64,000 nucleotides of DNA from Pseudomonas fluorescens (lineage in GTDB: Bacteria; Pseudomonadota; Gammaproteobacteria; Pseudomonadales; Pseudomonadaceae): positions 1,612,001 to 1,676,000 of the forward strand of contig NZ_CP008896.1 in NCBI RefSeq assembly GCF_000730425.1, read 5' to 3'. Positions 1-64,000 of the stretch are shown in pieces. The translations under genes were made by a program, and so were the position numbers. Positions within the stretch are counted from its first letter, which is position 1. Each line of letters opens with the position of its first letter. A model generated the notes under the pieces. That model saw only the letters and a program-made list of their open reading frames with translations, had not been told where the DNA came from and ran no database searches.

Positions 1-111
1 GGGCAGATCATCCTCGGCGGTTCCTTCACCCGCCCCGTGGCGGCCAGCCCGGGCGATACCTTCCATGTCGACTACGACATGCTCGGCTCGATTTCCTGCC
101 GCTTCGTCTGA
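1..111 (+). CDS. hpaH: HpaH C-terminal end (2-oxo-hepta-4-ene-1,7-dioate hydratase), partial
   Basis: Only the last 36 codons are in the window; the frame is open from base 1 and stops with TGA at 109-111. The translated tail (GSFTRPVAASPGDTFHVDY and then LGSISCRF) matches the C terminus of the HpaH/MhpD hydratase family. These enzymes hydrate the dienoate formed in homoprotocatechuate meta-cleavage. It ends 18 bases before hpaI on the same strand, the usual order hpaH-hpaI, so the two are one operon. The assignment rests on the short tail and on context. Confidence 0.8.
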   Translation, partial: GQIILGGSFTRPVAASPGDTFHVDYDMLGSISCRFV

Positions 112-129
112 CCTCTGGAGGACTGATTC

Positions 130-930
130 ATGGAAATGCCTGTCAACCGCTTCAAACAGCGGCTCAACAGCGGTGAAGTGCAGATCGGCCTGTGGCTGGG
201 CCTGGCTGACGCGTACTGCGCGGAACTGGCGGCCAATGCCGGTTTCGATTGGCTGCTGATTGACGGCGAACACGCGCCCAACGACCTGCGCGGCATGCTC
301 GGCCAATTGCAGGCCGTGGCGCCCTATGCCAGCGAGGCAGTGATTCGCCCGGTGATCGGCGATACCGCACTGATCAAACAGGTGCTGGATATCGGCGCGC
401 AAACCCTGTTGGTGCCGATGGTCGAGAGCGCGCAGCAGGCCCGGGAGCTGGTGCGTGCCATGCGCTATCCGCCCCTGGGCATACGCGGTGTGGGCAGTGC
501 CCTGGCGCGGGCTTCGCGCTGGAACAATATCGACGGCTACCTGGACCAGGCCGATGCACACATGTGCCTGTTGGTGCAGATCGAAAGCCTGCAAGGCCTG
601 GCCAACCTCGATGCCATTGCCGCCGTCGAGGGTGTCGACGGTGTCTTTATCGGCCCGGCGGACTTGAGTGCCTCCATGGGGCACCGGGGCAATCCGGGGC
701 ACCCAGACGTGCAAGCGGCCATCGAGAAAGCTATTGCGCGGATTCGCCAGGCGGGCAAGGCGGCGGGGATTCTCAGTGCCGATGAGCGACTGGCCCGGCG
801 TTACATCGAACTGGGGGCGGGGTTTGTCGCGGTGGGGGTGGATACCACGGTACTGATGCGCGGGTTGCAGGGGTTGGTGGGGACATTCAAAGACCAGCCG
901 GCACCTGTGAGCACTGGCGGCGTGTACTAA
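130..930 (+). CDS. hpaI: 4-hydroxy-2-oxoheptanedioate aldolase HpaI
   Basis: This 266-residue protein has the length and character of class II HpaI/HpcH aldolases, which split 4-hydroxy-2-oxoheptanedioate into pyruvate and succinate semialdehyde, the last step of homoprotocatechuate meta-cleavage. It shows the family stretches [20 protein letters not shown] and [11 protein letters not shown], with the catalytic histidine of the family at about residue 48, and later [16 protein letters not shown] in the metal- and substrate-binding part. The start ATG is preceded by CTGGAGGAC 9 bases upstream. It follows hpaH in one operon. A REPIN-type inverted repeat lies directly downstream, between hpaI and the convergent hpaR. 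Confidence 0.93.
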
Positions 931-957
931 TCAACTTCCAACGCCGCAGGACCCAAT

Positions 958-1045
958 GTGGGAGCGGGCTTGCTCGCGAAAGCAGTGGCTCAGTCACCGA
1001 ATATATTGACTGACACACCGCTTTCGCGAGCAAGCCCGCTCCCAC
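958..1045. repeat. REPIN-type inverted repeat (REP pair)
   Basis: Two copies of a 26-base unit (core GTGGGAGCGGGCTTGCTCGC) face each other as near-perfect inverted arms, separated by about 36 bases. The element sits in the convergent hpaI-hpaR gap. The same unit, again paired, occurs at 3405-3491. Such pairs are typical of the REP/REPIN populations of fluorescent pseudomonads. It may also act as a bidirectional transcript end. Confidence 0.85.
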
Positions 1046-1064
1046 CTTTTGGATGTGTGGTGTT

Positions 1065-1487
1065 TCAGCGCTGGATGTTTTTCAGCTCATCGAGCAACCC
1101 CAGCAAGGTCTGCAACTTCTGCACCCCCAACCGCTCCTGCAAGCGCTGGTAGTTGGCCTCCATGCATTGGCTCATAGACGCAAAGCTCGCCCGCCCCTTG
1201 TCCGCCAGGGTCACCAGTACCCGCCGCTGATCCTGCTCGGCCTTGCGTCGATGAATCATCCCCGCCGCTTCCATGCGCACCAGCACGCCAGTCATGCTCG
1301 GCTTGAGGATGCAGGCCAGTTCCGCCAATTGATAAATCTCCAGTTCGTCGTGTTGATTGAGGATGCGGATTACCCGCCATTGCTGCTCGGTCAGGCCGTG
1401 TTCGTTCAGCGAGGGACGGAAAAAACTCATGGCCGCTTCGCGGGCCTGTAACAGGGTGAGGGTCAGGGACTGCCGGGGTTTGAGCAT
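1065..1487 (-). CDS. hpaR: MarR-family repressor of homoprotocatechuate genes, HpaR
   Basis: This 140-residue winged-helix protein has the MarR layout: an N-terminal dimerisation helix (RQSLTLTLLQAREAAMSFFR), then HGLTEQQWRVIRILNQHDEL and the recognition segment ILKPSMTGVLVRMEAAGMI, then the wing with DQRRVLVTLADKG. HpaR proteins repress the hpa meta-cleavage operon and respond to 4-hydroxyphenylacetate or homoprotocatechuate. Its position next to hpaHI, facing them, supports the name. The family is broad and the call depends partly on that context. The gap of about 200 bases upstream separates it from the divergent FAD oxidase gene. Confidence 0.85.
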   Translation of the reverse strand: MLKPRQSLTLTLLQAREAAMSFFRPSLNEHGLTEQQWRVIRILNQHDELEIYQLAELACILKPSMTGVLVRMEAAGMIHRRKAEQDQRRVLVTLADKGRASFASMSQCMEANYQRLQERLGVQKLQTLLGLLDELKNIQR

Positions 1488-1585
1488 AGTGTCAGGATCA
1501 CGTTGATTTTTTAGTTAATGTTTTAACGAAACTCTAACATCCCCGCCCCGCGCTCGCGCTATAACTTAAGGGCCGCGCACGTCCA

Positions 1586-1623
1586 TGGCGCGCTGAATCA
1601 AAAGCCCCGGCACGCAGGATCAA
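1586..1623 (+). promoter_or_regulatory. paired FeaR-like operator before the FAD oxidase gene
   Basis: Two direct repeats of the form (T/C)GGC(A/G)-N8-CAA are seen: TGGCG-N8-CAA at 1586-1601 and CGGCA-N8-CAA at 1608-1623, 22 bases apart (two helical turns). A -10-like CCCTAAT lies at 1644-1650. The same arrangement occurs before the permease, OprD porin and aldehyde dehydrogenase genes. From memory, the E. coli FeaR site is TGNCA-N8-AAA in two copies. Binding by the AraC regulator at 3522-4469 is inferred. Confidence 0.7.
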
Positions 1624-1695
1624 GACATTGATCCCCCCAGGGGCCCTAATGAAGACATCTGCTTTAGAGCCTTCCTTCACTTTTCAGGCTGCGCC

Positions 1696-2994
1696 ATGAT
1701 CAACATTGAAACCCCCACGTATTACACCGCTACCAAGAAATACAACCTGAGCTTTCCCACCCTGGAACAGGACATCGAGGCCGATGTCGTGGTGATTGGC
1801 GGTGGGTTTTCCGGGATCAATACCGCCCTGGAGCTGGCAGAAAAGGGCATCACCCAGATCGTCGTACTGGAGGCCCGCTACCTGGGCTTTGGCGGCACCG
1901 GGCGCAATGGGGGGCAGATCATGGCCGGCATTGGCCACGACCTGGAGAAGATCAAGAAAGACGTCGGCGAGGATGGCCTGCGCCAGGTCTTCGAGATCAG
2001 CGACCTGGGCGCCGACATCATCAAAGACCGTATCGCCAAGTACAACATTGACGCCGATTTCTGCCACGGCTACGGCTATATGGGCTTCAACGCCCGCCAG
2101 GAAAAGACCCTGCGGGCCTGGGAAAAAGACTTCAAGTCGATCAACAGCAAGCATGAAATCCGCTTCCTCGGCGGCTCCGACGTCCAGCAGATCATCGGCT
2201 CCAACGCCTACAGCAGCGCCCTGCTGCACATGGGCGGCGGGCATGTGCATTCATTGAACCTGCTGCTGGGCGAAGCCACCGCCCTGGCCGGCCATGGCGT
2301 GCGGATTTTCGAGAACAGCCCGGCGCTGGAAGTCAGTTACGGCGAGCGCATCACCGTGCGCACCGGGCGCGGCTCGGTCAAGGCCAGCAAGCTGCTGTGG
2401 GCCTGTGACAGCTTCCTCAACAAGCTGGAGCCGGAACTGCATCGCTCAACCATCAATACCTACGCGTTCCAGATGATGACCGAGCCGTTGAGCGAAGAAC
2501 TGATCCAGCGGATCAGCCCGATTCGCGGGGCCTACAGCGATATCCGCCCGGTGATCGACTACTACCGGGTGACCCATGAAAACCGCCTGCTGTTCGGCGC
2601 CGCCACGCCGCTGGTGGAACACATCCCCGGTGATTTGAAGGCCTGGAACCGCAAGCTGATGCTGAAGATTTTCCCCTACCTCAAGGACGTGAAAATCGAC
2701 CTGGCCTGGGGCGGCCCGATGGCCTGCAGCCCCAACCTGTTCCCGCAGGTCGGCACCCTGCCCGGGCGCAGCAACGCGTTCTTCGTCCAGGGTTACTCGG
2801 GCTTTGGCGTCACCCCCAGCCACATCATCTGCAAGGTCCTGGCCGAAGGCATGAGCGAAGGCTCGGCGCGCTATGACCTGATCAGCTCAGTCCACCGCCC
2901 GACGATTATCGGCAAGGACGCCATCCGCCCCTTGCTGCTGACCGTCGGTAAATCCTGGCACCAACTGTCCGGTTACTGGAATGGTCGCCGCTAA
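1696..2994 (+). CDS. FAD-dependent amine or amino acid oxidoreductase (DAO fold)
   Basis: This is a 432-residue protein of the DadA/PuuB-like FAD oxidase group. An N-terminal dinucleotide-binding motif GGGFSG lies at residues 35-40, followed by the acidic strand end VVLEARYLGFGGTGRNGGQ. The C terminus has the FAD-contacting stretch QGYSGFGVTPSHI. PuuB-type enzymes oxidise primary amines or their conjugates. Here the neighbours (FeaR-type regulator, permease, FeaB-like aldehyde dehydrogenase, hpa genes) suggest oxidation of an aromatic amine such as tyramine or dopamine to the aldehyde. It forms a two-gene unit with the following cupin gene (30-base gap). P. putida U has a comparable tyn-hpa arrangement, but I cannot assign a tyn letter. 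Confidence 0.75.
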   Translation: MINIETPTYYTATKKYNLSFPTLEQDIEADVVVIGGGFSGINTALELAEKGITQIVVLEARYLGFGGTGRNGGQIMAGIGHDLEKIKKDVGEDGLRQVFEISDLGADIIKDRIAKYNIDADFCHGYGYMGFNARQEKTLRAWEKDFKSINSKHEIRFLGGSDVQQIIGSNAYSSALLHMGGGHVHSLNLLLGEATALAGHGVRIFENSPALEVSYGERITVRTGRGSVKASKLLWACDSFLNKLEPELHRSTINTYAFQMMTEPLSEELIQRISPIRGAYSDIRPVIDYYRVTHENRLLFGAATPLVEHIPGDLKAWNRKLMLKIFPYLKDVKIDLAWGGPMACSPNLFPQVGTLPGRSNAFFVQGYSGFGVTPSHIICKVLAEGMSEGSARYDLISSVHRPTIIGKDAIRPLLLTVGKSWHQLSGYWNGRR

Positions 2995-3024
2995 CCCCAT
3001 TTTTATCCCTCTGGAGCAACTGCC

Positions 3025-3390
3025 ATGACCCTCGTTACCCTCAAGAAAGATATCCAGCTGTCCGAACTCGATGCCTGGGGCACCGTTGCCGATCTTGGCG
3101 CCGAAATCCTCGCCGGCGAACTCAAGGCCTTCGGCAAAATGACCTTCGGCGCGCCGACCGACCTGGTCAGCAGCGCCTACTTCGGCACCACCCAGGGTAA
3201 GTTCCGCATGGTCTACCCGTTTAACGAACAGGCCACGGTAGTCACAGGCGAAGTGCGCCTGACCGACGAGGCCAGCGGCCAGACCACGCGCTACAAAACG
3301 GGCGACAGCTGGTTCGTGACCAAGGGCACGCCAGTGCTGTGGGAAGTGCTCAGCGAGAGCTTCGTCAAACACTACTTCGCGGTCGTATAA
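3025..3390 (+). CDS. cupin-domain protein (DUF861/EutQ-like)
   Basis: A 121-residue single-cupin protein. The beta-strand and turn pattern is visible in GKFRMVYPFNEQATVVTGEV and TGDSWFVTKGTPVLWEV. It starts at ATG with CTGGAGC 12 bases upstream and is 30 bases behind the FAD oxidase, so it is probably cotranscribed from the operator-bearing promoter at 1586-1650. Small DUF861 cupins are often paired with DadA/PuuB-type oxidases; the precise role is unknown. A REPIN follows directly, separating it from the convergent AraC gene. Confidence 0.7.
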   Translation: MTLVTLKKDIQLSELDAWGTVADLGAEILAGELKAFGKMTFGAPTDLVSSAYFGTTQGKFRMVYPFNEQATVVTGEVRLTDEASGQTTRYKTGDSWFVTKGTPVLWEVLSESFVKHYFAVV

Positions 3391-3404
3391 CTGCTTTGCT
3401 CTAA

Positions 3405-3491
3405 GTGGGAGCGGGCTTGCTCGCGAATGCGGTGGGTCAGTCAATGCTGTTCTGACTGACCCACCGCATTCGCGAGCAAGCCCGCTCCCAC
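3405..3491. repeat. REPIN-type inverted repeat (REP pair)
   Basis: A second paired REP element. The arms read GTGGGAGCGGGCTTGCTCGC outward and are longer than in the first copy because the inner bases GAATGCGGTGGGTCAG also pair, giving a stem of about 36 bases with a short loop. It sits between convergent genes, the cupin and the AraC regulator. Confidence 0.85.
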
Positions 3492-3521
3492 ATTCGTTGT
3501 GTGGCGGCTGATGAATTGGGT

Positions 3522-4469
3522 TCAGGCCATCCGGCTGGAACGGAACTCCTTGGGCGAGAGTTCAAACTGCTTTTTGAACGAACGGCTGAAATGCGCCGAA
3601 TCGGTAAAGCCCCACTTATAGGCAATCGCCGTAATCGACTCGCTGCGCAGGAATGGGTTGGTCAAGTCATCAGCACTGCGCTTGAGCCGGGCACGCTGGA
3701 TGTAGCGGCAGACGCTGTCGTCCTGCTCCTCGAACAGCCGGTACAAATGACGCACCGAAATGTTCAAGCGACTGGCCAGGCCCATGGGGCTCAGGCCGGG
3801 TTGGCTCAGGGACTCGTCGATGACTTTTTGTACGTAGCTGCGCAGGTTGTTACCCTGCAACGCTGCGGTATCGTCGCGCCCATCATCCTCCTGCTCCAGG
3901 GCCGAGCCCAGCAGCGACACAAAGGCACACTGCAACGCTTCAACCTCATCCTCGGCGCCTTCGCTGCCCTTGCACAGCTGGTCCATTAACACATGCAGCA
4001 TGCGCCCACAGGCTTTGCTGGAGGAGATCTTGCCAAAGGTTTTCGATTGGCTGCCCCTTTGCTTGCACACCTGGGCGCGCGGCAACGACAGCGAGATATG
4101 TTCGATCAAGCCGAACGGGGTGATTTCGATGGCGCCCACCGAGTCCATCAGCAGCAGTTCGCCAGGGGCCAGTTGCACACGCTGGCCGTTCTGCACAATC
4201 TGCGAATAACCGCTGCGCTGGCAGACCAAAAAACAATCCTGGTCATTGTCATGATCGGGGTTGGTGGCCAGGCGCTTGATCAGGCCGGCATTGGTACGCA
4301 GGCTGGCCAACGGCAAGCCGCCGTTTGAAAGCATGGAAAACTCGCCGATAAACAGCGAGCGGTTGAAGGCCAGCTCGGTGTCGAAGTGGCCGCACATCGC
4401 ACGCAAGTCGCGGTTCCAGGTCTCGAGCCCCTGTTGTGCACTCTGTTGGATCCCCATGGGTGTCTCCAC
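3522..4469 (-). CDS. AraC-family activator of FeaR type
   Basis: This 315-residue regulator has an N-terminal AraC-binding-like sensor domain (about residues 1-190) and a C-terminal double helix-turn-helix. The first helix pair is near GLASRLNISVRHLYRLFEEQ and the second near ITAIAYKWGFTDSAHFSRSF. Architecture and neighbours fit FeaR/TynR activators, which in E. coli respond to the aldehyde made by amine oxidase. It stands alone on the minus strand between the FAD oxidase unit and the DUF3156-permease unit. I infer that it binds the four paired repeat sites at 1586-1623, 6698-6735, 6748-6784 and 8275-8312. Confidence 0.8.
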   Translation of the reverse strand: METPMGIQQSAQQGLETWNRDLRAMCGHFDTELAFNRSLFIGEFSMLSNGGLPLASLRTNAGLIKRLATNPDHDNDQDCFLVCQRSGYSQIVQNGQRVQLAPGELLLMDSVGAIEITPFGLIEHISLSLPRAQVCKQRGSQSKTFGKISSSKACGRMLHVLMDQLCKGSEGAEDEVEALQCAFVSLLGSALEQEDDGRDDTAALQGNNLRSYVQKVIDESLSQPGLSPMGLASRLNISVRHLYRLFEEQDDSVCRYIQRARLKRSADDLTNPFLRSESITAIAYKWGFTDSAHFSRSFKKQFELSPKEFRSSRMA

Positions 4470-4565
4470 AATGGCTTATTGTTTTTGTCGGGCAATAGTT
4501 AACATGTTACCTATATGCGCGCAACAAGTACCTGTCCCCCCTTGTGTTTGCACACATGATGCCAA

Positions 4566-5186
4566 TCAGAGCGTGCGCAATATACGTTGCAAACCCACCA
4601 GCGCAGCCAGCAGCGCATCCCGCTGGTCACGGCTCAGGGCGATGTAGCGCCGAAAAGCCGGCATGCGGTTGACCACTTCGCTGCCGCCCATGTGCTCCAG
4701 GCATACGTGCCATTGATGGTCGAGCAGCTCGATGTGCAGGCGTTTGAAATCCAGGGGCATCAACGCTGCATGCAAAGCCCTGTCCTGTTGCAAGCGCACC
4801 TGCAGTTGCCCCAGCAATGCACCCTCGCCTGCGCGTTGCCGGCAATGGATCGCGGTACGTCGCACGGCCCCGCCATGGTGCAATTCAAAGCGCGCCGCGC
4901 CCTCTGTCGAGGCGGGCAGGCGCAGGCTGAACTCGGTCATGACCAGGTGCATCAACAACTGCGATTCGGTGCGCTCGCGAATTTCCAGGTGCAGGCTGCC
5001 GCCCTCCAGGGCGGCCCGCGCCAAGGTCGGCGAGACCTGCTCGAAACGCGCCAGCCCCAGGTTGCGCCGCAGTTGCCCAAGGGTGCGCCCCGGCTGATAA
5101 CCCGCCGGCGCCCGTTGTGCGCTGAACAGCTCAGACAGCCTTTGCCACAGCACTGACATAGCCGTTGTGAGGGAGACCCGGTTCAT
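4566..5186 (-). CDS. DUF3156 family protein
   Basis: A 206-residue protein of unknown function, probably DUF3156. I chose the ATG at 5184-5186 because a perfect AAGGAG lies 7 bases upstream; a second ATG at 5157-5159 is the alternative. With this start the gene overlaps the 3' end of the permease gene by 56 bases in another frame, which suggests translational coupling. The protein looks soluble, has no signal peptide and is rich in Arg and Leu. The pairing with an amine or amino acid permease suggests an accessory role in the same uptake and catabolic unit, but no catalytic motif is visible. Confidence 0.65.
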   Translation of the reverse strand: MNRVSLTTAMSVLWQRLSELFSAQRAPAGYQPGRTLGQLRRNLGLARFEQVSPTLARAALEGGSLHLEIRERTESQLLMHLVMTEFSLRLPASTEGAARFELHHGGAVRRTAIHCRQRAGEGALLGQLQVRLQQDRALHAALMPLDFKRLHIELLDHQWHVCLEHMGGSEVVNRMPAFRRYIALSRDQRDALLAALVGLQRILRTL

Positions 5187-6630
5187 TGGCAAACTCCTTG
5201 GCCAGCACGTCTTCCACCGACGCCGGCGTGAATGGATTGACCTTCTGCACCACCAGGGTCCAGAACAGCGCATACACCGCAGTACCGCCCAGCATCACGC
5301 CGAACGGGATGTAGATATCCGCCGGGTTCATCCCCGCCGGCGCGATAAACCACATGCCCAGCAGGATACCGGCGCTGGACAGCACCTGCGGCAGCGGGAA
5401 CCACGGCGAACGGTAGGCCCGTGGCAAATCAGGACGACGAATGCGCAGGATCACCACCGACACCGTGACCAGCAGGTAAGCAAAGCTCCACGCACACACT
5501 GCCGCCAACACCAGGTGCATGATGGTGTCGGTGCTACCGCCCAGGTACAGCGCGTGCAGGCAGGGAATCAGCATCGCCACCACGATGCACAGCACCGGGG
5601 TCTTGAAGCGTGGGTGCAGGTAAGTGAACACCTTGGGCAACGCGCCATCCACCGCCATGCCATAGAGAATCCGTGGCACACCGGCCATCAAGGTATTGAG
5701 GGTGGCAGCACCGGCAAACAGAAAACCGATGCCCAGCCACAGTGGCCCGATCTGCCCCATCACCTGTTCGGCAAAGCGTGGGATCGCCATGGGCGTGTCC
5801 AGCAAGTGCACGCCAGCGGCTGCGTCCAGCACCACGTTTTCCACCTGGCGCTTCATGGCCGCGCCGTAGATGAACATGCACGTCGCCACGCCCATCAGGC
5901 CGAGTATCATCGCCCGCGGCATGACCTTGGCCGACTGGCGCAAGTCCGGCGCCAGGGGGGTGACAAATTCGCAGCCGACAAACATGAACATCGCCATGCC
6001 CACCAACGACAACACCGTCACCAGGTCGCTGCCCACCAGGGACTCGCCAAACCAACCGTCCAGTTGCACAGCCGGCGCGGCGATCAAGCCCAGCACGCCG
6101 AACACCATCAAGGTGGTCCACATGCCGAAGGTGAGGATGATCTCGGCGCGGCCAAAGGCGCTGACGCCAAACACATTGAGCACGCCGAACACCAGCACGA
6201 AACCGACCCCGAGCAGCCAGGAACCACCGGCGGATTCAGCCAGGGTATTGAGGTGTTCAAAGTTCACCAGGGCCATGACCCCGGCGAGGATGGTCTCGGC
6301 GGTGCCGGCAAACACATGCACGATCAGATAGGCCGACAAGGTGCCGGTGATTGCAAAAAACCGGCCCATGCCGCAATTGATGTAGTCGTACACCGAGCCG
6401 GTGGTGGGCAATATCGAGGCGGCCTCGGCGAAGGTCGTGGCCTGGGCCAGCATCATGACCACGGCAATCAGCATGGCCAGCGCAAACGCGCTGCCGCCGA
6501 TGCCAAAACCCATGGTCGCGGTGAGAATCACCGGGCTGGCCATGATCAGGCCAATGGTGCTGGCCAATGCGGTGGGGAAACCCACCGTGCCCCGGTTCAG
6601 GTGCGCGGTAAGTCTGTCATTGATCGACAT
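5131..6630 (-). CDS. APC-superfamily amino acid/amine permease
   Basis: This 499-residue inner membrane protein has about 12 hydrophobic segments, starting with the APC-type first helix region GFPTALASTIGLIMASPVIL and the glycine-rich FGIGGSAFALAM. The ATG at 6630 is preferred over one 57 bases upstream because GAGG lies at a good distance. It probably imports the aromatic amine or its precursor for the neighbouring FAD oxidase and aldehyde dehydrogenase. It is first in a unit with DUF3156 and is divergent from the OprD porin. Its promoter region carries a paired FeaR-like operator. Substrate specificity cannot be read from sequence. Confidence 0.85.
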   Translation of the reverse strand: MSINDRLTAHLNRGTVGFPTALASTIGLIMASPVILTATMGFGIGGSAFALAMLIAVVMMLAQATTFAEAASILPTTGSVYDYINCGMGRFFAITGTLSAYLIVHVFAGTAETILAGVMALVNFEHLNTLAESAGGSWLLGVGFVLVFGVLNVFGVSAFGRAEIILTFGMWTTLMVFGVLGLIAAPAVQLDGWFGESLVGSDLVTVLSLVGMAMFMFVGCEFVTPLAPDLRQSAKVMPRAMILGLMGVATCMFIYGAAMKRQVENVVLDAAAGVHLLDTPMAIPRFAEQVMGQIGPLWLGIGFLFAGAATLNTLMAGVPRILYGMAVDGALPKVFTYLHPRFKTPVLCIVVAMLIPCLHALYLGGSTDTIMHLVLAAVCAWSFAYLLVTVSVVILRIRRPDLPRAYRSPWFPLPQVLSSAGILLGMWFIAPAGMNPADIYIPFGVMLGGTAVYALFWTLVVQKVNPFTPASVEDVLAKEFANEPGLPHNGYVSAVAKAV

Positions 6631-6697
6631 GGTGCAGATCCTCGAAAGGGATTTTTTAGAAGTGTTTGCACTGTGCGCCCCACCCAACCGGATCGTC

Positions 6698-6735
6698 TTG
6701 CCCCTGACTGCCGCCGGTTTTGTTGCTCCCTGCCA
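6698..6735 (-). promoter_or_regulatory. paired FeaR-like operator before the permease gene
   Basis: Read on the minus strand: TGGCA-N8-CAA (6735 down to 6720) and CGGCA-N8-CAA (6713 down to 6698), 22 bases apart. It lies 68-105 bases upstream of the permease start and next to the oppositely oriented pair for the OprD gene. Confidence 0.68.
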
Positions 6736-6747
6736 GGGCTTGCGGCC

Positions 6748-6784
6748 TGGCGGCCAGGATCAATTGCCTGGCACGCAGGTGAAA
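6748..6784 (+). promoter_or_regulatory. paired FeaR-like operator before the OprD porin gene
   Basis: TGGCG-N8-CAA at 6748-6763 and TGGCA-N8-AAA at 6769-6784, spaced 21 bases. The second half-site matches the published FeaR form TGNCA-N8-AAA exactly (recalled from memory). A -10-like CCCTAAT follows at 6806-6812, at the same distance as in the FAD oxidase promoter. Confidence 0.7.
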
Positions 6785-6846
6785 GACTTGCGCCGCCGGC
6801 GCTCGCCCTAATGCGCCCTCAACTTAATCCTTGGGGGACTGCAACA

Positions 6847-8175
6847 ATGGAGCACACACTGAAAACCCGTCACCTGCCTCCGGCTGTCGGCCTGGGTCTG
6901 GTGCTGTTGATCGGCCAACCTGCGGCCCAGGCGATTGAACTGTATGCCGACGACGACACCACCGTCACCGGCAACTTCCTGGCCGTGTACGGTCTGTTCA
7001 ACAGTCGCAAGAACTACGAGGGCAGCCCGGGTGGCTCGACCTGGCGGGAAGGCTTTATCAAGTATGGCGTGAGTGTCGACCAGACCCTGGGCGGCCTGGG
7101 CAGTGTGTATGGCACCGCGAACCTGGTGAGTTCCGCCACCTGGGGCGATGGCGATGCCTCCCGCGTGACCGACGGCAGCGAACGCACCACCAAGTTCGAG
7201 GAAGCCTTTGCCGGTTGGCGTTCGGGGGACCTGTTGCCGGCGCTGGGCAAGGATGGCCTGGACCTGTCGTACGGGCGCCAGATCATCACCGTGGGCGACG
7301 GTTTTATCATCAACGACGACGGCCCGAACCTGGGCAATGGCGTAGCCGACGGCGAGTTCGACCGCGGTGGCGCCTATTACATCGCGGCCCGACACGCCTT
7401 CGACAAAGCGGCGGTGGTACGCCTGGGGGGCAAGGACGGCCTGCATGGCAGCCTGATGTGGATCGAGTCCGACAACCGCGCCCAGGCCCTGACCGAAATG
7501 GCCATCGCCACCCTGGAATACAGCGCAGCGCCAGGCACCCTGGGCTTGACCTACTTGCATGGCATCGATGTCGATGAGCGCTTTGCCAACGACCTGCAAC
7601 GGCAACGCAAGGGCATGAACCTCTACAGCCTGCGCGGCACGGGGAATGCCGGGATCGACAACGCGCACTTCTCGTTTGAATACGCCTGGCAGGACAAAGA
7701 CCCCGGCCCGGAAAAAGCCTGGTACGCCGAGGCCGGCTATACCTTCGCCGACCTGCCCTGGTCGCCGGGCCTGACCTACCGTTATGCCCGCTACTCGAAA
7801 AACTGGGATGCGTTGTTTGCCGGTTTCAACCGCGGTTATGGCACCTGGGTCCAGGGCGAAGTGGCGGGCAACTACTCCGGGCCCTACAACACCAACACCT
7901 CGGTGCAGCATGTGGCGTTCAAGGTCAAGCCCCTGGACAACCTGACCCTGGGCGCGCTGTTCTTTGACTACACGACGCTCAGCAAGCGCGACATGCTCGA
8001 CCTGGATGGCCGCGAGCTGGACCTGTATGCCGAATGGGTGGTGAACGAACACCTGATCATCACACCGCTGGTTGGCCTGTACCAACCGGACAAGGATCAG
8101 GGCACCGGCGGCAACCAGGTCGGCGGCAACGGCACCAATGTCTACAGCCAGTTGGTGGTGGCCGTACCATTCTGA
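6847..8175 (+). CDS. OprD-family outer membrane porin
   Basis: The 442-residue product has a signal peptide (about residues 1-30, ending near PAAQAIE) and an OprD-like beta barrel with many aromatic-flanked strands, for example LDLSYGRQIITVGDGFIIND and PGLTYRYARYSKNWDALF. It ends in SQLVVAVPF, the C-terminal aromatic signal of outer membrane proteins. OprD porins of pseudomonads take up amino acids and aromatic acids. The frame is open far upstream, but the signal peptide and the operator position fix the start at 6847. It is divergent from the permease; shared operators suggest the two carry the same substrate across the two membranes. Confidence 0.88.
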   Translation: MEHTLKTRHLPPAVGLGLVLLIGQPAAQAIELYADDDTTVTGNFLAVYGLFNSRKNYEGSPGGSTWREGFIKYGVSVDQTLGGLGSVYGTANLVSSATWGDGDASRVTDGSERTTKFEEAFAGWRSGDLLPALGKDGLDLSYGRQIITVGDGFIINDDGPNLGNGVADGEFDRGGAYYIAARHAFDKAAVVRLGGKDGLHGSLMWIESDNRAQALTEMAIATLEYSAAPGTLGLTYLHGIDVDERFANDLQRQRKGMNLYSLRGTGNAGIDNAHFSFEYAWQDKDPGPEKAWYAEAGYTFADLPWSPGLTYRYARYSKNWDALFAGFNRGYGTWVQGEVAGNYSGPYNTNTSVQHVAFKVKPLDNLTLGALFFDYTTLSKRDMLDLDGRELDLYAEWVVNEHLIITPLVGLYQPDKDQGTGGNQVGGNGTNVYSQLVVAVPF

Positions 8176-8182
8176 ACCATTG

Positions 8183-8268
8183 GCGCCCGCCTTGCCGGCG
8201 ATGGCAGTCTGTCTGTGATTGCATCGGTGCCGGATAATCCGCGATCGCCGGCAAGCCGGCTCCTGCAG
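8183..8268. repeat. REP-like inverted repeat, degenerate
   Basis: CTTGCCGGCGAT at 8191-8202 faces ATCGCCGGCAAG at 8244-8255, followed by CCGGCTCCTG, a common Pseudomonas REP core. The two arms are 41 bases apart. It lies between the OprD stop and the operator of the aldehyde dehydrogenase promoter. It differs in type from the two REPINs at 958 and 3405. Confidence 0.6.
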
Positions 8269-8274
8269 GGGACG

Positions 8275-8312
8275 TGGCAGCCACAGGCATACGTCCCGGC
8301 AGGCAGAGTCAA
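8275..8312 (+). promoter_or_regulatory. paired FeaR-like operator before the aldehyde dehydrogenase gene
   Basis: TGGCA-N8-CAT at 8275-8290 and CGGCA-N8-CAA at 8297-8312, spaced 22 bases. The upstream half differs from the others in its last base. A weak -10-like GTTAGC lies at 8332-8337. Confidence 0.6.
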
Positions 8313-8370
8313 GCTGTCGCCTCCCGCGTTGGTTAGCCTCGGGTTTTCCTTTTTGACCAGGAATCCCCCC

Positions 8371-9858
8371 ATGAGCGATATCGCACTGCTGCCCACCGTC
8401 GAAGCCTTCTTGCGTCGAGACCACGGCCTGTTTATCGACGGTGGCTACGTCCCCAGCCAGGCCAGTCAGACCCTGGAGGTGATCAACCCCGCCACCGGCC
8501 AGGTCATTGCCACGGTCGCCGATGCGCAAGCCGGTGATATCGAGCTGGCCGTGGCCTCGGCCAGGCACGGCTTCAAACAATGGTCCCAGGCCGCTCCGGC
8601 GGTCCGTGGCAATGTACTGCTCAAACTCGCCGACCTGCTGGAACGCAACCGCGAGGAACTGGCGCAGATCGAGACCTGCCAGTCGGGCAAGATCATCCAG
8701 ATCTCCCGCGCCTTTGAAGTGGACCAGGCCGCGCATTTCCTGCGCTATTACGCGGGTTGGGCGACCAAGATCAGCGGCCAGACCCTCACCCCGTCACTGC
8801 CCTCGTTTGCCGGCGAGCGCTACAGCGCCTTCACCCTGCGTGAACCGGTGGGCGTGGTGGTGGGCATCGTGCCGTGGAATTTCTCCACCATGATTGCCAT
8901 CTGGAAACTCGCCTCGGCCCTGGTGACCGGTTGCAGCATCATCATCAAGCCCAGCGAATTCACGCCGCTGACCCTGCTGCGCATTGCCGAACTGGCGGTG
9001 CAAGCCGGCCTGCCCGCTGGCGTACTGAACGTGCTGACCGGCGGCGGCCACGTGGGCAAGGGGCTGATCGAACACCCTGGCACTGACAAGGTGTCGTTCA
9101 CCGGTTCGGTGCCCACCGGCCTTGCCGTCGGCCGCGCGGCCATGGGTGCCGGCCTGACGCGGGCGACCCTGGAACTGGGTGGCAAAAACGCGGCGGCGTT
9201 CCTGCGCGATGTAAAGCTGGAAACCGCCGTCAACGGCATTATCGAAGCCGGGTTCCTGCACTCGGGGCAAATCTGCGCGGCAGCCGAGCGCTTCTTCGTG
9301 CATCGCTCGCAGATCAACCCGGTCATGGAGGCCCTGGCCCAGCGTTTGAGCCGACTGAATGTGGGTTCGCCGCTGGATGAGCGCACTGAGTTCGGCCCGG
9401 TCACCCACCGTCAGCACCAGCTGAAACTGGAAGGTTTTTTTGCCACCGCACGTGCCGAAAACAACACCATCATCCACGGCGGCCAACCGATGGATCGGCC
9501 CGGTTGCTACGTCGAACCCACCGTCATCCTCGCCAACAGCATCAACGACACGCTGCTCACCGAAGAAACTTTCGGCCCCATCGCCACCTTCCTGCCCTAT
9601 GACGACGAGGACGAATTGCTGGCACTGGTGAACCACACCGCCGGCGGCCTCAGCGCCAGCCTGTGGACCAACGACCTGGGCAAGGCCCTGCACATGGTCC
9701 CGGCGATCAACGCCGGCACGGTGTGGGTCAATATGCACACTCTGCTCGACCCCGCCGTGCCGTTCGGTGGCAGCAAATCCTCAGGGATTGGCCGGGAGTT
9801 TGGCAGCGCGTTTATCGACGACTACACCGAACTCAAGTCGGTGATGATGCGTTATTGA
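8371..9858 (+). CDS. phenylacetaldehyde-type aldehyde dehydrogenase (FeaB-like)
   Basis: This 495-residue NAD(P)-dependent aldehyde dehydrogenase has the family glutamate motif LELGGKN and the catalytic cysteine in LHSGQICAAAE. The N-terminal region (HGLFIDGGYVPSQ, QIETCQSGK, ISRAFEVDQAAHFLRYYAG) resembles FeaB, which oxidises phenylacetaldehyde and 4-hydroxyphenylacetaldehyde. In this context it would make 4-hydroxyphenylacetate or homoprotocatechuate for the hpa genes. I place the start at 8371 because the operator and likely promoter lie at 8275-8340, inside any longer reading. The gene abuts the convergent ridA-like gene with no spacer. Confidence 0.85.
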   Translation: MSDIALLPTVEAFLRRDHGLFIDGGYVPSQASQTLEVINPATGQVIATVADAQAGDIELAVASARHGFKQWSQAAPAVRGNVLLKLADLLERNREELAQIETCQSGKIIQISRAFEVDQAAHFLRYYAGWATKISGQTLTPSLPSFAGERYSAFTLREPVGVVVGIVPWNFSTMIAIWKLASALVTGCSIIIKPSEFTPLTLLRIAELAVQAGLPAGVLNVLTGGGHVGKGLIEHPGTDKVSFTGSVPTGLAVGRAAMGAGLTRATLELGGKNAAAFLRDVKLETAVNGIIEAGFLHSGQICAAAERFFVHRSQINPVMEALAQRLSRLNVGSPLDERTEFGPVTHRQHQLKLEGFFATARAENNTIIHGGQPMDRPGCYVEPTVILANSINDTLLTEETFGPIATFLPYDDEDELLALVNHTAGGLSASLWTNDLGKALHMVPAINAGTVWVNMHTLLDPAVPFGGSKSSGIGREFGSAFIDDYTELKSVMMRY

Positions 9859-10260
9859 TCACCCTGGGATCAGCGCCTCCGCCTCGATCTCGATCAACCA
9901 CTCGGGCAGTGACAGGCCGCTGACGATAATCCACGACGACGGTGGCGGGTTTTCGGGGAAGCGCTCGCGCAAGGCGGCGGCGATGGGCTCCTGCTGATCG
10001 CGGGCGGACTCGGCGATATACAGGCGCAGCATGATCACATGGGACAGATCGCCCTCGGCCGCCGCCAGGACCTTTTCAATATTGTCCAGGGCAGTGGCCG
10101 TCTGCTCGGCGATGCCCGGGCCGACGGTGCGTTCATCAGCGTCCACGCCCACCTGGCCGGACAGGAGAATACGCCGGCCATCGCGTACCTCCATGGCCTG
10201 GCTGAAACCGTATTGCAGGGAGTTGAAGACTGTTCCAGGGTTGAGGGTTCTTCGTTGCAT
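9859..10260 (-). CDS. RidA family deaminase-like protein
   Basis: A 133-residue RidA/YjgF-fold protein; conserved stretches include LSGQVGVDADERTVG, ATALDNIEKVLAAAEGD and VIMLRLYIAE. The start at 10260 has AAGGAAA at a suitable distance. Enzymes of this family hydrolyse reactive enamine and imine intermediates, so a role in cleaning up imines from the nearby amine oxidase is attractive but inferred. The C-terminal part (PPPSSWIIVSGLSLPEWLIE) replaces the usual archetypal RidA Arg-Val-Ala-rich ending, so it is probably one of the Rid2-7 groups and may not be a true enamine deaminase. It is convergent with the aldehyde dehydrogenase. Confidence 0.8.
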   Translation of the reverse strand: MQRRTLNPGTVFNSLQYGFSQAMEVRDGRRILLSGQVGVDADERTVGPGIAEQTATALDNIEKVLAAAEGDLSHVIMLRLYIAESARDQQEPIAAALRERFPENPPPSSWIIVSGLSLPEWLIEIEAEALIPG

Positions 10261-10483
10261 GACATTTCCTTGTATGCGCAGGGGCCACAAGACTAACGAA
10301 CGGATGATTTAAGCCAAGTGCTCGCCTGGCTTTTTCAACATCCAGAAATACTTGAGGCTGAACCGGTAAGCTGGCGAAGCCCCCCTGGACCTAGCGGTTG
10401 CCCACGTGATGAGAATCGGCTTAGTCTCACGCACTTTTGACCTGCGGCCGCACACTGCGTGCCCTCTACGCGAAGCAATCGCC

Positions 10484-11182
10484 ATGCTCAACGCAATCAT
10501 TTCCAGCAAGAAGCGCGGGAGTGGCCTGGAAAACCGGAGCCAGGCCTTGGCCGAAGGCTCCGAAGATGTGCTCACCGCCAGCGTGTTCGAGCGCTTGGCG
10601 TACCTGCCCGATCCGCTGTTATCCGCCGTCATGACGCAATTGATCGGCCAACCTTTCGGCCCATTGCAGCAAATCGAGTTCTGGCCCTCCTGGCCCCTGG
10701 CAAACCGTACGCGGGTCGAGCCGGATGTGCTGCTATGCGATGCCCAATTGCAGATCGTGATAGAAGCCAAGCGCCATGACCATCGGCGCCAGCAGGATCC
10801 CGAGCAACTGGCCAATGAACTGCTCGCCGGCTGGCAAGGCGATTTGTTGCAGGATAACTGCATCCTGCTGGCCCTCGGCGGCCTGGATGACGCCAGTGAT
10901 GATGCGAACCGCCGACTATTGGGCAAAATCCTCGACCACCTGCCAGAACACAGCGAGCCACGCTTCAAGCTGGTCTGCCGGACCTGGCAACAGTTGTATC
11001 AAAGCCTGGAACACCATATTCGTCCGGACTCACCGCCAGGCTGCCAACGCTTGCTGGACGACATCGCCAAATGCTATGCCTGGCATGGCTTGCGCACCCA
11101 CCCAATGCGCTGGCTGAGTGACCTGCCTGCGCTGACCATTGCCACCCCTCCAAATGCTTTCGCCGCCTGGAGTAAGAAATGA
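10484..11182 (+). CDS. PD-(D/E)XK nuclease-like protein of unknown function
   Basis: I do not recognise a named family. The 232-residue product carries a PD-(D/E)XK-type signature: Asp81 in TRVEPDVLLCD, then Glu94-Ala-Lys96 in IVIEAKRHD, with an upstream acidic helix (GSEDVLTASVFERLAYLPD) and a following QDPEQLANEL segment that could be motif IV. This is the active-site layout of RecB/restriction-type nucleases. The start at 10484 is the ATG nearest the conserved part; another in-frame ATG lies 78 bases upstream. It overlaps the next gene by four bases (ATGA), so the two are a coupled pair. The spacing is typical of small defence or repair units, but function is unknown. Confidence 0.6.
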   Translation: MLNAIISSKKRGSGLENRSQALAEGSEDVLTASVFERLAYLPDPLLSAVMTQLIGQPFGPLQQIEFWPSWPLANRTRVEPDVLLCDAQLQIVIEAKRHDHRRQQDPEQLANELLAGWQGDLLQDNCILLALGGLDDASDDANRRLLGKILDHLPEHSEPRFKLVCRTWQQLYQSLEHHIRPDSPPGCQRLLDDIAKCYAWHGLRTHPMRWLSDLPALTIATPPNAFAAWSKK

Positions 11183-11811
11183 CAGGAAACATGGAACAGG
11201 CACTGCTGGACGTGCGCCGCGCCTATCGCCTTCTGGCTGAGTATCAGCAGCGCATGTTTGAGCTCTTGGGCTATATCCGCGAGCGGCTGGGCGCCACGCC
11301 CTATCATCACTCATACGCCAACCCCCTGCCCCAGGGCCTGGCCGGCCTGGAAAAGCGCGAAAACAGTGGGCTGCGCTACCTGCCCTTCTATGACCTCTCA
11401 GCCATCTGGCTCAAACACCAGGGCCAGGAGGCCGCCTGGAACAACCACCTGGCAGGCGACTTGATGTTCGGTGCCTGGGTGCGCAGCGATACCGGGTTCG
11501 ACAAATACTCAGGAACGTTCGATGAACTGTCGGCCGAGCAGACACAGAGTGCCTTGGTCTTATCCGTGGTGATCTGTGACACGCCCGCTACGCCCCCCTG
11601 CAACTGGTATTCAAGCATCTGGTGCCAGATGGCCTACCCGGAGCACGGCGAGGTCAATCATGAGGACGTCAAGGGCTATCGCTGCTACTCCCAGGCGATC
11701 CCTCTTGAGCAACTGAGCGATAAAAGCGCCGTGGACAATGCCATCGACGCCTGGTGTACCGCCGCCAGCGACAAACTGGACTGGCCCATCGAGCCCCTTC
11801 AAAAACAATGA
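11179..11811 (+). CDS. hypothetical protein, partner of the PD-(D/E)XK-like protein
   Basis: A 210-residue soluble protein that I cannot assign. The N terminus (residues 1-40) looks helical or coiled-coil (DVRRAYRLLAEYQQRMFELL); the middle is aromatic-rich (LRYLPFYDLSAIWLKHQGQE, GDLMFGAWVRSDTGFDKYS). It has no transmembrane segment and no clear catalytic motif. Its ATGA overlap with the upstream nuclease-like gene implies translational coupling and probably a functional complex. It ends 11 bases before the convergent fetB stop. Confidence 0.55.
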   Translation: MTGNMEQALLDVRRAYRLLAEYQQRMFELLGYIRERLGATPYHHSYANPLPQGLAGLEKRENSGLRYLPFYDLSAIWLKHQGQEAAWNNHLAGDLMFGAWVRSDTGFDKYSGTFDELSAEQTQSALVLSVVICDTPATPPCNWYSSIWCQMAYPEHGEVNHEDVKGYRCYSQAIPLEQLSDKSAVDNAIDAWCTAASDKLDWPIEPLQKQ

Positions 11812-11821
11812 CCCCATAGAG

Positions 11822-12613
11822 TCAGCGCTGCTCCAGTCGATACCTCAAGAAGCGATGGTCCACGCCAAACAGGCGCCTGTAGGTCAGCAATACCGCCCCC
11901 ACCGTGCCCAAGGCCGACGATGCGGCAATCAGGAACATGATCACGATCTGGTAGCGCACCGCGTCCTGTGGGCTTTCACCCGCCAGGACCTGGCCGGTCA
12001 TCATGCCCGGCAGGCTGACGATGCCCACCACCGTCATCTGGTTGAGTGTGGGGATCATGCCGGCCCTCACCGCCTGGCGGATCGCGCCCTGGGCGGCTTC
12101 CCAGCGCGAACCGCCCAGGGCCAGGACCATCTCGATGGTGTTGCGCCCGGTGGCCAGTTCCTGGGTCATGCGCTCGATGCCCAGGGACACGCCGGTCAGG
12201 GTGTTGCCAAGGATCATCCCGAGGATGGGAATGGCGTACTGCGGCTCGTACCAGGGGTGGATGCGAATGATCGCAAACAACCCCAATGCCGTGACCAACC
12301 AGGAGCTGCCCCAGACCGACACGATGCTATCGACCCGCTGGCCCTTGTAGGTGCGCTTGCCCCGGCCGGCCGCCGACAGGCCGGCGATCAGGGTCATCAG
12401 GCACATCAGCGGCAGCACGACGTACCAGTAGGCGAACGCGAAGACCCAACCCAGCAGGTAACCAATCGCCAACAGTTGCACGACCGTTCGGATAGCGGCC
12501 CAGATCAGTTTGCGCCCCAGGCCCAGCCTTAACAGCAGGGACAACGCGCCATTGATCAGGATCAGTGAGGCCGCGATTGCCAGGTCGGTGGCGCTGAGGT
12601 TCTGGTAATTCAT
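11822..12613 (-). CDS. fetB: FetB-like ABC transporter permease
   Basis: A 263-residue UPF0014/FetB-family membrane protein with about six or seven hydrophobic segments and the family motif region MILGNTLTGVSLGIERM, followed by LALGGSRWEAAQ. FetAB of E. coli exports iron and eases peroxide stress. The gene overlaps its ATPase partner by four bases (ATGA at 12610-12613), so the two are cotranslated. The substrate in this strain is inferred from the family. Confidence 0.82.
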   Translation of the reverse strand: MNYQNLSATDLAIAASLILINGALSLLLRLGLGRKLIWAAIRTVVQLLAIGYLLGWVFAFAYWYVVLPLMCLMTLIAGLSAAGRGKRTYKGQRVDSIVSVWGSSWLVTALGLFAIIRIHPWYEPQYAIPILGMILGNTLTGVSLGIERMTQELATGRNTIEMVLALGGSRWEAAQGAIRQAVRAGMIPTLNQMTVVGIVSLPGMMTGQVLAGESPQDAVRYQIVIMFLIAASSALGTVGAVLLTYRRLFGVDHRFLRYRLEQR

Positions 12614-13299
12614 GCCTGGCCCACCCCGCTCAACACCCCAGCGTCCATGTGTAACCGCCGCGCGCCCATGCGCTGTGCCTGTGCATGGTCGTGGGATACC
12701 CAGACATAGGCATGGGCACTTGCGCTGTCAAACCAGCCACGGACCAGTGCTTCGACTTCACCGGACGAGGCGGGATCGAGGGCTGCGGTAGGTTCGTCCA
12801 GCAGCAATACATCCGGATCTGATTGCAGCGTGCGAATCAGCGACAGTACCTGTGCTTCGCCCCCCGACAAATCACCGGCATTTTTCGACAGGAAGCCCGG
12901 CGCCTTTCCCGCATGGGCCAGCAAGGCGCAGACCCGCTGCCGATCGAACGCCAGGTGGCGCCAGGTGGTGAGCGAGTAGGGAAAACGCAGGTTGTCCTCC
13001 ACCGTGCCGTCGAGCAGCGCTGGCCGTTGGGAGAGGTAGCAGACACGGCTGCGATAGGTCGCAATCCGTGCATGGGTCAGCGCCTGGTTGTGCCACAGGA
13101 CTTGCCCCGAGGTGGGCGCATCCAGCAGGGCAAGGGCCCTGAGCAGGACACTTTTGCCCGAACCGGAGGCGCCGGTGATCGCAACGCGGTCGCCAGGGTA
13201 CAGGTGAAAATCGGTCGACCGCAGCAACACCGCCTGGTGGCGCTCGTCCAGTCGTACCAAGGCCTTGGCCTCGATCAGGGGAAATTGGCAGTCGGCCAT
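12610..13299 (-). CDS. fetA: FetA-like ABC transporter ATP-binding protein
   Basis: This 229-residue ABC ATPase shows Walker A (GASGSGKS), the signature LSGGEAQ, and Walker B DVLLLDEPTAALDP. It is the partner of the FetB permease encoded directly downstream. I take the ATG at 13299 as start; an in-frame TTG 30 bases upstream would add ten residues, but I see no better ribosome site there. No iron-responsive operator was recognised upstream. Confidence 0.8.
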   Translation of the reverse strand: MADCQFPLIEAKALVRLDERHQAVLLRSTDFHLYPGDRVAITGASGSGKSVLLRALALLDAPTSGQVLWHNQALTHARIATYRSRVCYLSQRPALLDGTVEDNLRFPYSLTTWRHLAFDRQRVCALLAHAGKAPGFLSKNAGDLSGGEAQVLSLIRTLQSDPDVLLLDEPTAALDPASSGEVEALVRGWFDSASAHAYVWVSHDHAQAQRMGARRLHMDAGVLSGVGQA

Positions 13300-13471
13300 G
13301 AACTCACTACTCGGTTGAACACCTTGCAATCAAATACCCCACTGCCTATATTCGCGCAAGGCGCCATCTACGCCAGCATCCGCGCAAAGGGCTGCGCCCA
13401 GGACATGACTGAACACTCCATCACGACGACTCCCAACCTTAAAGCGGACAAGGTTTGTATAAGGAGATCGT

Positions 13472-14713
13472 ATGTCGCAACGCCCCGCCGCACCGTCCAC
13501 TGACGGCCGTATCAACCTTGAGCAGCAGCGCAAGCGCGCCAAGGCGCTGTTGCAGCGCATGAAACAAGGCACTGCGCCCACTGAACTGGCGCTGGTTGCC
13601 AAGCCGCCACCGACTCTTTCCGATGCTCAATGGCTGATTGCCCGGCAGTTGGGTTTCAGCAGTTGGCCCAGACTCAAGGCCCATGTAGATGCGCTGGATT
13701 TCGCCGCCAGCCATCCCGGTTTCGACGCCAGTGATGAAGCGCGCACGACCCATTGGCGTTGCGGCAATGATATTGCCCATAGCCTGGGTATAGCGGGGTT
13801 CAAGGGGCGGTTTCGGATGCTCACGGATCCGTTGTGCATGGGCCCGGTCCAGGCCTTGCCAGGCGAGGCCTACCAAGCGACGCGGGCGCGTTTCATCAGC
13901 CAGGCATTTGCCCTGGAACCGGCAGAAGCTGCACGTCGGCTGGCCGACGAGTACACCCATCTTGAAGAACTGCGCAGCGCCGATCACAGCGTGTTGTGGT
14001 GCGAAGCGGATGCCTATGACCAGTTGTTCCTGATCCGTGCGCTGGCAGGGCTGGAACATACGCCGGCCAGAGTGGAATTGATCGAAGTCGACCGCATCCC
14101 CGGCGTGCAGCGTTTCATCGGCATCGGCCAATTGGCGCCACAGGTCTTGGCCTGGCTCTGGCCTCAGCGTCGGCCGGTTGACGAGCCGATGTGTCAATTG
14201 GCGCGGCAGGCGTGGGCGGCCTATTGCGACAGCTCGCCCGTGGCCCTGGCGCTGCTGGCCCGCGACACCCATCCAGCCTTGCCATTGCTGGCCCCGGCAC
14301 TGCGTCGGCAATTGCTGGAGTTGCCCGGCACGCGGGATGGCTTGTCGCTGACCGAGCGCCTGGCCTTGCAGTATCTGGCCGAAGTCGGCCCGACGCCGTT
14401 TGCCCGGGTATTCGCCGAGTTGATGGCCAAGCGTGAGCCCCTGCCCTACCTCGGCGACCTGATGTTCCATGCCCTGATGCGACCGCTGATCGACGGGGCC
14501 AACCCTTTGCTGACGGAGTCCGACGCCCATCTGCCATGGCCTGGCCGCCCATTGGCGCTGACGCCGCTGGGCGTCAGGGTGTTGAATGGCAGCGCTTACT
14601 GGCCAGACCATGCAAGCCACCCACGCTGGGTCGGTGGCGTGCAGATCGTGCCCGGCCAGCCACACTGGACGCTTGATGACGAAGGCGTGCCGGCCTGGCG
14701 CTGCTCAAGGTGA
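13472..14713 (+). CDS. DUF1835 domain-containing protein
   Basis: A 413-residue protein. After an N-terminal basic stretch (about residues 1-70, with SDAQWLIARQLGFSSWPRLK) comes the DUF1835-type segment HWRCGNDIAHSLGIAGFKG and RMLTDPLCMGPV. Later DRIPGVQRFIGIGQLAPQVL fits the same family. Function is unknown. The ATG has AAGGAG 8 bases upstream. It stands alone, divergent from fetAB with a spacer of 172 bases. Confidence 0.7.
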   Translation: MSQRPAAPSTDGRINLEQQRKRAKALLQRMKQGTAPTELALVAKPPPTLSDAQWLIARQLGFSSWPRLKAHVDALDFAASHPGFDASDEARTTHWRCGNDIAHSLGIAGFKGRFRMLTDPLCMGPVQALPGEAYQATRARFISQAFALEPAEAARRLADEYTHLEELRSADHSVLWCEADAYDQLFLIRALAGLEHTPARVELIEVDRIPGVQRFIGIGQLAPQVLAWLWPQRRPVDEPMCQLARQAWAAYCDSSPVALALLARDTHPALPLLAPALRRQLLELPGTRDGLSLTERLALQYLAEVGPTPFARVFAELMAKREPLPYLGDLMFHALMRPLIDGANPLLTESDAHLPWPGRPLALTPLGVRVLNGSAYWPDHASHPRWVGGVQIVPGQPHWTLDDEGVPAWRCSR

Positions 14714-14972
14714 AGCCGCGTCGGCTCAGATGGGTACAACGATGGGCGCGCCGTTCGACGTCATCCTCGATGCCAGGATGCATGTGGAAGAAGACGGCAA
14801 AGGATGATAACCGCTCACCATTGGGCCGGTTTCTCATTCGGGAAACCATTGCGCAACGAACGGCAAGCTGGCTGCTATGTCCTCAAGACTTTTTTCCGAT
14901 GGCCCCCTGTGGTTTCACATCCCTTTCACAGTTGGGTACCTATGGTGATTCCAGCTCCTAGTAAAAACCTTT
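14714..14972. other. gap with no convincing gene; possible small RNA
   Basis: No ORF here has a ribosome site or a protein-like composition. The stretch ends in a strong intrinsic terminator on the plus strand (14973-15005), placed 260 bases behind the DUF1835 stop. That distance, and the unstructured pyrimidine-rich sequence before the hairpin (for example CTTTCACAGTTGGGTACC), would fit a small RNA of 100-200 bases. I recognise no known sRNA family and no clear promoter. Confidence 0.25.
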
Positions 14973-15005
14973 AAGCCCGCACTCCCCCATCGCGGGCTTT
15001 TCTTT
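14973..15005 (+). terminator. intrinsic terminator
   Basis: Stem AAGCCCGC (14973-14980) and GCGGGCTT (14992-14999) around an 11-base loop, followed by TTTCTTT. It ends either the DUF1835 transcript or an independent small RNA. Confidence 0.8.
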
Positions 15006-15085
15006 GTCGGTAATTTGGCTGGCTGCGAACGGCACACGCTTAACACGCCTGACCCGGCATCAAATCGCCGGGCCAGAAAGTGCAG

Positions 15086-15442
15086 CTACAGCAATACAGT
15101 GGCCAGCATCCCCAACGCCCCCAGGCAAAAGCCGATCAATGCACCGCGCCCAGGAGCCTCGTGGAACAGCGCCCAGACCACGACCGGTTCCAGCAGCAGC
15201 AGGGACGTGACGGAGACCACAGTGACGATCCAGATATCACCGACCACCACATACCCCAGCCAATAGGCGCCCAGCAGGCAAAGCCCGGCAAAACACATCA
15301 CCACCACCGGCATGACGAATGCCTGCCACGAACCGTCACCGGCATGGGCCAGCCTGGCCGTGACGACCTCGCTGTAGATTGCACAAAACTCACCGATCAC
15401 CATCAACCCTAGAGCAAAAACTCCGAGTAGTTCTTTGGACAT
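15086..15442 (-). CDS. small four-helix membrane protein (SMR/EamA-like)
   Basis: A 118-residue hydrophobic protein with four predicted membrane helices. They lie about at residues 5-25, 42-66, 70-92 and 99-118. Size and topology resemble small multidrug resistance or half-EamA transporters. The glutamate at residue 18 in the first helix (VIGEFCAIYSE) is compatible with SMR chemistry, but the family glutamate position cannot be confirmed. A perfect AAGGAG lies 8 bases before the ATG. A short ORF (15409-15570) ends inside the gene start and may be translationally coupled. Confidence 0.6.
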   Translation of the reverse strand: MSKELLGVFALGLMVIGEFCAIYSEVVTARLAHAGDGSWQAFVMPVVVMCFAGLCLLGAYWLGYVVVGDIWIVTVVSVTSLLLLEPVVVWALFHEAPGRGALIGFCLGALGMLATVLL

Positions 15443-15570
15443 ATCAAAAACTCCTTCGCATTCAGCGCAATGTTTTTCAGCTCCCAGCGCGCGATGCCGC
15501 TAACCAGGGAGTTGTTGCAGTGATACGAAGCAGCCTTGAACAGGCCTGAATTACCGAAGTGCTTTTCCAT
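15409..15570 (-). CDS. possible small leader ORF (53 codons)
   Basis: The minus strand reads MEKHFGNSGLFKAASYHC from 15570 and stops with TAG at 15409, overlapping the next gene by 34 bases in another frame. AAGGA lies 7 bases before this ATG; a second ATG lies six bases upstream. The ribosome site of the membrane protein gene lies inside this ORF, the usual layout of a coupled leader. The peptide is unlike any family I know, and the ORF is too long for this track of ORFs to be judged by length alone. It could still be chance. Confidence 0.3.
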   Translation of the reverse strand: MEKHFGNSGLFKAASYHCNNSLVSGIARWELKNIALNAKEFLICPKNYSEFLL

Positions 15571-15759
15571 GCTCATGTCCTTCAACGGGGGTGAGTCTGC
15601 GAGGCCTGATCATACGTTCCGCCAAGCCCGCTGAACAACCGGCAACAAGACTCGGGCATGCCGGGGCCTGGGTGCCCGTTGTTATTCGTCCTACGGCGTC
15701 ATTTTGGATGCATCCATGGTGTTGGGCGAGCCTGTTTCGGCTGCCCATTTGCATGGCGA

Positions 15760-17187
15760 CTAAAAACGAAAGGTGCCCCGAAGAGACAGAAACTGACTGT
15801 TATCGCCTCCGGCATCCCGCACGGTTTCTGCTACGTCGTAATATTTATAATCCAGGTCGAGCGTCAGGTTGCTTGAGGCGAACCATCTCAGATTGGCTCT
15901 GGCGATGGTACCGATCTCGCGCCCCTTACCCTCGGCGGAGGGCAGCGCAGTCACCATGCCGGGGACGTACACGGCGTCCCCATCACTTTGCCTCCAGGCC
16001 TTGAACACTCCCGGCTCGATACGCACCGTAGGCCAAGGCGAGAAAGCCAAAACCGGGCCGACGATAATGACGTTGGAGAGGGTGATCAACGCCGCCTCTC
16101 CGTACACCCCGTTGCGTGCAAACAGCGGGTCGAATGTCTCAACCTGTTTGTCCCCTGTTTGCCGGTCGCCACTGGCGGCGTCGACCCGCAATCCCAGGCG
16201 CGGGCGCCAGGCAGAGGAAAAGTTGTAGCCACTGTCTGTAGAACCCCCCCAGGCGCGTATACGCCCTGCGGCCAGCGTGCCAGATTGCCCTGCCAAGTCC
16301 CAGCTCCAGTCCAGCGCACCGCTTTTTCCGAAGACCCTTGTGCCGAATGTGTAGCGCTGCTCTGGGCCCGTCAGCCCGGCCAAGGTTCTGCGCGCGGTTT
16401 CCAGCCCGAAAGCGTAGAGATCCATGTTCCATTGCGACGACAAGGGTAACGTGCCGTAGAGGCCGTAGAATTTGACTTGATTGTTCGACCCATCGTCGAA
16501 AGCGTCTTTGCCAATCCTGACTGGACGGACGGCAAAAGCATCCAGCCGGGTACGCTCTGTCCATTCAATGCTCAGGCGCAAGCCATCAAAGGCCTGCCGC
16601 ACATTCGGCGTTTCCCGGTAAGTGACAAATGCCTGGGCGCCGTACGCCATTTCCTGGCGCCCGAGCCGAGCCGTCAATGCGCTACCACCAAGCTCGAAGC
16701 GGCCATCCATGAAGGCCTGCTGTATATCGTTGCGGCTTTCATCTGTCGGCGACGGCGAGTCCTTGCCCCAGGCCCGCGTATTTTGCACCTGAGTAAAAAT
16801 ACGCAATCCCCCGTCAAACAGATGCACGTCAGCATGGGCTTGCAGGCGCTGCATCAACACGGAGTCGTCATTGCTGCCGCGCAAGCCAAAAAACGGCTTT
16901 TCAACAGAATCGGCCCGATAACGGATTTCGCCACCCGTTTGCAGCCAGGAAGATTCGGACAGGCGATGAAAACGTAACGCATCAAACGGATCAGTCTGCT
17001 TACGCTCATCCTCGAGAAAACGATAATCCTCCATCCAGCGCGGCAGCCCCGGGCGCAACGGGCGCTGTTGTTCCAAGGGGTTGCCCAGCGCAATATCGGC
17101 CAGGAGCAAAAGTGACGGTGCCAGCCCGATGAGGCTACTGCCCAACACCAGGTTGGAAGAGGGTCTAGACATCACGGTTGCCAACAT
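15760..17187 (-). CDS. outer membrane porin, alginate-export (AlgE-like) family
   Basis: This 475-residue protein has a hydrophobic N-terminal export segment (about residues 11-35). The barrel is of alginate-export type: a periplasmic-facing LQTGGEIRYRADSVEKPFF, strands such as LTARLGRQEMAYGAQAFVTY and RTRLDAFAVRPVRIGKDAFD, and the C-terminal SLRGTFRF with terminal Phe. Such porins in aromatic clusters move small organic anions rather than alginate. It lies 123 bases downstream of the arylsulfatase on the same strand, so it may carry aryl sulfates or their products. The start is uncertain; ATG at 17172 is an alternative. Confidence 0.75.
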   Translation of the reverse strand: MLATVMSRPSSNLVLGSSLIGLAPSLLLLADIALGNPLEQQRPLRPGLPRWMEDYRFLEDERKQTDPFDALRFHRLSESSWLQTGGEIRYRADSVEKPFFGLRGSNDDSVLMQRLQAHADVHLFDGGLRIFTQVQNTRAWGKDSPSPTDESRNDIQQAFMDGRFELGGSALTARLGRQEMAYGAQAFVTYRETPNVRQAFDGLRLSIEWTERTRLDAFAVRPVRIGKDAFDDGSNNQVKFYGLYGTLPLSSQWNMDLYAFGLETARRTLAGLTGPEQRYTFGTRVFGKSGALDWSWDLAGQSGTLAAGRIRAWGGSTDSGYNFSSAWRPRLGLRVDAASGDRQTGDKQVETFDPLFARNGVYGEAALITLSNVIIVGPVLAFSPWPTVRIEPGVFKAWRQSDGDAVYVPGMVTALPSAEGKGREIGTIARANLRWFASSNLTLDLDYKYYDVAETVRDAGGDNSQFLSLRGTFRF

Positions 17188-17310
17188 CTTCAGGTTCTCT
17201 TTTTTATTTTTCTTGGATAGCCGTCAGCGCCCGCCAGAACAACCAGGCGGATCTGCGGCCTCTACAAAGAGAAAGACGCGCCGGTCAAAGCGCGCCTGCT
17301 TAGACGGGGT

Positions 17311-18996
17311 TCACTGAATACAGTGTTCGAAAAGGCAGAACATCTGGCCGTACTTGAAGCGTATCGGCGCCGGAACCACTCCACTGTCCCGGGCGTAGCG
17401 GTCCCAGTCGACAGAGAGTTCAGCGACCTTCTTCGGGTTGTCCTGCGCGAGGTCGTTGGCCAACGTCAGATCGCGCTGCCGGTCATACAACTCCCAACGG
17501 CCACTGCCGTAAGGCGGCGCCTGTAGCTGCACCACCCATTGCCCGTTGTACAACGCCCGTCGACCGTTGAACTCCCAGCCCAGTACCCGTGGCGCCTGCT
17601 CGCGGCCCTGAAGCGCTGCCAGCATCGAACGCCCCTGCAAGGGCAACACCACAGCGCCCTGGTAGTGCTTGGGGTAACTCACTTGCGCCAGCTCAAGAAC
17701 GGTCGGCAAGAAGTCCTTGGCATGCAGGACCTGCCGATTGATCGTGCCTTTTGCGGTGAGCGCCGGATAACGCACGATTGCCGGCACATGGATCCCGCCG
17801 TTGGCAGTGAAGCCCTTGAAATAGGGAAATGGCGTCGCGCTGACCTGCGCCCAGCGTGGCCCCAGTGTCACGTAGGAGCCTTTTCGCCCCATGTTTTGCG
17901 GGCTGTTATCGAACGTCGTGTCCACCCACTCCCGGATCCCATCACGGTCAGCCGTTGTCCCCAGGGACTCGGGGGTCGCCGACTCTGGGCCGTTATCAGA
18001 CATGAATAAAATGAAGGTGTTATCCAACTCGCCTTTTGTGCGCAGGTACTCAAGTACACGGCCAATGTTGTGGTCCATGTTGTCGACCATTGCCGCATAA
18101 ATCTGCATGGCCTTGGTCTGTTCCTGGCGTTGCGCCTCGGTCAGGTCCTCCCAGGCTGGCAGTTTGTCCTTGAACGGATCATTGGCCGTAGTCCCCGCAG
18201 GCACCACTCCCATCTCGATCATTCTGGCCAGGCGCTGCTGGCGTAGCACTTCATAACCCTGGGCGTAGTCCCCCTTGTACTTGGCCAGGTAGGCGTCAGG
18301 CGCCTGCAGGGGCCAGTGCGGTGCGGTAAAGGCCAGGTAGGCGAAGAACGGCTTGTCTGCCTGGCGGTCGCGCTCAAGATAGCCCAGCAGCTTATCCGTG
18401 TAGAAATCGCTGGAGTAGAACGGCTCGGGAATCGTCGCCTCCTTGCCATCCTCCTGGTACCGGGCCTTATAGTTCCCCGGGAACATCTGGCTCTTGTCCA
18501 TGTGGCTGGCGCCACCGGGCATCAGGGTAAAGGACCGTTCAAACCCACGGGCGGCGGCATTGCTCTGTGCGGTGGCGCCCAGGTGCCACTTGCCACTCAT
18601 AAAGGTGTTGTAACCGGCGTCTTTGAGTAACTCCGCCACCGTCACCACGCTGCGGTTCAGCACACCTTCGTACCCGGGTTTGCCCTTCTGCTCCGGTTGC
18701 AGGTATTCGGCCATCGTGCCAAACCCTGCCTGATGGTTATCGACGCCGGACAACAACATGGCCCGGCTCAACGAGCAGGTCGGCCCCGCATAGAAATCCC
18801 CCAGGCGTACCCCCTCCTGCGCCAACTGCTGCAAGCTCGGCGTGGCGATTTCACCCCCAAAGGGTTGGGTGTCGGAAAAGCCCAGGTCGTCAGCAACAAT
18901 CAGCAAGACGTTGGGCCGTTTCGCCTCTTCTGCCTGGCTGGCCAGCGACACCAGCGAGAGGAACAACAGCAGAAAAAACCGCGGAAGATTACTCAT
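17311..18996 (-). CDS. periplasmic arylsulfatase
   Basis: A 561-residue sulfatase with a signal peptide (residues 1-22, LLLFLSLVSLASQA). Metal-binding Asp36-Asp37 lies in LLIVADDLGFSD, the modified cysteine segment at residues 74-78 reads CSLSR, and later SGKWHLG and MSDNGPE are typical. The enzyme hydrolyses aryl sulfate esters; the cysteine must be converted to formylglycine. The usual core is C-X-(P/A)-X-R, so leucine at the third position is unusual. Downstream of the hydroquinone gene block, it could release hydroquinone-type phenols from their sulfates. A GTT-N11-AAC site lies 22 bases before its start. Confidence 0.88.
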   Translation of the reverse strand: MSNLPRFFLLLFLSLVSLASQAEEAKRPNVLLIVADDLGFSDTQPFGGEIATPSLQQLAQEGVRLGDFYAGPTCSLSRAMLLSGVDNHQAGFGTMAEYLQPEQKGKPGYEGVLNRSVVTVAELLKDAGYNTFMSGKWHLGATAQSNAAARGFERSFTLMPGGASHMDKSQMFPGNYKARYQEDGKEATIPEPFYSSDFYTDKLLGYLERDRQADKPFFAYLAFTAPHWPLQAPDAYLAKYKGDYAQGYEVLRQQRLARMIEMGVVPAGTTANDPFKDKLPAWEDLTEAQRQEQTKAMQIYAAMVDNMDHNIGRVLEYLRTKGELDNTFILFMSDNGPESATPESLGTTADRDGIREWVDTTFDNSPQNMGRKGSYVTLGPRWAQVSATPFPYFKGFTANGGIHVPAIVRYPALTAKGTINRQVLHAKDFLPTVLELAQVSYPKHYQGAVVLPLQGRSMLAALQGREQAPRVLGWEFNGRRALYNGQWVVQLQAPPYGSGRWELYDRQRDLTLANDLAQDNPKKVAELSVDWDRYARDSGVVPAPIRFKYGQMFCLFEHCIQ

Positions 18997-19017
18997 GAGT
19001 TCACCTTATTATTGTTG

Positions 19018-19034
19018 GTTGTATTGCTCGAAAC
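19018..19034. promoter_or_regulatory. possible LysR site GTT-N11-AAC before the arylsulfatase
   Basis: GTT at 19018-19020 and AAC at 19032-19034 with exactly 11 bases between. The flanks (GG before, GGG after) differ from the two better sites at 24918 and 32274, so this one could be chance. It lies between the Rieske gene stop and the sulfatase start. Confidence 0.35.
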
Positions 19035-19062
19035 GGGCCCTCTCGCCATTTGGGAGACGCGC

Positions 19063-19398
19063 TCAGATATCCAGAACCACTCGATCGCCCACCCGGCGCA
19101 CCGACACAGGTGCCAGTTGTGCCCCTTTGCAGGGCCCATCAATACAGCCGCCATCCTCAAACCGAAACATCGCGCTGTGATGAGCACACATCAGGATTTT
19201 TCCTCGATAGGTACAGAACTCTTGCGGGTGATAGTTGAGCGGAACCGAGAAATGCGGGCAGCGATTGATGTATACCCACACGTCCATCCCCTGGCGCACC
19301 GCAACCAGCCCCGAGGGGTGCAGATGCTGATGCTCGGGCAAGCCCAGGGCGCCGCCATCGGCAATGTCCTCCAGTCGGCACAACGTGATGGTTGTCAT
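19063..19398 (-). CDS. Rieske [2Fe-2S] ferredoxin-like protein (HapI-like)
   Basis: This 111-residue protein is a single Rieske domain. The cluster ligands are visible as Cys47-X-His49 (NRCPHFSVPLN) and Cys71-X2-His74 (LMCAHHSAMF). It could deliver electrons, or keep the dioxygenase iron reduced. It overlaps the YciI gene upstream by four bases (ATGA), and it ends the hap-like operon. From memory the hapCDEFGHIBA cluster of P. fluorescens ACB has a ferredoxin-like gene in the same place, but I am not certain of the letter. Confidence 0.82.
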   Translation of the reverse strand: MTTITLCRLEDIADGGALGLPEHQHLHPSGLVAVRQGMDVWVYINRCPHFSVPLNYHPQEFCTYRGKILMCAHHSAMFRFEDGGCIDGPCKGAQLAPVSVRRVGDRVVLDI

Positions 19399-19712
19399 GC
19401 CAGGTCCTGTGGTTGTGGGTTGCCCAAGCTCCAACGCCAAGGGCGGATATGCACAGAGGCAAACAACCCGGACCGAACATAAGGGTCGTCCTGGATGAAC
19501 GCTTTTACGTCGGCCAGGCTGCCCGCCTCGATGATCAATAACGTGCCGTTCATGTTGGCTCCGCCCTCATCAAGGGTCGGGCCGCCAAACCGCACCACCA
19601 CCCGATGGCCCTGGCTTGCCCGCAAGTGCGCTTGATGACTGGGGCGCAATCGCTGACGCAAGGCCAGGGAGTCGGGGTGGTCAGAGGCGAATATCGCAAA
19701 AAACTGCCCCAT
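19395..19712 (-). CDS. YciI-like protein (HapH-like)
   Basis: A 105-residue YCII-domain protein; the conserved histidine-aspartate region is near HPDSLALRQRLRPSHQAHL, and DDPYVRSGLFASVHIRPW is the usual C-terminal part of the fold. YCII proteins are relatives of muconolactone isomerase and dehalogenase-like enzymes; the function in hydroquinone breakdown is not known. It is tightly packed, 3 bases after the intradiol dioxygenase gene and overlapping the Rieske gene. Confidence 0.75.
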   Translation of the reverse strand: MGQFFAIFASDHPDSLALRQRLRPSHQAHLRASQGHRVVVRFGGPTLDEGGANMNGTLLIIEAGSLADVKAFIQDDPYVRSGLFASVHIRPWRWSLGNPQPQDLA

Positions 19713-19715
19713 GGC

Positions 19716-20588
19716 TTACTCCGCCTCCATGACGAACTCATAACTCGCACGCTTGAACGGCAGCGCGATCCCCAGGCTGGAGGACAGGTCGTCATGGGTC
19801 ACCCGCTCTTCATAGATCACCTGCAATGACTGTTTGACGCCAAACACCGCGTCAGACTCCAGGTACGGATCATCCCGATTGAACAAGTGGGTAACCAGTG
19901 GGCGATAGCCCGGTTTCTCAATCATGAAGTGCAGGTGCGCAGGGCGCCATGGGTGGCGGTTGGTGGCCTTGAGCATGCGGCCGACGGGACCATCGGTGGG
20001 AATCGGATAGCACACCGGAACGATGGTACGGATCGCAAAGTAACCGTCGCCATTGCTGCGATAACAACCGCGCAGGTTGCCCACGGGCTGTGCCGGGTCC
20101 TGGCCGGAATACATACCGTTTTCAGCCGTCTGCCACACATCGAGCACGGCGTCGGCCAGGGGGTTGCCATGCACGTCCACCACCCGCCCGCGCACCAGCG
20201 CCGCTTCGCCTGGGGTGAACGCCATGTTTTCGCCGAAGGCCCGCTCAGGCATGCCCTCGATGTAGAACGGCCCAAAAACCGTGGTTTGCGTGGCATCGGC
20301 GCTGTGTCGGTGGTTGATCGCATCGACCAGCATCGACACACCGAGGGTATCGGACAACAGAATGAATTCCTGGCGCACCAGGCCATCGCACTTGTGCCCG
20401 GTTTCCGTGAGGAAACGGATACCGTCCAGCCATTCGCGCTCGGTCAGTTCAACGTCGCGGACAAACCCATGCACATGGCGAACAAGGCTGTGCATGATCT
20501 GTTTGAGGCGCGCATCGGGTGTCTTGTCGAAACTGCTCAGCACCTGTCGGGAAATCTGCGCCTCAATATGGGTGTTGTGATCGCTCAT
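19716..20588 (-). CDS. hapG: intradiol ring-cleavage dioxygenase, hydroxyquinol 1,2-dioxygenase type
   Basis: This 290-residue non-haem Fe(III) enzyme has the four ligands in their normal places: Tyr160 (ENGMYSGQD), Tyr194 (VPVCYPIPTDG), His218 and His220 (RPAHLHFMIEKPGY). Hydroxyquinol dioxygenases turn benzene-1,2,4-triol into maleylacetate, which the next enzyme upstream in the operon reduces. ATG at 20588 starts the family-typical N terminus; the open frame continues upstream without support. The order with maleylacetate reductase and YciI matches hapFGH. In the hap pathway ring opening is by HapCD, so this enzyme may serve a side branch through hydroxyquinol. Confidence 0.85.
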   Translation of the reverse strand: MSDHNTHIEAQISRQVLSSFDKTPDARLKQIMHSLVRHVHGFVRDVELTEREWLDGIRFLTETGHKCDGLVRQEFILLSDTLGVSMLVDAINHRHSADATQTTVFGPFYIEGMPERAFGENMAFTPGEAALVRGRVVDVHGNPLADAVLDVWQTAENGMYSGQDPAQPVGNLRGCYRSNGDGYFAIRTIVPVCYPIPTDGPVGRMLKATNRHPWRPAHLHFMIEKPGYRPLVTHLFNRDDPYLESDAVFGVKQSLQVIYEERVTHDDLSSSLGIALPFKRASYEFVMEAE

Positions 20589-20628
20589 TGTGCTTACTCC
20601 GAAATGCCTGAGAAAACGCCGCCGATGA

Positions 20629-21699
20629 TCAATCGGCGGGCGCCAGCCCGTCCCTGGCACGCACCAGTAGCGCCTCGATGGGCTGGCGCTCGAACGGTCG
20701 CGGATTGTAGTACGGGCTGGCACAGGCGATTTGCGCCGCTTGCGCCGGCCCGTGCTCGGGCAGGCCGATCTCGGCCAAGGCCAGGGGGATCCCCAGTTGC
20801 TGGTTCAAGGCGTACAGCAGTGGCCCCACCTCTGCGGCCTCACTTCCCCCCAAGGCACGGGCGGCACGCTGTAAAGGCCCGGCCGCCGCCTCGCGGTTGT
20901 AATGCGCGGCATGGGGCAGGACGATCGCGTGGGCCTGAGCATGGGGCAGGTTGAATGTCCCACCCAGGGTATGGCAAAGCTTATGGTGCAGGGCCATCCC
21001 CACCGAACCCAGGCAAATACCGGCCAACCATGCCCCATACAGCGCCTGGCCGCGGGCGTGTGGGTCAGTAGGATCCTTGACCACGCCCGGCAAGGCCTGC
21101 GCCAGGGAACGAATGGACTCCTCGGCCATAAAGCCGATGATCGGGTTAGCGTCCTCGGCATACAGGGCTTCCACCGCATGGGCCATGGCGTTCATCCCGG
21201 AGCATGCAGAGATCTGTGCTGGCAGGGTCAGCGTCAGTTGTGGGTCGTAGATGACGGTCTTGGGTAAAACCCTGGGATCGCGCCCGGTCTTCTTCAAGCG
21301 GTTTTCGGTCAGCCCATAAATCGGGGTCATTTCCGAACCTGCGTAAGTCGTCGGCACTGCGACAATCGGCAATCCCGACTCCATCGCAATCGCCTTGCCC
21401 AAGCCAATGGTCGAACCGCCGCCAATGGCCACGCAGCAATCGGCATCAAGGCGAGCCGCTTCGATACGGGCCGCTTGCGCCACCTCCAGCGGCACATGCA
21501 TCACCGCTTTGGGATAGACGCCAGCCGCACGTTCACCGAGCAACGCCGCAACCTGCTCACCCAGCCCCTGTTGTTCAGGCGTGGTGAGAATCAGCGCGCG
21601 CCTGGCCCCCAGGCGCTCGATTTCTTGCGCCAATGCCGAGAGTTTGCCCCAACCGAACACCACACGGGTCGGCAGGCTTTGGTATACAAAAGGATTCAT
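20629..21699 (-). CDS. hapF: maleylacetate reductase
   Basis: A 356-residue iron-containing alcohol dehydrogenase family protein. It shows the nucleotide-binding IGGGSTIGLGKAIA, the Ser/Thr-rich VPTTYAGSEMTPIYG, and the metal histidines in GMALHHKLCHTLGG and PHAQAHAIVLPH. Maleylacetate reductases reduce maleylacetate to 3-oxoadipate with NAD(P)H, feeding the beta-ketoadipate route. GAGG lies 7 bases before the ATG at 21699. It is 8 bases behind the hapE-like gene. Confidence 0.88.
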   Translation of the reverse strand: MNPFVYQSLPTRVVFGWGKLSALAQEIERLGARRALILTTPEQQGLGEQVAALLGERAAGVYPKAVMHVPLEVAQAARIEAARLDADCCVAIGGGSTIGLGKAIAMESGLPIVAVPTTYAGSEMTPIYGLTENRLKKTGRDPRVLPKTVIYDPQLTLTLPAQISACSGMNAMAHAVEALYAEDANPIIGFMAEESIRSLAQALPGVVKDPTDPHARGQALYGAWLAGICLGSVGMALHHKLCHTLGGTFNLPHAQAHAIVLPHAAHYNREAAAGPLQRAARALGGSEAAEVGPLLYALNQQLGIPLALAEIGLPEHGPAQAAQIACASPYYNPRPFERQPIEALLVRARDGLAPAD

Positions 21700-21707
21700 G
21701 GCAGGCC

Positions 21708-23171
21708 TCAGCGCTTGAAATGCGGGACGATTTTGGCGTCGATGTTGACCCACACCGAACGGGCTTCGGTGTAATCATGGATCGCTTCAAAACCCATTTC
21801 TCGGCCGTACCCCGACTGACCGACACCCCCAAAAGGGCTACCGGGGCTGACGCGCTTATAGCAGTTGATCCAGCACATACCGGCGTGGATGGCATTGGCC
21901 ATTTTATGGGCTCGGGTCAGATTCTGCGTCCACAAGCCGCTTCCCAGGCCGTACTCGGTGCTGTTGGCGATGGCCAGCGCCTCTTCATCGGTGCTGAAAC
22001 GCACCACCGTGACGAAGGGGCCGAAAACCTCCTCCTGGCACACTCGGTCGTCGGGCGAGGCCTCGATAACGGTCGGCTCCACATAGAAGCCGTTGGCCAA
22101 GGCGGGGTTGTCTGGCGCCTTTCCACCCGCGAGGATTTTGCCGCCCTGCTCTATGGCGATATCGACGTAGGCCAACACGCGGTCGCGGTGCAGTGCCGAC
22201 GTCAGCGGCCCCATTTCAGTCTCGGGGTCCATCGGGTCGCCGAGGCGGATGGATTTGGCCAGCGCGATAAACCGTTCAAGAAACTGATCAGCAATGTCTT
22301 TATGCAGAATCAACCGTGAGCCGGCAATGCAGGCCTGGCCCTGGTTGTGAAAGATCGCCCAGGCGGCGCCGTTGACGGCCGCTTCCAGATTGGCATCTTC
22401 AAACACGATATTGGCGCCCTTCCCCCCCAGCTCCAGTTGAATACGCTTGAGGTTTCCCTTTGACGCTTCAACGATCCGGCGCCCGGTCACGGTCGACCCC
22501 GTAAAGGCAATCTTGCCGACATCGCAATGCTCCGCCAACGCCTGGCCGGCGGTATACCCGTAACCCGGTACGACGTTAACCACGCCCTTTGGGAAGCCCA
22601 CTTCGGCCATTAGCTCAACGATGCGCAAGGTCGACAGCGGCGTGATTTCAGAAGGCTTGATGACCACCGTGTTCCCGGCAGCCAAGGCCGGGCCCATTTT
22701 CCAGCTGGTGAACATCAGCGGAAAGTTCCACGGCACGATCTGCCCGACCACCCCAATCGGCTTGCGCTGCACGTAATTGAGGAACCCGGCATCCACCGGA
22801 ATCACCGCGCCTTCGATCTTGTCGGCCATCCCCCCGAAATAGCGGAAACAGGCTGCCGTGCGAGGCACGTCGAGGTTGCGCGAATCACGAATGGGGTGCC
22901 CGGTGTTCAGGGACTCCAACTGCGCCAGTTCTTCACCGCACTCCTCGATCCTGTCCGCCAGTTTGAGCAACAAGCGCCCGCGCTCGGCAGCCCCCAGCGC
23001 CTGCCAGGCAGGAAACGCACGCTTGGCCGCGGCGACCGCAAGCTCGACGTCCGCAGCTTCGGCGCCAGCCACGCGAGTAATCAACGAACCGTCATGGGGC
23101 GACACCACGTCAATCGTACCGCCGGCGACCGCATCCACGAATCGGCCATCAATATAGAGCTGATTTTGCAT
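21708..23171 (-). CDS. hapE: 4-hydroxymuconic semialdehyde dehydrogenase
   Basis: A 487-residue aldehyde dehydrogenase with catalytic Glu in LELGGKGANIV and Cys in HNQGQACIAGSRL, and the cofactor loop FTGSTVTGRRI. Between the hydroquinone dioxygenase genes and the maleylacetate reductase gene it should oxidise 4-hydroxymuconic semialdehyde to maleylacetate. On sequence alone it looks like any betaine-aldehyde-type enzyme; the specific role comes from gene order. A GC-rich hairpin lies in the gap to the gene upstream. Confidence 0.85.
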   Translation of the reverse strand: MQNQLYIDGRFVDAVAGGTIDVVSPHDGSLITRVAGAEAADVELAVAAAKRAFPAWQALGAAERGRLLLKLADRIEECGEELAQLESLNTGHPIRDSRNLDVPRTAACFRYFGGMADKIEGAVIPVDAGFLNYVQRKPIGVVGQIVPWNFPLMFTSWKMGPALAAGNTVVIKPSEITPLSTLRIVELMAEVGFPKGVVNVVPGYGYTAGQALAEHCDVGKIAFTGSTVTGRRIVEASKGNLKRIQLELGGKGANIVFEDANLEAAVNGAAWAIFHNQGQACIAGSRLILHKDIADQFLERFIALAKSIRLGDPMDPETEMGPLTSALHRDRVLAYVDIAIEQGGKILAGGKAPDNPALANGFYVEPTVIEASPDDRVCQEEVFGPFVTVVRFSTDEEALAIANSTEYGLGSGLWTQNLTRAHKMANAIHAGMCWINCYKRVSPGSPFGGVGQSGYGREMGFEAIHDYTEARSVWVNIDAKIVPHFKR

Positions 23172-23232
23172 AATACTTTCCTCTCACCGCGCCAATGGCA
23201 CAGCGTCTAGCAACTTGATTCTGGAGGGCATC

Positions 23233-23250
23233 GCCCGGCGGACGCCGGGC
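23233..23250. other. GC-rich hairpin between hapD-like and hapE-like genes
   Basis: GCCCGGC (23233-23239), loop GGAC, GCCGGGC (23244-23250). It has no following T-run, so it is not an intrinsic terminator. It could stabilise the 3' end of the dioxygenase message or be a REP fragment. Confidence 0.45.
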
Positions 23251-23263
23251 ATGGCGCGCAGTC

Positions 23264-24283
23264 TTAGAACTCGATCGGGTAAGGCTTGAGCTCGCCGCTT
23301 TCGTAGCGTTGCGGCAAGTTCGGTGTCGCGTTTTCCCACACCAGCAACATTGAGCGCTTGGTCGAATAGCCCTGGTGACGAATGTCTGCCGGCATGGCGC
23401 AGATGTCGCCGGCACGCATGGTAATGCGCGCGCGTGGATTGCCGTCCGCCTTGTCACCCACGTCCCAGAGAATCTCATCGGATAGCTGCAGGAACCACTC
23501 GACGCGATCATTGCCATGGAATATCGGCAGGATGAATTCTTCGGTGGTCGGGCAGAACAGGCTGGCCTTGCACACCGAGGTCACTGACGGATTCCAGGTG
23601 ACATCGGAACGCGACAGGTACTTGAACAGGCTGAAGGCGTGCAACTCGCCTTCGAAACCCTCAGCAGCATGAACGTGCGGCTCATCCTGAGCCACGTCGA
23701 TAAACTGGCGATTGATCGGCAAATCGTTACGTAGCGGCGAATCATCCTTCAGCCCGGGCATGCGCTTGGTGGCGATGCGAAAACGATCGATGGCTTCGAT
23801 GTTGTCGCCGTTCTTGCGACCGAATGCCGTGCCGGTTTCTTCCGGTGCCGCGAACGGATCGAAGGTGGCATTGGTCCAGTCCCGCAGGATGGCCTTGAAG
23901 GTCGCCATGATCAGCGGCGTTTCAAAGTTTTCAGTGTAATTGACGCCTGCGGCCTTCAGCGTGCCATTGAACGTGCCAGCGTACAGGTCGACTTTTCCGT
24001 AGTAATTGCGGGTGCCGATGACATGGTCGAAATTGACCCAGCCGTAGAAGAAACCCCAGGCCACGTCTCGCATCATGGCGCGCAAAAAGGCATCGATCGG
24101 CATCAGATGTGAACGGGTCTGACCTTTGGCAGGCCAGGTGATACGGGCAAAGTACTCATCGCGCGACAGTTCGAAGGCACCGAGCTGGAACGCACAATAA
24201 CCGGTGACAGGATGGGGAACGCTGACCTGGACTTCGTCGTCGGCAAAGGATGGGGTATCGGCAGCATTTTCAAGCATGGCCAT
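23264..24283 (-). CDS. hapD: hydroquinone 1,2-dioxygenase large subunit
   Basis: This 339-residue protein matches HapD/PnpD in size (about 38 kDa). The iron ligands I recall for PnpD are His256, Asn258, Glu262 and His303; here residues 256-262 read HGNDRVE and residue 303 is His in ADIRHQGY, so all four agree in number and identity. The enzyme opens hydroquinone to 4-hydroxymuconic semialdehyde using Fe(II) and O2. GAGGAG lies 7 bases before the ATG at 24283. It follows the small subunit by 54 bases. Confidence 0.93.
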   Translation of the reverse strand: MAMLENAADTPSFADDEVQVSVPHPVTGYCAFQLGAFELSRDEYFARITWPAKGQTRSHLMPIDAFLRAMMRDVAWGFFYGWVNFDHVIGTRNYYGKVDLYAGTFNGTLKAAGVNYTENFETPLIMATFKAILRDWTNATFDPFAAPEETGTAFGRKNGDNIEAIDRFRIATKRMPGLKDDSPLRNDLPINRQFIDVAQDEPHVHAAEGFEGELHAFSLFKYLSRSDVTWNPSVTSVCKASLFCPTTEEFILPIFHGNDRVEWFLQLSDEILWDVGDKADGNPRARITMRAGDICAMPADIRHQGYSTKRSMLLVWENATPNLPQRYESGELKPYPIEF

Positions 24284-24337
24284 GACGGGACTCCTCTTGT
24301 TTTTCTGATGGTTCTTGTCACAAGGCAACAGCGTTGA

Positions 24338-24832
24338 TCACCGCAAGCAGATGTCTGCCCATTTCTCGACCGACAACGGCCCTTTGATGGTCTGCTGCAG
24401 AATCACGCCCGGGCGGCTGCTATCGAAGCGATACGCCGTGCCTGCCGGCAACACGCACTGGTGGCCACGACTGAGCTGCACATAGCCCATCGGTTTGCCG
24501 GCCGGCAGCTCACCGGCCAACCGCGTGCCCTCGCCTGCTTGCAACGGCACATCGAGCTTGAGGAAATCCACCCGGACTTCGCCGTCCATGACAATGGCGA
24601 ATTCATCATGGGCTGCCGTGAACCAAGGCGACTGACCTTCGGCACGCAGCGTCTCAATGACGTAATCGAGATTGAGACCGACGACAACTTTTTCATAGGG
24701 GAGGGATTTTTCTGCCACCTCGAAAATATTCGAAAAGGCGTAATGACTGGCCTGGCCACTGATAATTTCAACCGACCCTTTGCAGTAATTGTCCAGCGAG
24801 CCGAAGACTGTTTCGATTGCAGCGCTACCCAT
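24338..24832 (-). CDS. hapC: hydroquinone 1,2-dioxygenase small subunit
   Basis: A 164-residue cupin-like protein, the size of HapC/PnpC (about 18 kDa). Typical stretches are GSLDNYCKGSVEI, EKVVVGLNLDYVIETL and YVQLSRGHQCVLPAGTAYRF. It pairs with the large subunit in an alpha2beta2 enzyme and carries no metal site of its own. It is the first gene of the operon. The ATG at 24832 has only a weak ribosome site; a longer frame upstream runs through the operator region and is unlikely to be coding. A palindromic LysR site lies 86-104 bases before the start. Confidence 0.9.
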   Translation of the reverse strand: MGSAAIETVFGSLDNYCKGSVEIISGQASHYAFSNIFEVAEKSLPYEKVVVGLNLDYVIETLRAEGQSPWFTAAHDEFAIVMDGEVRVDFLKLDVPLQAGEGTRLAGELPAGKPMGYVQLSRGHQCVLPAGTAYRFDSSRPGVILQQTIKGPLSVEKWADICLR

Positions 24833-24917
24833 GGTTTTCACCGTCTTGTTGTAGTAACAGTGAGCCAACAATACGTCGCACATCCCTGGGGAACAATGAC
24901 AGGGTCGACGACAACAG

Positions 24918-24936
24918 TGTTTGCGAAACGCGAACA
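24918..24936. promoter_or_regulatory. LysR operator TGTT-N11-AACA before hapC
   Basis: TGTTTGCGAAACGCGAACA is a 19-base near-palindrome with the T-N11-A form of LysR boxes. From memory the p-nitrophenol/hydroquinone regulator PnpR binds GTT-N11-AAC. The same box with shared left half ACAGTGTTTGCGAA occurs at 32274-32292. Confidence 0.75.
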
Positions 24937-24956
24937 ATGCCCCGCTTACGCCTCGT

Positions 24957-25886
24957 TCAACAGACCCAGCCACGTTCCAGCAAAGGCTTGTCCCAGCAGG
25001 GTTCGCCACCGAAGCTTTCCACCAGAAAATCGATCAGTGTGCGCACCTTCAAGGCCCGGCGCTGGGTGGCCGGATAGACCGCCGAAAAATTGAAGGATGA
25101 CAGCGCATACTCAGGCAAGACAGGAATCAACCGGCCACTGAGCAGGTCATCACTTGCCACCAGTGTCGGCAAGCAGACAATGCACACCCCGGTCGCCGCA
25201 TAGTCGCGCAGTAGATGAACCGAATTCGAACGTACCTGCCCCGGCAGGCTCAGCTCCACTTGCTCGCTATCACCCGTGAAGATCCAGCGGTTGCGTGACG
25301 GGTAGCCTTCATACAACGCGATCTTGTGTTGCAACAGCTCTTGCGGGTGCTTGGGCACACCGAACTCGGCGGCATAATCGGGTGACATACAGAACAATCG
25401 GCGGACGCTGAACAGCTTGCGCTCGATCAGCGTCTCGGCCATCGGCGGGAACATCTGGAACGCCACATCGAAGCCCTCTTCAATCGGGTCCACTACCCGA
25501 TCGTTGACGATGACGTCGACCTCAATGTCCGGGTACAACCGCGTGAACTCGGCCAACAGCCTGCCAAAATGACCGATGGCAAAGCCAGGCAACATCTGCA
25601 CGCGCAATTTCCCGGTGGGCTTGGCGCGCAACTCACGCATGTGTTCGGTCAGCGAGTTGAAACTCGCGACCATGTCCGCACATTCCTTGTAGTACGTCTC
25701 GCCCACATCAGAGAGCCGGACATGCCGTGTACTGCGATGGAACAGCGGCGCATTGATGAACTGCTCCAACTGTTGAATGCGATGGGTGATGACCGAGCGG
25801 GTCACCCCCAGTTGCTGAGCAGCCTTGGCGAAGTTTCCGGTTTCGGCAACACGCACAAAGGCTTCGACACTGAGTAAACGGTCCAT
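24957..25886 (-). CDS. LysR-family regulator of the hydroquinone genes (PnpR/CrgA type)
   Basis: A 309-residue LysR protein: winged helix-turn-helix in residues 1-60 (LSVEAFVRVAETGNFAKAAQ and VTRSVITHRIQQLE), then the substrate-binding core (TGKLRVQMLPGFAIGHFGRL onwards). It lies directly upstream of hapC on the same strand with a gap of 124 bases that holds the TGTT-N11-AACA box. That placement, and the recurrence of the box before other genes of the region, make it the likely regulator. LysR regulators are usually divergent from their target; here the orientation is tandem. Confidence 0.85.
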   Translation of the reverse strand: MDRLLSVEAFVRVAETGNFAKAAQQLGVTRSVITHRIQQLEQFINAPLFHRSTRHVRLSDVGETYYKECADMVASFNSLTEHMRELRAKPTGKLRVQMLPGFAIGHFGRLLAEFTRLYPDIEVDVIVNDRVVDPIEEGFDVAFQMFPPMAETLIERKLFSVRRLFCMSPDYAAEFGVPKHPQELLQHKIALYEGYPSRNRWIFTGDSEQVELSLPGQVRSNSVHLLRDYAATGVCIVCLPTLVASDDLLSGRLIPVLPEYALSSFNFSAVYPATQRRALKVRTLIDFLVESFGGEPCWDKPLLERGWVC

Positions 25887-25973
25887 AAGGCAAGTTCTCT
25901 GGATGTTTTTGTTCTTATAGGAGCTGCGAGGTTAGCCTTTCGATCCCTCGCACTCCACATCCCTGACAACCTG

Positions 25974-27008
25974 CTACGGGCGACCCCGGACAGATAAGCG
26001 CCGCTGCATCGGGAAAACCTGCCAGCCCAAGCGTTCGCTGATCACCCCCCACACGCCTTGCGGCGCCTTGAGCATCATCACCACTGCAACCAGGCCCAGG
26101 ATAATCATATAGAGGGCTCCGTATTGCGCCAGGCAGCCACGTAATAGAAAGTAAATCAGCGTACCGATCAAGGGCCCTTCCAGGGTGCCGATGCCGCCAA
26201 TAATGACGATAAAGATCACCACCGCTGTCCAGTCCTGCAGGCTGAACGCGGCGTCCGGTGAAATGCGCAGTTTCTGCAGAAAGATCAGGGCCCCGATCAC
26301 GCCCGTGCAACCTGCAGCCAACACATACACCATCAGCTTGACCCGGAAGGTATTGACCCCCAGGCTGCCGGATGCCGGCTCGGAATCACGAATTGAGGCC
26401 AAGGCCAGGCCCTGCCGGGAACGCAGCATAAAGAACACCACCGCCACCGCAGCCAGCGCAATGGCCAGCGCGGTGAAGTAGATCAGCATCTCGCGCTCCT
26501 CCCTATCGCTGCCGATCTGCCGCACGATGGACGCGGACAGGCTTTGCCCGGAGCCCCCACCGAAAAGGCTTATCTGCGCCAACCCCAAGCGAAAGGCTTC
26601 TGCCACCACCCAGGTACCGATCGCGAAATAGGCGCCGCGCAGCCGAAATACGATCAACGCCGTGGGAATTGCCAGCAAGGCGACCAACACCCCCGAGAGC
26701 AGAACCGCGAACAGTGGCGGCACACCAGCGTGCATGGACAACATAAACAACATATAGCCGCCGAGACCAACGAACGCCTGCTGCCCGACCGAGACCAGGC
26801 CTGCGTAACCGGCCAGCAGATTCCACATTTGCGCCAGCGCCAGGTAATAGGCGAACTCGATGATCAGTCGCAGGCTAGATCGGTCGGCCCAGAACGGCGC
26901 ACTGATCAACACCACAACAAAGATGCCCAGCAGGGACAGCCCGATGAGGCTGCTGGTGGAGTTTCTTTGCACTCGATAGTCCGGCGCAGAATCATTCAGG
27001 GCATTCAT
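25974..27008 (-). CDS. branched-chain-type ABC permease LivM-like
   Basis: A 344-residue inner membrane permease with about ten hydrophobic segments and the LivM family stretches LLAGYAGLVSVGQQAFVGLG, RSRQGLALASIRDSEPA and FIVIIGGIGTLEGPLIGT. The ATG shares a base with the LivH stop (TGATG), so the genes are coupled. It is the last gene of a porin-SBP-LivG-LivF-LivH-LivM set. Such transporters in catabolic clusters often move aromatic acids rather than amino acids. Confidence 0.87.
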   Translation of the reverse strand: MNALNDSAPDYRVQRNSTSSLIGLSLLGIFVVVLISAPFWADRSSLRLIIEFAYYLALAQMWNLLAGYAGLVSVGQQAFVGLGGYMLFMLSMHAGVPPLFAVLLSGVLVALLAIPTALIVFRLRGAYFAIGTWVVAEAFRLGLAQISLFGGGSGQSLSASIVRQIGSDREEREMLIYFTALAIALAAVAVVFFMLRSRQGLALASIRDSEPASGSLGVNTFRVKLMVYVLAAGCTGVIGALIFLQKLRISPDAAFSLQDWTAVVIFIVIIGGIGTLEGPLIGTLIYFLLRGCLAQYGALYMIILGLVAVVMMLKAPQGVWGVISERLGWQVFPMQRRLSVRGRP

Positions 27009-27871
27009 CAGTCGACACTCCGGGGGAACAGGCCACGCGGGCGCACGACCAGGATCAGCAGAAACACAAGATGGCCGGCAAGGATTTGCCAACCAGGATC
27101 GATTTTGGCGCCCAGAGTCTGAGCCACGCCGAGAATCACCCCGCCGGCCAGGGTGCCCCATAGGCTACCCAACCCGCCGATGATCACCGCTTCAAAACCA
27201 TACAACAGCCGCGCCGGCCCTACCGTGGGGTCGAAACTGGTGCGAACCGCCAGAAAGACCCCGGCAATCGACACCACTGCCATGGCCAGCGCCATGGCCA
27301 GGCCAAAAATATGCGCGTTGTTGACCCCCATCAGACGTGCCGTTTGCTGATCATCAGAGGTGGCACGAAACGCTCGACCGAGTGCAGTCCTGTAGAACAG
27401 CAACTGCAAGCCGCCAATGATCAACAAGGCGCTGCAAAACACGATGAGCGGCATCACCCCCAGGCTCAATCCGCCCACACTGACACTGGCGACGTCCAGG
27501 TCGCCCTGGGACAGCTTCTGGCTGTCGGCACTGAAAAACTCCAGCAGCATGTTCTGCAAGATAATCGACAAGCCAAAGGTCACCAGCAACGGCGGCAGAA
27601 TATCTTGGCCGAGCGTCCTGTTAAGCAACAACCGCTGTAGCAGATAGCCGAAACAGAACATCAAGGGCACCACGATCAGCAAGCTCGCCAGGGGGCTGAA
27701 CCCCAGATGATTGACCACCAGCAGCGCCAGGTACGAGGCCAGTACGATGAAGTCGCCATGGGCGATATTGACCAGGCGCATGATGCCGAACATCAACGAC
27801 AGCCCAACTGCAAACATCGCATAGAGGCCACCCAGCAACACACCTTGAAGCAGAGCATTGAGCCATTCCAT
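27008..27871 (-). CDS. branched-chain-type ABC permease LivH-like
   Basis: A 287-residue permease with eight or so membrane helices. The family N terminus is clear (LLQGVLLGGLYAMFAVGLSL and LVNIAHGDFIVLASY), as is EAVIIGGLGSLWGTLAGGV near the end. It starts at 27871 with GGGA 8 bases upstream, two bases behind the LivF-like gene. It forms the permease dimer with the LivM-like protein. Confidence 0.88.
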   Translation of the reverse strand: MEWLNALLQGVLLGGLYAMFAVGLSLMFGIMRLVNIAHGDFIVLASYLALLVVNHLGFSPLASLLIVVPLMFCFGYLLQRLLLNRTLGQDILPPLLVTFGLSIILQNMLLEFFSADSQKLSQGDLDVASVSVGGLSLGVMPLIVFCSALLIIGGLQLLFYRTALGRAFRATSDDQQTARLMGVNNAHIFGLAMALAMAVVSIAGVFLAVRTSFDPTVGPARLLYGFEAVIIGGLGSLWGTLAGGVILGVAQTLGAKIDPGWQILAGHLVFLLILVVRPRGLFPRSVD

Positions 27872-27873
27872 AA

Positions 27874-28584
27874 CTAGATCCCGAAATACGCGGTTTTGAT
27901 TTGTGCGGTGTCCGCCTCTGCAGGGCGGCCGGTCAGGGATACGCGCCCTTCCTGGAAGCAATAGAAGCGGTCGCAGACACTCAGCGCCTGATTGATGTCC
28001 TGCTCCACCAGGATCACCGTGGTGCCGTCAGCCTTGATCGAGGGCAACGCCGCATAGATGTCCTTGATAGTCGTCGGCGCCAGGCCCAGGCTGATCTCGT
28101 CGCACAACAGCAGAGAGGGGTTGGCCATCAAGCCCCGGCCAATCGCAACCATTTGCTGCTGGCCGCCGGACAGTGCTGTACCGGGACGCTCGCGCAGCGG
28201 CTCCAGCACCGGGAACAATTGATAAATCCGTGCCAGCGTCCAGGGGCCGGGACGCCGGCTGTAGGCACCGATCAACAGGTTTTCCTCGACGCTCAATGAC
28301 GAGAACAGCTTTCTACCTTCCGGCACCAGGGCAATCCCACGTTCAAGCACCTGATTCGCCGCCAGATCCCCGATGGCCTGATCCTTGAACCTAATGGCGC
28401 CGGGGTGATTCTTGATAAGTCCGGCCAGCGACCGCAGGAATGTCGACTTGCCCGCACCGTTCGATCCGATGATCGCCACGGTTTCGCCTTGTTCCAGGGT
28501 CATGCTGATCTCGAACAGCGCTTGAAAGTCGCCGTAACCGGCACAGAGTTTTTCGACGCACAGCAAGTTTGAAGAGACCGGCAT
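27874..28584 (-). CDS. branched-chain-type ABC ATPase LivF-like
   Basis: A 236-residue ATPase. Walker A GSNGAGKS, signature LSGGQQQMVAIGRGLM and Walker B LLLCDEISLGLAP are all present. It pairs with the LivG-like ATPase three bases upstream. Energises uptake through the LivHM permease. Confidence 0.9.
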   Translation of the reverse strand: MPVSSNLLCVEKLCAGYGDFQALFEISMTLEQGETVAIIGSNGAGKSTFLRSLAGLIKNHPGAIRFKDQAIGDLAANQVLERGIALVPEGRKLFSSLSVEENLLIGAYSRRPGPWTLARIYQLFPVLEPLRERPGTALSGGQQQMVAIGRGLMANPSLLLCDEISLGLAPTTIKDIYAALPSIKADGTTVILVEQDINQALSVCDRFYCFQEGRVSLTGRPAEADTAQIKTAYFGI

Positions 28585-28587
28585 ATT

Positions 28588-29313
28588 TCAGCTCCCGATG
28601 CCCATATAGATGTTCTGGACCAGGGGATCGGCCATCACGCTACGCGGCTCCCCTTCGGCCAGCTTGGCGCCGAAGTTGATCACGACCAGACGGCTGACCA
28701 CCGCCAGCAACGCATGCACGATATGTTCGATCCAGATGATGGCGATGCCGGCCTTGTGAATGCCCTGAATGGTTTCCACCAACGCCAGGCATTCCGGTTC
28801 GGTCAGTCCACCGGCGATTTCATCGAGTAACAGCAACCGCGGCCGAGTCGACAAGGCGCGGGCCATTTCCAGGCGTTTGCGATCGAGCAATGTCAGTGAT
28901 CCGGCCATCACGTTGGCCTTGTGTATCAGCCCCGTCAGCTCCAGGATCTGCGCACACTCTAGGTTGGCGTCCTTGGACTTCAATCGCCCACCGAAGGTGG
29001 CACCGACCAGCAAATTCTCGAACACCGTCATTTTTACGAACGGATGCGGGATCTGGTGGGAGCGGCCAATACCTTGGTGGCACCGTTTGAACACTGGCTC
29101 ACGGGTAACGTTACGGCCTTCGAAATGGATCGTCCCGCTGTCGGCCGCTACGCCGCCGGCAATCAAGTTGAACAGAGTACTTTTACCTGCACCGTTGGGA
29201 CCGATGATGCCAAGGGCCTCACCCGGCTGTAGGGTCAGGCTCATCGCGTCCGTCACCTTCACCGCACCGTAGCTTTTGTTCACGTCGTTCATGTGTAGAA
29301 GTGGCTGTTGCAT
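28588..29313 (-). CDS. branched-chain-type ABC ATPase LivG-like
   Basis: A 241-residue ATPase with Walker A GPNGAGKS, a switch region including RSHQIPHPFVKMTVFENLLV, and Walker B LLLLDEIAGGLTEPE. The signature is SLTLLDRKRLEMARAL, in which the usual LSGGQ is replaced by LTLLDRKR, a form common in LivG proteins of this type. The ATG at 29313 gives the normal length. It follows the binding-protein gene by 25 bases. Confidence 0.88.
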   Translation of the reverse strand: MQQPLLHMNDVNKSYGAVKVTDAMSLTLQPGEALGIIGPNGAGKSTLFNLIAGGVAADSGTIHFEGRNVTREPVFKRCHQGIGRSHQIPHPFVKMTVFENLLVGATFGGRLKSKDANLECAQILELTGLIHKANVMAGSLTLLDRKRLEMARALSTRPRLLLLDEIAGGLTEPECLALVETIQGIHKAGIAIIWIEHIVHALLAVVSRLVVINFGAKLAEGEPRSVMADPLVQNIYMGIGS

Positions 29314-29338
29314 GGCGCACCCGCTTTTGTTGGAGCGA

Positions 29339-30649
29339 TTAGTACGTAATGGCCTGCATTTCGCCGCCCAACGGGATGCCCGGTGCGGTGGCATTGCTGG
29401 TCACGATCAGGTCGTAGGTGTTGTCCTTGCCCAAGCGCCACTGGCCGCTGACCAACGGAGTCTTGGCGACGTTCTTCACCGGTCCACCCTGCCAATTGAT
29501 CGGCCCGACCACGGTGTTGAGGTTGGTCTTGACCAGGGCATCACGGACCGCGCGCGGGTTACCGATCTCCTCAGTGCGCTTGAGGATGTCCACTGCCAGC
29601 TCGAACAGGGCATGCACGAAACCCAGTGGTTGCGTCCATTGTTTTCCCGTGGCCTGGGTAAAATCCTGAGCCAACTGCCCGGCACTGGCGCCAGTCAACG
29701 AAGAGCTGAACGGATGCGTCGGACTCCACCAGATTTCGGTCGACAGATTGTTACCGGCCTTGCCCAGCGCCTCGACCGCCGTGGGAAACAACAGTGCCTT
29801 GCCGACCGACAACGCTTTGGGCTTGAAACCTTGCTGACGAGCCTGCGTCCAGAAGGTGCTCAGGTCGGGTGGAATGACCACCCCCGTCACGATTTCAACG
29901 TTGGCTTTTTTGAACGCAGCGATCTGCGCCGAAAAATCATCCGTCAGGCTTTGAAAACGCCCTGGATCGATGAGTTGGAAGCCCTTCTGTGCCAACACCG
30001 GTGGAAAGCCCAACTTGGCGTCACCCCAGGCATTACCGTCGCCATCGTTGGGGAACAGACCGCCGATGACTTTGTTGGTCTGCATGCCACTCCACATCGA
30101 GGTGTAAGTACCGATCACATCTTCCAGCCCCCAGAAAAAGTGATAGGTCCACTCGAACCCTTGATCCAGCTTACCGCCACGGGTAAAGAACCACGGCTGC
30201 CACGGGGCGACCGTGGAAATACAGGGGACTTCGTTGATCTCACATTGGTCAGAGACCGGATTGGTGGTTTCCGGCGTTGATGACACCAACATCAGATCCA
30301 CCTGATCCGACAGAATCAGCTCACTGGCCACCTCTGCCGCACGGTTGGGGTTGGATTGGCTGTCCTTGACGAGAACCTCCAGACGATACGTCTTGCCGGA
30401 GACATCGATCGTATTTTTCAACACCTGCTTGAGCGATTCGATGATGTAGTTATCGGCCGCCGCAAAGGGCGCCAATGGGCCGGTTTGTGGGCTGACATAA
30501 CCAAGTTTGATGACCCGCTCACTGCCCAGGGCGAAGGTGAATGGCATGCTCGCCAACATCGCCCCACCCGCGGCAGCGCCGGTAGTGCGCAGGAAATCAC
30601 GGCGCGAAAAGTCTCGGCCAAACAGATTTTTATCATTATTGTCTGCCAT
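29339..30649 (-). CDS. ABC transporter substrate-binding protein, Tat-exported (LivK-like)
   Basis: A 436-residue type 1 periplasmic binding protein. It starts with a twin-arginine signal: SRRDFLRTTGAAAGG followed by a hydrophobic stretch ending ...FTFALGS. The mature part begins IKLGYVSPQTGPLAPFAAAD, as in LivK-like Peripla_BP_6 proteins, and ATGKQWTQPLGFVHALFELA is a typical late segment. ATG at 30649 has GGAG 6 bases upstream; the TTG at 30661 is less likely. The substrate is unknown; gene context suggests an aromatic compound related to hydroquinone. Confidence 0.87.
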   Translation of the reverse strand: MADNNDKNLFGRDFSRRDFLRTTGAAAGGAMLASMPFTFALGSERVIKLGYVSPQTGPLAPFAAADNYIIESLKQVLKNTIDVSGKTYRLEVLVKDSQSNPNRAAEVASELILSDQVDLMLVSSTPETTNPVSDQCEINEVPCISTVAPWQPWFFTRGGKLDQGFEWTYHFFWGLEDVIGTYTSMWSGMQTNKVIGGLFPNDGDGNAWGDAKLGFPPVLAQKGFQLIDPGRFQSLTDDFSAQIAAFKKANVEIVTGVVIPPDLSTFWTQARQQGFKPKALSVGKALLFPTAVEALGKAGNNLSTEIWWSPTHPFSSSLTGASAGQLAQDFTQATGKQWTQPLGFVHALFELAVDILKRTEEIGNPRAVRDALVKTNLNTVVGPINWQGGPVKNVAKTPLVSGQWRLGKDNTYDLIVTSNATAPGIPLGGEMQAITY

Positions 30650-30755
30650 GTCGTACTCCAAAACGGCTGCGAATCAACAAAGTGCGGGCGCTCAAAAACG
30701 CAGCGTGTGGGTCATGCCAACACGCAGGATCAGGTGCCTTGCGAAAGTGAGCGGT

Positions 30756-32102
30756 TTAGAAAAAAAAGCTGATGTCGAAGGATGCGACCAGTTGCGAGTT
30801 CTTTTCCCCGTCAGCGTAGGCATCGCGCCCGGGCCCGGAATGAAGGTCGTAGCGCAGCTCCGGTCTCAAACGTACATTGGGTGTCGGCGTCCAGGCCAAG
30901 TTGGTGGTTACACCGTAGAAGCTGCCCCACGTCGGGTCGGGAATCCCGGTCTGCGGGTCAATATTTGCCATCATCACGTGTACAGGCGCGTCGGTGTAAA
31001 ACCACTCGGCTCGGCTGTTCCACATCAGGTTTTCGCTGAGCGTGTGGTACCAGTTAATGTCGGCCCCATACCAGGTGGCATCTTTCTTGTTGGCGAACCT
31101 GGCGAAGGCGCCCTGCTCCTGTTTACCGTAGTTCAACTCAAGTGCCACACGATTGTTCGGATCGAGCACCTGCGAGAGTGTCAAGTAAGAAGCCAGGCGC
31201 TTGTAGTTGTCATCTTGGGTACCGGCTGGCAACGGCGAGCCACAACCGCAGTCGGCAAAACTATCACCGGCACCATTGCCGTAGATGTTTTCCCAATCGA
31301 TCCAAGTACTGAAATCCGCTGAACGCCAGCGCACATTTGCAATGACATCAGGATCACCGTTGGGGTCCTGCAGGTTGTTCCAGCCCTGGACCACCCCCAA
31401 TTCAAAACCCAACATACTTTCCCCTGGGGCCGATGGCAGCTTGAACGAGTAAAGTGCGCCGGCATGCTTGGCTGGGCCGTGCATAAAGGAATAGGTGTGG
31501 GAGTAGAAGTCGCTCGGCGCCGGGGATGGCAATGCAAAGCCGATTTCATTTTCCAGCGGCGTATGGAAAATCCCGATCATCAGGTCGGAACCACCGAGCA
31601 CCGGGAAGTAAAAATCAAGATAGGCTTGAGCGACGGTAAAGGCTTCATCTTCAGGCTTGTTGCCACGATTGGCATTCAGATCCTCGTCCCAGCCGTAGGT
31701 CTTGAAGTAGCGTGCGTCCTTGCCATAAAGCGCCGTGACATTAAAGCCCCAGTCAGCCTCTTGCGGCATGTTCCCCGGAAACGGTCCGACACGACCCAGC
31801 ACATTACTTTTGGGCTTCTTTTCCACCGCTAAGGCGAACTGGTTGAGGTTGATGCCTTCGTCAGAGGTGAAAAAGCTTTGTTTGCTGACGTCATCCGTGC
31901 CGTTGTTGTTGTAGCTCACGCCAATCTGTCCCCAGCCGTAGACCTTAATGCCATGTTCGCGCTCAAGGCTGTCACCGAAGGTTCCACGGACTAACGAGCC
32001 CATAGGGTCCTGCGCTGCGAATGCCATTAACGGGAATACCGCATTAACTCCCAGGATGGGGGTGAACAAAGTTGCCGCACATACCCACGCTCGAATACTC
32101 AT
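30756..32102 (-). CDS. outer membrane porin (OmpL/BBP2-like beta barrel)
   Basis: The 448-residue product has a signal peptide (about residues 1-29, ending AFAAQ) and a barrel of the BBP2 type: KVYGWGQIGVSYNNNGTDD, then LDFYFPVLGGSDLMIGIFHT and YSFMHGPAKHAGALYSFKLP. It ends SFDISFFF with terminal Phe. Start at 32102 has AAGGAAGG upstream. It precedes the binding-protein gene of the ABC system by 107 bases on the same strand and probably opens the outer membrane for the same ligand. The LysR-type box at 32274-32292 lies in its promoter region. Confidence 0.78.
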   Translation of the reverse strand: MSIRAWVCAATLFTPILGVNAVFPLMAFAAQDPMGSLVRGTFGDSLEREHGIKVYGWGQIGVSYNNNGTDDVSKQSFFTSDEGINLNQFALAVEKKPKSNVLGRVGPFPGNMPQEADWGFNVTALYGKDARYFKTYGWDEDLNANRGNKPEDEAFTVAQAYLDFYFPVLGGSDLMIGIFHTPLENEIGFALPSPAPSDFYSHTYSFMHGPAKHAGALYSFKLPSAPGESMLGFELGVVQGWNNLQDPNGDPDVIANVRWRSADFSTWIDWENIYGNGAGDSFADCGCGSPLPAGTQDDNYKRLASYLTLSQVLDPNNRVALELNYGKQEQGAFARFANKKDATWYGADINWYHTLSENLMWNSRAEWFYTDAPVHVMMANIDPQTGIPDPTWGSFYGVTTNLAWTPTPNVRLRPELRYDLHSGPGRDAYADGEKNSQLVASFDISFFF

Positions 32103-32273
32103 GCTGGCCTTCCTTATTGTTATTAGAAGCCAATTCTGCGAAAAAAAGTAAGGCTCCGGAGCCAGCGTTACTGAACCATCCTCGGGCCTCACCCGACAAA
32201 TCACAGCGGTTTGGTTGCATGTCAGGCTACAAGCCCCCCATTGCACCAACAATTCTCTTCTCAGCGACTACAG

Positions 32274-32292
32274 TGTTTGCGAATTCAGAACA
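32274..32292. promoter_or_regulatory. LysR operator TGTT-N11-AACA before the porin-ABC genes
   Basis: TGTTTGCGAATTCAGAACA is palindromic around GAATTC and shares the 14 bases ACAGTGTTTGCGAA with the hapC site. It lies 172-190 bases before the porin start, so a long leader or a second promoter element is implied. Confidence 0.7.
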
Positions 32293-32386
32293 ATCGAATG
32301 CGCTCTTCAGTTCCGCAGCCGGGCCGTGGTGAGACGAGGGGGGAATGAGTGATCCAGGCGGCCTGCCACAATCAGTGACTCAATAC

Positions 32387-32416
32387 GACCCGGTAAAAAA
32401 CCGGGTCGCTTTATTT
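32387..32416. terminator. hairpin, probable terminator
   Basis: GACCCGG, loop TAAAAAA, CCGGGTC, then GCTTTATTT on the plus strand. It lies about 55 bases beyond the ohr stop. The T-run is better on the plus strand, so orientation is uncertain. Confidence 0.6.
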
Positions 32417-32469
32417 AAGGAGGGGAAGACTTGCAGTCACCATCGAAGCGACAGTCTGGAGAAGGGGTG

Positions 32470-32895
32470 TCAGACAAGCGTCAAGGTCACCTTGATATTG
32501 CCTTGTGTCGCATTTGAATAGGGGCACACGATGTGAGCCTTCTCAACCAGGCGCTCGGCAACATTGCGGGGCAAACCGGGTATCGAGATCTTCAGTTCGA
32601 CCTCAATGCCAAATCCACTGGGAATAGGACCAATGCCCACATAACCATCAATGACCGTTTCGACAGGCAGCTTCACCTTTTCGTTTGCCGCCACAAAACC
32701 GAGCGCGCCCAAGAAACAGGCCGAATAGCCCGCAGCAAACAACTGCTCCGGGTTGCTGCCCGCCGCCCCGTCCCCACCCAAGGTTTTGGGCATTGTCAGC
32801 TTCACATCCAGAACCCGGTCCGCCGTGAATACTCGCCCTTCTCTGCCGCCACTCGCCTGGGCATGCGCGACATATAACGTTTTTTCAACTGGCAT
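32470..32895 (-). CDS. organic hydroperoxide reductase Ohr
   Basis: A 141-residue OsmC/Ohr-family protein. The two redox cysteines are at residues 60 ([13 protein letters not shown]) and 124 ([13 protein letters not shown]), as in Ohr of pseudomonads, which reduces organic peroxides with lipoylated protein partners. The ATG at 32895 is taken as start. The gene stands alone between the porin and the DsbA-like gene. No OhrR is adjacent: the MarR protein at 33858-34301 has no cysteine. Confidence 0.88.
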
Positions 32896-32954
32896 ATAAA
32901 TCTCCACAATCAGATGCAGCGGTTTTAAAAGGCTTGATAGAACGTCACAGACTC

Positions 32955-33686
32955 TTATTTGGCACGACGCATGGTTTCTTCCAAGCGAGCAATCAACTGG
33001 GCTTGGGAAACTTCACCGACGGCAAGCAGCGCCCGCGATCCTTTTCGTTCAACCAGGATGCTGGGAAATGCATTGACGCCCCAACTGCGGCAACTCTTGA
33101 ACTCCTGCTCCACCCGTCGTTTCATCATGGGCGAGTCGAACAGCAACGCGAATTCGGAAAAGCTCAAACCCAGGTCGCCACAGACACTCTGATAAAACGT
33201 CGGTTGCGTAGGGTCTTGGCCTTCAACATAAAACTTATATTGAACTGCCCTGAAGAAATCCAACGCGGTGAACGTTTCAAGTTCCTGCAATTTAATCATC
33301 ATCGCGGCAGTGACTACCGCGCGGCAGGACGGTTCGGTATCGTAATTAAACGTATCTCTTGCCAATAAGTCCCCGCCAAAAGGCTGGCCGGTCACTTGCT
33401 GGATATGCGCCCACTCTTTTCTCAGGAACGCTTTAAAGGGCTCAGTCCATGGGTCGCCACCGCCCGCCCGAAGGCCGCCGACTGTCAAGACAAAATCGAT
33501 GCCTTGTGCTGAACAATAAGCAGCCAGGCCTGCAATGGCTGGAGAAATCCCCCAGCACCAGGAGCACATCGGATCGCCGACATAGTGCACAACAAACCCG
33601 GTTTGCTGTCTGCCTGAAGCCAAGCCAAGGGCGCTCGCCTCGCCATCCACTGAACAGATGCGCGACTCAGTATCACACTTAATCAT
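32955..33686 (-). CDS. DsbA-family thioredoxin-fold protein (FrnE/HCCA isomerase-like)
   Basis: A 243-residue protein with a DsbA-like fold. The N-terminal motif CSWC lies at about residues 41-44 in DPMCSWCWGISP, and GVNAFPSILVERKG supplies the cis-proline loop. No signal peptide is seen, so it is probably cytoplasmic, as FrnE-type or 2-hydroxychromene-2-carboxylate isomerase-like proteins are. It follows the gentisate-type operon and precedes ohr on the same strand, which hints at a thiol redox role under peroxide stress. Substrate unknown. Confidence 0.78.
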   Translation of the reverse strand: MIKCDTESRICSVDGEASALGLASGRQQTGFVVHYVGDPMCSWCWGISPAIAGLAAYCSAQGIDFVLTVGGLRAGGGDPWTEPFKAFLRKEWAHIQQVTGQPFGGDLLARDTFNYDTEPSCRAVVTAAMMIKLQELETFTALDFFRAVQYKFYVEGQDPTQPTFYQSVCGDLGLSFSEFALLFDSPMMKRRVEQEFKSCRSWGVNAFPSILVERKGSRALLAVGEVSQAQLIARLEETMRRAK

Positions 33687-33857
33687 TTCAAGCCCTCAGC
33701 ACTTATACATCCACAAACCAGAAACCGGCCAACTTCGATTGCACAAAGTTAATGCACTATCAGGTTTTGAAAAACATATAAAAACTTAAAGGACTAATAA
33801 ACTTTATTGAAATAAAGAGTACAGTCGCCGACAAGCCGGCGCCAGCCAAAGAGCAGC

Positions 33858-34301
33858 TCAGTTCCTCGGACTATGCCGATCAATCAGTTCACGCAAGACT
33901 TCCTTGAGGGCCTCGATTTTCTTCGCCTCGAAAGGGGCCAGAATCTCACGTTCGTGTTTCTCAGCCAGGGCAACCAGGCCGCCAACCAAACGTCGCCCCG
34001 TAGGCGTGACACGCACCAGGGTGTAGCGGCGATCATCCAGGCTGGTGGAACGCTCGACATACCGCTGTGCCTCAAGCCTGGTCAGCAGCCGGGTGACGGT
34101 AGGCTGCTTGCTTACCGTGGTCTGGGCAAGCGCGGAAATAGTCATGGCGCCATCACTGGCCAACGTAGACAGCACCCGCCACTCCAGTACCGAGAGCCCA
34201 TGCTGCTCGACGATTGCATGAAACTGGGTGGAGACCAGATACCAGGCCTGGCCGAGTAATGCGGGCAAATAGTTATCAACAAACGCCTTCGTTCTAGCCA
34301 T
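33858..34301 (-). CDS. MarR-family regulator
   Basis: A 147-residue MarR protein from the ATG at 34301 (GAGGCG 9 bases upstream); a GTG at 34391 would add 30 poorly conserved residues. The winged helix spans LSVLEWRVLSTLASDG, ALAQTTVSKQPTVTRLLTRL and SLDDRRYTLVRVTPTG. There is no cysteine, so it is not OhrR. It closes the ten-gene operon that starts at 46291 and may control it in response to an aromatic acid or acyl-CoA; the operator is not identified. Confidence 0.82.
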   Translation of the reverse strand: MARTKAFVDNYLPALLGQAWYLVSTQFHAIVEQHGLSVLEWRVLSTLASDGAMTISALAQTTVSKQPTVTRLLTRLEAQRYVERSTSLDDRRYTLVRVTPTGRRLVGGLVALAEKHEREILAPFEAKKIEALKEVLRELIDRHSPRN

Positions 34302-34394
34302 TCCAATCGTCGCCTCGTCCTCTGCCTGAACCGGCGACGATTCTATCTCCTTTGGCTCATGCGGGGGGGAATTACCCCTGCCCCGCGACACGCC

Positions 34395-35153
34395 TCAATA
34401 CCTCCCGGACAGCAACGAGCCAAAACCGGGTACGGCCGTTTTCAGCCCCAGGCGCTTGAGCATCTGATAAGTCGTGGCCACCGAGGAGGAAATCACCGGC
34501 AATCCTGTTCGATCCTCAATCGGCTGGATCGAGGGCAACGAGGGCATCTGCACACATGCCGAAGCGACAATGGCATCCACGCCGTTGGTATTGAGCTTGC
34601 GGGTGATCTCGATAGGGGCACGGGGATCTTGCCGGCCGACCTCCAGGTTGTCAGCAATTTCCAGCGAAATGCTGTCCACGACTTCAATCCCCTCGCTCTC
34701 GATGTAATCAATCACCAGTTTGGTCAGAGGCTTCATGTAGGGCGTCAGGATGGCCACCTTCTTCGCACCGATCGCTTGCAACCCAGTCACCAGTGCCCCG
34801 GCGCTGGTGACCACCGGCACCGGGCAACCGTTTTCCAGGGTGCGCTGGTAAAGGCGCTGCTCAGAAAGGCGATGATAGCCATGCCCCATGCTCATGATTG
34901 CGACCAGACATGCATAGCCGAGTACATCGACGTGGGCATCGGATAGCTCCAGCGCACAACGGTCACTATCGGCATCCATGGCCGCCAGCTCATCCCGGGT
35001 CACCTGCTTCATCCGCATCCGACTTGAGTGAAACGTAAAACGTTCAGGCTCCAACAGCTCCCGCGCGCGCAGGATCGCAGGGATCTCGGTTTCCATGGTG
35101 GTGTTGGAGCTTGGCACGATTTGGCCGATCCGGTAGTAACGGGAAGTCGTCAT
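34395..35153 (-). CDS. maleate cis-trans isomerase
   Basis: A 252-residue Asp/Glu racemase superfamily protein. The two essential cysteines known for maleate isomerases (Cys82 and Cys200 in the P. putida enzyme, from memory) are at exactly these positions here: Cys82 in GYACLVAIM and Cys200 in ASACVQMPS. The N-terminal IGQIVPSSNTTMETEIP also fits. It converts maleate to fumarate. Its ATG overlaps the stop of the nitrilase-fold gene (35150-35153). Without a maleylpyruvate isomerase nearby, it indicates that the pathway runs through free maleate. Confidence 0.88.
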   Translation of the reverse strand: MTTSRYYRIGQIVPSSNTTMETEIPAILRARELLEPERFTFHSSRMRMKQVTRDELAAMDADSDRCALELSDAHVDVLGYACLVAIMSMGHGYHRLSEQRLYQRTLENGCPVPVVTSAGALVTGLQAIGAKKVAILTPYMKPLTKLVIDYIESEGIEVVDSISLEIADNLEVGRQDPRAPIEITRKLNTNGVDAIVASACVQMPSLPSIQPIEDRTGLPVISSSVATTYQMLKRLGLKTAVPGFGSLLSGRY

Positions 35154-36163
35154 GGTTGAAACTCCTGATTGGGCTCGATTGATGGTTCGTCCACGCCGCC
35201 GATGTCCTCGAAACGGGCCGACTGTTGCGGACGGCGATTGACACGCAGATCGAAGATGTCAAAGCGGTTGTAATGACCGGCAATGTCGTGCATTTGCCGG
35301 GGCTGGATGCAGCGCGACAGATCGATCTCGGCGTAGACAATGCCTTCCTCGTCAATCAGCGGCTGGCCGATCACCCGCCCGTCCGGGCCGAGAATTGCGG
35401 AAAAGGCACTGTTGCGACGGGTGAGCAAGGCCCGCGCCTGGGGATAATCGGGTTCGAGCGCCTGGATAATCTCTTCGCTGACCGTCGAGCATGAAACGAC
35501 CGTGAACAGCTTGCCCTCGAAACAGTGCGCAGCCGCACGTACTTTGATGGCCTCAGCCATGTCGTAGTCGGACGGCGCCACGGGCAAGGAGATGTAGCTG
35601 GCGACATGCACCAGCTCCCCATCGGCGATCAAGGCAAACCGTGCCAGGGTGTTGGTGTTCTCGCCACACGCCAAGGCGCCGAGGGGCCCCACCGTGGTGC
35701 TGTGGACGCGCAGCGCCGAAGCATCGCCAGGCGCCCAGGTCAGTTTTTCGGCCCAGGTCGGTACGAGCTTACGGTGCCGGCCAAGGATCCGCCCCTCATC
35801 GGAAATAGTCACCAGGGTGTTGTAGAGCGTGCCCACACCCTGGCTGTTACGCTCGTTGACGCCTACGACAACATTGATGTGATGGCGCGCCGCAGCCTGG
35901 GCAATCTTGGCGATCTCCGGGCCGGGAATCTCGATCGCCGAGCGCATAAGCTTCTCGAACCATGGGCTGCCTTCAATCGGGCTGCCCATCCAGTTCCAAT
36001 AGGGATAACCCGCCACGAAAACCTCGGGAAACGCCACCAGTTGCGCGCCGTTGTCGGCGGCCTCCTCAATCAGGCGGATCACTTTGTCGACAGTGGCGTC
36101 GGTGTCCAGGAAAACAGGGGCTGTCTGTACCGCTGCAGCCTTGAATCGGGGTAGTTCAAGCAT
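35150..36163 (-). CDS. nitrilase-superfamily C-N hydrolase
   Basis: A 337-residue protein of the true nitrilase branch. The catalytic triad is Glu47 (VAFPEVF), Lys132 (RHRKLVPT) and Cys166 (GALACGENTN). Most characterised nitrilases have CWE at the cysteine; here it is CGE, a variant I cannot tie to a substrate. Family members hydrolyse nitriles to acid and ammonia, and some form or cleave amides. The four-base overlap with maleate isomerase suggests its product is maleate or that both act late in the pathway, for example maleamate to maleate. That role is inferred. Confidence 0.82.
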   Translation of the reverse strand: MLELPRFKAAAVQTAPVFLDTDATVDKVIRLIEEAADNGAQLVAFPEVFVAGYPYWNWMGSPIEGSPWFEKLMRSAIEIPGPEIAKIAQAAARHHINVVVGVNERNSQGVGTLYNTLVTISDEGRILGRHRKLVPTWAEKLTWAPGDASALRVHSTTVGPLGALACGENTNTLARFALIADGELVHVASYISLPVAPSDYDMAEAIKVRAAAHCFEGKLFTVVSCSTVSEEIIQALEPDYPQARALLTRRNSAFSAILGPDGRVIGQPLIDEEGIVYAEIDLSRCIQPRQMHDIAGHYNRFDIFDLRVNRRPQQSARFEDIGGVDEPSIEPNQEFQP

Positions 36164-36223
36164 GACAGTTCATCCGATTGTGCGCGAAGGAGTCGGGCCA
36201 ACCGCGCCGGGTTGGCCCGGTGC

Positions 36224-37165
36224 TTACGGCTGCTTGCCCTGGCGGGGTTCGTCGCCTACGGCGATCACGGGATTGCGTAGCGTGCCGATCTGTTCGACCC
36301 ACGCCTCCACCACATCGCCCGGCCACAACCATTCTTGCGGCGTACGCCCGGCGCCTACGCCCGCCGGTGTGCCGGTGGCAATAATGTCTCCCGGCTCCAG
36401 GGTGATACCGGCACTGATATCCGCAATCAACGTGGGGATGTTGAACAACAGATGGCGGGTATTGGAGCTCTGCTTCTCCACGCCATTGACCTTGAGGCTC
36501 AGGTTCAGGTTGTGCGGATCGCTGATCTCATCGGCGGTGACAATGACCGGCCCCAGTGGTGCATAGGTGTCTTGCCCCTTGGAGTAGATCCATTGCCCGG
36601 CGCGCCGGTTGTCACGGGCACTGATGTCGTTGAGCACGGTGTAGCCAAACACGTGGCCCAGCGCCTGGGCCTCGCCCACACACTTGGCTCGTCTGCCGAT
36701 GATCACCGCCAACTCCACCTCCCAGTCCATCTGCCGGGTAATGGCCGCGTTGTGTTCGATGGCATCGCCCGGGCCGATCACCGTGGTCGGCGGTTTGGAA
36801 AAAATCACCGGCTGCGTAGGCAACTCCTTGGACGTATCCAGCGTGCGGCTGGACTCCGCCACGTGCTCGACATAGTTCAGGCCGATGCCGAAGATGTTCT
36901 TGCGCGGACGCGGGATGGGCGCAAGCAGCTTGACATTGACCAAGGGTAAAGCCACGCCCGACGGCCACTTGCCTGCGCAGCTGTCGAGCAGCGCCGTCGT
37001 CGAGGCCACGGCATGGGGGCCCAGGTCGATAAAGTCGAGGATGTTGTCCGGCAGAGCCTGGCCCGAGTGCTGGCCCAGGTGCTGCAGATCAATCACCAGA
37101 TCGCCCACGATGGCCCCCAGTCGGGCGGCGGCACTCACATGGGCGCGATAGGTTACGAGTCGCAT
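36224..37165 (-). CDS. fumarylacetoacetate hydrolase family protein (maleyl/fumarylpyruvate hydrolase type)
   Basis: A 313-residue FAH-family protein. Metal and active-site stretches are IFGIGLNYVEHVAES, DWEVELAVIIGRRAK, FGYTVLNDISARDN and IATGTPAGVG. It sits directly behind the ring-cleavage dioxygenase gene and should hydrolyse the ring-opened diketo acid to pyruvate plus a C4 acid. As a maleate isomerase, but no glutathione-dependent isomerase, is encoded nearby, direct hydrolysis of the cis product is likely. ATG at 37165 gives the usual length; the frame is open further upstream without support. Confidence 0.87.
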   Translation of the reverse strand: MRLVTYRAHVSAAARLGAIVGDLVIDLQHLGQHSGQALPDNILDFIDLGPHAVASTTALLDSCAGKWPSGVALPLVNVKLLAPIPRPRKNIFGIGLNYVEHVAESSRTLDTSKELPTQPVIFSKPPTTVIGPGDAIEHNAAITRQMDWEVELAVIIGRRAKCVGEAQALGHVFGYTVLNDISARDNRRAGQWIYSKGQDTYAPLGPVIVTADEISDPHNLNLSLKVNGVEKQSSNTRHLLFNIPTLIADISAGITLEPGDIIATGTPAGVGAGRTPQEWLWPGDVVEAWVEQIGTLRNPVIAVGDEPRQGKQP

Positions 37166-37214
37166 GGTCGAAATTCTCCAGGTTAATACAGCAGGGTAAT
37201 GTTCCAGGCCCGGG

Positions 37215-38345
37215 CTAGGCGGGTGGCAGCACCGGTTGGTGGCCGCCGTTGTCGGCCAGCGCCTCCTCGCGGTACAGGTCCAGTTTTTCCATGACCGGAA
37301 GGTCGCTGAAACAGAACAGGCAGGCGTCGTCGCTCTGGGAGGCGTTGACATGCTCATGCCAGGCCCAGGACGGCACGCAGAAAATGTCACGCTCCTGCCA
37401 GTCAAAACGCTGGCCATTGATGATGGAGTAGCCTCTTCCCTTGGCCACCTGGTAGATGAAACTGCCGGTATGGCGATGGGCCTTGCCCACGAACCCCGGG
37501 CGCAGCAGTTGCATGCTCGCGCCGATAGTCGCCAAGACATGGCCGCCATTGACGGGGCTGGTGTAATGCATCAACGCCCCATCGAAAGGGTTGTCGTCAC
37601 GGGCTGCGGAATAGCGTCGCAGTGCCTCGTAGGTCGGTTCCCACTGGTACTTGAACAAGGGTGAATAGGGTTTGCTCCAACCGATGTTCTCCGGTCGCAG
37701 GCCGGGCGCGCTCCACAGGCTCACCAAGTCGTCGACCGGGTAGCCGATCGCCTGCTGCAAGTCCGGGTGTACGGCATAGAACCCGGCCTCCAGGGCATTG
37801 ACCAGGGGAATGTCCAGGCCGTCCTGCCAGATACACGGCAGACCGTCCTCCTCCACCCCGTGTTCATGCCAGGTCCCGTTGGGCGTCAGGACAAAATCGT
37901 TGGCGCCCAGTGTCATCTTATGGCCGTCGACAATGGTGTAGGCCCCACGCCCTTCCATGATGAAACGCAACGCCGAAGACGAATGCGCATGCGCAGAGGC
38001 CCGCTCGCCCGGGTGCATCACTTGCAACCCGGAGTACAACCAGCCGACCGCCGCCGACACTTCGGTGCGCCCAGGATTATTCAGGTAGATCACGCGGCGC
38101 CCGGCCTTTTCCGGAGTCACCAGCGTGACCGAGCGCAGCACATGCTCACGCAGGTCACGGTAGCGCCAGAGCACCGGCACAGATTCGGACTTGGGCTGCC
38201 AGGGCTCGATTTTGTTGGCCACCGTCCACAGCGCGCCGGTCTTCAACTGGTCCAGTTCACGGTAATAGGCCAGCAGTTCCGGTGTGTCTTCCACGTCGGC
38301 GCGCCCCACAATGCCTTCGCGGTATTGGTCATACGAGGTTGTCAT
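37215..38345 (-). CDS. gentisate/salicylate 1,2-dioxygenase-type ring-cleavage enzyme
   Basis: A 376-residue bicupin. Iron ligands are His119 and His121 (ASAHAHSSS) and His160 (GTWHEHG). These numbers, plus Arg83, Gly106, Arg127 and His162, are the same as those I recall for the salicylate 1,2-dioxygenase of Pseudaminobacter salicylatoxidans, which has a broader range than normal gentisate dioxygenases. The second cupin has GKAHRHTGSFIYQV. It opens the ring between the carboxyl-bearing carbon and its substituted neighbour. Gentisate is the default substrate; 5-hydroxyanthranilate or salicylate are possible here. Confidence 0.88.
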   Translation of the reverse strand: MTTSYDQYREGIVGRADVEDTPELLAYYRELDQLKTGALWTVANKIEPWQPKSESVPVLWRYRDLREHVLRSVTLVTPEKAGRRVIYLNNPGRTEVSAAVGWLYSGLQVMHPGERASAHAHSSSALRFIMEGRGAYTIVDGHKMTLGANDFVLTPNGTWHEHGVEEDGLPCIWQDGLDIPLVNALEAGFYAVHPDLQQAIGYPVDDLVSLWSAPGLRPENIGWSKPYSPLFKYQWEPTYEALRRYSAARDDNPFDGALMHYTSPVNGGHVLATIGASMQLLRPGFVGKAHRHTGSFIYQVAKGRGYSIINGQRFDWQERDIFCVPSWAWHEHVNASQSDDACLFCFSDLPVMEKLDLYREEALADNGGHQPVLPPA

Positions 38346-38385
38346 GGTCTTTCTCCTCTTTCAGGATGCCGTGGGCACTCGGCCC

Positions 38386-40710
38386 TCAGGACTTGCTTCG
38401 GGTGAAGCTACGCTCAAGCGGGTCTTTGCCCCATTGATAGGGCAGTGGCCATTCGACGTCTTGCCAGCCCAGCCTCGCGCTCTCTCTCAGGAGCCAGGCC
38501 GAATCCGCCAGATGCGAGCGCGACAAGGCACACAGGTCCGCACGCCCCGAGGCGATGATGCTGTTAATCTGGTCGGCTTCAGTGATCGCCCCCACCGCGA
38601 TGGTGGGTACATGGGCCTCGTTGCGGATCCGGTCGGCAAACGGAACCTGGAACATACGGCCATAGACCGGCTGCTGGCCCGCGACCACCTCTCCCGACGA
38701 CGCATCCACCATGTCGGCGCCGCCTTCACACAAACGCCGGGCGATCTCTACGGCGTCATCCACCTGGGTGCCGCCCGGGGCCCAATCCGTAGCCGAGATG
38801 CGTACCGAGATCGGCAAATGGTCCGGCCAGGCCTGGCGTATGGCTGCCAGTACCTGGAGCGGGAAACGCAGGCGATTGGCCAATGAGCCGCCGTACTCGT
38901 CGCTGCGCTGATTGGTCAACGGGGAGATGAAGCTTGAGAGCAGGAACCCGTGCCCGGCCTGCAGTTCAAGCCAGTCAAAACCGGCCTCCGCGGCGCGGCG
39001 TGCGGCATCGGCGAACTGCTTGCAGGTGCGCGCCAGGTCATCGTGGGTCGCTTCGTGCGGCACCTGCGAGATCCCCTCCAGGTACGGCAACGGGCTTGCG
39101 CTGATCAACGGCCAGTTGCCATCAGCCTGCGGATAGTCGGCCTTTTCCCAGCCCAACTGTGTAGAGCCGCGGCGTCCGGCGTGATTGAGCTGCACGCCGA
39201 TTTGCGCCCCACTTTCGGCATGCACAAAGTCGGTGATTTTTTTCCACGCCACGACCTGCTCTGCATTCCACAAGCCGGGATCGCCTGCCGTGATACGGGC
39301 CTGCGGGGAAATCGCCGTGGCTTCCGCCAAGACCAACCCGGCGCCACCCAGGGCCTGGCCACCGAGATGGACCAGGTGGAAGTTCCCCGCAAGGCCATCC
39401 TGGCTGGAGTACAGCAACGTGGGTGAGACCACCACCCGATTCCTCAACGTTACACCGCGCACCGTGTAGGGCGTCAGAAACGGCGGACGCGGCCTCTCCC
39501 CTGGGGCCATCGGCACGCCCGCCCGCTGCGCCAGCCACCGCTCATAGCCTTCCAGCCACTGAGGGTCGCGCAAGCGCAGATTCTCGTGGGAAATACGTTG
39601 CGATCGGGTCAACACCGAGTAGGCAAACTGCTCCGGTTCTAAATTGGCATAACGCGCCACGTTCTCGAACCATTCAGTGGAGTTGCGCGCCGCGTTCTGG
39701 ATCTTCAACACCTCGATGCCACGCACCTTCTCGTAATGCGCCAGGCGTTCACTCAGGTCTCCCCCCGCCTTGAGGGTGTTGCACAACTCGATAGCATCCT
39801 CCAGTGCCAGCTTGGTGCCCGAACCGATCGAGAAATGCGCGGTATGGGCCGCATCGCCCATCAGGACTACCGGTACGTCGCCGCCTTGCGGGCCATTGGG
39901 CTGGGTCCAATGCACCCATTTGCCACAGATCACCCGTGGGAAGCGGATCCAGATTGCCGCGCCACGCAGGTGAGAGGCATTTGAAAGCAGCGGTTCGCCG
40001 TCAAGCCAAGGGGCGAATAGCTTTTCACAATAAGCGATCCCCTCCTCCTGGGACATTTTGTCGATGCCCGCCGCCTGCCAGGTGGCATCGGTCGTTTCGA
40101 CGATGAACGTAGAAAGGCCCTCCTCGAACTGGTAAGCGTGGGCCTGGAACCAGCCATGCTCGGTCGGCACAAACAGAAAAGTGAAGGCCTCGAAGACCTT
40201 GTGCGTCCCCAGCCAAACGAAGCGGCAATGGCGTTGGTCGATGTCTGGCTGGTAGGTCTGCGCATAGCGGGTGCGCACCGGGCTGTTGATACCATCGGAG
40301 GCGATCACCAGGTCGGCGTTGTACTGGCGCGCAATCGCCTGATCGTCTGTGACCTGGGTTTCAAAGACCAGTTCGACCCCCACCTCCTCACAGCGCGCCT
40401 GCAGGATATTGAGCAGCTTCTTGCGGCCAATGCCGATAAAGCCATGACCGGCGCTGCGTACCAGGCGGTCCTTGAAATGGATGTCGATATCGTCCCAACG
40501 GCTGAACGCATCGGCGATGGTCTGCGCGGACACCGGGTCAGCTTCGCGCAGGTTGTCCAAGGTCGCATCGGAGAAGACCACCCCCCAACCGAAGGTGTCG
40601 TAAGGTCGATTGCGCTCGACCACGACAATCTCATTGGCCGGGTTGTGCAACTTCATCAGCAAACCGAAGTACAGGCCGGCGGGACCGCCGCCGATGCAGG
40701 CAATTTTCAC
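38386..40710 (-). CDS. fused FAD monooxygenase/old yellow enzyme, salicylyl-CoA 5-hydroxylase or 2-aminobenzoyl-CoA monooxygenase type
   Basis: A 774-residue fusion. Residues 1 to about 380 are a flavin monooxygenase (GGGPAG at residues 8-13, TFGWGVVFSDATLDNLREAD, GDAAHTAHFSIGSGTKLALE). From about residue 395 an old-yellow-enzyme barrel follows (LRNRVVVSPT, GVQLNHAGRRGS, AGFDWLELQAGHGFLLSSF). The two known relatives are salicylyl-CoA 5-hydroxylase (SdgC) and the Azoarcus 2-aminobenzoyl-CoA monooxygenase/reductase; both act at C5 of an ortho-substituted benzoyl-CoA. It overlaps the thioesterase gene by four bases. No beta-oxidation genes are near, so a simple 5-hydroxylation followed by thioester hydrolysis is more likely than the Azoarcus outcome. 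Confidence 0.85.
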   Translation of the reverse strand: MKIACIGGGPAGLYFGLLMKLHNPANEIVVVERNRPYDTFGWGVVFSDATLDNLREADPVSAQTIADAFSRWDDIDIHFKDRLVRSAGHGFIGIGRKKLLNILQARCEEVGVELVFETQVTDDQAIARQYNADLVIASDGINSPVRTRYAQTYQPDIDQRHCRFVWLGTHKVFEAFTFLFVPTEHGWFQAHAYQFEEGLSTFIVETTDATWQAAGIDKMSQEEGIAYCEKLFAPWLDGEPLLSNASHLRGAAIWIRFPRVICGKWVHWTQPNGPQGGDVPVVLMGDAAHTAHFSIGSGTKLALEDAIELCNTLKAGGDLSERLAHYEKVRGIEVLKIQNAARNSTEWFENVARYANLEPEQFAYSVLTRSQRISHENLRLRDPQWLEGYERWLAQRAGVPMAPGERPRPPFLTPYTVRGVTLRNRVVVSPTLLYSSQDGLAGNFHLVHLGGQALGGAGLVLAEATAISPQARITAGDPGLWNAEQVVAWKKITDFVHAESGAQIGVQLNHAGRRGSTQLGWEKADYPQADGNWPLISASPLPYLEGISQVPHEATHDDLARTCKQFADAARRAAEAGFDWLELQAGHGFLLSSFISPLTNQRSDEYGGSLANRLRFPLQVLAAIRQAWPDHLPISVRISATDWAPGGTQVDDAVEIARRLCEGGADMVDASSGEVVAGQQPVYGRMFQVPFADRIRNEAHVPTIAVGAITEADQINSIIASGRADLCALSRSHLADSAWLLRESARLGWQDVEWPLPYQWGKDPLERSFTRSKS

Positions 40711-41162
40711 ATTGCGCTCCTTTCACTATTGTCTTTATGGGAGGTAGAGGACGCCGTCAGCGCCAGCCGCAACAGGCCCGGCAACTCGATGGCCTGATGA
40801 CTGTCCAGGGAGGTCGAGACCAGCACCTGCGTGACCTTCATGCGCACCTGCCCCTCAAGGTCGGTACACCCCAGCGCCAGGGTCAGCGACTTGCCGCCAA
40901 GCCTGATCACTTCCAGGCTCAGCAAGACGTCGTCGCCCATGCGGCTGATGGCCTGGAAGTCAGCTTCAAGGTGTACGGTCGGCAAGCCGAAACGCAGCTT
41001 GCCGATGTAACCGGCGAAGCCCACCTCGGGCAGCAGCTCGTCGATCCAGGACTCCAGCAGGTTGTTGAACATCACGAAATATTGCGGGTAGAACACGATG
41101 CCCGCCGGGTCGCACTCGGCGAAGCGGATACGGTGTTCACGGACGAATTTGCTTGGATTCAT
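40707..41162 (-). CDS. acyl-CoA thioesterase, 4-hydroxybenzoyl-CoA thioesterase family
   Basis: A 151-residue hot-dog-fold protein with the family active-site pattern FAECDPAGIVFYPQYF (Asp18). It should release the free hydroxylated aromatic acid and CoA from the product of the fused hydroxylase, with which it overlaps by four bases. It is 6 bases behind the IorB-like gene. The specific acyl group is inferred from context. Confidence 0.87.
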   Translation of the reverse strand: MNPSKFVREHRIRFAECDPAGIVFYPQYFVMFNNLLESWIDELLPEVGFAGYIGKLRFGLPTVHLEADFQAISRMGDDVLLSLEVIRLGGKSLTLALGCTDLEGQVRMKVTQVLVSTSLDSHQAIELPGLLRLALTASSTSHKDNSERSAM

Positions 41163-41168
41163 AAGAAA

Positions 41169-42677
41169 CTATCCTTGGAAAGATAAGGCATGGCGTTGCA
41201 AGCATTCGCGCAACTGGTGGCCGTGTTCATCGGCCAATGCTGCGTCGCGCAGCTCACGCAACGTCGTCGGCGCCAGGTAACGGGAGTGCCGGTCCACCAC
41301 GGCCATCAACGTTTCGTAGTTCTTCAGGCCGCGGGCGTGGGTGTCGCTGTAGCCCTTGACCAGACGCTGGCAGTGCGCAGCTTCCAGGGCCAACGCAGGA
41401 TCCATCACAGCCAGTGTTCGCAGGCGTTGCAGCCAGGCGTCAATGCGGGCGTTTTCCTGGCTGTAGCGCAGCGTCACACGGCGCCAGCGGCGCCAGCGCG
41501 ACAGCCCGTAGAGCAGGAGGAAGCCGCTCAGGGAGCTGGTCTTGATCGTGCGCCCCTGCTGGGTGAAACGGGCCACCAGGCGATGGGTCCGATGGGGTTT
41601 GGCCAGCCAGCGGCCCAGGCCCGCCGGTAAGGTCTCGCAGATTTCTTCGATACGCGGGTGCATATACTCTTCAATCGCCAGGACCTGGTCGGCTTTGGAG
41701 CGCACCTCGGTACGCACCCGCTCGAAGCGGCTGCCACGGGTCTTGAGGTCAGCCACCCGGATGGTGTCCTCGTAGGACATCCACAGCGCCAGGTAGCGGG
41801 CCGTTTCCCGCAGCAACGCCACGTCCCCGCCGCCGGGGGCGGCGGCCTGCGTTTCGAGCCGGTCCAGGTACAGGCGGGCGTAGTCCGGGTCCTGGTAATC
41901 GATGAGGCGGCGCACACCTTCGACGGCGATCTGCACCACTCCGCTCGGTAGCCCCCATGCCCGGTCGGCCAGCCCGGCAACCACCGGGTGCCGCGGCTGC
42001 GATGCCTCAGGGCGCGGCGCTGCAACCTGCGGTTCTTGTGCTTCGTCCTGGGTCATGCGCGCCCGGGTATAACCCGCCTCAAAAGCCTGCAGGCTGGGTT
42101 TGACGCCAACCCCCCCGCGCTCAATCGTGGCCTGGAACTGTGCACGGTTGAACGGCAGTACCCCTGTGCCGCTGAGGGCGCCGAACAACACGGCGCTGAT
42201 GACGCTGCCCGTGCGCTCGGCCATCTGCTCCATATTGAAGCTGACAAAACTTTTGGCGGCGCGGCTCGCCTGCTGCAACAGCGCCTCGCTGTCGACCCGG
42301 CCATCGCCCATCGCCGACTTCTCGGCAATCGAATAGACCCGGTGGGTCGAGGTCACCAGGGTGGTCCGGTCACGGGTAACAAAACCGCGTTGCACCGCTC
42401 GCCCCGCCTCCATCAGTTCCGAGGCCAGCACGATATCGACATCCCCCGGCAACGGCGCCTGCGCGAGCACCGGCACCCTGGCTTGCGGGGCATCGGCACC
42501 GGGGAACAGTTCAACGTAGTAAATCGTCGCGCCGGTACGCTGGGCGACCCCCGGAACAGAGGTGGTCTGCGCGAAATAGCCGTTTGCCTCTCCCAGGTCG
42601 ACAATCCAGTCGGCGAGTACCCCTCCGCCCTCGCCGCCCATGGCGAGAATGGCAATCTTGATCGGCTCACTGGGCAT
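41169..42677 (-). CDS. 2-oxoacid:ferredoxin oxidoreductase, IorB-like subunit with C-terminal DUF6537-type extension
   Basis: A 502-residue protein. The first 190 residues are the IorB/gamma-type domain (IAILAMGGEGGGVLADWIVD, TTSVPGVAQRTGATIYYVEL). The remaining 300 residues are a helical, Arg-rich extension found in long IorB proteins. With the IorA-like protein it should oxidatively decarboxylate an aryl 2-oxoacid to the acyl-CoA. ATG at 42677 has GGAG 7 bases upstream. The MFS gene lies between the two subunit genes. The substrate is not necessarily indolepyruvate; a phenylglyoxylate such as isatinate would give anthraniloyl-CoA. Confidence 0.85.
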   Translation of the reverse strand: MPSEPIKIAILAMGGEGGGVLADWIVDLGEANGYFAQTTSVPGVAQRTGATIYYVELFPGADAPQARVPVLAQAPLPGDVDIVLASELMEAGRAVQRGFVTRDRTTLVTSTHRVYSIAEKSAMGDGRVDSEALLQQASRAAKSFVSFNMEQMAERTGSVISAVLFGALSGTGVLPFNRAQFQATIERGGVGVKPSLQAFEAGYTRARMTQDEAQEPQVAAPRPEASQPRHPVVAGLADRAWGLPSGVVQIAVEGVRRLIDYQDPDYARLYLDRLETQAAAPGGGDVALLRETARYLALWMSYEDTIRVADLKTRGSRFERVRTEVRSKADQVLAIEEYMHPRIEEICETLPAGLGRWLAKPHRTHRLVARFTQQGRTIKTSSLSGFLLLYGLSRWRRWRRVTLRYSQENARIDAWLQRLRTLAVMDPALALEAAHCQRLVKGYSDTHARGLKNYETLMAVVDRHSRYLAPTTLRELRDAALADEHGHQLRECLQRHALSFQG

Positions 42678-42815
42678 AAACAGACTCCACAACAGGGTCG
42701 ACGCACATACCGGCGCCCATGACAGATTGATAATTGCCAGCACTGGACCACAGGCGCACAGGCACGCGCCGTCCCCCAAGGCTGGGCTCACAGAAAAAAA
42801 TCGAGGATTGATTCA

Positions 42816-44108
42816 TCATGAACACCTCGCCGGGCGTGTGGGCAGCAGGAACACCGCCGCAGCGGCCACCAGGCCTACCAGCGCAAACGCAATGAAGTTC
42901 CAGGCCTGGCCAATCCCGCTTCCGGCCACGTAGCCACCCAACAGCGGCCCGCTCATCGCGCCAAATCGCGCAAAACCCAAGCCCCAGCCGGTCGCGGCCG
43001 CACGCACCCGCGGCGGGTAGTAGTCGGCCAGGTAGCCCGTCAGAATCAGCGAGGCGCCAATGCTCCCCAGGCCCGCAATGGCAACCAGCGCATAGTTCAC
43101 ACCCAGGGTATTGCGCGCAGCCAGGGCAAAGACGGCCAGCGCCCCCACCAGGTAGAACACCCCGACCACCGCCTGCACACCGAAGTGATCTGCCGCACGC
43201 CCCAGAAACAGGCCCCCCAGCGCCGAGGCCAGGCTGAACATGATCAACAGCCCCAGGCTGGAGCCCAGGTCGTAACCACTCTGGCGCATGATCGAAGGCA
43301 ACCAGGTGTTGAGGCCGTAGATCAGCAACAGGCCGCAGAACAACGCCACCCAGAAGCAGGCCGTTGCCCGCAGGTGTTGGCGCGCAAACACCTCGGCCAG
43401 TACCTGTCGCCACCCCGGTTGTTGACTGTCTGGCTGCGGCGCCCGCCCGGGCACCACCATCTGCAAGCGCGTGGCGAGCCTGGCGGCATCCTCTGCACGC
43501 CCTTGCCCGACCAGGAACTCAAGCGACTCAGGCAGCATGCGCGCCATCGGCCACAGCAACAGCACCGGCAGCACGCCGACGGCAATCACCCCACGCCACC
43601 CCTGGGTAGGCAGCAACCAGATCGCAGCGGCGGCGGCGCACAAAATGCCCAGCGAATAGCCCGAATACATCAGCCCGTAATTGAAGCTGCGGCGCTCGGC
43701 TCGCGAATACTCGACGGTCAGGGCCGCGGCAACCGGAATCACACCGCCCAGGCCCAATCCACCGACAAACCGAAAGAAGCCGAACCAGGCCGGCGTGGGC
43801 GCCCAGGCAGCGCCCGCCATCATCAGCGAGAACACCAGTACGCACAGCAACAGCATGCGGCGGCGCCCAAGCAGCTCACTGAGCATCCCCACCAGCAGCG
43901 CGCCGAAAAACATGCCAATCATCGCGTAGCTGCCGAGCATCCCCAGTTCCCACGGCGTCAGGTTCCAGGCCTTGTCCTGCGCCAGTGCCGGCAGGATCGC
44001 GCCCATCACGCCCACGTCGTACCCCTCAAACAAGATGGCCAGCCAGCACACAAGCAGGACTCTGGCCGTGACCCTGGAAGGTGGGCCGGGCTCGGTCACC
44101 CGGCTCAT
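42816..44108 (-). CDS. MFS transporter, aromatic acid:H+ symporter (PcaK/BenK-like)
   Basis: A 430-residue protein with 12 predicted helices. The AAHS signature is clear: FEGYDVGVMGAILPAL in helix 1 with its Asp, and GRRRMLLLCVLVFSLMMAG after the DE-type loop. PcaK-like carriers take up benzoates, hydroxybenzoates and related acids. Its start overlaps the IorA-like stop by four bases, and 138 bases separate it from the IorB-like gene. The insertion between the two enzyme subunits is unusual. Confidence 0.88.
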   Translation of the reverse strand: MSRVTEPGPPSRVTARVLLVCWLAILFEGYDVGVMGAILPALAQDKAWNLTPWELGMLGSYAMIGMFFGALLVGMLSELLGRRRMLLLCVLVFSLMMAGAAWAPTPAWFGFFRFVGGLGLGGVIPVAAALTVEYSRAERRSFNYGLMYSGYSLGILCAAAAAIWLLPTQGWRGVIAVGVLPVLLLWPMARMLPESLEFLVGQGRAEDAARLATRLQMVVPGRAPQPDSQQPGWRQVLAEVFARQHLRATACFWVALFCGLLLIYGLNTWLPSIMRQSGYDLGSSLGLLIMFSLASALGGLFLGRAADHFGVQAVVGVFYLVGALAVFALAARNTLGVNYALVAIAGLGSIGASLILTGYLADYYPPRVRAAATGWGLGFARFGAMSGPLLGGYVAGSGIGQAWNFIAFALVGLVAAAAVFLLPTRPARCS

Positions 44109-46291
44109 AGGGCATACCGGGATCGACGGCGGGCATCGGCGTCCTGCAACCAGCCAATGACGGTGATCCGCACACGCTGGCTGAATCGGTCCCACCACGT
44201 CGGGTTACTGACAATCTGCGCCCGATAAAACGATGGGCAGAGCACCGCGGCATGGGCCACCTCGCCACAGTTGCCACACCCCACGCAGCTCTCCATCACC
44301 ATGGCCACCGGGTCTTGGCGCAACGGGTCCGGGTTATCGCGGATAGACAAGGAAGGGCAGCCGGACAGGCGGATGCAGGAGTGATCGCCAGTGCAGGTAT
44401 CCGGGTCGATACCGAAGCGCTCGCGCACCACCCGTTGGCCATCGGCCAGGGCCTTGCGCACGACCTTCTTCTCTCGACGCTGCAGATTGAGCATGCATTC
44501 GCTCTGCGCGATGAGCACCTTTGGCCCCGCCTCCTGGGTGGTCAAGGCTTCGCGCAGGGTGGATACCATGGCTTTGAGATCATAGGTGCGCTTGATGGTA
44601 CGCACCCATTCGACCCCCACCCCCTTGACCGCTTTCTCGATTTCATGGCCGGTGCTGCGCGAGGCGTTGAGTGCTCGCGACGACAGCACGTCCTGGCCGC
44701 CGGTAGCCGAGGCGTAGTTGTTGTCGATGATGATCGTCAGGTTGTCACTGCGATTGAACACCGCATTGGCGACTCCGCTGGTCAGGCCGTTGTGCCAGAA
44801 CCCCCCATCCCCCATCAGCGAGATGGCACGCTTGGTCGCAGGTGCAGAGCCGGGGGCCACGCTGAAAGCCGCCGAACTGGCGCCGCCCAGGCCGTACCCC
44901 ATGGTCGTGCTGCCGAGGTTGAAGGGCGGCAGGATCGAAAACAGATGGCAGCCGATGTCGGCACTGATGTGATGCTTGCCCAGCTCACGCTCGACCAACT
45001 TGATGGCCGTGAAAATCGGGCGCTCCGGGCAGCCAGTGCACAGGCCTGGCGGCCGCGCATGAACGATCTGCTCCAGGGATTGCACGCCCGCCCCCTCGGC
45101 GGGCGGCGCTTCGACCGGCAACATCACAATCGGGATGCCAAGCGGCGGCTGCGGGACTTGCACGAGACCATAGCGTTCCAGAAAGGCCCGCACGCCCGCG
45201 AGCACGGTCGCGGTGTTGTAATCCCCGGCCAGGGGCAGCACATCCTTGCCATGCAAGGCGGTCTGCGACCCCAGCTGGCGCAGGATCGCCGAAACGTTTT
45301 GCTCCACAAAATTGGGCTGGCCTTCTTCCAGCAGCAAGATGGCACGCTTGCCCTTGCAGAAGCGTTCAAACTCCTCGTCGACCAGCGGGTAGGCCACATT
45401 CATGACGTACAAGGGGATGTGCGAAGCCCCGTAGACATCGGACAGCCCCAGCTTCTGCAACGCACGGATCAGCGTGTTGTAGTTCCCCCCCTGCAAGGCG
45501 ATGCCGACATCTGCCGCGCCTTCGCTGAAGAACTCGTTGAGCTGGCGTTCCTGGATGAAACGGATCGCGGCCGGCCAGCGCTGCTGGATTTTCTCCCGCT
45601 CGTGCAGGAAGCTCGCGGGTGGCAGGACGATACGGTTGATGTCCCGCGCAGGATTTTCCAGGGCATCCTTGACCGTAAACGCCGGCGGGCGGTTATCGGA
45701 GGCCACAAACTGACCATGCAGGTGGCAAGAGCGAATGCGCATCTGCAACATCACCGGGGTATTGCTGGCCTCTGACAGATCGAAGCCATCCTTGACCGCC
45801 TGCACGATGCTTGGCAGGTTCGGCCGTGGGTCGAGCAACCACATTTGCGACTTCATCGCGAACGCGTGGCTGCGCTCCTGCATGATCGAGGAGCCCTCGC
45901 CATAATCCTCACCCACGATGACCAACGCACCGCCCGTGACCCCGCCCGACGCCAGGTTGGCCAGCGCATCGGAGGCTACGTTGGTCCCCACCGTCGCCTT
46001 GAAGGTGATCGCGCCGCGCAATGGATAGTTGACTGACGCCGCCAGCATCGCCGCCGCAGTGGCCTCGCTGGCACTGTTTTCAAAGCGGATGCCATATTCC
46101 CCCAGAATGTCTTGGGCATCCGAGAGCACGTCCATCAAGTGCGAGATGGGCGACCCCTGGTATCCCCCGACATACGCCACACCCGACTCCAGTAGCGCCT
46201 TGGTGACCGCCAGGATGCCTTCGCCGCTGAACATCTCACCCGCGCCGGCACGCAGCTTCTTCACTTCCTGGACAAAGGATCGCTCGGCCAT
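44105..46291 (-). CDS. 2-oxoacid:ferredoxin oxidoreductase, IorA-like subunit
   Basis: A 728-residue protein of the indolepyruvate:ferredoxin oxidoreductase alpha type. It has the N-terminal pyrimidine-binding part (VGGYQGSPISHLMDVL), a TPP motif (MGDGGFWHNGLTSG with DNNYASATGG) and a C-terminal ferredoxin domain with CTGDHSCIRLSGCPSL and CVGCGNCGEVAHAAVLCPSF. The enzyme converts an aryl 2-oxoacid, CoA and oxidised ferredoxin to aryl-CoA and CO2. It is the first gene of the ten-gene operon, so this reaction is likely the entry step. Oxygen tolerance in an aerobic pseudomonad is notable. Confidence 0.88.
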   Translation of the reverse strand: MAERSFVQEVKKLRAGAGEMFSGEGILAVTKALLESGVAYVGGYQGSPISHLMDVLSDAQDILGEYGIRFENSASEATAAAMLAASVNYPLRGAITFKATVGTNVASDALANLASGGVTGGALVIVGEDYGEGSSIMQERSHAFAMKSQMWLLDPRPNLPSIVQAVKDGFDLSEASNTPVMLQMRIRSCHLHGQFVASDNRPPAFTVKDALENPARDINRIVLPPASFLHEREKIQQRWPAAIRFIQERQLNEFFSEGAADVGIALQGGNYNTLIRALQKLGLSDVYGASHIPLYVMNVAYPLVDEEFERFCKGKRAILLLEEGQPNFVEQNVSAILRQLGSQTALHGKDVLPLAGDYNTATVLAGVRAFLERYGLVQVPQPPLGIPIVMLPVEAPPAEGAGVQSLEQIVHARPPGLCTGCPERPIFTAIKLVERELGKHHISADIGCHLFSILPPFNLGSTTMGYGLGGASSAAFSVAPGSAPATKRAISLMGDGGFWHNGLTSGVANAVFNRSDNLTIIIDNNYASATGGQDVLSSRALNASRSTGHEIEKAVKGVGVEWVRTIKRTYDLKAMVSTLREALTTQEAGPKVLIAQSECMLNLQRREKKVVRKALADGQRVVRERFGIDPDTCTGDHSCIRLSGCPSLSIRDNPDPLRQDPVAMVMESCVGCGNCGEVAHAAVLCPSFYRAQIVSNPTWWDRFSQRVRITVIGWLQDADARRRSRYAL

Positions 46292-46775
46292 GTTGCTTAT
46301 CTCTCAGATCAAGTGAACAAAACTGCCTATGGCCTCTACCTTCATCTGAGGCGCAGGTTGCGTCAATACATGAATAATCATGCAAATGATCTTGCTGCAA
46401 GATCTGGATAGAGGTGGCAGTACGAGGATAAACACAGGCCAGATCCAAGGCCCCATGCCCGTAAGCAACACTGGGAGCTGACGTGTTTTCGCCTTGAATG
46501 ACGCTGACGATAGCCTTTGTTTAAAGGGTATATGGGCCATCATGACGAAGCGTTCGTGCTTGCTGAACGCACCGTTTATCAACCATGCCCATGATGCATT
46601 GCATTTTCCGGCAGGCCGTGCGATTAATAATTTATCACCGAAAAACAATATGAATAATCATATTAAATATCGGAAAACCGCGTCGCGCATGCGCCTCCGG
46701 CAAGCGCAGTCGAGGTTGTTTTTCATAACAATAATCAGGCTGATAGCCGGCCAAGCTCCGAGAGGGGTAGCACCC
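46292..46775. promoter_or_regulatory. divergent promoter gap with three inverted repeats
   Basis: No convincing gene lies here. The AT-rich stretch contains CATGA-ATAA-TCATG (46369-46382), GATCTTG-CTG-CAAGATC (46388-46404) and AATATGA-ATAA-TCATATT (46647-46664). The first and third share the core ATGAATAATCAT and lie near the IorA-like and AraC gene starts respectively. They are candidate sites for the AraC protein at 46776 or the MarR protein at 33858. Confidence 0.5.
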
Positions 46776-47804
46776 GTGCAGAACATTCCGACCTCCACCT
46801 ATTCGCCCGTGCGTGGGCAGGCCGCCATTTTTTCGACTGAACGAGTCCTGAATGAGCCGGAACGCCTGCTTTTTGCGTCCGCCGACCTGGAGCAAGTGCG
46901 CTCCATGGTCGGCCAGGTCATCGCCAATCATCACTTGAAGCAGACCCATGGAACCGAGCGCCTGGACGCGCGCATGCATTACCTGCCCCTGGGCGACATC
47001 TCGCTGAGCCGCCTGCGCTACGGTGCCCATGTGCAAATCGAGCGTGGTCCCCTGGAGCATTGTTTTCTGGTGCAAATGCCTGTCCAGGGTTGCGCCGTGA
47101 TTGAAAGCGGTGGCCAGCGTATCGAGTCGTCACTGGAGCTCGCTTCGGTCCTGAGCCCGGGAGACGAAGCGAAAATGCAGTGGAGTGGCGATAGCGACCA
47201 GATCATGCTGAGGATCTCGCGCTCATTGGTCGAACGCACATTGGTTGGGTACCTGGGCCATCCATTGGAACACCCCCTGCGTTTCGACCTCGGGTTCCGC
47301 TGGCAGGATTCAGGCCCCTGGCGGTGCCTGCTCTCCTACCTGCTCGATTGTGCAACCCAGTATCCAGCCCTTGCCCAACACAAGCTGGTCACGGCACAGA
47401 TCGAGCAACTGACCGCCTCAATCCTGCTGACGACCCATAAACACAATCACAGTGAAAACGCCCCGGCTCGGCGCAGCACCATACTCCCCCGGCATGTCCG
47501 CCGTGCCCAGGACTACCTGCGTGCGCACGCCCATGAGCCGATCAGTGCCGAGCAACTGGCACAGGCTGCCGGGGTCAGCTTGCGCAGCCTATACAGTGGC
47601 TTCAGGGATTTTCTGGGCATCAGCCCGATGCAGCATCTGCGCGAACTGCGCATGGAACGTGTCCGTAGCGAGCTGATCGGCGGCGAGGTCACCAACATCG
47701 CAGGCGTCGCGTTGCGCTGGGGGTTCACGCACATGGGCCGGTTCAGCAATGACTACAAACTGCGCTACCGCGAAACACCCAGCCAGACCCTACGTCGACA
47801 TTGA
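46776..47804 (+). CDS. AraC-family regulator
   Basis: A 342-residue regulator if started at the GTG at 46776 (GAGAGGGG 8 bases upstream); the frame is open from 46494, but those extra residues are not protein-like. The N-terminal ligand domain resembles the AraC_binding_2 type (LPLGDISLSRLRYGAHVQIE). The C-terminal double helix-turn-helix spans SAEQLAQAAGVSLRSLYSGF and NIAGVALRWGFTHMGRFSND. Divergent from the IorA operon and 52 bases before the VOC gene, it probably activates one or both. Confidence 0.82.
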   Translation: MQNIPTSTYSPVRGQAAIFSTERVLNEPERLLFASADLEQVRSMVGQVIANHHLKQTHGTERLDARMHYLPLGDISLSRLRYGAHVQIERGPLEHCFLVQMPVQGCAVIESGGQRIESSLELASVLSPGDEAKMQWSGDSDQIMLRISRSLVERTLVGYLGHPLEHPLRFDLGFRWQDSGPWRCLLSYLLDCATQYPALAQHKLVTAQIEQLTASILLTTHKHNHSENAPARRSTILPRHVRRAQDYLRAHAHEPISAEQLAQAAGVSLRSLYSGFRDFLGISPMQHLRELRMERVRSELIGGEVTNIAGVALRWGFTHMGRFSNDYKLRYRETPSQTLRRH

Positions 47805-47856
47805 GTCCTCTGGACTTCGATGCCGCTTTCGCCCTTCTCCCACTGGAGGATTCAAT

Positions 47857-48372
47857 GTGATTACTCAAACAGTTACAGCCCCCCATTTCGGGCTCACGGT
47901 TCCCGACCTGGAGGCTGCAATCCGCTGGTACGTCAGCACACTGGGCTTTCGCCTGCTCGCCGGCCCCCTGGAGGTCAGTGAGCATGGCAGTGAGCTGGGT
48001 AAAGCGGCTCAAGCCATCTACGGCAAGGGATTCGAACAGTTCCGCTTTGCCCACCTGGCGACGCCAGACAACATCGGACTGGAGCTTTTCCAGTTCAAAG
48101 CGACACCGTCACAGCCCAACGAGAACAACTTCGAGTTCTGGCTCGGCGGCTACAACCATATGGGCCTGACCGCCGTCAATGTCGCCCAGGCGGTCGCGGG
48201 TGTCGTGGCAGCAGGAGGCAAGGATCGCAGCGGTGTCCTGATGATCAACCCGCACAAGGGCCATGAGATTGCCTACTGCCAGGATCCTTGGGGAACGATC
48301 ATCGAGTTCTGCTCACACCCCTATGTCAGCATGTGGGAGCAAGCTGGCGACCCTGTGCCCTCTTCTCTTTAA
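47857..48372 (+). CDS. VOC/glyoxalase-fold protein
   Basis: A 171-residue protein from a GTG start with GGAGG 7 bases upstream. It begins with the VOC motif APHFGLTVPDLEAAIRWYV and ends DPWGTIIEFCSHPY, giving the usual His and Glu metal ligands. Members include glyoxalases, methylmalonyl-CoA epimerases and extradiol dioxygenases; the short single-domain length rules out a full extradiol dioxygenase. It probably follows the AraC gene in one transcript and is convergent with the FAD enzyme gene. Confidence 0.78.
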   Translation: MITQTVTAPHFGLTVPDLEAAIRWYVSTLGFRLLAGPLEVSEHGSELGKAAQAIYGKGFEQFRFAHLATPDNIGLELFQFKATPSQPNENNFEFWLGGYNHMGLTAVNVAQAVAGVVAAGGKDRSGVLMINPHKGHEIAYCQDPWGTIIEFCSHPYVSMWEQAGDPVPSSL

Positions 48373-48496
48373 GGCATGAGCCTCTACGTCGCGCTCTAGT
48401 GGTCTTTGGGCATGTGCATGCGCTCGTTGCTGCGCTGACGATCACTTGGGGTTGCGCCCTGACGGCGGAGCCCCAAGTGCCAACCCAGCCAAACAG

Positions 48497-50107
48497 CTAT
48501 CTGACGGGCGCTATCTCATTGGCCACCAGGGTACCCGACCCCGCCCCCAGCCCTGGGCCCGGATGGGTTGAGGCGCCGATATGAAACAGATTCCCCACGT
48601 GCGTGCGGTTGCCGCGGGCTTGCCCGGTACTGGCCAATGGTCGCAGCCAGAAGAATTGATCCGGCGAACAAATCCCCGAATAAGGATCCCCTCCCACCAG
48701 GTTGCAATTGAGCGCTTCGAGGTCCGCCGGTGAATAGGCCCGCCGGCCCACAATCAACCCGCCCAAGCCCGGCATGATCCGTTCCAGGCGAGCCTGCACC
48801 CGGTCAGCGAAGGCTTCACGCACCCCCGCGTTCCATTGGCCATCTGCGGGCACTGCAATCTCACCCGCCGCATCCCCCTTCAGGCGCGAGGGCAGTTCCT
48901 GCAACTGCACCCACAAGATCCAGGCGCCTGTCGGAGCGCGCGAAGGATCGACCGCCACCGGCTGGCCGATGGCGAGTGTCGGCCTTGCGGGCAACAAGCC
49001 GTTGTTGGCCTCGGTCACCGAGGCACAGACTTGCTCCATGCCCTCGGTCAAGTGCACCAGAGGCACCTTGAGCAATTCCGCTTCTCGCCACGCCGGCGGG
49101 GCACTCAGGGCAAAGTGCAGTTGCATACCGCCACGGCCATAGCGATAACCCTGGGCACGCTCGCGCAGCGCCGGCGGGGCATTTACCAGCAATCCACCGT
49201 AAAGCTGCTGGGGGGTGACGTTGCACACCACCGCGTCACGGGCCTGAAAATGGCGCCCATCGGACAACCGCACCCCCGTGGCCCGCGCCTTGCGCTTCTG
49301 CCCCTCGACGAGCACACGCTCGACATGGGCATTGGCCAGCAATTGCCCGCCATTGACCACAATGACCTGCGCCAGCGCCTCGACCAGGCGGATGCCACCG
49401 CCCTTGATCACCGGCATTCCTCCATTGACCACCGAGGCAAAGGTCAGTTTGCCGATCAACGCCGAGCTCGCATCATCCGGCCCCAGGCCCGAATGCAGGG
49501 TCCAGGGGGCAATCAAGGCTCGGGTGGTGTCCGAGCGCACTGTGCGCTCAGACCAGCGACGAAAGCTTTCCAGGGCCTCGGCAGTAAATGCCATCAAGCC
49601 ATCCAGCCCACGTTTTCTCCACTCACTGAACAGCAAGCGGAGCAGGCCAAGCCCGTAAGGGTTTTTACCCAGGAGGCCAAAGGTCAAGGCCGCATCCCGG
49701 CCGAACAGATGCCCGGCCATCAGCGCTATGGCCTGGCCATCCCCTGGCTCCAGTGCATCGAGCCGGCGCACCGTATCAGCCAGGTCAGCCTTGAGGGCCA
49801 GGCCAGCGCCATCCGGTCGCACCAGGCCGGTGGAGTACTCGCTGGACAGCACTTCCAGCCCAGCCTGTTCCAGCGCAGGCCTGAGCTCGGCGTAGGCCGC
49901 ACTGCCCACGAACAGCGGGTGCCATGATGACAAGACTTCGTGCTGGTAGCCGGTAAACAGCTGCTCGGTACGGATACAGCCGCCAAACCGATCATTGCGC
50001 TCCAACACCAGCACGCGCTTGCCACGCACGGCCAGCAGGGCTGCACCGACCAGGGAGTTAATCCCACTGCCGACAAAAATAACCTGAGGATCCGCTTGTG
50101 CCGTCAT
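48497..50107 (-). CDS. phytoene-dehydrogenase-like FAD oxidoreductase
   Basis: A 536-residue CrtI/PNDRD-like amine-oxidase-fold enzyme. It has the FAD motif VGSGINSLVGAALLAVRG, followed by VLVLERNDRFGGCIRTEQL, and ends with FHIGASTHPGPGLGAGSG, the usual C-terminal FAD contact. Non-carotenoid members desaturate or oxidise cyclic compounds. It lies three bases behind the cyclase-family hydrolase gene, so the two act together. I suggest oxidation of a heterocyclic or alicyclic precursor to the substrate of that hydrolase; no sequence feature fixes the compound. Confidence 0.78.
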   Translation of the reverse strand: MTAQADPQVIFVGSGINSLVGAALLAVRGKRVLVLERNDRFGGCIRTEQLFTGYQHEVLSSWHPLFVGSAAYAELRPALEQAGLEVLSSEYSTGLVRPDGAGLALKADLADTVRRLDALEPGDGQAIALMAGHLFGRDAALTFGLLGKNPYGLGLLRLLFSEWRKRGLDGLMAFTAEALESFRRWSERTVRSDTTRALIAPWTLHSGLGPDDASSALIGKLTFASVVNGGMPVIKGGGIRLVEALAQVIVVNGGQLLANAHVERVLVEGQKRKARATGVRLSDGRHFQARDAVVCNVTPQQLYGGLLVNAPPALRERAQGYRYGRGGMQLHFALSAPPAWREAELLKVPLVHLTEGMEQVCASVTEANNGLLPARPTLAIGQPVAVDPSRAPTGAWILWVQLQELPSRLKGDAAGEIAVPADGQWNAGVREAFADRVQARLERIMPGLGGLIVGRRAYSPADLEALNCNLVGGDPYSGICSPDQFFWLRPLASTGQARGNRTHVGNLFHIGASTHPGPGLGAGSGTLVANEIAPVR

Positions 50108-50110
50108 CCC

Positions 50111-50902
50111 CTACTCCACCAGTGCCAAGACGCGTAAAGGGCTGCCGGAGCCGCCTTCGATCTTCAGAGGGGCAGAGATAATCAACGCCCCCTGAGGAGG
50201 CAACTGATCCAGGTTCTTGAGGCATTGCAAACCATAGCGGTTGGCACCGTGCATCAACGTATGACAAGGGTAAGCCAACGGCCAGGTGTAGGACTGGCCG
50301 GCGTCGGTATTGATGGTCTCGACACCGAAACCGTGCACATCGCGCTGCTCAATCAGCCACTCGACGGCCTCGCGGGTCGGGCCTGGGGTATGCGCACCAT
50401 CCTCACGCATATTGAGAAAAGCCGCCGCATCATGTGCCCGGTGCGACCAGTCGGTGCGCAAAAACACCCAGGCGCCCTTGGGGATTGGGCCGTGACACCG
50501 CTCCCACTCCATCAGGAACGGCACGGTCAACAGCCAGTCGTCATTGGCAAGCACCTGGGCACTGGCATTTATCACTACTGCCGGTGCAATAAAGTTCTCC
50601 ACAGCAATGGTGTCGACGCTGCTATCGGGGCAATCGCGCCCGGAAATCCAGTGCACGGGGGCATCAAAGTGCGTGCCGGTATGCTCACCACAGGTAAAGT
50701 TGTTCCAGTACCAGCCAGGCCCGGACTCATCGTAGAGCGAGATGCGCTCGATCTTGAACGACGCGACCTGGCCAAACTGCGCAGGCAATTGCAGGCTCGG
50801 AAAGGAAGGCGACAGGGTTTGTGTCAGGTCGATGACACGTATCCCGCCGCACGCAAGCTGTGCTGTCAGTGCAGGCAATAGAGTTGTAGTTGGGGTTGCC
50901 AT
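50111..50902 (-). CDS. cyclase-family metal hydrolase (isatin hydrolase/KynB-like)
   Basis: A 263-residue protein of the cyclase (PF04199-type) family. The signature H-X-G-T-H-X-D-X-P-X-H is visible as HTGTHFDAPVHW, giving the metal ligands. Family members are kynurenine formamidase and isatin hydrolase, which open amide bonds, as well as some cyclases. With an NCS1-type permease and a downstream oxoacid:ferredoxin oxidoreductase operon, hydrolysis of isatin (or a benzofuran-2,3-dione) to an aryl glyoxylate would make sense. The length is larger than KynB (about 210 residues) and close to isatin hydrolase. Confidence 0.8.
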   Translation of the reverse strand: MATPTTTLLPALTAQLACGGIRVIDLTQTLSPSFPSLQLPAQFGQVASFKIERISLYDESGPGWYWNNFTCGEHTGTHFDAPVHWISGRDCPDSSVDTIAVENFIAPAVVINASAQVLANDDWLLTVPFLMEWERCHGPIPKGAWVFLRTDWSHRAHDAAAFLNMREDGAHTPGPTREAVEWLIEQRDVHGFGVETINTDAGQSYTWPLAYPCHTLMHGANRYGLQCLKNLDQLPPQGALIISAPLKIEGGSGSPLRVLALVE

Positions 50903-51040
50903 TCAGGGACCTCTGGCCATTGGATTGAAGGTAACGCGATGCCTTGACTATGGGCGTGAAAGCCGGCGAGCGCCTATCCAGACCTCGCTCTGGCTATCCG
51001 GTGAATGCTTGTTTTATCGCCCGGCGTTCGTTGCCCTGAT

Positions 51041-52453
51041 TTAGCTGCGTCGTACTTCGCCGTCAATCACGGGCTTGCTGCTCATCAGCACACTGAGCAG
51101 CGGATAGAGCAAAAATGACGAGAGCAGCGAGGTCACAAACTCAATCGGCATCCAGGCCTTGACCCCATAGCGCGCCAAGACAAAACCGACGGCCACGGTA
51201 ATGAGCCCCGGCCAATTGATCTCGACGATGCCAACCTGCATGCGCCGCGGCGCGACCCAGAAATAGTCGGCGATGATGATGCCGGCGAAACAGGTGGTCA
51301 GTACGCCGAGCACGGTAATGAAGCCATTGACCCAATCGAGGATCGAACCGACCAGCATCAGACACGCCAAGACATTGGACAGGATGACAAAGGTCAAGCG
51401 CCCAGGCCGCCAGCCGATTGTCACGTCAAACAGGTTGGTCAGGGATAACGAGGAACTATAGGTGTTGAGCACCTGGGCTTTTCCCTGGGCCAGAAACAGC
51501 AGCACCGCGCCCAGCGACCCGCCAAACACAATAAATGCCGCTGCGACGCTATCGGGGCTTTGCAGTACCGTCTGGACGGCATCGGCATGGGGCACCCCCC
51601 GCGAAACGTAGTAGCTGACCAATTGCTCGGTGCCGGCGTACATCAGAATCGCACCGACCAAGAGCATGACGATGTCCATGAACAGGTTGCCAAAAAAAGC
51701 AGCAATCAACACATCCCGGGAAGATCGCGCATAACGCCCCAGATCCCCATCAATCAAGGCCAGCGCGCCGGCAGAGCCGATCAGCACATTCACGCAAAAG
51801 CCAAACTTGCCCCATGGCGTATCGGCCCCCATCTTGACCAGGACCTCCTCAGGGAACTGCGCCCCGAAACTCACGACATCGCTCCAGTTCTGGCCTGATG
51901 AATGGATCACGTCAAACAGCATGTAGCCCAGCAACAGCAGAAACGCGATGAGGGTATAGGACGCCACTTTCGAGACCAGTTCAAACCCGAAGGCCGTCAG
52001 CAGGACCCACACCGCCGTCATCACGGTGTAGACAAGCACTTGCAGCCACAGGGTGTCATCAAGGTCCAGCCAAAAAATCAGCCCCTTGTAAAGCAGAGCG
52101 TTTTCCAGCGCGATGAACCCTATGATCATGAAACCGAACGTCAAGGCCACGACAGCTGATCCTCGTCGTCCGAAACCATGCTGACGAGCCAACATGGAGC
52201 TGGCCAAGCCCGTTTTATAAGCGACGTGGCCCACCCCCCATCCCAGCAGAGCCCCCACGACCGTCACCAGCAGCCCGGCCAGCACCCCCATCCAGATACC
52301 CGCCACAAAAGTCACCAGTGCGCCGATGAATATCTGTATCAATGTCGTCACGATACCGGTGGTACTCCAGGACAACTGCAACCAGCCATGCCGGGCATCT
52401 TCGGGCACGGGGCTCAGGGAGTGATCGTCAGTCGTGGATTGAGTAGAAGCCAT
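51041..52453 (-). CDS. NCS1-family permease (purine/cytosine/hydantoin type)
   Basis: A 470-residue membrane protein with about 12 helices. The NCS1 pattern is seen in the first helices (VTFVAGIWMGVLAGLLVTVV and GHVAYKTGLASSMLARQHGF) and in FAGIIIADYFWV near the end. NCS1 carriers import nucleobases, hydantoins, allantoin and similar N-heterocycles. The position with the cyclase-family hydrolase and a porin suggests uptake of an N-heterocyclic substrate. It is 138 bases upstream of the hydrolase gene on the same strand. Confidence 0.83.
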   Translation of the reverse strand: MASTQSTTDDHSLSPVPEDARHGWLQLSWSTTGIVTTLIQIFIGALVTFVAGIWMGVLAGLLVTVVGALLGWGVGHVAYKTGLASSMLARQHGFGRRGSAVVALTFGFMIIGFIALENALLYKGLIFWLDLDDTLWLQVLVYTVMTAVWVLLTAFGFELVSKVASYTLIAFLLLLGYMLFDVIHSSGQNWSDVVSFGAQFPEEVLVKMGADTPWGKFGFCVNVLIGSAGALALIDGDLGRYARSSRDVLIAAFFGNLFMDIVMLLVGAILMYAGTEQLVSYYVSRGVPHADAVQTVLQSPDSVAAAFIVFGGSLGAVLLFLAQGKAQVLNTYSSSLSLTNLFDVTIGWRPGRLTFVILSNVLACLMLVGSILDWVNGFITVLGVLTTCFAGIIIADYFWVAPRRMQVGIVEINWPGLITVAVGFVLARYGVKAWMPIEFVTSLLSSFLLYPLLSVLMSSKPVIDGEVRRS

Positions 52454-52493
52454 AAAACGTCCTCAAGAAATGTCCAATTTAAAATCAGACTTA

Positions 52494-53564
52494 TTATTCG
52501 TAGTAAAACCGTACACCCACATGCAGCACACTTTGTTCTCGGTCGCTGGAAACACCGTAGGCGCCCGAGATATAGGCACTTTGATCATCGCCACCGGTAA
52601 TTTGATATACCGCAGAAACATAGGCATCCCAGTTCTTGTTGAAGCGATAGTCGTAGGTAACGCCCACTTGATTCGCCATGTTTTTATTGAGCCTGGCATT
52701 ACCCTTCAGATACATGTAATTGGCATATAACGAAGAGTGAGTAGTCACGGGGACGAGCGCGCCAATCGCGTAAGAATCGATAGCGCCATGGCTATACGTG
52801 TTTTCTGTGCGGGTATACAGCGCGTCGCCTATAAACGAAGAAAAATCGTAGGCGGCACCCACACCGTAGTTACGTATACCATCACGCCCACGATTGATGG
52901 CTCGATGGCGCGAGTCAGTGTAGGCGGCCATTACGCGAAGCGGTGACTGGATATACTTGACACTGAAACTGCGGGTTTTCCCATAGCGGATATTACTGCC
53001 AGGGTCTCCATCCCCATGCATGACGCCGAAGCTGAAACCGTTGAAGTCAGGGCTGAGGTACTTGACGGCCCTGTCCGTGGGAAATCCGGCGGCCACCCGG
53101 TTATAGTCAATCGAACCAGTAGGCAGCCCAAGGTTGAAAAAGGGCCCCGCTTGCAACTGCAGCAAAGGCACGTTACGAAGCTTCTCGCCCCATCGATCAA
53201 CCGCCAGGGTCTCAAACATGAAATCCCATTGCTTCCCCACGGTGACCTGGCCGAAGTCCGAATCCAAACCCGCAAACATCTGCCGGGAGAAAAGCCCATC
53301 ACCGGTTATTTTCAGATCCTGCAAAGAGTAACCGGACTCGACCTTTAGCACCCCGGCATAACCATTGCCCAATTCCTTTCTGGCCTTGATGCCAATAAAG
53401 TTAGGGGCCAGCCGCCCCTCCTGATAATGATACTGTTGTTCACCATTAATATTACTGGTTGAACTCCAGCCGATATCAGTCAATATATAGGGTTTGAAAA
53501 AGTCATCTGCAACGCTTTGACCACATACCAAAAATAATAACGATACACACCCGACACCTTTCAT
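52494..53564 (-). CDS. Gram-negative general-type porin
   Basis: A 356-residue porin with a signal peptide (residues 1-19, ending QSVADD) and a 16-strand-like barrel: YILTDIGWSSTSNINGEQQY, GVLKVESGYSLQ, and the channel-type segment FGQVTVGKQWDFMF. The C terminus VLHVGVRFYYE lacks the usual terminal Phe, having Tyr-Tyr-Glu instead. It is first in the minus-strand unit porin-NCS1-hydrolase-FAD enzyme. The start abuts the divergent AraC promoter region. Confidence 0.8.
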   Translation of the reverse strand: MKGVGCVSLLFLVCGQSVADDFFKPYILTDIGWSSTSNINGEQQYHYQEGRLAPNFIGIKARKELGNGYAGVLKVESGYSLQDLKITGDGLFSRQMFAGLDSDFGQVTVGKQWDFMFETLAVDRWGEKLRNVPLLQLQAGPFFNLGLPTGSIDYNRVAAGFPTDRAVKYLSPDFNGFSFGVMHGDGDPGSNIRYGKTRSFSVKYIQSPLRVMAAYTDSRHRAINRGRDGIRNYGVGAAYDFSSFIGDALYTRTENTYSHGAIDSYAIGALVPVTTHSSLYANYMYLKGNARLNKNMANQVGVTYDYRFNKNWDAYVSAVYQITGGDDQSAYISGAYGVSSDREQSVLHVGVRFYYE

Positions 53565-53838
53565 GCTTCGCCCCTGCTTTTATTGTTTTTCGAGCATTTT
53601 TTATTTTAAGCAGGCGGTACTACCCGACTGCCGGGCAATTAAAGTCGACGGTGCTGCGTCGTCGCTATCCCGGCAATCCAATATTTTTATCCATCCCGTA
53701 TTCATTAAAGACAACGAAATCCGAAAAAAAGAACGGGTTATCCTAATCGTGCAGTTTTCCAAACCTTGGTTAATTTCCGCTGTTGGCCGGCATGTTAAAA
53801 GTCATGTGCTTATACGCGCACGCCAAGGGTCATTTACG

Positions 53839-54876
53839 ATGAGCTCATTAAAGCCACAGACCGGCACACTCAACCACCCGATAACTCACATTGAATTCTG
53901 CGATTCGCAGAGGGCCCAGTCGTGGATGACGACCCTGTTCGGGCCCCATAGCCTGAATGTACATTCGCCAGACAGAATCCACTTCAGGCACACGCTCCGC
54001 TTATTGCAAGCCGCCACGGTCGGCTATATCGAATATGGCACCGACCTCACTGTCAGCGTCGACGCACAAGACACGTTGCAAAGCTACAGTGTTGAACTTC
54101 CCATTCAAGGCCACCAGCGATGGGAGAGTGCACATCAGAGCATTGTGTCCGATCAGCACAACGGGCTGATCCTCTCCTCCAATATCCACCAGGAACTTCA
54201 TCTATCCGGCGACTGCAAAAAAATCCAAATCGTGATTCCACGGTCGTTAATGCGCGCGAACCTGGAAAGCCTTCTGCATCGGCCGATCCAGGAAGACCTG
54301 CAATTTGTGCCGAGCATGAGCAGTACGCTCGGCACATCGGCGGGCTGGTGGAGAATGGCACGACACTTTATCGATGAAGCCTGTCACGCCGACAGTTATC
54401 TGGAACACCAGGGGCTGGCCAGTGAAATAGAATCTGTCTTGGTCAAAGGGCTGATACTGGCGCAGCCCAATAATTACTCATGTGCCCTGAACAAGGTCCT
54501 TCAGGCCAACCTCCCCGGCTTTCTTCAACGGGCCATCAACTTTATCCACCGCCATGCCAAGGAAGAGATCAAGCTCAATGCCATCGTCGCGAGCAGTGGC
54601 GTCTCCCGGCTCACCCTGTTCAAGGGGTTCAAAAAACACATCGGCGTGCCTCCAATGTTCTACATCCGCCGCTACCGCCTCGGGGAGATCAGGAAGACCA
54701 TCATGCGCGATCGCTCCAACTCACAAATATCAAGGATCGCCATGGACTGGGGTTACACCCACCTGGGGCGCTTTGCTTCAGACTACCGTAAGTTTTTTGG
54801 TGAATGCCCAAGCCACACAGCCAAGCATCGCCAGTCAAAAGAACCCGACGCAATCGTCACTCATCGGCAAACTTGA
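53839..54876 (+). CDS. AraC-family regulator
   Basis: A 345-residue AraC_binding_2-type protein. The sensor part includes GYIEYGTDLTVSVDAQDTLQ and YSVELPIQGHQRW; the double helix-turn-helix spans LNAIVASSGVSRLTLFKGFK and RIAMDWGYTHLGRFASDYRK. I start it at 53839, where the family-like sequence begins; 276 upstream residues-worth of open frame look non-coding. It is divergent from the porin gene and two bases before a LysR gene. It is the second AraC protein of this type in the region; both likely serve the upper pathway. Confidence 0.8.
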   Translation: MSSLKPQTGTLNHPITHIEFCDSQRAQSWMTTLFGPHSLNVHSPDRIHFRHTLRLLQAATVGYIEYGTDLTVSVDAQDTLQSYSVELPIQGHQRWESAHQSIVSDQHNGLILSSNIHQELHLSGDCKKIQIVIPRSLMRANLESLLHRPIQEDLQFVPSMSSTLGTSAGWWRMARHFIDEACHADSYLEHQGLASEIESVLVKGLILAQPNNYSCALNKVLQANLPGFLQRAINFIHRHAKEEIKLNAIVASSGVSRLTLFKGFKKHIGVPPMFYIRRYRLGEIRKTIMRDRSNSQISRIAMDWGYTHLGRFASDYRKFFGECPSHTAKHRQSKEPDAIVTHRQT

Positions 54877-54878
54877 GC

Positions 54879-55793
54879 ATGGATAAACTCACTGCAATGG
54901 CGACATTCGCCAAAGTCGTTCAAACCGGCAGTTTCACCCGAGCCGCCGTGGCTCTGGGCCTACCCAACGCTCGGATCTCCCAGCGGATCACTGACCTTGA
55001 ACGAGTATTGGGCGTACGACTGCTGAACCGGACAACACGGGCGCAAAGCCTCACCGAAGATGGTCACATCTACTTCGAAAAATGTCTGGCTATTCTGGAA
55101 GCGGTCGAAGAACTTGAAGGTTCGCTCAGCACAAACCCCACGCATGTTTCAGGAAAAATACGTGTCGACGCTTTGAGGTCCGTTGCCCACTGGATCATCG
55201 CTCCGCGCCTGGAAGCGTTTTATAAGCAACACCCGAATATTTCTCTGAGCCTCAGAAGCAGCGATCGTATAAGCAATTTGACCGAAGAAGGCATCGACTG
55301 CGCCATACGAGGCGGGCACCTGGACGATTCGGAAATGGTGGCAAAACATGTTTGCGATGTGAATTTAGGCCTGTATGCAGCGCCGCGCTACCTTGATGAA
55401 CACGGCCCTATAGTGACGCCTGAAGACTTGACCAAGGCCCGCAAAATCAGTTGGCTCAACGCAAAGGGAGCATGGCGATTAATGTCGAAACACGATGCCG
55501 TGGACATCAGGGCACAGGAATGCATGCTGTTTGATGATCCGGAAATAGCGATCCAAAGTTGTATTGCCGGGAGTGGTGCCTGCCCCGGAGCGCCTTTTGC
55601 GGTTCAAACCCATGTCCAGGAGGGAACGCTGGTGCCCATTCTCCCACAGTGGCATTTCACCCCACGGCCGATTCACATTGTTTATCCAACCAAAAAACAT
55701 CTCTCCACACGCGTACGCAACTTTGCCGACTGGGCCTTTGAAACAATGAAGTCGGACAAGGGGCTGCACCTGACCCCGCAAGACCTGGCGTGA
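54879..55793 (+). CDS. LysR-family regulator
   Basis: A 304-residue LysR protein: N-terminal DNA-binding domain (MATFAKVVQTGSFTRAAVAL and PNARISQRITDLERVLG), then a CrgA-type effector domain starting at SGKIRVDALRSVAHWIIAPR. The ATG is two bases behind the AraC stop, so the two regulators are cotranscribed. It is not clear which genes it controls; no T-N11-A box of the hap type was seen at nearby promoters. Confidence 0.82.
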   Translation: MDKLTAMATFAKVVQTGSFTRAAVALGLPNARISQRITDLERVLGVRLLNRTTRAQSLTEDGHIYFEKCLAILEAVEELEGSLSTNPTHVSGKIRVDALRSVAHWIIAPRLEAFYKQHPNISLSLRSSDRISNLTEEGIDCAIRGGHLDDSEMVAKHVCDVNLGLYAAPRYLDEHGPIVTPEDLTKARKISWLNAKGAWRLMSKHDAVDIRAQECMLFDDPEIAIQSCIAGSGACPGAPFAVQTHVQEGTLVPILPQWHFTPRPIHIVYPTKKHLSTRVRNFADWAFETMKSDKGLHLTPQDLA

Positions 55794-55953
55794 AGCCTGT
55801 GGTCGGGTCATCTGTAAAGGCAGGGATTTTGCCTTCCTGGTTATTAAGCAATATTTAAAATAGCCTTCAGTAAACCGCTGTTTTTCATGCATCAAAAACT
55901 CATCACACTCTTCAATGCCACTTGAAAACCATCAAACGGTATTGGAGATCAAA

Positions 55954-56409
55954 ATGACAACCCTGAAAAATATAACCCTTGCCTTATTAACATTCTTATT
56001 CGTTGGTTTTTCCTATGCACAACCGCTCCCACAAACCCCACTGCAAGTTGCACAGACCTTTGAAAAAGAGTTCAACGCCAATAACTTGAATGGCTTGATG
56101 CGTTTGTATGACTCACGCTCGATATTTGTCCCGTCTCCCGGTGTAAGCCTCAACACTTCAGAACAGATCCGTGGAGCGCTCACCCAATTCATGGCACCGA
56201 AGGTTCCGATCAAAATGGTCGTTCGGCAAATTTATCAGAACAAGGAAACCGCCCTTATCATTTCCGACTGGTCGATAAAAGGCACAGACCCGCAAGGCAA
56301 TCCTGTAGATCTCTCCGGTACTGGCGCTGATGTCGCCGCCAAACGTGCTGACGGGAGCTGGGGCTACGCCATTGATAACCCATTTGGAGTCGCCCCACAG
56401 TCACCCTGA
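55954..56409 (+). CDS. exported SnoaL/NTF2-like protein
   Basis: A 151-residue protein with a clear signal peptide (residues 1-22, ITLALLTFLFVGFSYAQ). The rest fits a DUF4440/SnoaL-like cone fold: VAQTFEKEFNANNLNGLMRL, YDSRSIFVPSPG and KRADGSWGYAIDNPFG. GGAG lies 6 bases before the ATG. It stands alone, 160 bases after the LysR gene. Function is unknown; such proteins bind small ligands or act as isomerases. Confidence 0.68.
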   Translation: MTTLKNITLALLTFLFVGFSYAQPLPQTPLQVAQTFEKEFNANNLNGLMRLYDSRSIFVPSPGVSLNTSEQIRGALTQFMAPKVPIKMVVRQIYQNKETALIISDWSIKGTDPQGNPVDLSGTGADVAAKRADGSWGYAIDNPFGVAPQSP

Positions 56410-57040
56410 GACGCAACACTGCGGAGTTTTTACCAAGACAATAGACACAGGCCTTTTCTGCCCGTGGACGCAGACTAATTTATCTGTGGGCTGACCCTGG
56501 GTTGTTAATCCGCAACAAACAGTCCGGCCAGCAAAAACAATAGAGTCATTCGGGCCCGTGACCGGGCCCGTTCACACACTCAGAAGAATCAGCCTGACGC
56601 AGGGCTGCGTAGATACAACAGCTATGGATCCTCTTCCAAAAGAAGCAGGCGCGCACAGCGACTGGCGAAGCCTGTGTTTGTCATCCCCATGCGGATACTA
56701 GCGAACACGTTCAGAGCCCTAAAACCATAGGGTATCGCCATATCGCTGCTCATCTTCTCAGGACAGTAAGAAGTTGAGCCGGTTACCGAGCAAGAGCTCA
56801 ACAATATTGATCAGTGGCAAAAAGTGATAATTTTGTTCGCTGGTTTTCACATCGAAAACACCGACCTCAAGTAAACCGTCGGGGATGGCAAGGGCACGGA
56901 TGCGAAGGAAGTCTTGATCGTCAGCCGGAATATCAAGGAGGACCCAGCCGGCCTGTTTTGACGATGCCAAACATCGTGCAAGGCGGTGCCAAATCCGGCG
57001 CGCGCTTACAGGTAGTTTTGCGCGGGTTTTGCGCAGGCAC
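56410..57040. other. 630-base stretch without a convincing gene
   Basis: A GC-rich inverted repeat (CGGGCCCG-TGAC-CGGGCCCG, 56551-56570) may end the upstream transcript. A minus-strand frame at 56758-57042 has a fairly protein-like tail (DIPADDQDFLRIRALAIPD) but starts inside the tRNA terminator, so it is at most a gene fragment. The stretch may be a decayed remnant beside the tRNA gene. Confidence 0.4.
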
Positions 57041-57067
57041 AAAAAAGCCGATCTAGCTGATCGGCTT
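57041..57067 (-). terminator. intrinsic terminator of the tRNA-Pro transcript
   Basis: On the minus strand: AAGCCGATCAGCTAGATCGGC followed by TTTTTT at 57046-57041. It lies 27 bases beyond the tRNA 3' end. Confidence 0.88.
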
Positions 57068-57093
57068 AAGTGTCTGATTTTACTAAGAAAATA

Positions 57094-57170
57094 TGGTCGG
57101 GACGGAGTGATTCGAACACTCGACCCCTAGCACCCCATGCTAGTGCGCTACCGGACTGCGCTACGCCCCG
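57094..57170 (-). tRNA. tRNA-Pro (anticodon GGG), CCA encoded
   Basis: The minus strand folds as a full cloverleaf of 77 bases including the CCA end. The acceptor stem is CGGGGCG paired with CGTCCCG, discriminator A. The anticodon stem CTAGC/GCTAG encloses ATGGGGT, giving anticodon GGG for CCC and CCU. The T-loop GTTCGAATC is normal. A promoter and terminator flank it. Confidence 0.95.
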
Positions 57171-57196
57171 ACTAGGCGTGAAACTGGGTTCGCTTC

Positions 57197-57225
57197 ATAA
57201 TGAAGCGATCAGGAATATACCGCAA
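57197..57225 (-). promoter_or_regulatory. sigma70-type promoter of tRNA-Pro
   Basis: Read on the minus strand: -35 TTGCGG (57225-57220), 17-base spacer, -10 CATTAT (57202-57197). A start about 7 bases downstream leaves a leader of about 20 bases before the tRNA. Confidence 0.65.
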
Positions 57226-57260
57226 GCATTTGAAATGTGGAAGTATTTTAAAGGTTTGTT

Positions 57261-57617
57261 TCACTTTTTCAAAACCACCAACACATCCTCCAATTCGGAG
57301 ATCATCTGGCGGATCAGTTGTTTGTATTGGGTGGTGTCGTCTTTGGCTTCATCACCGGACATACGCTGGCGTGCGCCGCTGATGGTGAACCCCTGATCGT
57401 ACAGCAACGCGCGGATCTGTCGGATCATCAGCACATCCTGGCGCTGATAATACCGACGGTTCCCGGTGCGTTTGACGGGATTGAGTTGAGGAAACTCCTG
57501 CTCCCAATAGCGCAGCACGTGCGGTTTTACCGCACAGAGCTCGCTGACTTCACCGATGGTGAAGTAGCGTTTGCCTGGGATGACGGGTAGTTCGTCGTTA
57601 TGACTTGGTTCCAGCAT
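57261..57617 (-). CDS. MerR-family regulator downstream of ihfA
   Basis: A 118-residue protein with a MerR winged helix-turn-helix ([20 protein letters not shown] and [18 protein letters not shown]) and a C-terminal coiled-coil ([20 protein letters not shown]). It has no metal-binding cysteine pattern. This orphan MerR gene follows ihfA in many Gammaproteobacteria; its target is unknown. The ATG at 57617 lies inside the end of ihfA (20-base overlap). Confidence 0.85.
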
Positions 57618-57900
57618 AAGCCTCAACTCGGGCCTTCAACTTCTGCCCTGGACGAAAGGTGACCACACGGCGAGCCGTGATCGGGATTTCTTCTCCCGTT
57701 TTTGGATTGCGGCCAGGCCGCTGGCGTTTGTCCCGCAGGTCAAAATTGCCGAAACCGGACAATTTGACCTGTTCGTTGTCTTCCAGAGCGTGCCTGATTT
57801 CTTCAAAAAACAGCTCGACCAATTCCTTGGCCTCGCGCTTGTTCAGACCCAACTCTTCGTACAGACGTTCCGCCATCTCAGCTTTCGTCAAAGCCCCCAT
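57598..57900 (-). CDS. ihfA: integration host factor alpha subunit
   Basis: A 100-residue HU/IHF-family protein with the IHF-alpha hallmarks: [20 protein letters not shown] at the start, [21 protein letters not shown] at the DNA-binding arm and [17 protein letters not shown] bends DNA in promoters, including sigma54 ones. It is three bases behind pheT, the normal gene order. Confidence 0.97.
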
Positions 57901-57903
57901 ACG

Positions 57904-60282
57904 TCACTTCCTTAACGTGGCGTTCAACCTTTGTTCGAGCGAGGTGAGGATATTTTGCGTCGTGGTATTCACCTCATCGTCATTAAGAGTGCGCGATGGA
58001 TGCTGCCAGGTCAAGCCAACTGCAAGGCTTTTTCTATGCGGATCAATGCCTTTACCCTGATAGACGTCAAATAGCCTGAGGTCCGTCAGCCATTCGCCTG
58101 CATTTTCTCGGATTACTTCCAGCACAGCGCTGGCCGCTACGTCACGATCCGCCACCAGGGCCAGGTCACGGCGCACTTCCGGGAAACGCGACAGTTCACT
58201 GAATTTAGGCATCTTGCCCGCAGCAACTTCAGCCAATACCAGTTCGAAGACGAAAACAGGACGGTCAAGACCGAGGGTTTTCGACAGTTCAGGGTGGATA
58301 GCACCGACAAAACCGACCAGACGGCCTTCACGCTCGATACGTGCAGTCTGGCCCGGATGCAATGCCGGATGGCTACCAGGGACAAATGCGAAGGCATCCA
58401 GCGCGCCAACAAAGCCCAATACAGCTTCGACGTCGGCCTTGACGTCGAAGAAGTCCACCGGATCGCGACCCTGTGCCCAACCTTCCGGCAGGCGACTACC
58501 GCAGACCACACCAGCCAGCATCGGCTCTTGCTTCAGGCCGTCCAGTTGACCGACGAAACGCAGGCCACTTTCGAACATGCGCACGCGGTCCTGCTGGCGG
58601 TTCAGGTTGTGGGAAAGTGCTTTCACCAGACCTGGCCACAGGGACGAACGCATGGCCGCCATATCGTTGGAGATCGGGTTGGCCAGCAACAGCGGCTCGA
58701 CACCAGGGTTGAACAGCTCGAATTGCTTGGGATCGATGAAACTGTAGGTCACCGCTTCCTGATAACCGCGGGCGACCAGCAGACGGCGCAGTTCCGGCAG
58801 ATGTGCACGGGCTTCGGCCTTGGGTTGCGGGGCCAGGCGCGCTTGCGGGTAGCGAACCGGCAGGCGGTTGTAGCCGTACAGGCGGGCCAGCTCTTCGATC
58901 AGATCGACTTCAAGGCTGATATCGAAGCGATGGCTTGGCACTTCTACACGCCACTGCCCTGCCCCGTCACCGCTGATGCCCAGGCCAAGCCCGGTCAACA
59001 GGCGGACGATTTCCGCCTCTTCGATCACCAGGCCGAGCATTTGCTCGACGCGCTGAGCGCGCAGAGTCACCGGTGCAATCGACGGCAAGTACTGCTCATT
59101 GACAGTCTCGATGATCGGGCCCGCTTCACCACCAGTGATTTCCAACAACAGGCCGGTGGCGCGCTCCATGGCTTCACGGGCCAGTTGCCAGTCCACGCCA
59201 CGCTCGTAGCGGTGCGAGGCATCGGTGTGCAGGCCGTAGGAGCGGGCCTTACCCGCCACAGCTATCTGGTCGAAGAACGCGCTTTCAAGGAATACGTCAC
59301 GGGTCGTCGCGGATACACCACTGTGTTCACCGCCCATCACGCCGGCAATGGCCAGGGCACGGGAGTGGTCAGCGATCACCAGCGTATCACTACGCAGGGT
59401 GACTTCCTGACCATCAAGCAGGACCAGCTTTTCGCCTTCCTCGGCCATACGCACACGGATCCCACCGTTAATCTCGGCAAGGTCGAAGGCGTGCAGCGGT
59501 TGACCCAACTCCAGCATCACGTAGTTGGTGATGTCGACAGCTGCATCAATGCTGCGCACGTCGGCACGACGCAGGCGCTCGACCATCCACAGTGGGGTTG
59601 GCCGAGACAAATCGACATTGCGGATAACACGGCCCAGGTAGCGCGGGCACGCATTTGGCGCCAACACTTCGATCTGGCGTACTTCATCGTGTACCGCAGG
59701 CACCGCAGCAACCACTGGACGAGTGACTGGTGCGTTGTACAGCGCCCCCACTTCACGAGCCAGGCCCGCCAGAGACAGGCAGTCGCCACGGTTCGGGGTC
59801 AGATCGACTTCGATGCTGGCGTCTTCCAGGTCCAGGTAAACCCGGATGTCCTGGCCAACTGGTGCATCAGCCGGCAGCTCCATCAAGCCATCATTGCCTT
59901 CGCCAACCTGCAGTTCCGCCTGGGAGCACAGCATGCCGTTGGACTCGACGCCACGCAGCTTGGCTTTCTTGATCTTGAAATCGCCGGGCAGCTCGGCACC
60001 GATCATCGCAAACGGAATCTTCAGGCCCGGGCGCACGTTTGGCGCTCCGCACACGACCTGGAAGGTTTGCGCACCATTGCTGACCTGGCACACGCGCAGC
60101 TTGTCAGCGTCCGGGTGCTGCTCGGTGCTCAGCACCTCGCCCACCACTACACCACTGAAAACACCGGCGGCCGGCGTAACGCTATCGACCTCAAGACCGG
60201 CCATCGACAGACGAGCAACCAGCTCATCGCGATTTACCTGCGGGCTGACCCAGCCACGCAGCCATTGTTCACTGAATTTCAT
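57904..60282 (-). CDS. pheT: phenylalanyl-tRNA synthetase beta subunit
   Basis: At 792 residues this is a full-length bacterial PheT. It has the N-terminal tRNA-binding (EMAP-like) domain with VCQVSNGAQTFQVVCGAPNV, the B3/B4 editing part, the B5 domain (VTLRAQRVEQMLGL) and the C-terminal ferredoxin-fold anticodon domain (FPEVRRDLALVADRDV). With PheS it forms the alpha2beta2 enzyme charging tRNA-Phe. It is 26 bases behind pheS. Confidence 0.97.
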   Translation of the reverse strand: MKFSEQWLRGWVSPQVNRDELVARLSMAGLEVDSVTPAAGVFSGVVVGEVLSTEQHPDADKLRVCQVSNGAQTFQVVCGAPNVRPGLKIPFAMIGAELPGDFKIKKAKLRGVESNGMLCSQAELQVGEGNDGLMELPADAPVGQDIRVYLDLEDASIEVDLTPNRGDCLSLAGLAREVGALYNAPVTRPVVAAVPAVHDEVRQIEVLAPNACPRYLGRVIRNVDLSRPTPLWMVERLRRADVRSIDAAVDITNYVMLELGQPLHAFDLAEINGGIRVRMAEEGEKLVLLDGQEVTLRSDTLVIADHSRALAIAGVMGGEHSGVSATTRDVFLESAFFDQIAVAGKARSYGLHTDASHRYERGVDWQLAREAMERATGLLLEITGGEAGPIIETVNEQYLPSIAPVTLRAQRVEQMLGLVIEEAEIVRLLTGLGLGISGDGAGQWRVEVPSHRFDISLEVDLIEELARLYGYNRLPVRYPQARLAPQPKAEARAHLPELRRLLVARGYQEAVTYSFIDPKQFELFNPGVEPLLLANPISNDMAAMRSSLWPGLVKALSHNLNRQQDRVRMFESGLRFVGQLDGLKQEPMLAGVVCGSRLPEGWAQGRDPVDFFDVKADVEAVLGFVGALDAFAFVPGSHPALHPGQTARIEREGRLVGFVGAIHPELSKTLGLDRPVFVFELVLAEVAAGKMPKFSELSRFPEVRRDLALVADRDVAASAVLEVIRENAGEWLTDLRLFDVYQGKGIDPHRKSLAVGLTWQHPSRTLNDDEVNTTTQNILTSLEQRLNATLRK

Positions 60283-60308
60283 CCTGCTCTCCTAAAGGTT
60301 CGTTACGA

Positions 60309-61379
<1,071 letters not shown>

Positions 61380-61434
61380 ATGACGTTTACCACCTTGGGC
61401 TACAGGAGTAATCCAGGGTGACTGTCGGGGGTAC

Positions 61435-61791
61435 TTAAGCCAAGGTGGCTTTAGCTTTCTCGACAATCGCAGCAAACACCGCTTTTTCGTTCACGGCCAG
61501 TTCAGCCAGAACCTTACGGTCGATTTCGATGGACGCTTTTTTCAGGCCAGCGATGAAACGGCTGTAGGACAGACCGTTAACACGAGCACCAGCATTGATA
61601 CGAGCAATCCACAGAGCGCGGAACTGACGTTTTTTCTGACGACGGTCACGGTAGGCGTATTGGCCTGCCTTGATTACCGCTTGCTTGGCAACACGGAATA
61701 CGCGTGAACGCGCGCCGTAGTAGCCTTTAGCGAGTTTCAGAATTTTTTTGTGACGCTTACGGGCAATGACGCCACGCTTTACACGAGCCAT
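61435..61791 (-). CDS. rplT: 50S ribosomal protein L20
   Basis: A 118-residue basic protein matching L20 throughout: [20 protein letters not shown] at the N terminus and [20 protein letters not shown] near the C terminus. L20 binds 23S rRNA early in assembly and in E. coli also represses its own operon. Gene order rpmI-rplT-pheS is the standard one. Confidence 0.98.
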
Positions 61792-61820
61792 GAGTTACTT
61801 CCTCTATTCTTGATCCAAAA

Positions 61821-62015
61821 TTAACGAAGGCGCAGCATGCGCTCGACTTTTGCCACGTCAGACGGATGCAGCAAGCTGCTACCGCGCAGTTGACGCTTAC
61901 GCTTGGTCGACATTTTGGTCAGGATGTGGCTCTTGAAAGCGTGCTTGTGCTTGATACCGTTAGCAGTTTTCAGAAACCGCTTAGCAGCACCACTTTTAGT
62001 CTTCATCTTTGGCAT
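61821..62015 (-). CDS. rpmI: 50S ribosomal protein L35
   Basis: A 64-residue highly basic protein; [19 protein letters not shown] at the start and [13 protein letters not shown] at the end are typical L35. It lies between infC and rplT, 29 bases before the latter. Confidence 0.98.
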
Positions 62016-62075
62016 GTTCGGATACTCCGCATTCAGTTGATAAACATAATCAGAAGGCCTGCCGTGCCCTATTGA

Positions 62076-62621
62076 TTACTTCTTCTTTTTCGGGGCGATG
62101 ACCATGATCAGCTGGCGTCCTTCCATCTTAGGATGCTGTTCGACGGAACCGTACTCCAGCAGGTCAGCTTCAACCCGCTTGAGGAGTTCCATACCCAGCT
62201 CCTGGTGGGCCATCTCACGGCCGCGGAATCGCAAGGATACCTTGGCCCTGTCCCCATCACTCAGGAAACGTACCAGGTTGCGCAGTTTTACCTGGTAATC
62301 CCCTTCCTCCGTCCCTGGACGAAACTTGATTTCTTTAACCTGGATCTGCTTCTGGTTTTTCTTGGCTGCGGCAATCTGCTTCTTCTTTTCGAAGATCGAT
62401 TTGCCGTAATCCATCAGCTTGCAGACAGGAGGTACAGCATCGGCGGAAATCTCCACCAAATCGAGCTTGGCTTCTTCAGCCTTAAGAAGCGCGTCTTCAA
62501 TTGACACAATCCCAAGCTGCTCACCCTCAGCCCCAATTAACCGAACCTCGCGTGCCGAGATATTCTCGTTGATCGGGGCTTTCGGTGCAGCTCGTTTATC
62601 TTGTCTCATTTCACGCTTAAT
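62076..62621 (-). CDS. infC: translation initiation factor IF-3 with AUU start
   Basis: A 181-residue IF-3 if started at the AUU at 62621-62619 (minus strand). This reads I-K-R-E-M-R-Q-D-K, with GGAG 8 bases upstream; the first ATG is four codons later and has no ribosome site at a usable distance. AUU initiation is the known basis of IF-3 self-repression. The body is normal: [20 protein letters not shown], then [17 protein letters not shown], and the C-terminal domain ends VIAPKKKK. It starts five bases after the thrS stop. Confidence 0.96.
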
Positions 62622-62626
62622 AATAA

Positions 62627-64000
62627 TTACTCCGAATCTGGGCGACCACGCCGGGAAACCGCTTGCGCGAGGAACTCAGCGAACTGGGCGACGGGCATTG
62701 AGCCCAGGTCAGCACCTTCACGAGTACGCACAGCGACAGTCTGCATCTCGACTTCCCGATCTCCAATAACCAAAAGATAGGGAACCTTGAGCAAAGTATG
62801 CTCGCGGATTTTAAAGCCGATCTTTTCATTTCTCAAGTCGGACTTGGCACGAAATCCGCTTTCGTTGAGTGTTTTTTCAACTTCAGCGGCAAAATCGGCC
62901 TGTTTATCAGTGATATTCATGATCACTGCCTGAGTCGGAGCCAGCCACGCAGGGAACGCGCCCTCGTAGTGCTCGATCAGGATCCCGACGAACCGTTCGA
63001 ACGAGCCAAGGATCGCCCGGTGCAGCATAACCGGGTGTTTACGGCTGTTGTCTTCGGAGACGTATTCGGCTCCCAGACGGATCGGCAGGTTAAAATCGAG
63101 CTGCAAGGTACCACATTGCCAGACACGGCCAAGGCAATCTTTCAGCGAGAACTCGATTTTCGGACCGTAGAAAGCACCCTCACCAGGCTGCAAGTCGTAC
63201 GCAAGGCCCGCACTGTCTAGCGCTGCGGCCAATGCAGCTTCGGCGCGATCCCACAGTTCGTCGGAGCCGACGCGTTTTTCCGGACGAGTGGACAGCTTCA
63301 TTTCCACTTCGGTAAAGCCGAAATCGCGATAAACATCCATGGTCAGCTTGATGAACGCGGCGGATTCGGCCTGCATCTGCTCTTCTGTGCAGAAGATGTG
63401 GGCGTCGTCCTGAGTGAAGCCGCGCACGCGCATGATGCCGTGCAGCGCACCCGATGGCTCGTTGCGATGGCAGGCACCGAACTCGGCCAGGCGCATCGGC
63501 AGCTCGCGGTAGCTCTTCAGGCCCTGATTGAACACCTGCACGTGGCATGGACAGTTCATCGGCTTGATGGCGTAGTCGCGGTTTTCCGACTGGGTCGTGA
63601 ACATGTTGTCGGCATAGTTGGCCCAGTGCCCGGATTTCTCCCACAGACTACGATCAACCACCTGAGGAGTCTTGATCTCCAGATAGCCGTTGTCACGCTG
63701 AACCTTGCGCATGTACTGCTCAAGCACCTGGTACAGGGTCCAGCCGTTCGGGTGCCAGAACACCATGCCCGGCGCTTCTTCCTGGAGGTGGAACAGGTTC
63801 AGGCGCTTGCCGATCTTGCGGTGGTCGCGTTTTTCAGCTTCTTCGATGCGTTGGATATAGGCCGCGAGCTGCTTCTTGTCGGCCCAGGCGGTACCGTAGA
63901 TCCGTTGCAGTTGTTCGTTCTTGGCGTCGCCGCGCCAGTAGGCACCGGACAGCTTGGTCAGCTTGAACGACTTGAGGAAACGTGTGTTCGGCACGTGCGG
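62627..64000 (-). CDS. thrS: threonyl-tRNA synthetase, C-terminal part
   Basis: The frame is open to the window end, so the N-terminal TGS and part of the editing domain lie outside. The visible 457 codons hold the class II core: [40 protein letters not shown] (the zinc and threonine site with its Cys), [18 protein letters not shown] and [20 protein letters not shown]. The anticodon domain follows to the end. Its last bases contain the ribosome site of infC. Confidence 0.97.

Follow-up and report, generated by a model that had tools for sequence, protein, structure and literature searches.

A tightly packed run of ten co-directional genes (33858-46291, minus strand) in a 64,000-nucleotide stretch of the Pseudomonas fluorescens genome, hereafter the window, raises the question of which aromatic compound it serves to degrade and by what chemistry. 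Isatin arises in the degradation of both indole and the plant hormone auxin. The published schemes consulted here for indole and auxin breakdown via isatin extend as far as anthranilate. According to a 2018 review, the genes of a gentisate-type route from indole were not known (PMC6221969), and an IorA/IorB pair marks iad-like auxin loci according to the sections used of another paper (PMC9613470). The cluster in the window represents a full candidate gene set for the conversion of isatin to fumarate. We consider, with a probability of roughly 0.7, that it is an isatin-catabolic cluster in which the amino-bearing ring is cleaved directly.

Gene content and surroundings of the cluster

All ten open reading frames lack internal stops, and the gene kinds named in the first-pass annotation agreed with profile and family searches. 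In the direction of transcription, the cluster starts with an IorA-like TPP/4Fe-4S protein (44105-46291; TPP_enzyme_C, PF02775, 1.5e-14), the predicted alpha subunit of an isatinate (2-aminophenylglyoxylate) oxidoreductase, which has a GDG-X-NN TPP motif at residue 494 and scores 268.6 bits against TIGR03336 (indolepyruvate ferredoxin oxidoreductase alpha), below the curated cut-off of 650.9. It is followed by an MFS transporter of the aromatic acid/H+ symport type (42816-44108; TIGR00895, 4.6e-95, under the cut-off), an accessory uptake function present in 4 of 22 dioxygenase-linked loci, and by an IorB-like subunit of a 2-oxoacid oxidoreductase (41169-42677; POR and DUF6537), which exceeds the cut-off of the indolepyruvate oxidoreductase beta family NF006179 (720.9 bits against 348). 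The next genes encode a hot-dog thioesterase of the 4HBT type (40707-41162; PF13279, 4.1e-9), a fused FAD monooxygenase/old-yellow-enzyme protein (38386-40710), a bicupin gentisate-type dioxygenase (37215-38345; PDB 3bu7, 1.4e-167), an FAH-family hydrolase (36224-37165; FAA hydrolase, PF01557, 4.1e-71), a nitrilase-fold CN hydrolase (35150-36163; PF00795, 9e-43), an Asp/Glu-racemase-type protein homologous to solved maleate cis-trans isomerases (34395-35153; PDB 4fq7, 1.8e-101), and a MarR-family regulator (33858-34391; PF12802, 4.9e-13) that scores 78.6 bits against the HpaR model, under its cut-off of 121.2. Three four-base overlaps were confirmed, namely IorA/MFS (with the MFS ATG at 44108), thioesterase/hydroxylase, and nitrilase/isomerase. 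The likely starts are 44108 for the MFS gene, 42677 for iorB and 37165 for the FAH gene, and therefore the large overlap of the longest dioxygenase and FAH reading frames is probably not real. The genes had also been described as standing in pathway order, which does not hold strictly, as the MFS gene splits iorA from iorB and the thioesterase gene precedes that of the hydroxylase.

Two further genes probably belong to the same functional set, an isatin hydrolase gene 4 kb upstream (50111-50902, minus strand) and an adjoining gene for a CrtI/amine-oxidase-like flavoprotein (48497-50107, minus strand; PF01593, 1.1e-13), which also adjoins isatin hydrolase in many relatives and is possibly a dioxindole- or indoxyl-to-isatin oxidase. 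The predicted isatin hydrolase is strongly homologous to solved enzymes (PDB 5nmp, 1.4e-148; 5nna/5nnb, about 3e-98; 4j0n, 1.7e-76) and carries, as HTGTHFD at residue 74, the HxGTHxD sequence that we take to be its metal motif. Upstream of it on the same strand are an NCS1-type permease gene (51041-52453; PF02133, 22.7 bits, just under the 23.5 cut-off), possibly for isatin or lactam uptake, whose homologues adjoin isatin hydrolase in two relatives (L002 and L198) and share its stretch in a third (L044), and a possibly accessory outer-membrane porin gene (52494-53564; NF040479, 3.1e-7, under the cut-off). The plus strand between the cluster and the flavoprotein gene encodes an AndR-like regulator of the AraC family (46494-47804 as the longest reading frame; NF041686, 192.6 bits, under the 350 cut-off) and a glyoxalase-superfamily protein (47749-48372; PF00903, 9.4e-11). 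The regulator gene is divergent from iorA, and 13 of the 22 linked loci have a homologue arranged in the same way. A search of the P. fluorescens source genome gave no indole-monooxygenase match, and its best match to an IadD-like protein, queried for the IadDE Rieske oxygenase of iad loci, was only 32% identical; therefore, the pathway is likely to be entered at isatin or at a near precursor.

A candidate route from isatin to fumarate

In the proposed route, isatin hydrolase would open the isatin ring to isatinate, a 2-oxoacid that IorAB would convert to anthraniloyl-CoA by oxidative decarboxylation. The fused flavoprotein, a predicted anthraniloyl-CoA 5-hydroxylase, would then form 5-hydroxyanthraniloyl-CoA, with the ring remaining aromatic if the old-yellow-enzyme half, the part responsible for ring reduction in the classical 2-aminobenzoyl-CoA monooxygenase/reductase, is silenced, and the thioesterase would release 5-hydroxyanthranilate. 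Cleavage between C1 and C2 by the bicupin enzyme, acting as a 5-hydroxyanthranilate 1,2-dioxygenase, would yield maleamoylpyruvate, from which the FAH protein would release pyruvate by hydrolysis, leaving maleamate. Deamidation of maleamate by the nitrilase-fold enzyme would give maleate, which the isomerase would convert to fumarate. The first step is backed by the strong homology of the isatin hydrolase, and the substrates of the later steps are suggested by protein family, gene company and residue patterns. The first-pass annotation had proposed the reactions from isatinate through anthraniloyl-CoA and 5-hydroxyanthranilate to fumarate. Such a route predicts an isatin hydrolase, and the reading gains support from the finding of one in the window and in relatives: it lies within the stretch in 12 of the 22 dioxygenase-linked hydroxylase loci, and of nine genomes searched for the remaining ten loci, eight contain it and one (that of L017) gave no match.

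Among the 80 best hydroxylase loci, 22 show the same order of IorB, thioesterase, hydroxylase, dioxygenase and FAH; they come from Pseudomonas, Burkholderiales, Providencia and Xenorhabdus, and the order is therefore not due to chance. The thioesterase lies between IorB and the hydroxylase in all 22. Against the proposed route, the maleate isomerase is in the stretch of only 16; it is missing from L028 and four Alcaligenaceae loci, and the stretch of L013 ends before the possible site. The IorA-like protein occurs with IorB and isatin hydrolase in both iad-like and indole-type clusters of relatives, and iad-like auxin genes lie directly downstream in four of them (L042, L045, L054, L070). A further point against the reading is that seven sampled iad-like loci had no dioxygenase of this kind in the stretches examined. 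No described operon with the full gene set was found in the open-licence literature, and the complete isatin-consuming set is apparently undescribed so far; it would be a variant of CoA-dependent and gentisate-type routes.

The earlier proposal of an amino rather than a hydroxy ring substrate was strengthened by the company that the last four enzymes keep. A second copy of this quartet in the source genome lies beside genes for tryptophan dioxygenase and kynureninase, and quartets are also found near kynureninase in another Pseudomonas and in an actinomycete (L196 and the actinomycete L137 have matches to both tryptophan-pathway enzymes near the quartet). Because kynureninase makes aminobenzoates, the compound that is ring-cleaved is likely to be 5-hydroxyanthranilate. 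In addition, a close nitrilase-fold gene (at least 60% identity) adjoined the dioxygenase and FAH genes wherever this was checked, in six of six sampled genome places and eight of eight plasmid places, and the assignment of its product as a maleamate amidohydrolase is predicted from this gene company. In other bacteria, related ring-opening genes occur in clusters for the degradation of auxin and of tryptophan.

The fused hydroxylase and alternative readings

The hydroxylase belongs to the family NF006101, whose cut-off it exceeds (1278.7 bits against 1078). At residue 584, in its reductase half, it has Gln, as do all 30 dioxygenase-linked rows of the alignment, while 57 of 59 unlinked rows have His, the two exceptions coming from genomes with the dioxygenase in another stretch. 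Three aligned solved old-yellow-enzyme relatives have His at this position, the first of the HxxH pair of such relatives, which would be expected in the reductase half of a classical 2-aminobenzoyl-CoA monooxygenase/reductase. All seven positions that separate the linked from the unlinked sets lie in the reductase half. Since a conserved reductase His is replaced by Gln, the hydroxylase probably stops at an aromatic product. Gln584 would, however, also fit a salicylyl-CoA hydroxylase halting at the aromatic product.

Several other explanations of the cluster were weighed. With the upper route unchanged, 5-hydroxyanthranilate could be deaminated to gentisate, which would pass through maleylpyruvate to maleate, with the nitrilase-fold enzyme unrelated; this corresponds to the older "anthranilate to gentisate" scheme. 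A gentisate intermediate was reported for Alcaligenes In3 and Nocardia opaca in two reviews (PMC6221969, PMC4539516), the homologous Ruegeria pomeroyi structure 3BU7 is filed as a gentisate 1,2-dioxygenase, and, among 13 sampled places of dioxygenases at least 60% identical, a nitrilase-fold gene was absent from the stretch in four and only distantly related (35-41%) in three, with none in three further dioxygenase stretches (L123, L124, L125). However, family scans of the ten proteins found no aminohydrolase of the expected families, and the close nitrilase-fold gene accompanies the dioxygenase and FAH genes, mostly with the isomerase, from Proteobacteria to an actinomycete. Furthermore, the dioxygenases group in a clade of their own, separate from enzymes of about 40% identity and with altered letters in the metal-site motif, and the enzyme in the window falls short of the curated cut-offs both for gentisate 1,2-dioxygenase (TIGR02272, 314.8 against 442.1 bits) and for 5-aminosalicylate 1,2-dioxygenase MabB (NF049978, 256.8 against 650). 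We therefore regard deamination to gentisate as unlikely, and it is still less likely that the nitrilase-fold gene encodes a true nitrilase, for instance for indole-3-acetonitrile, that was added to an aromatic-acid operon. Its closest solved relatives are indeed nitrilases and cyanide dihydratases, but it lies below the cut-off for the Nit6803 nitrilase family (TIGR04048, 239.2 against 502.6 bits), the catalytic Cys stands in CGENTN in all 41 close relatives while six of 12 more distant matches have CWE and six CGENTN, and the gene is tied to FAH and dioxygenase in three loci (L136, L154, L196) in which iad-like and indole-monooxygenase queries were unmatched.

The amino chemistry itself might be a misreading of a hydroxy series from salicyloyl formate through salicylyl-CoA and gentisyl-CoA to gentisate, as would fit the NCBIfam name of the hydroxylase, "bifunctional salicylyl-CoA 5-hydroxylase/oxidoreductase". 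This is very unlikely, since the cluster is accompanied by an isatin hydrolase gene and by oxidation genes of the indole or auxin type, and since the quartet adjoins kynureninase. In the six annotated plasmid stretches that contain the quartet, the only product name to mention salicylate or gentisate is that of the hydroxylase itself, in L130, and the monooxygenase half shares 69-81% identity with its counterparts in 58 unlinked loci, mostly with a benzoate-CoA-ligase-family gene. This conserved half and the close homology to 2-aminobenzoyl-CoA monooxygenase/reductases could instead mean that the hydroxylase is such a classical enzyme, yielding a non-aromatic CoA ester, and that the quartet serves another substrate. 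Gln584 in every linked row and the thioesterase adjoining the hydroxylase make this improbable to a similar degree. Among the 56 hydroxylase loci that lack both dioxygenase and isatin hydrolase, a gene of the benzoate-CoA-ligase family is present in 46 and one for an acyl-CoA dehydrogenase in 50, whereas in the 22 linked loci the classical acyl-CoA dehydrogenase was unmatched and the ligase was matched only at 26-27%.

Relation to known pathways

The proposed isatin route shares parts with several known pathways. As in the gentisate pathway (gentisate 1,2-dioxygenase, maleylpyruvate hydrolase), a bicupin dioxygenase is paired with an FAH hydrolase and the ring is cut adjacent to the carboxyl, but the predicted substrate carries an amino group, the dioxygenase belongs to a separate clade below the curated cut-off, and an amidase step is added. 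The lower nicotinate pathway converts maleamate to maleate and then to fumarate, the same last two reactions, with a maleate isomerase homologous to 4fq7; its maleamate amidase is an isochorismatase-like enzyme, whereas a nitrilase fold is predicted here. The 2-aminobenzoyl-CoA monooxygenase/reductase route of Azoarcus evansii likewise uses a CoA thioester and the same fused flavoprotein family. In that route, a ligase supplies the acyl-CoA and ring reduction takes place as well (PMC4539516), while in the cluster the acyl-CoA is predicted to come from IorAB, the reductase His is replaced, and direct ring cleavage follows. For an indole degrader, genetic evidence of the 2-aminobenzoyl-CoA route is cited in the sections used of PMC6221969.

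The iad auxin loci of Variovorax, Alcaligenes, Bradyrhizobium and Ruegeria share with the locus a gene like that of isatin hydrolase and a pair of the IorAB type (iadA/iadB), a likeness drawn at the level of protein families; the names IadA and IadB are absent from the main text of PMC12633357. Their reported end product is anthranilic acid, whereas the cluster in the window carries a ring-cleavage set. The cluster offers a role for the IorA/IorB pair of iad-like auxin loci; if the proposed route is true, the job of IadAB would be to convert isatinate to anthraniloyl-CoA. In some relatives, genes for an SDR, a StyA-like monooxygenase and a flavin reductase lie beside isatin hydrolase, as in the iif and ipo-dho systems for indole degradation, the monooxygenase being the one unmatched in the source genome. 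The iif scheme is drawn to anthranilate, with isatin suggested to be a dead end, in the portions used of PMC6221969 and PMC12538310.

On balance, it seems probable that the quartet is a portable 5-hydroxyanthranilate module, which opens the ring directly before ammonia release and serves at least three upper pathways (indole/isatin, iad-like auxin, and tryptophan or 5-hydroxytryptophan via kynureninase), and that, in clusters where its substrate is provided through an aminobenzoyl-CoA hydroxylase, the reductase half of that fused enzyme was silenced by the His to Gln change, probably more than once. If so, the module would account for the old "anthranilate to gentisate" route of Alcaligenes that degrade indole, for which the genes have been missing. 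The cluster also points to a substrate that is likely to be new for a "gentisate dioxygenase" of solved structure, and PDB 3BU7 would then bear the name of a surrogate substrate. Finally, the fused hydroxylase is a case of an enzyme that, in the setting of a different downstream pathway, has seemingly lost one of two reactions. On a tree of the monooxygenase half, the Gln/His label requires three changes, with at least two of them forced.

The gene cluster and the nearby isatin hydrolase

The ten open reading frames that the first-pass annotation had described are present on the minus strand at 33858-46291 and are free of internal stops, and Pfam and NCBIfam scans returned the same gene families as had been named. 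The three four-base overlaps are also real (IorA/MFS, with the MFS start ATG at 44108, thioesterase/hydroxylase, and nitrilase/isomerase), and the likely starts of IorB (42677) and FAH (37165) both lie downstream of the longest-ORF starts. IorA carries a TPP motif, the dioxygenase HxH...H in each of its two cupins, the nitrilase-fold protein CGEN, and the hydroxylase FAD motifs; a search of PDB sequences returned no relatives of IorA at E 0.001. A scan of 46250-46900 found no promoter-like sites against 0.7 expected and one terminator-like site against 0.7 expected.

An isatin hydrolase gene, absent from the first-pass annotation, is located at 50111-50902 on the same strand as the cluster. 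Its product carries the HxGTHxD motif and matches the solved isatin hydrolases (1.4e-148 for 5nmp, and about 3e-98 and 1.7e-76 for the others), which are described in PMC6117287. The gene is adjoined by one for a CrtI/amine-oxidase-like flavoprotein (48497-50107), the same block contains an NCS1-like permease (51041-52453), and between this block and the cluster lie the genes of an AraC regulator, divergent and AndR-like, and of a glyoxalase-family protein. The product of isatin hydrolase, isatinate, is the starting compound of the isatinate-to-fumarate scheme proposed previously, and that scheme is supported and also widened: the hydrolase would supply isatinate, which would then pass through anthraniloyl-CoA, 5-hydroxyanthranilate, maleamoylpyruvate, maleamate and maleate to fumarate. 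What the sequences show directly is which genes are present and how they are conserved, the homology of the isatin hydrolase, the distribution of Gln584 and the quartets linked to kynureninase; each substrate after isatin is inferred, and we put the probability of the isatin-to-fumarate route at roughly 70%. A second AndR-like AraC regulator, under the cut-off, was seen at 53563-54876 near porin and permease genes.

Hydroxylase loci and residue 584

Genes in relatives were placed by tblastn, as naive ORF calling picked antisense ORFs in GC-rich DNA; pieces covering less than 45% of the query (35% in some later placements) were dropped, and identical proteins were counted once. When gene neighbourhoods were compared across genomes, as had been suggested, 22 of the best 80 hydroxylase loci in the genome collection had a cluster-type dioxygenase in the same stretch. 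These linked loci range over Pseudomonas, Burkholderiales, Providencia and Xenorhabdus. IorB, thioesterase and FAH were each found in all 22, the nitrilase-fold gene in 21 (the stretch of locus L013 stops after FAH), IorA in 21 (the copy in L002 is split over three frames), MarR in 18, and maleate isomerase in 16, being absent in L013, L028 and the Alcaligenaceae loci L042, L045, L054 and L070. In the stretches examined of these four Alcaligenaceae loci, the remaining lower-pathway genes are present. Isatin hydrolase was found in the examined stretch of 12 of the 22, and a search of the genomes of the other ten, except that of L005, found it in eight of nine, the genome of L017 being the one in which it was not found.

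Among the 58 unlinked loci, L044 and L061 are linked to isatin hydrolase. The remaining 56 frequently carry a benzoate-CoA-ligase-family gene (46 loci), which is read as 2-aminobenzoate-CoA ligase, and an acyl-CoA dehydrogenase gene (50 loci), and none has a same-stretch match above 45% identity to IorA, the dioxygenase, FAH, the nitrilase-fold protein or isatin hydrolase. The division into 22 and 56 loci is the split expected between the new route and the classical 2-aminobenzoyl-CoA route. When the whole genomes of nine of the 56 were searched, isatin hydrolase and the cluster-type dioxygenase were found elsewhere in four and both were absent in another four; the ninth, a metagenome assembly (L009), contained a dioxygenase fragment, and isatin hydrolase was not found in it.

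The two kinds of loci also differ in the old-yellow-enzyme (reductase) half of the hydroxylase. In a first set, limited to frames above 600 residues, residue 584 was Gln in all 23 linked sequences, the window included, and His in 56 of 58 unlinked ones. Seven positions separated the two groups at the chosen thresholds; every one falls within the reductase half, and the monooxygenase half has none. In an alignment with three solved old-yellow-enzyme relatives, residue 584 corresponds to the leading His of their HxxH pair, a His that we take to bind the substrate in such enzymes. With all sequences above 700 residues, each of the 30 linked rows has Gln (L204, of 55% identity, among them), and 57 of the 59 unlinked ones have His. 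Only L044 and L061 depart from this; their genomes carry the dioxygenase, nitrilase-fold, FAH, isomerase and IorAB genes in the separate stretches L127 and L128. Furthermore, Cupriavidus sp. IDO has both types, the His-type in a ligase cluster (L055) and the Gln-type in a complete cluster (L122). On a tree of the monooxygenase half (all 32 Gln rows and 29 of the 57 His rows, with L204 on a long branch), the Gln/His label requires three changes, gains or losses, at least two of which are forced by well-supported branches. We read Gln584 as a silencing of ring reduction, probably on more than one occasion, so that the thioesterase and the dioxygenase would receive a product that is still aromatic.

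The ring-cleavage genes and their substrate

The source genome contains, outside the window (G000:C1:720000-739900, locus L154), a second quartet of dioxygenase (78%), FAH (72%), nitrilase-fold (72%) and isomerase (77%) genes. They are preceded by genes for an alpha/beta hydrolase, tryptophan 2,3-dioxygenase (306.8 bits, under the cut-off of 390.7) and kynureninase (284.3 bits, cut-off 246.4) and followed by an amino acid permease gene whose product is closest to AroP; a divergent Lrp-type regulator is also there. By tblastn, another Pseudomonas (L196) has the hydrolase, tryptophan dioxygenase, kynureninase, a weak permease match, nitrilase-fold, dioxygenase and FAH genes, differently arranged and with the isomerase close by, and the actinomycete Embleya (L137) has tryptophan dioxygenase (42%) and kynureninase (39%) matches upstream of the quartet. 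The three dioxygenases occupy separate places in the dioxygenase tree; two branch deepest within the clade, and that of L137 is on a long branch. Kynureninase yields anthranilate or a hydroxyanthranilate, and the compound whose ring is cleaved is probably an aminobenzoate. Since no hydroxylase match was seen at L154, 5-hydroxytryptophan is a plausible entry compound there.

The dioxygenase itself scores under the curated cut-offs of both gentisate 1,2-dioxygenase and 5-aminosalicylate 1,2-dioxygenase. In a tree of all 52 close and 12 of 27 distant rows, a long, fully supported branch parts it and the close rows from dioxygenases of about 40% identity, and the Gln of an HxHxQ motif is present in 25 of the 27 distant rows and in none of the close ones. 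A variant of the route, in which 5-hydroxyanthranilate is first deaminated to gentisate and then cleaved, draws its main evidence from the Ruegeria pomeroyi protein 3bu7, the cupin of such a cluster, which is filed as a gentisate dioxygenase and whose activity on gentisate has reportedly been shown. PMC6221969 and PMC4539516 also name gentisate among the intermediates when Alcaligenes In3 and Nocardia opaca degrade indole or anthranilate, and PMC6221969 states that the genes of that route were not known. A wholly hydroxylated series, from salicylyl-CoA to gentisate, was rejected as the main reading on the grounds of the isatin hydrolase and the kynureninase-linked quartets.

The first-pass annotation had assigned the nitrilase-fold protein to deamidation of maleamate; action on a nitrile is held unlikely from the curated family scan, the company of dioxygenase and FAH, and the CGENTN sequence at the catalytic Cys. 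This sequence occurs in all 41 close relatives, and 12 distant ones comprise six with CWE and six with CGENTN. In 398 sampled genomes of the phylum, dioxygenase and FAH are adjacent at all six places of at least 60% identity, and the dioxygenase was near none of seven examined (four with 1.5-kb flanks only) of the eight places below 50%. In a plasmid collection, eight of nine places of at least 60% were examined (H6 was left out, being from the same organism as H5), and dioxygenase, FAH and isomerase are all adjacent in each; none of them adjoins the next place, at 54%. Viewed from the dioxygenase, 13 places of at least 60% identity were sampled, the next best being 43%; six have a close nitrilase-fold gene, three a distant one (35-41%, CWEN) and four none, two of these last being iad-like with IorAB and one having a CoA-ligase match. 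Likewise, in Achromobacter (L123, L124) and Pusillimonas (L125) the dioxygenase is present and the nitrilase-fold gene, IorAB and hydroxylase are missing in about 20 kb. At such places one has to suppose a different amidase, a different sequence of steps or a different substrate. FAH accompanies the dioxygenase in L123 and L124.

The cluster-type dioxygenase was found in 3 of 249 sampled genomes of the genus, the source genome included, which makes it an uncommon, accessory trait; in a class-level sample of 369 genomes, it was found in the source genome only.

Upper pathways and the source of isatin

Two candidate upper pathways feed the cluster in relatives, one of an indole-oxidation type and one of an iad-like auxin type. 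In Paraburkholderia (L006), Trinickia (L007), Glaciimonas (L044) and Pseudoduganella (L061), SDR, StyA-like monooxygenase and flavin reductase genes are located beside isatin hydrolase, and in short stretches from Paracidovorax, Xenorhabdus and Providencia (L082-L086, L088) the monooxygenase, reductase, isatin hydrolase and CrtI-like genes are contiguous. This set resembles the iif/ipo-dho indole-oxidation genes described in PMC12538310, by gene kind and not by sequence. In L042, L045, L054 and L070, the order is IorA, IorB, thioesterase, hydroxylase, dioxygenase, FAH, nitrilase and isatin hydrolase, followed 3' by iadC-, iadD-, iadE-, iadF- and thiolase-like genes, labels given by gene-kind comparison with PMC9613470 and PMC12633357.

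In 300 sampled genomes of the order of genome G248, seven loci have an iadD-like gene of at least 55% identity. With matches of at least 30% identity placed, IorA and/or IorB is adjacent in six of the seven, isatin hydrolase is present in four, a His-type hydroxylase lies further on in one, and the cluster-type dioxygenase was found in none of the stretches examined. IorAB is therefore associated with isatin hydrolase, and there seem to be at least two continuations from them, of which the dioxygenase module is one. The iad-like loci L199 and L200 contain IorAB, iad-like, dioxygenase and FAH genes, and in place of the missing nitrilase-fold gene an acyl-CoA dehydrogenase gene and short ORFs that may encode RidA-like and flavin-reductase-like proteins. 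On a Shinella plasmid (L134, 6099-13775), an HsaA-like flavin monooxygenase gene, an ORF of the carboxylesterase family and a flavin reductase gene come before the quartet, and these may represent one more upper pathway leading to the module.

For the source strain, oxidation of indole was set aside, no StyA-like monooxygenase match having been found in its genome, an empty search that by itself shows nothing, and oxidation of indole-3-acetate was set aside with a best match to the iadD-like protein of 32%. Taken together, these results make it likely that the entry compound is isatin, isatinate or a close precursor, supplied externally. No description of the route, which could exist in a subscription paper, was found among the titles and passages retrieved from the open-licence literature, including passages of PMC8383072, PMC11630574, PMC7796270 and PMC9613470, and no paper there mentions both isatin and salicylyl-CoA 5-hydroxylase.

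Elsewhere in the window, 19716-25886 probably encodes another aromatic pathway. It contains genes for an intradiol (catechol-type) dioxygenase, an alcohol-dehydrogenase-like protein and an aldehyde dehydrogenase, each scoring below the curated cut-off, as well as two genes whose products had no strong family match and a putative LysR-like gene; an ABC transporter of the branched-chain type is encoded next to it (25974-30661, scanned in part). At 130-930 there is a gene for a 4-hydroxy-2-oxoheptanedioate aldolase of the HpaI type, whose score exceeds the curated cut-off.
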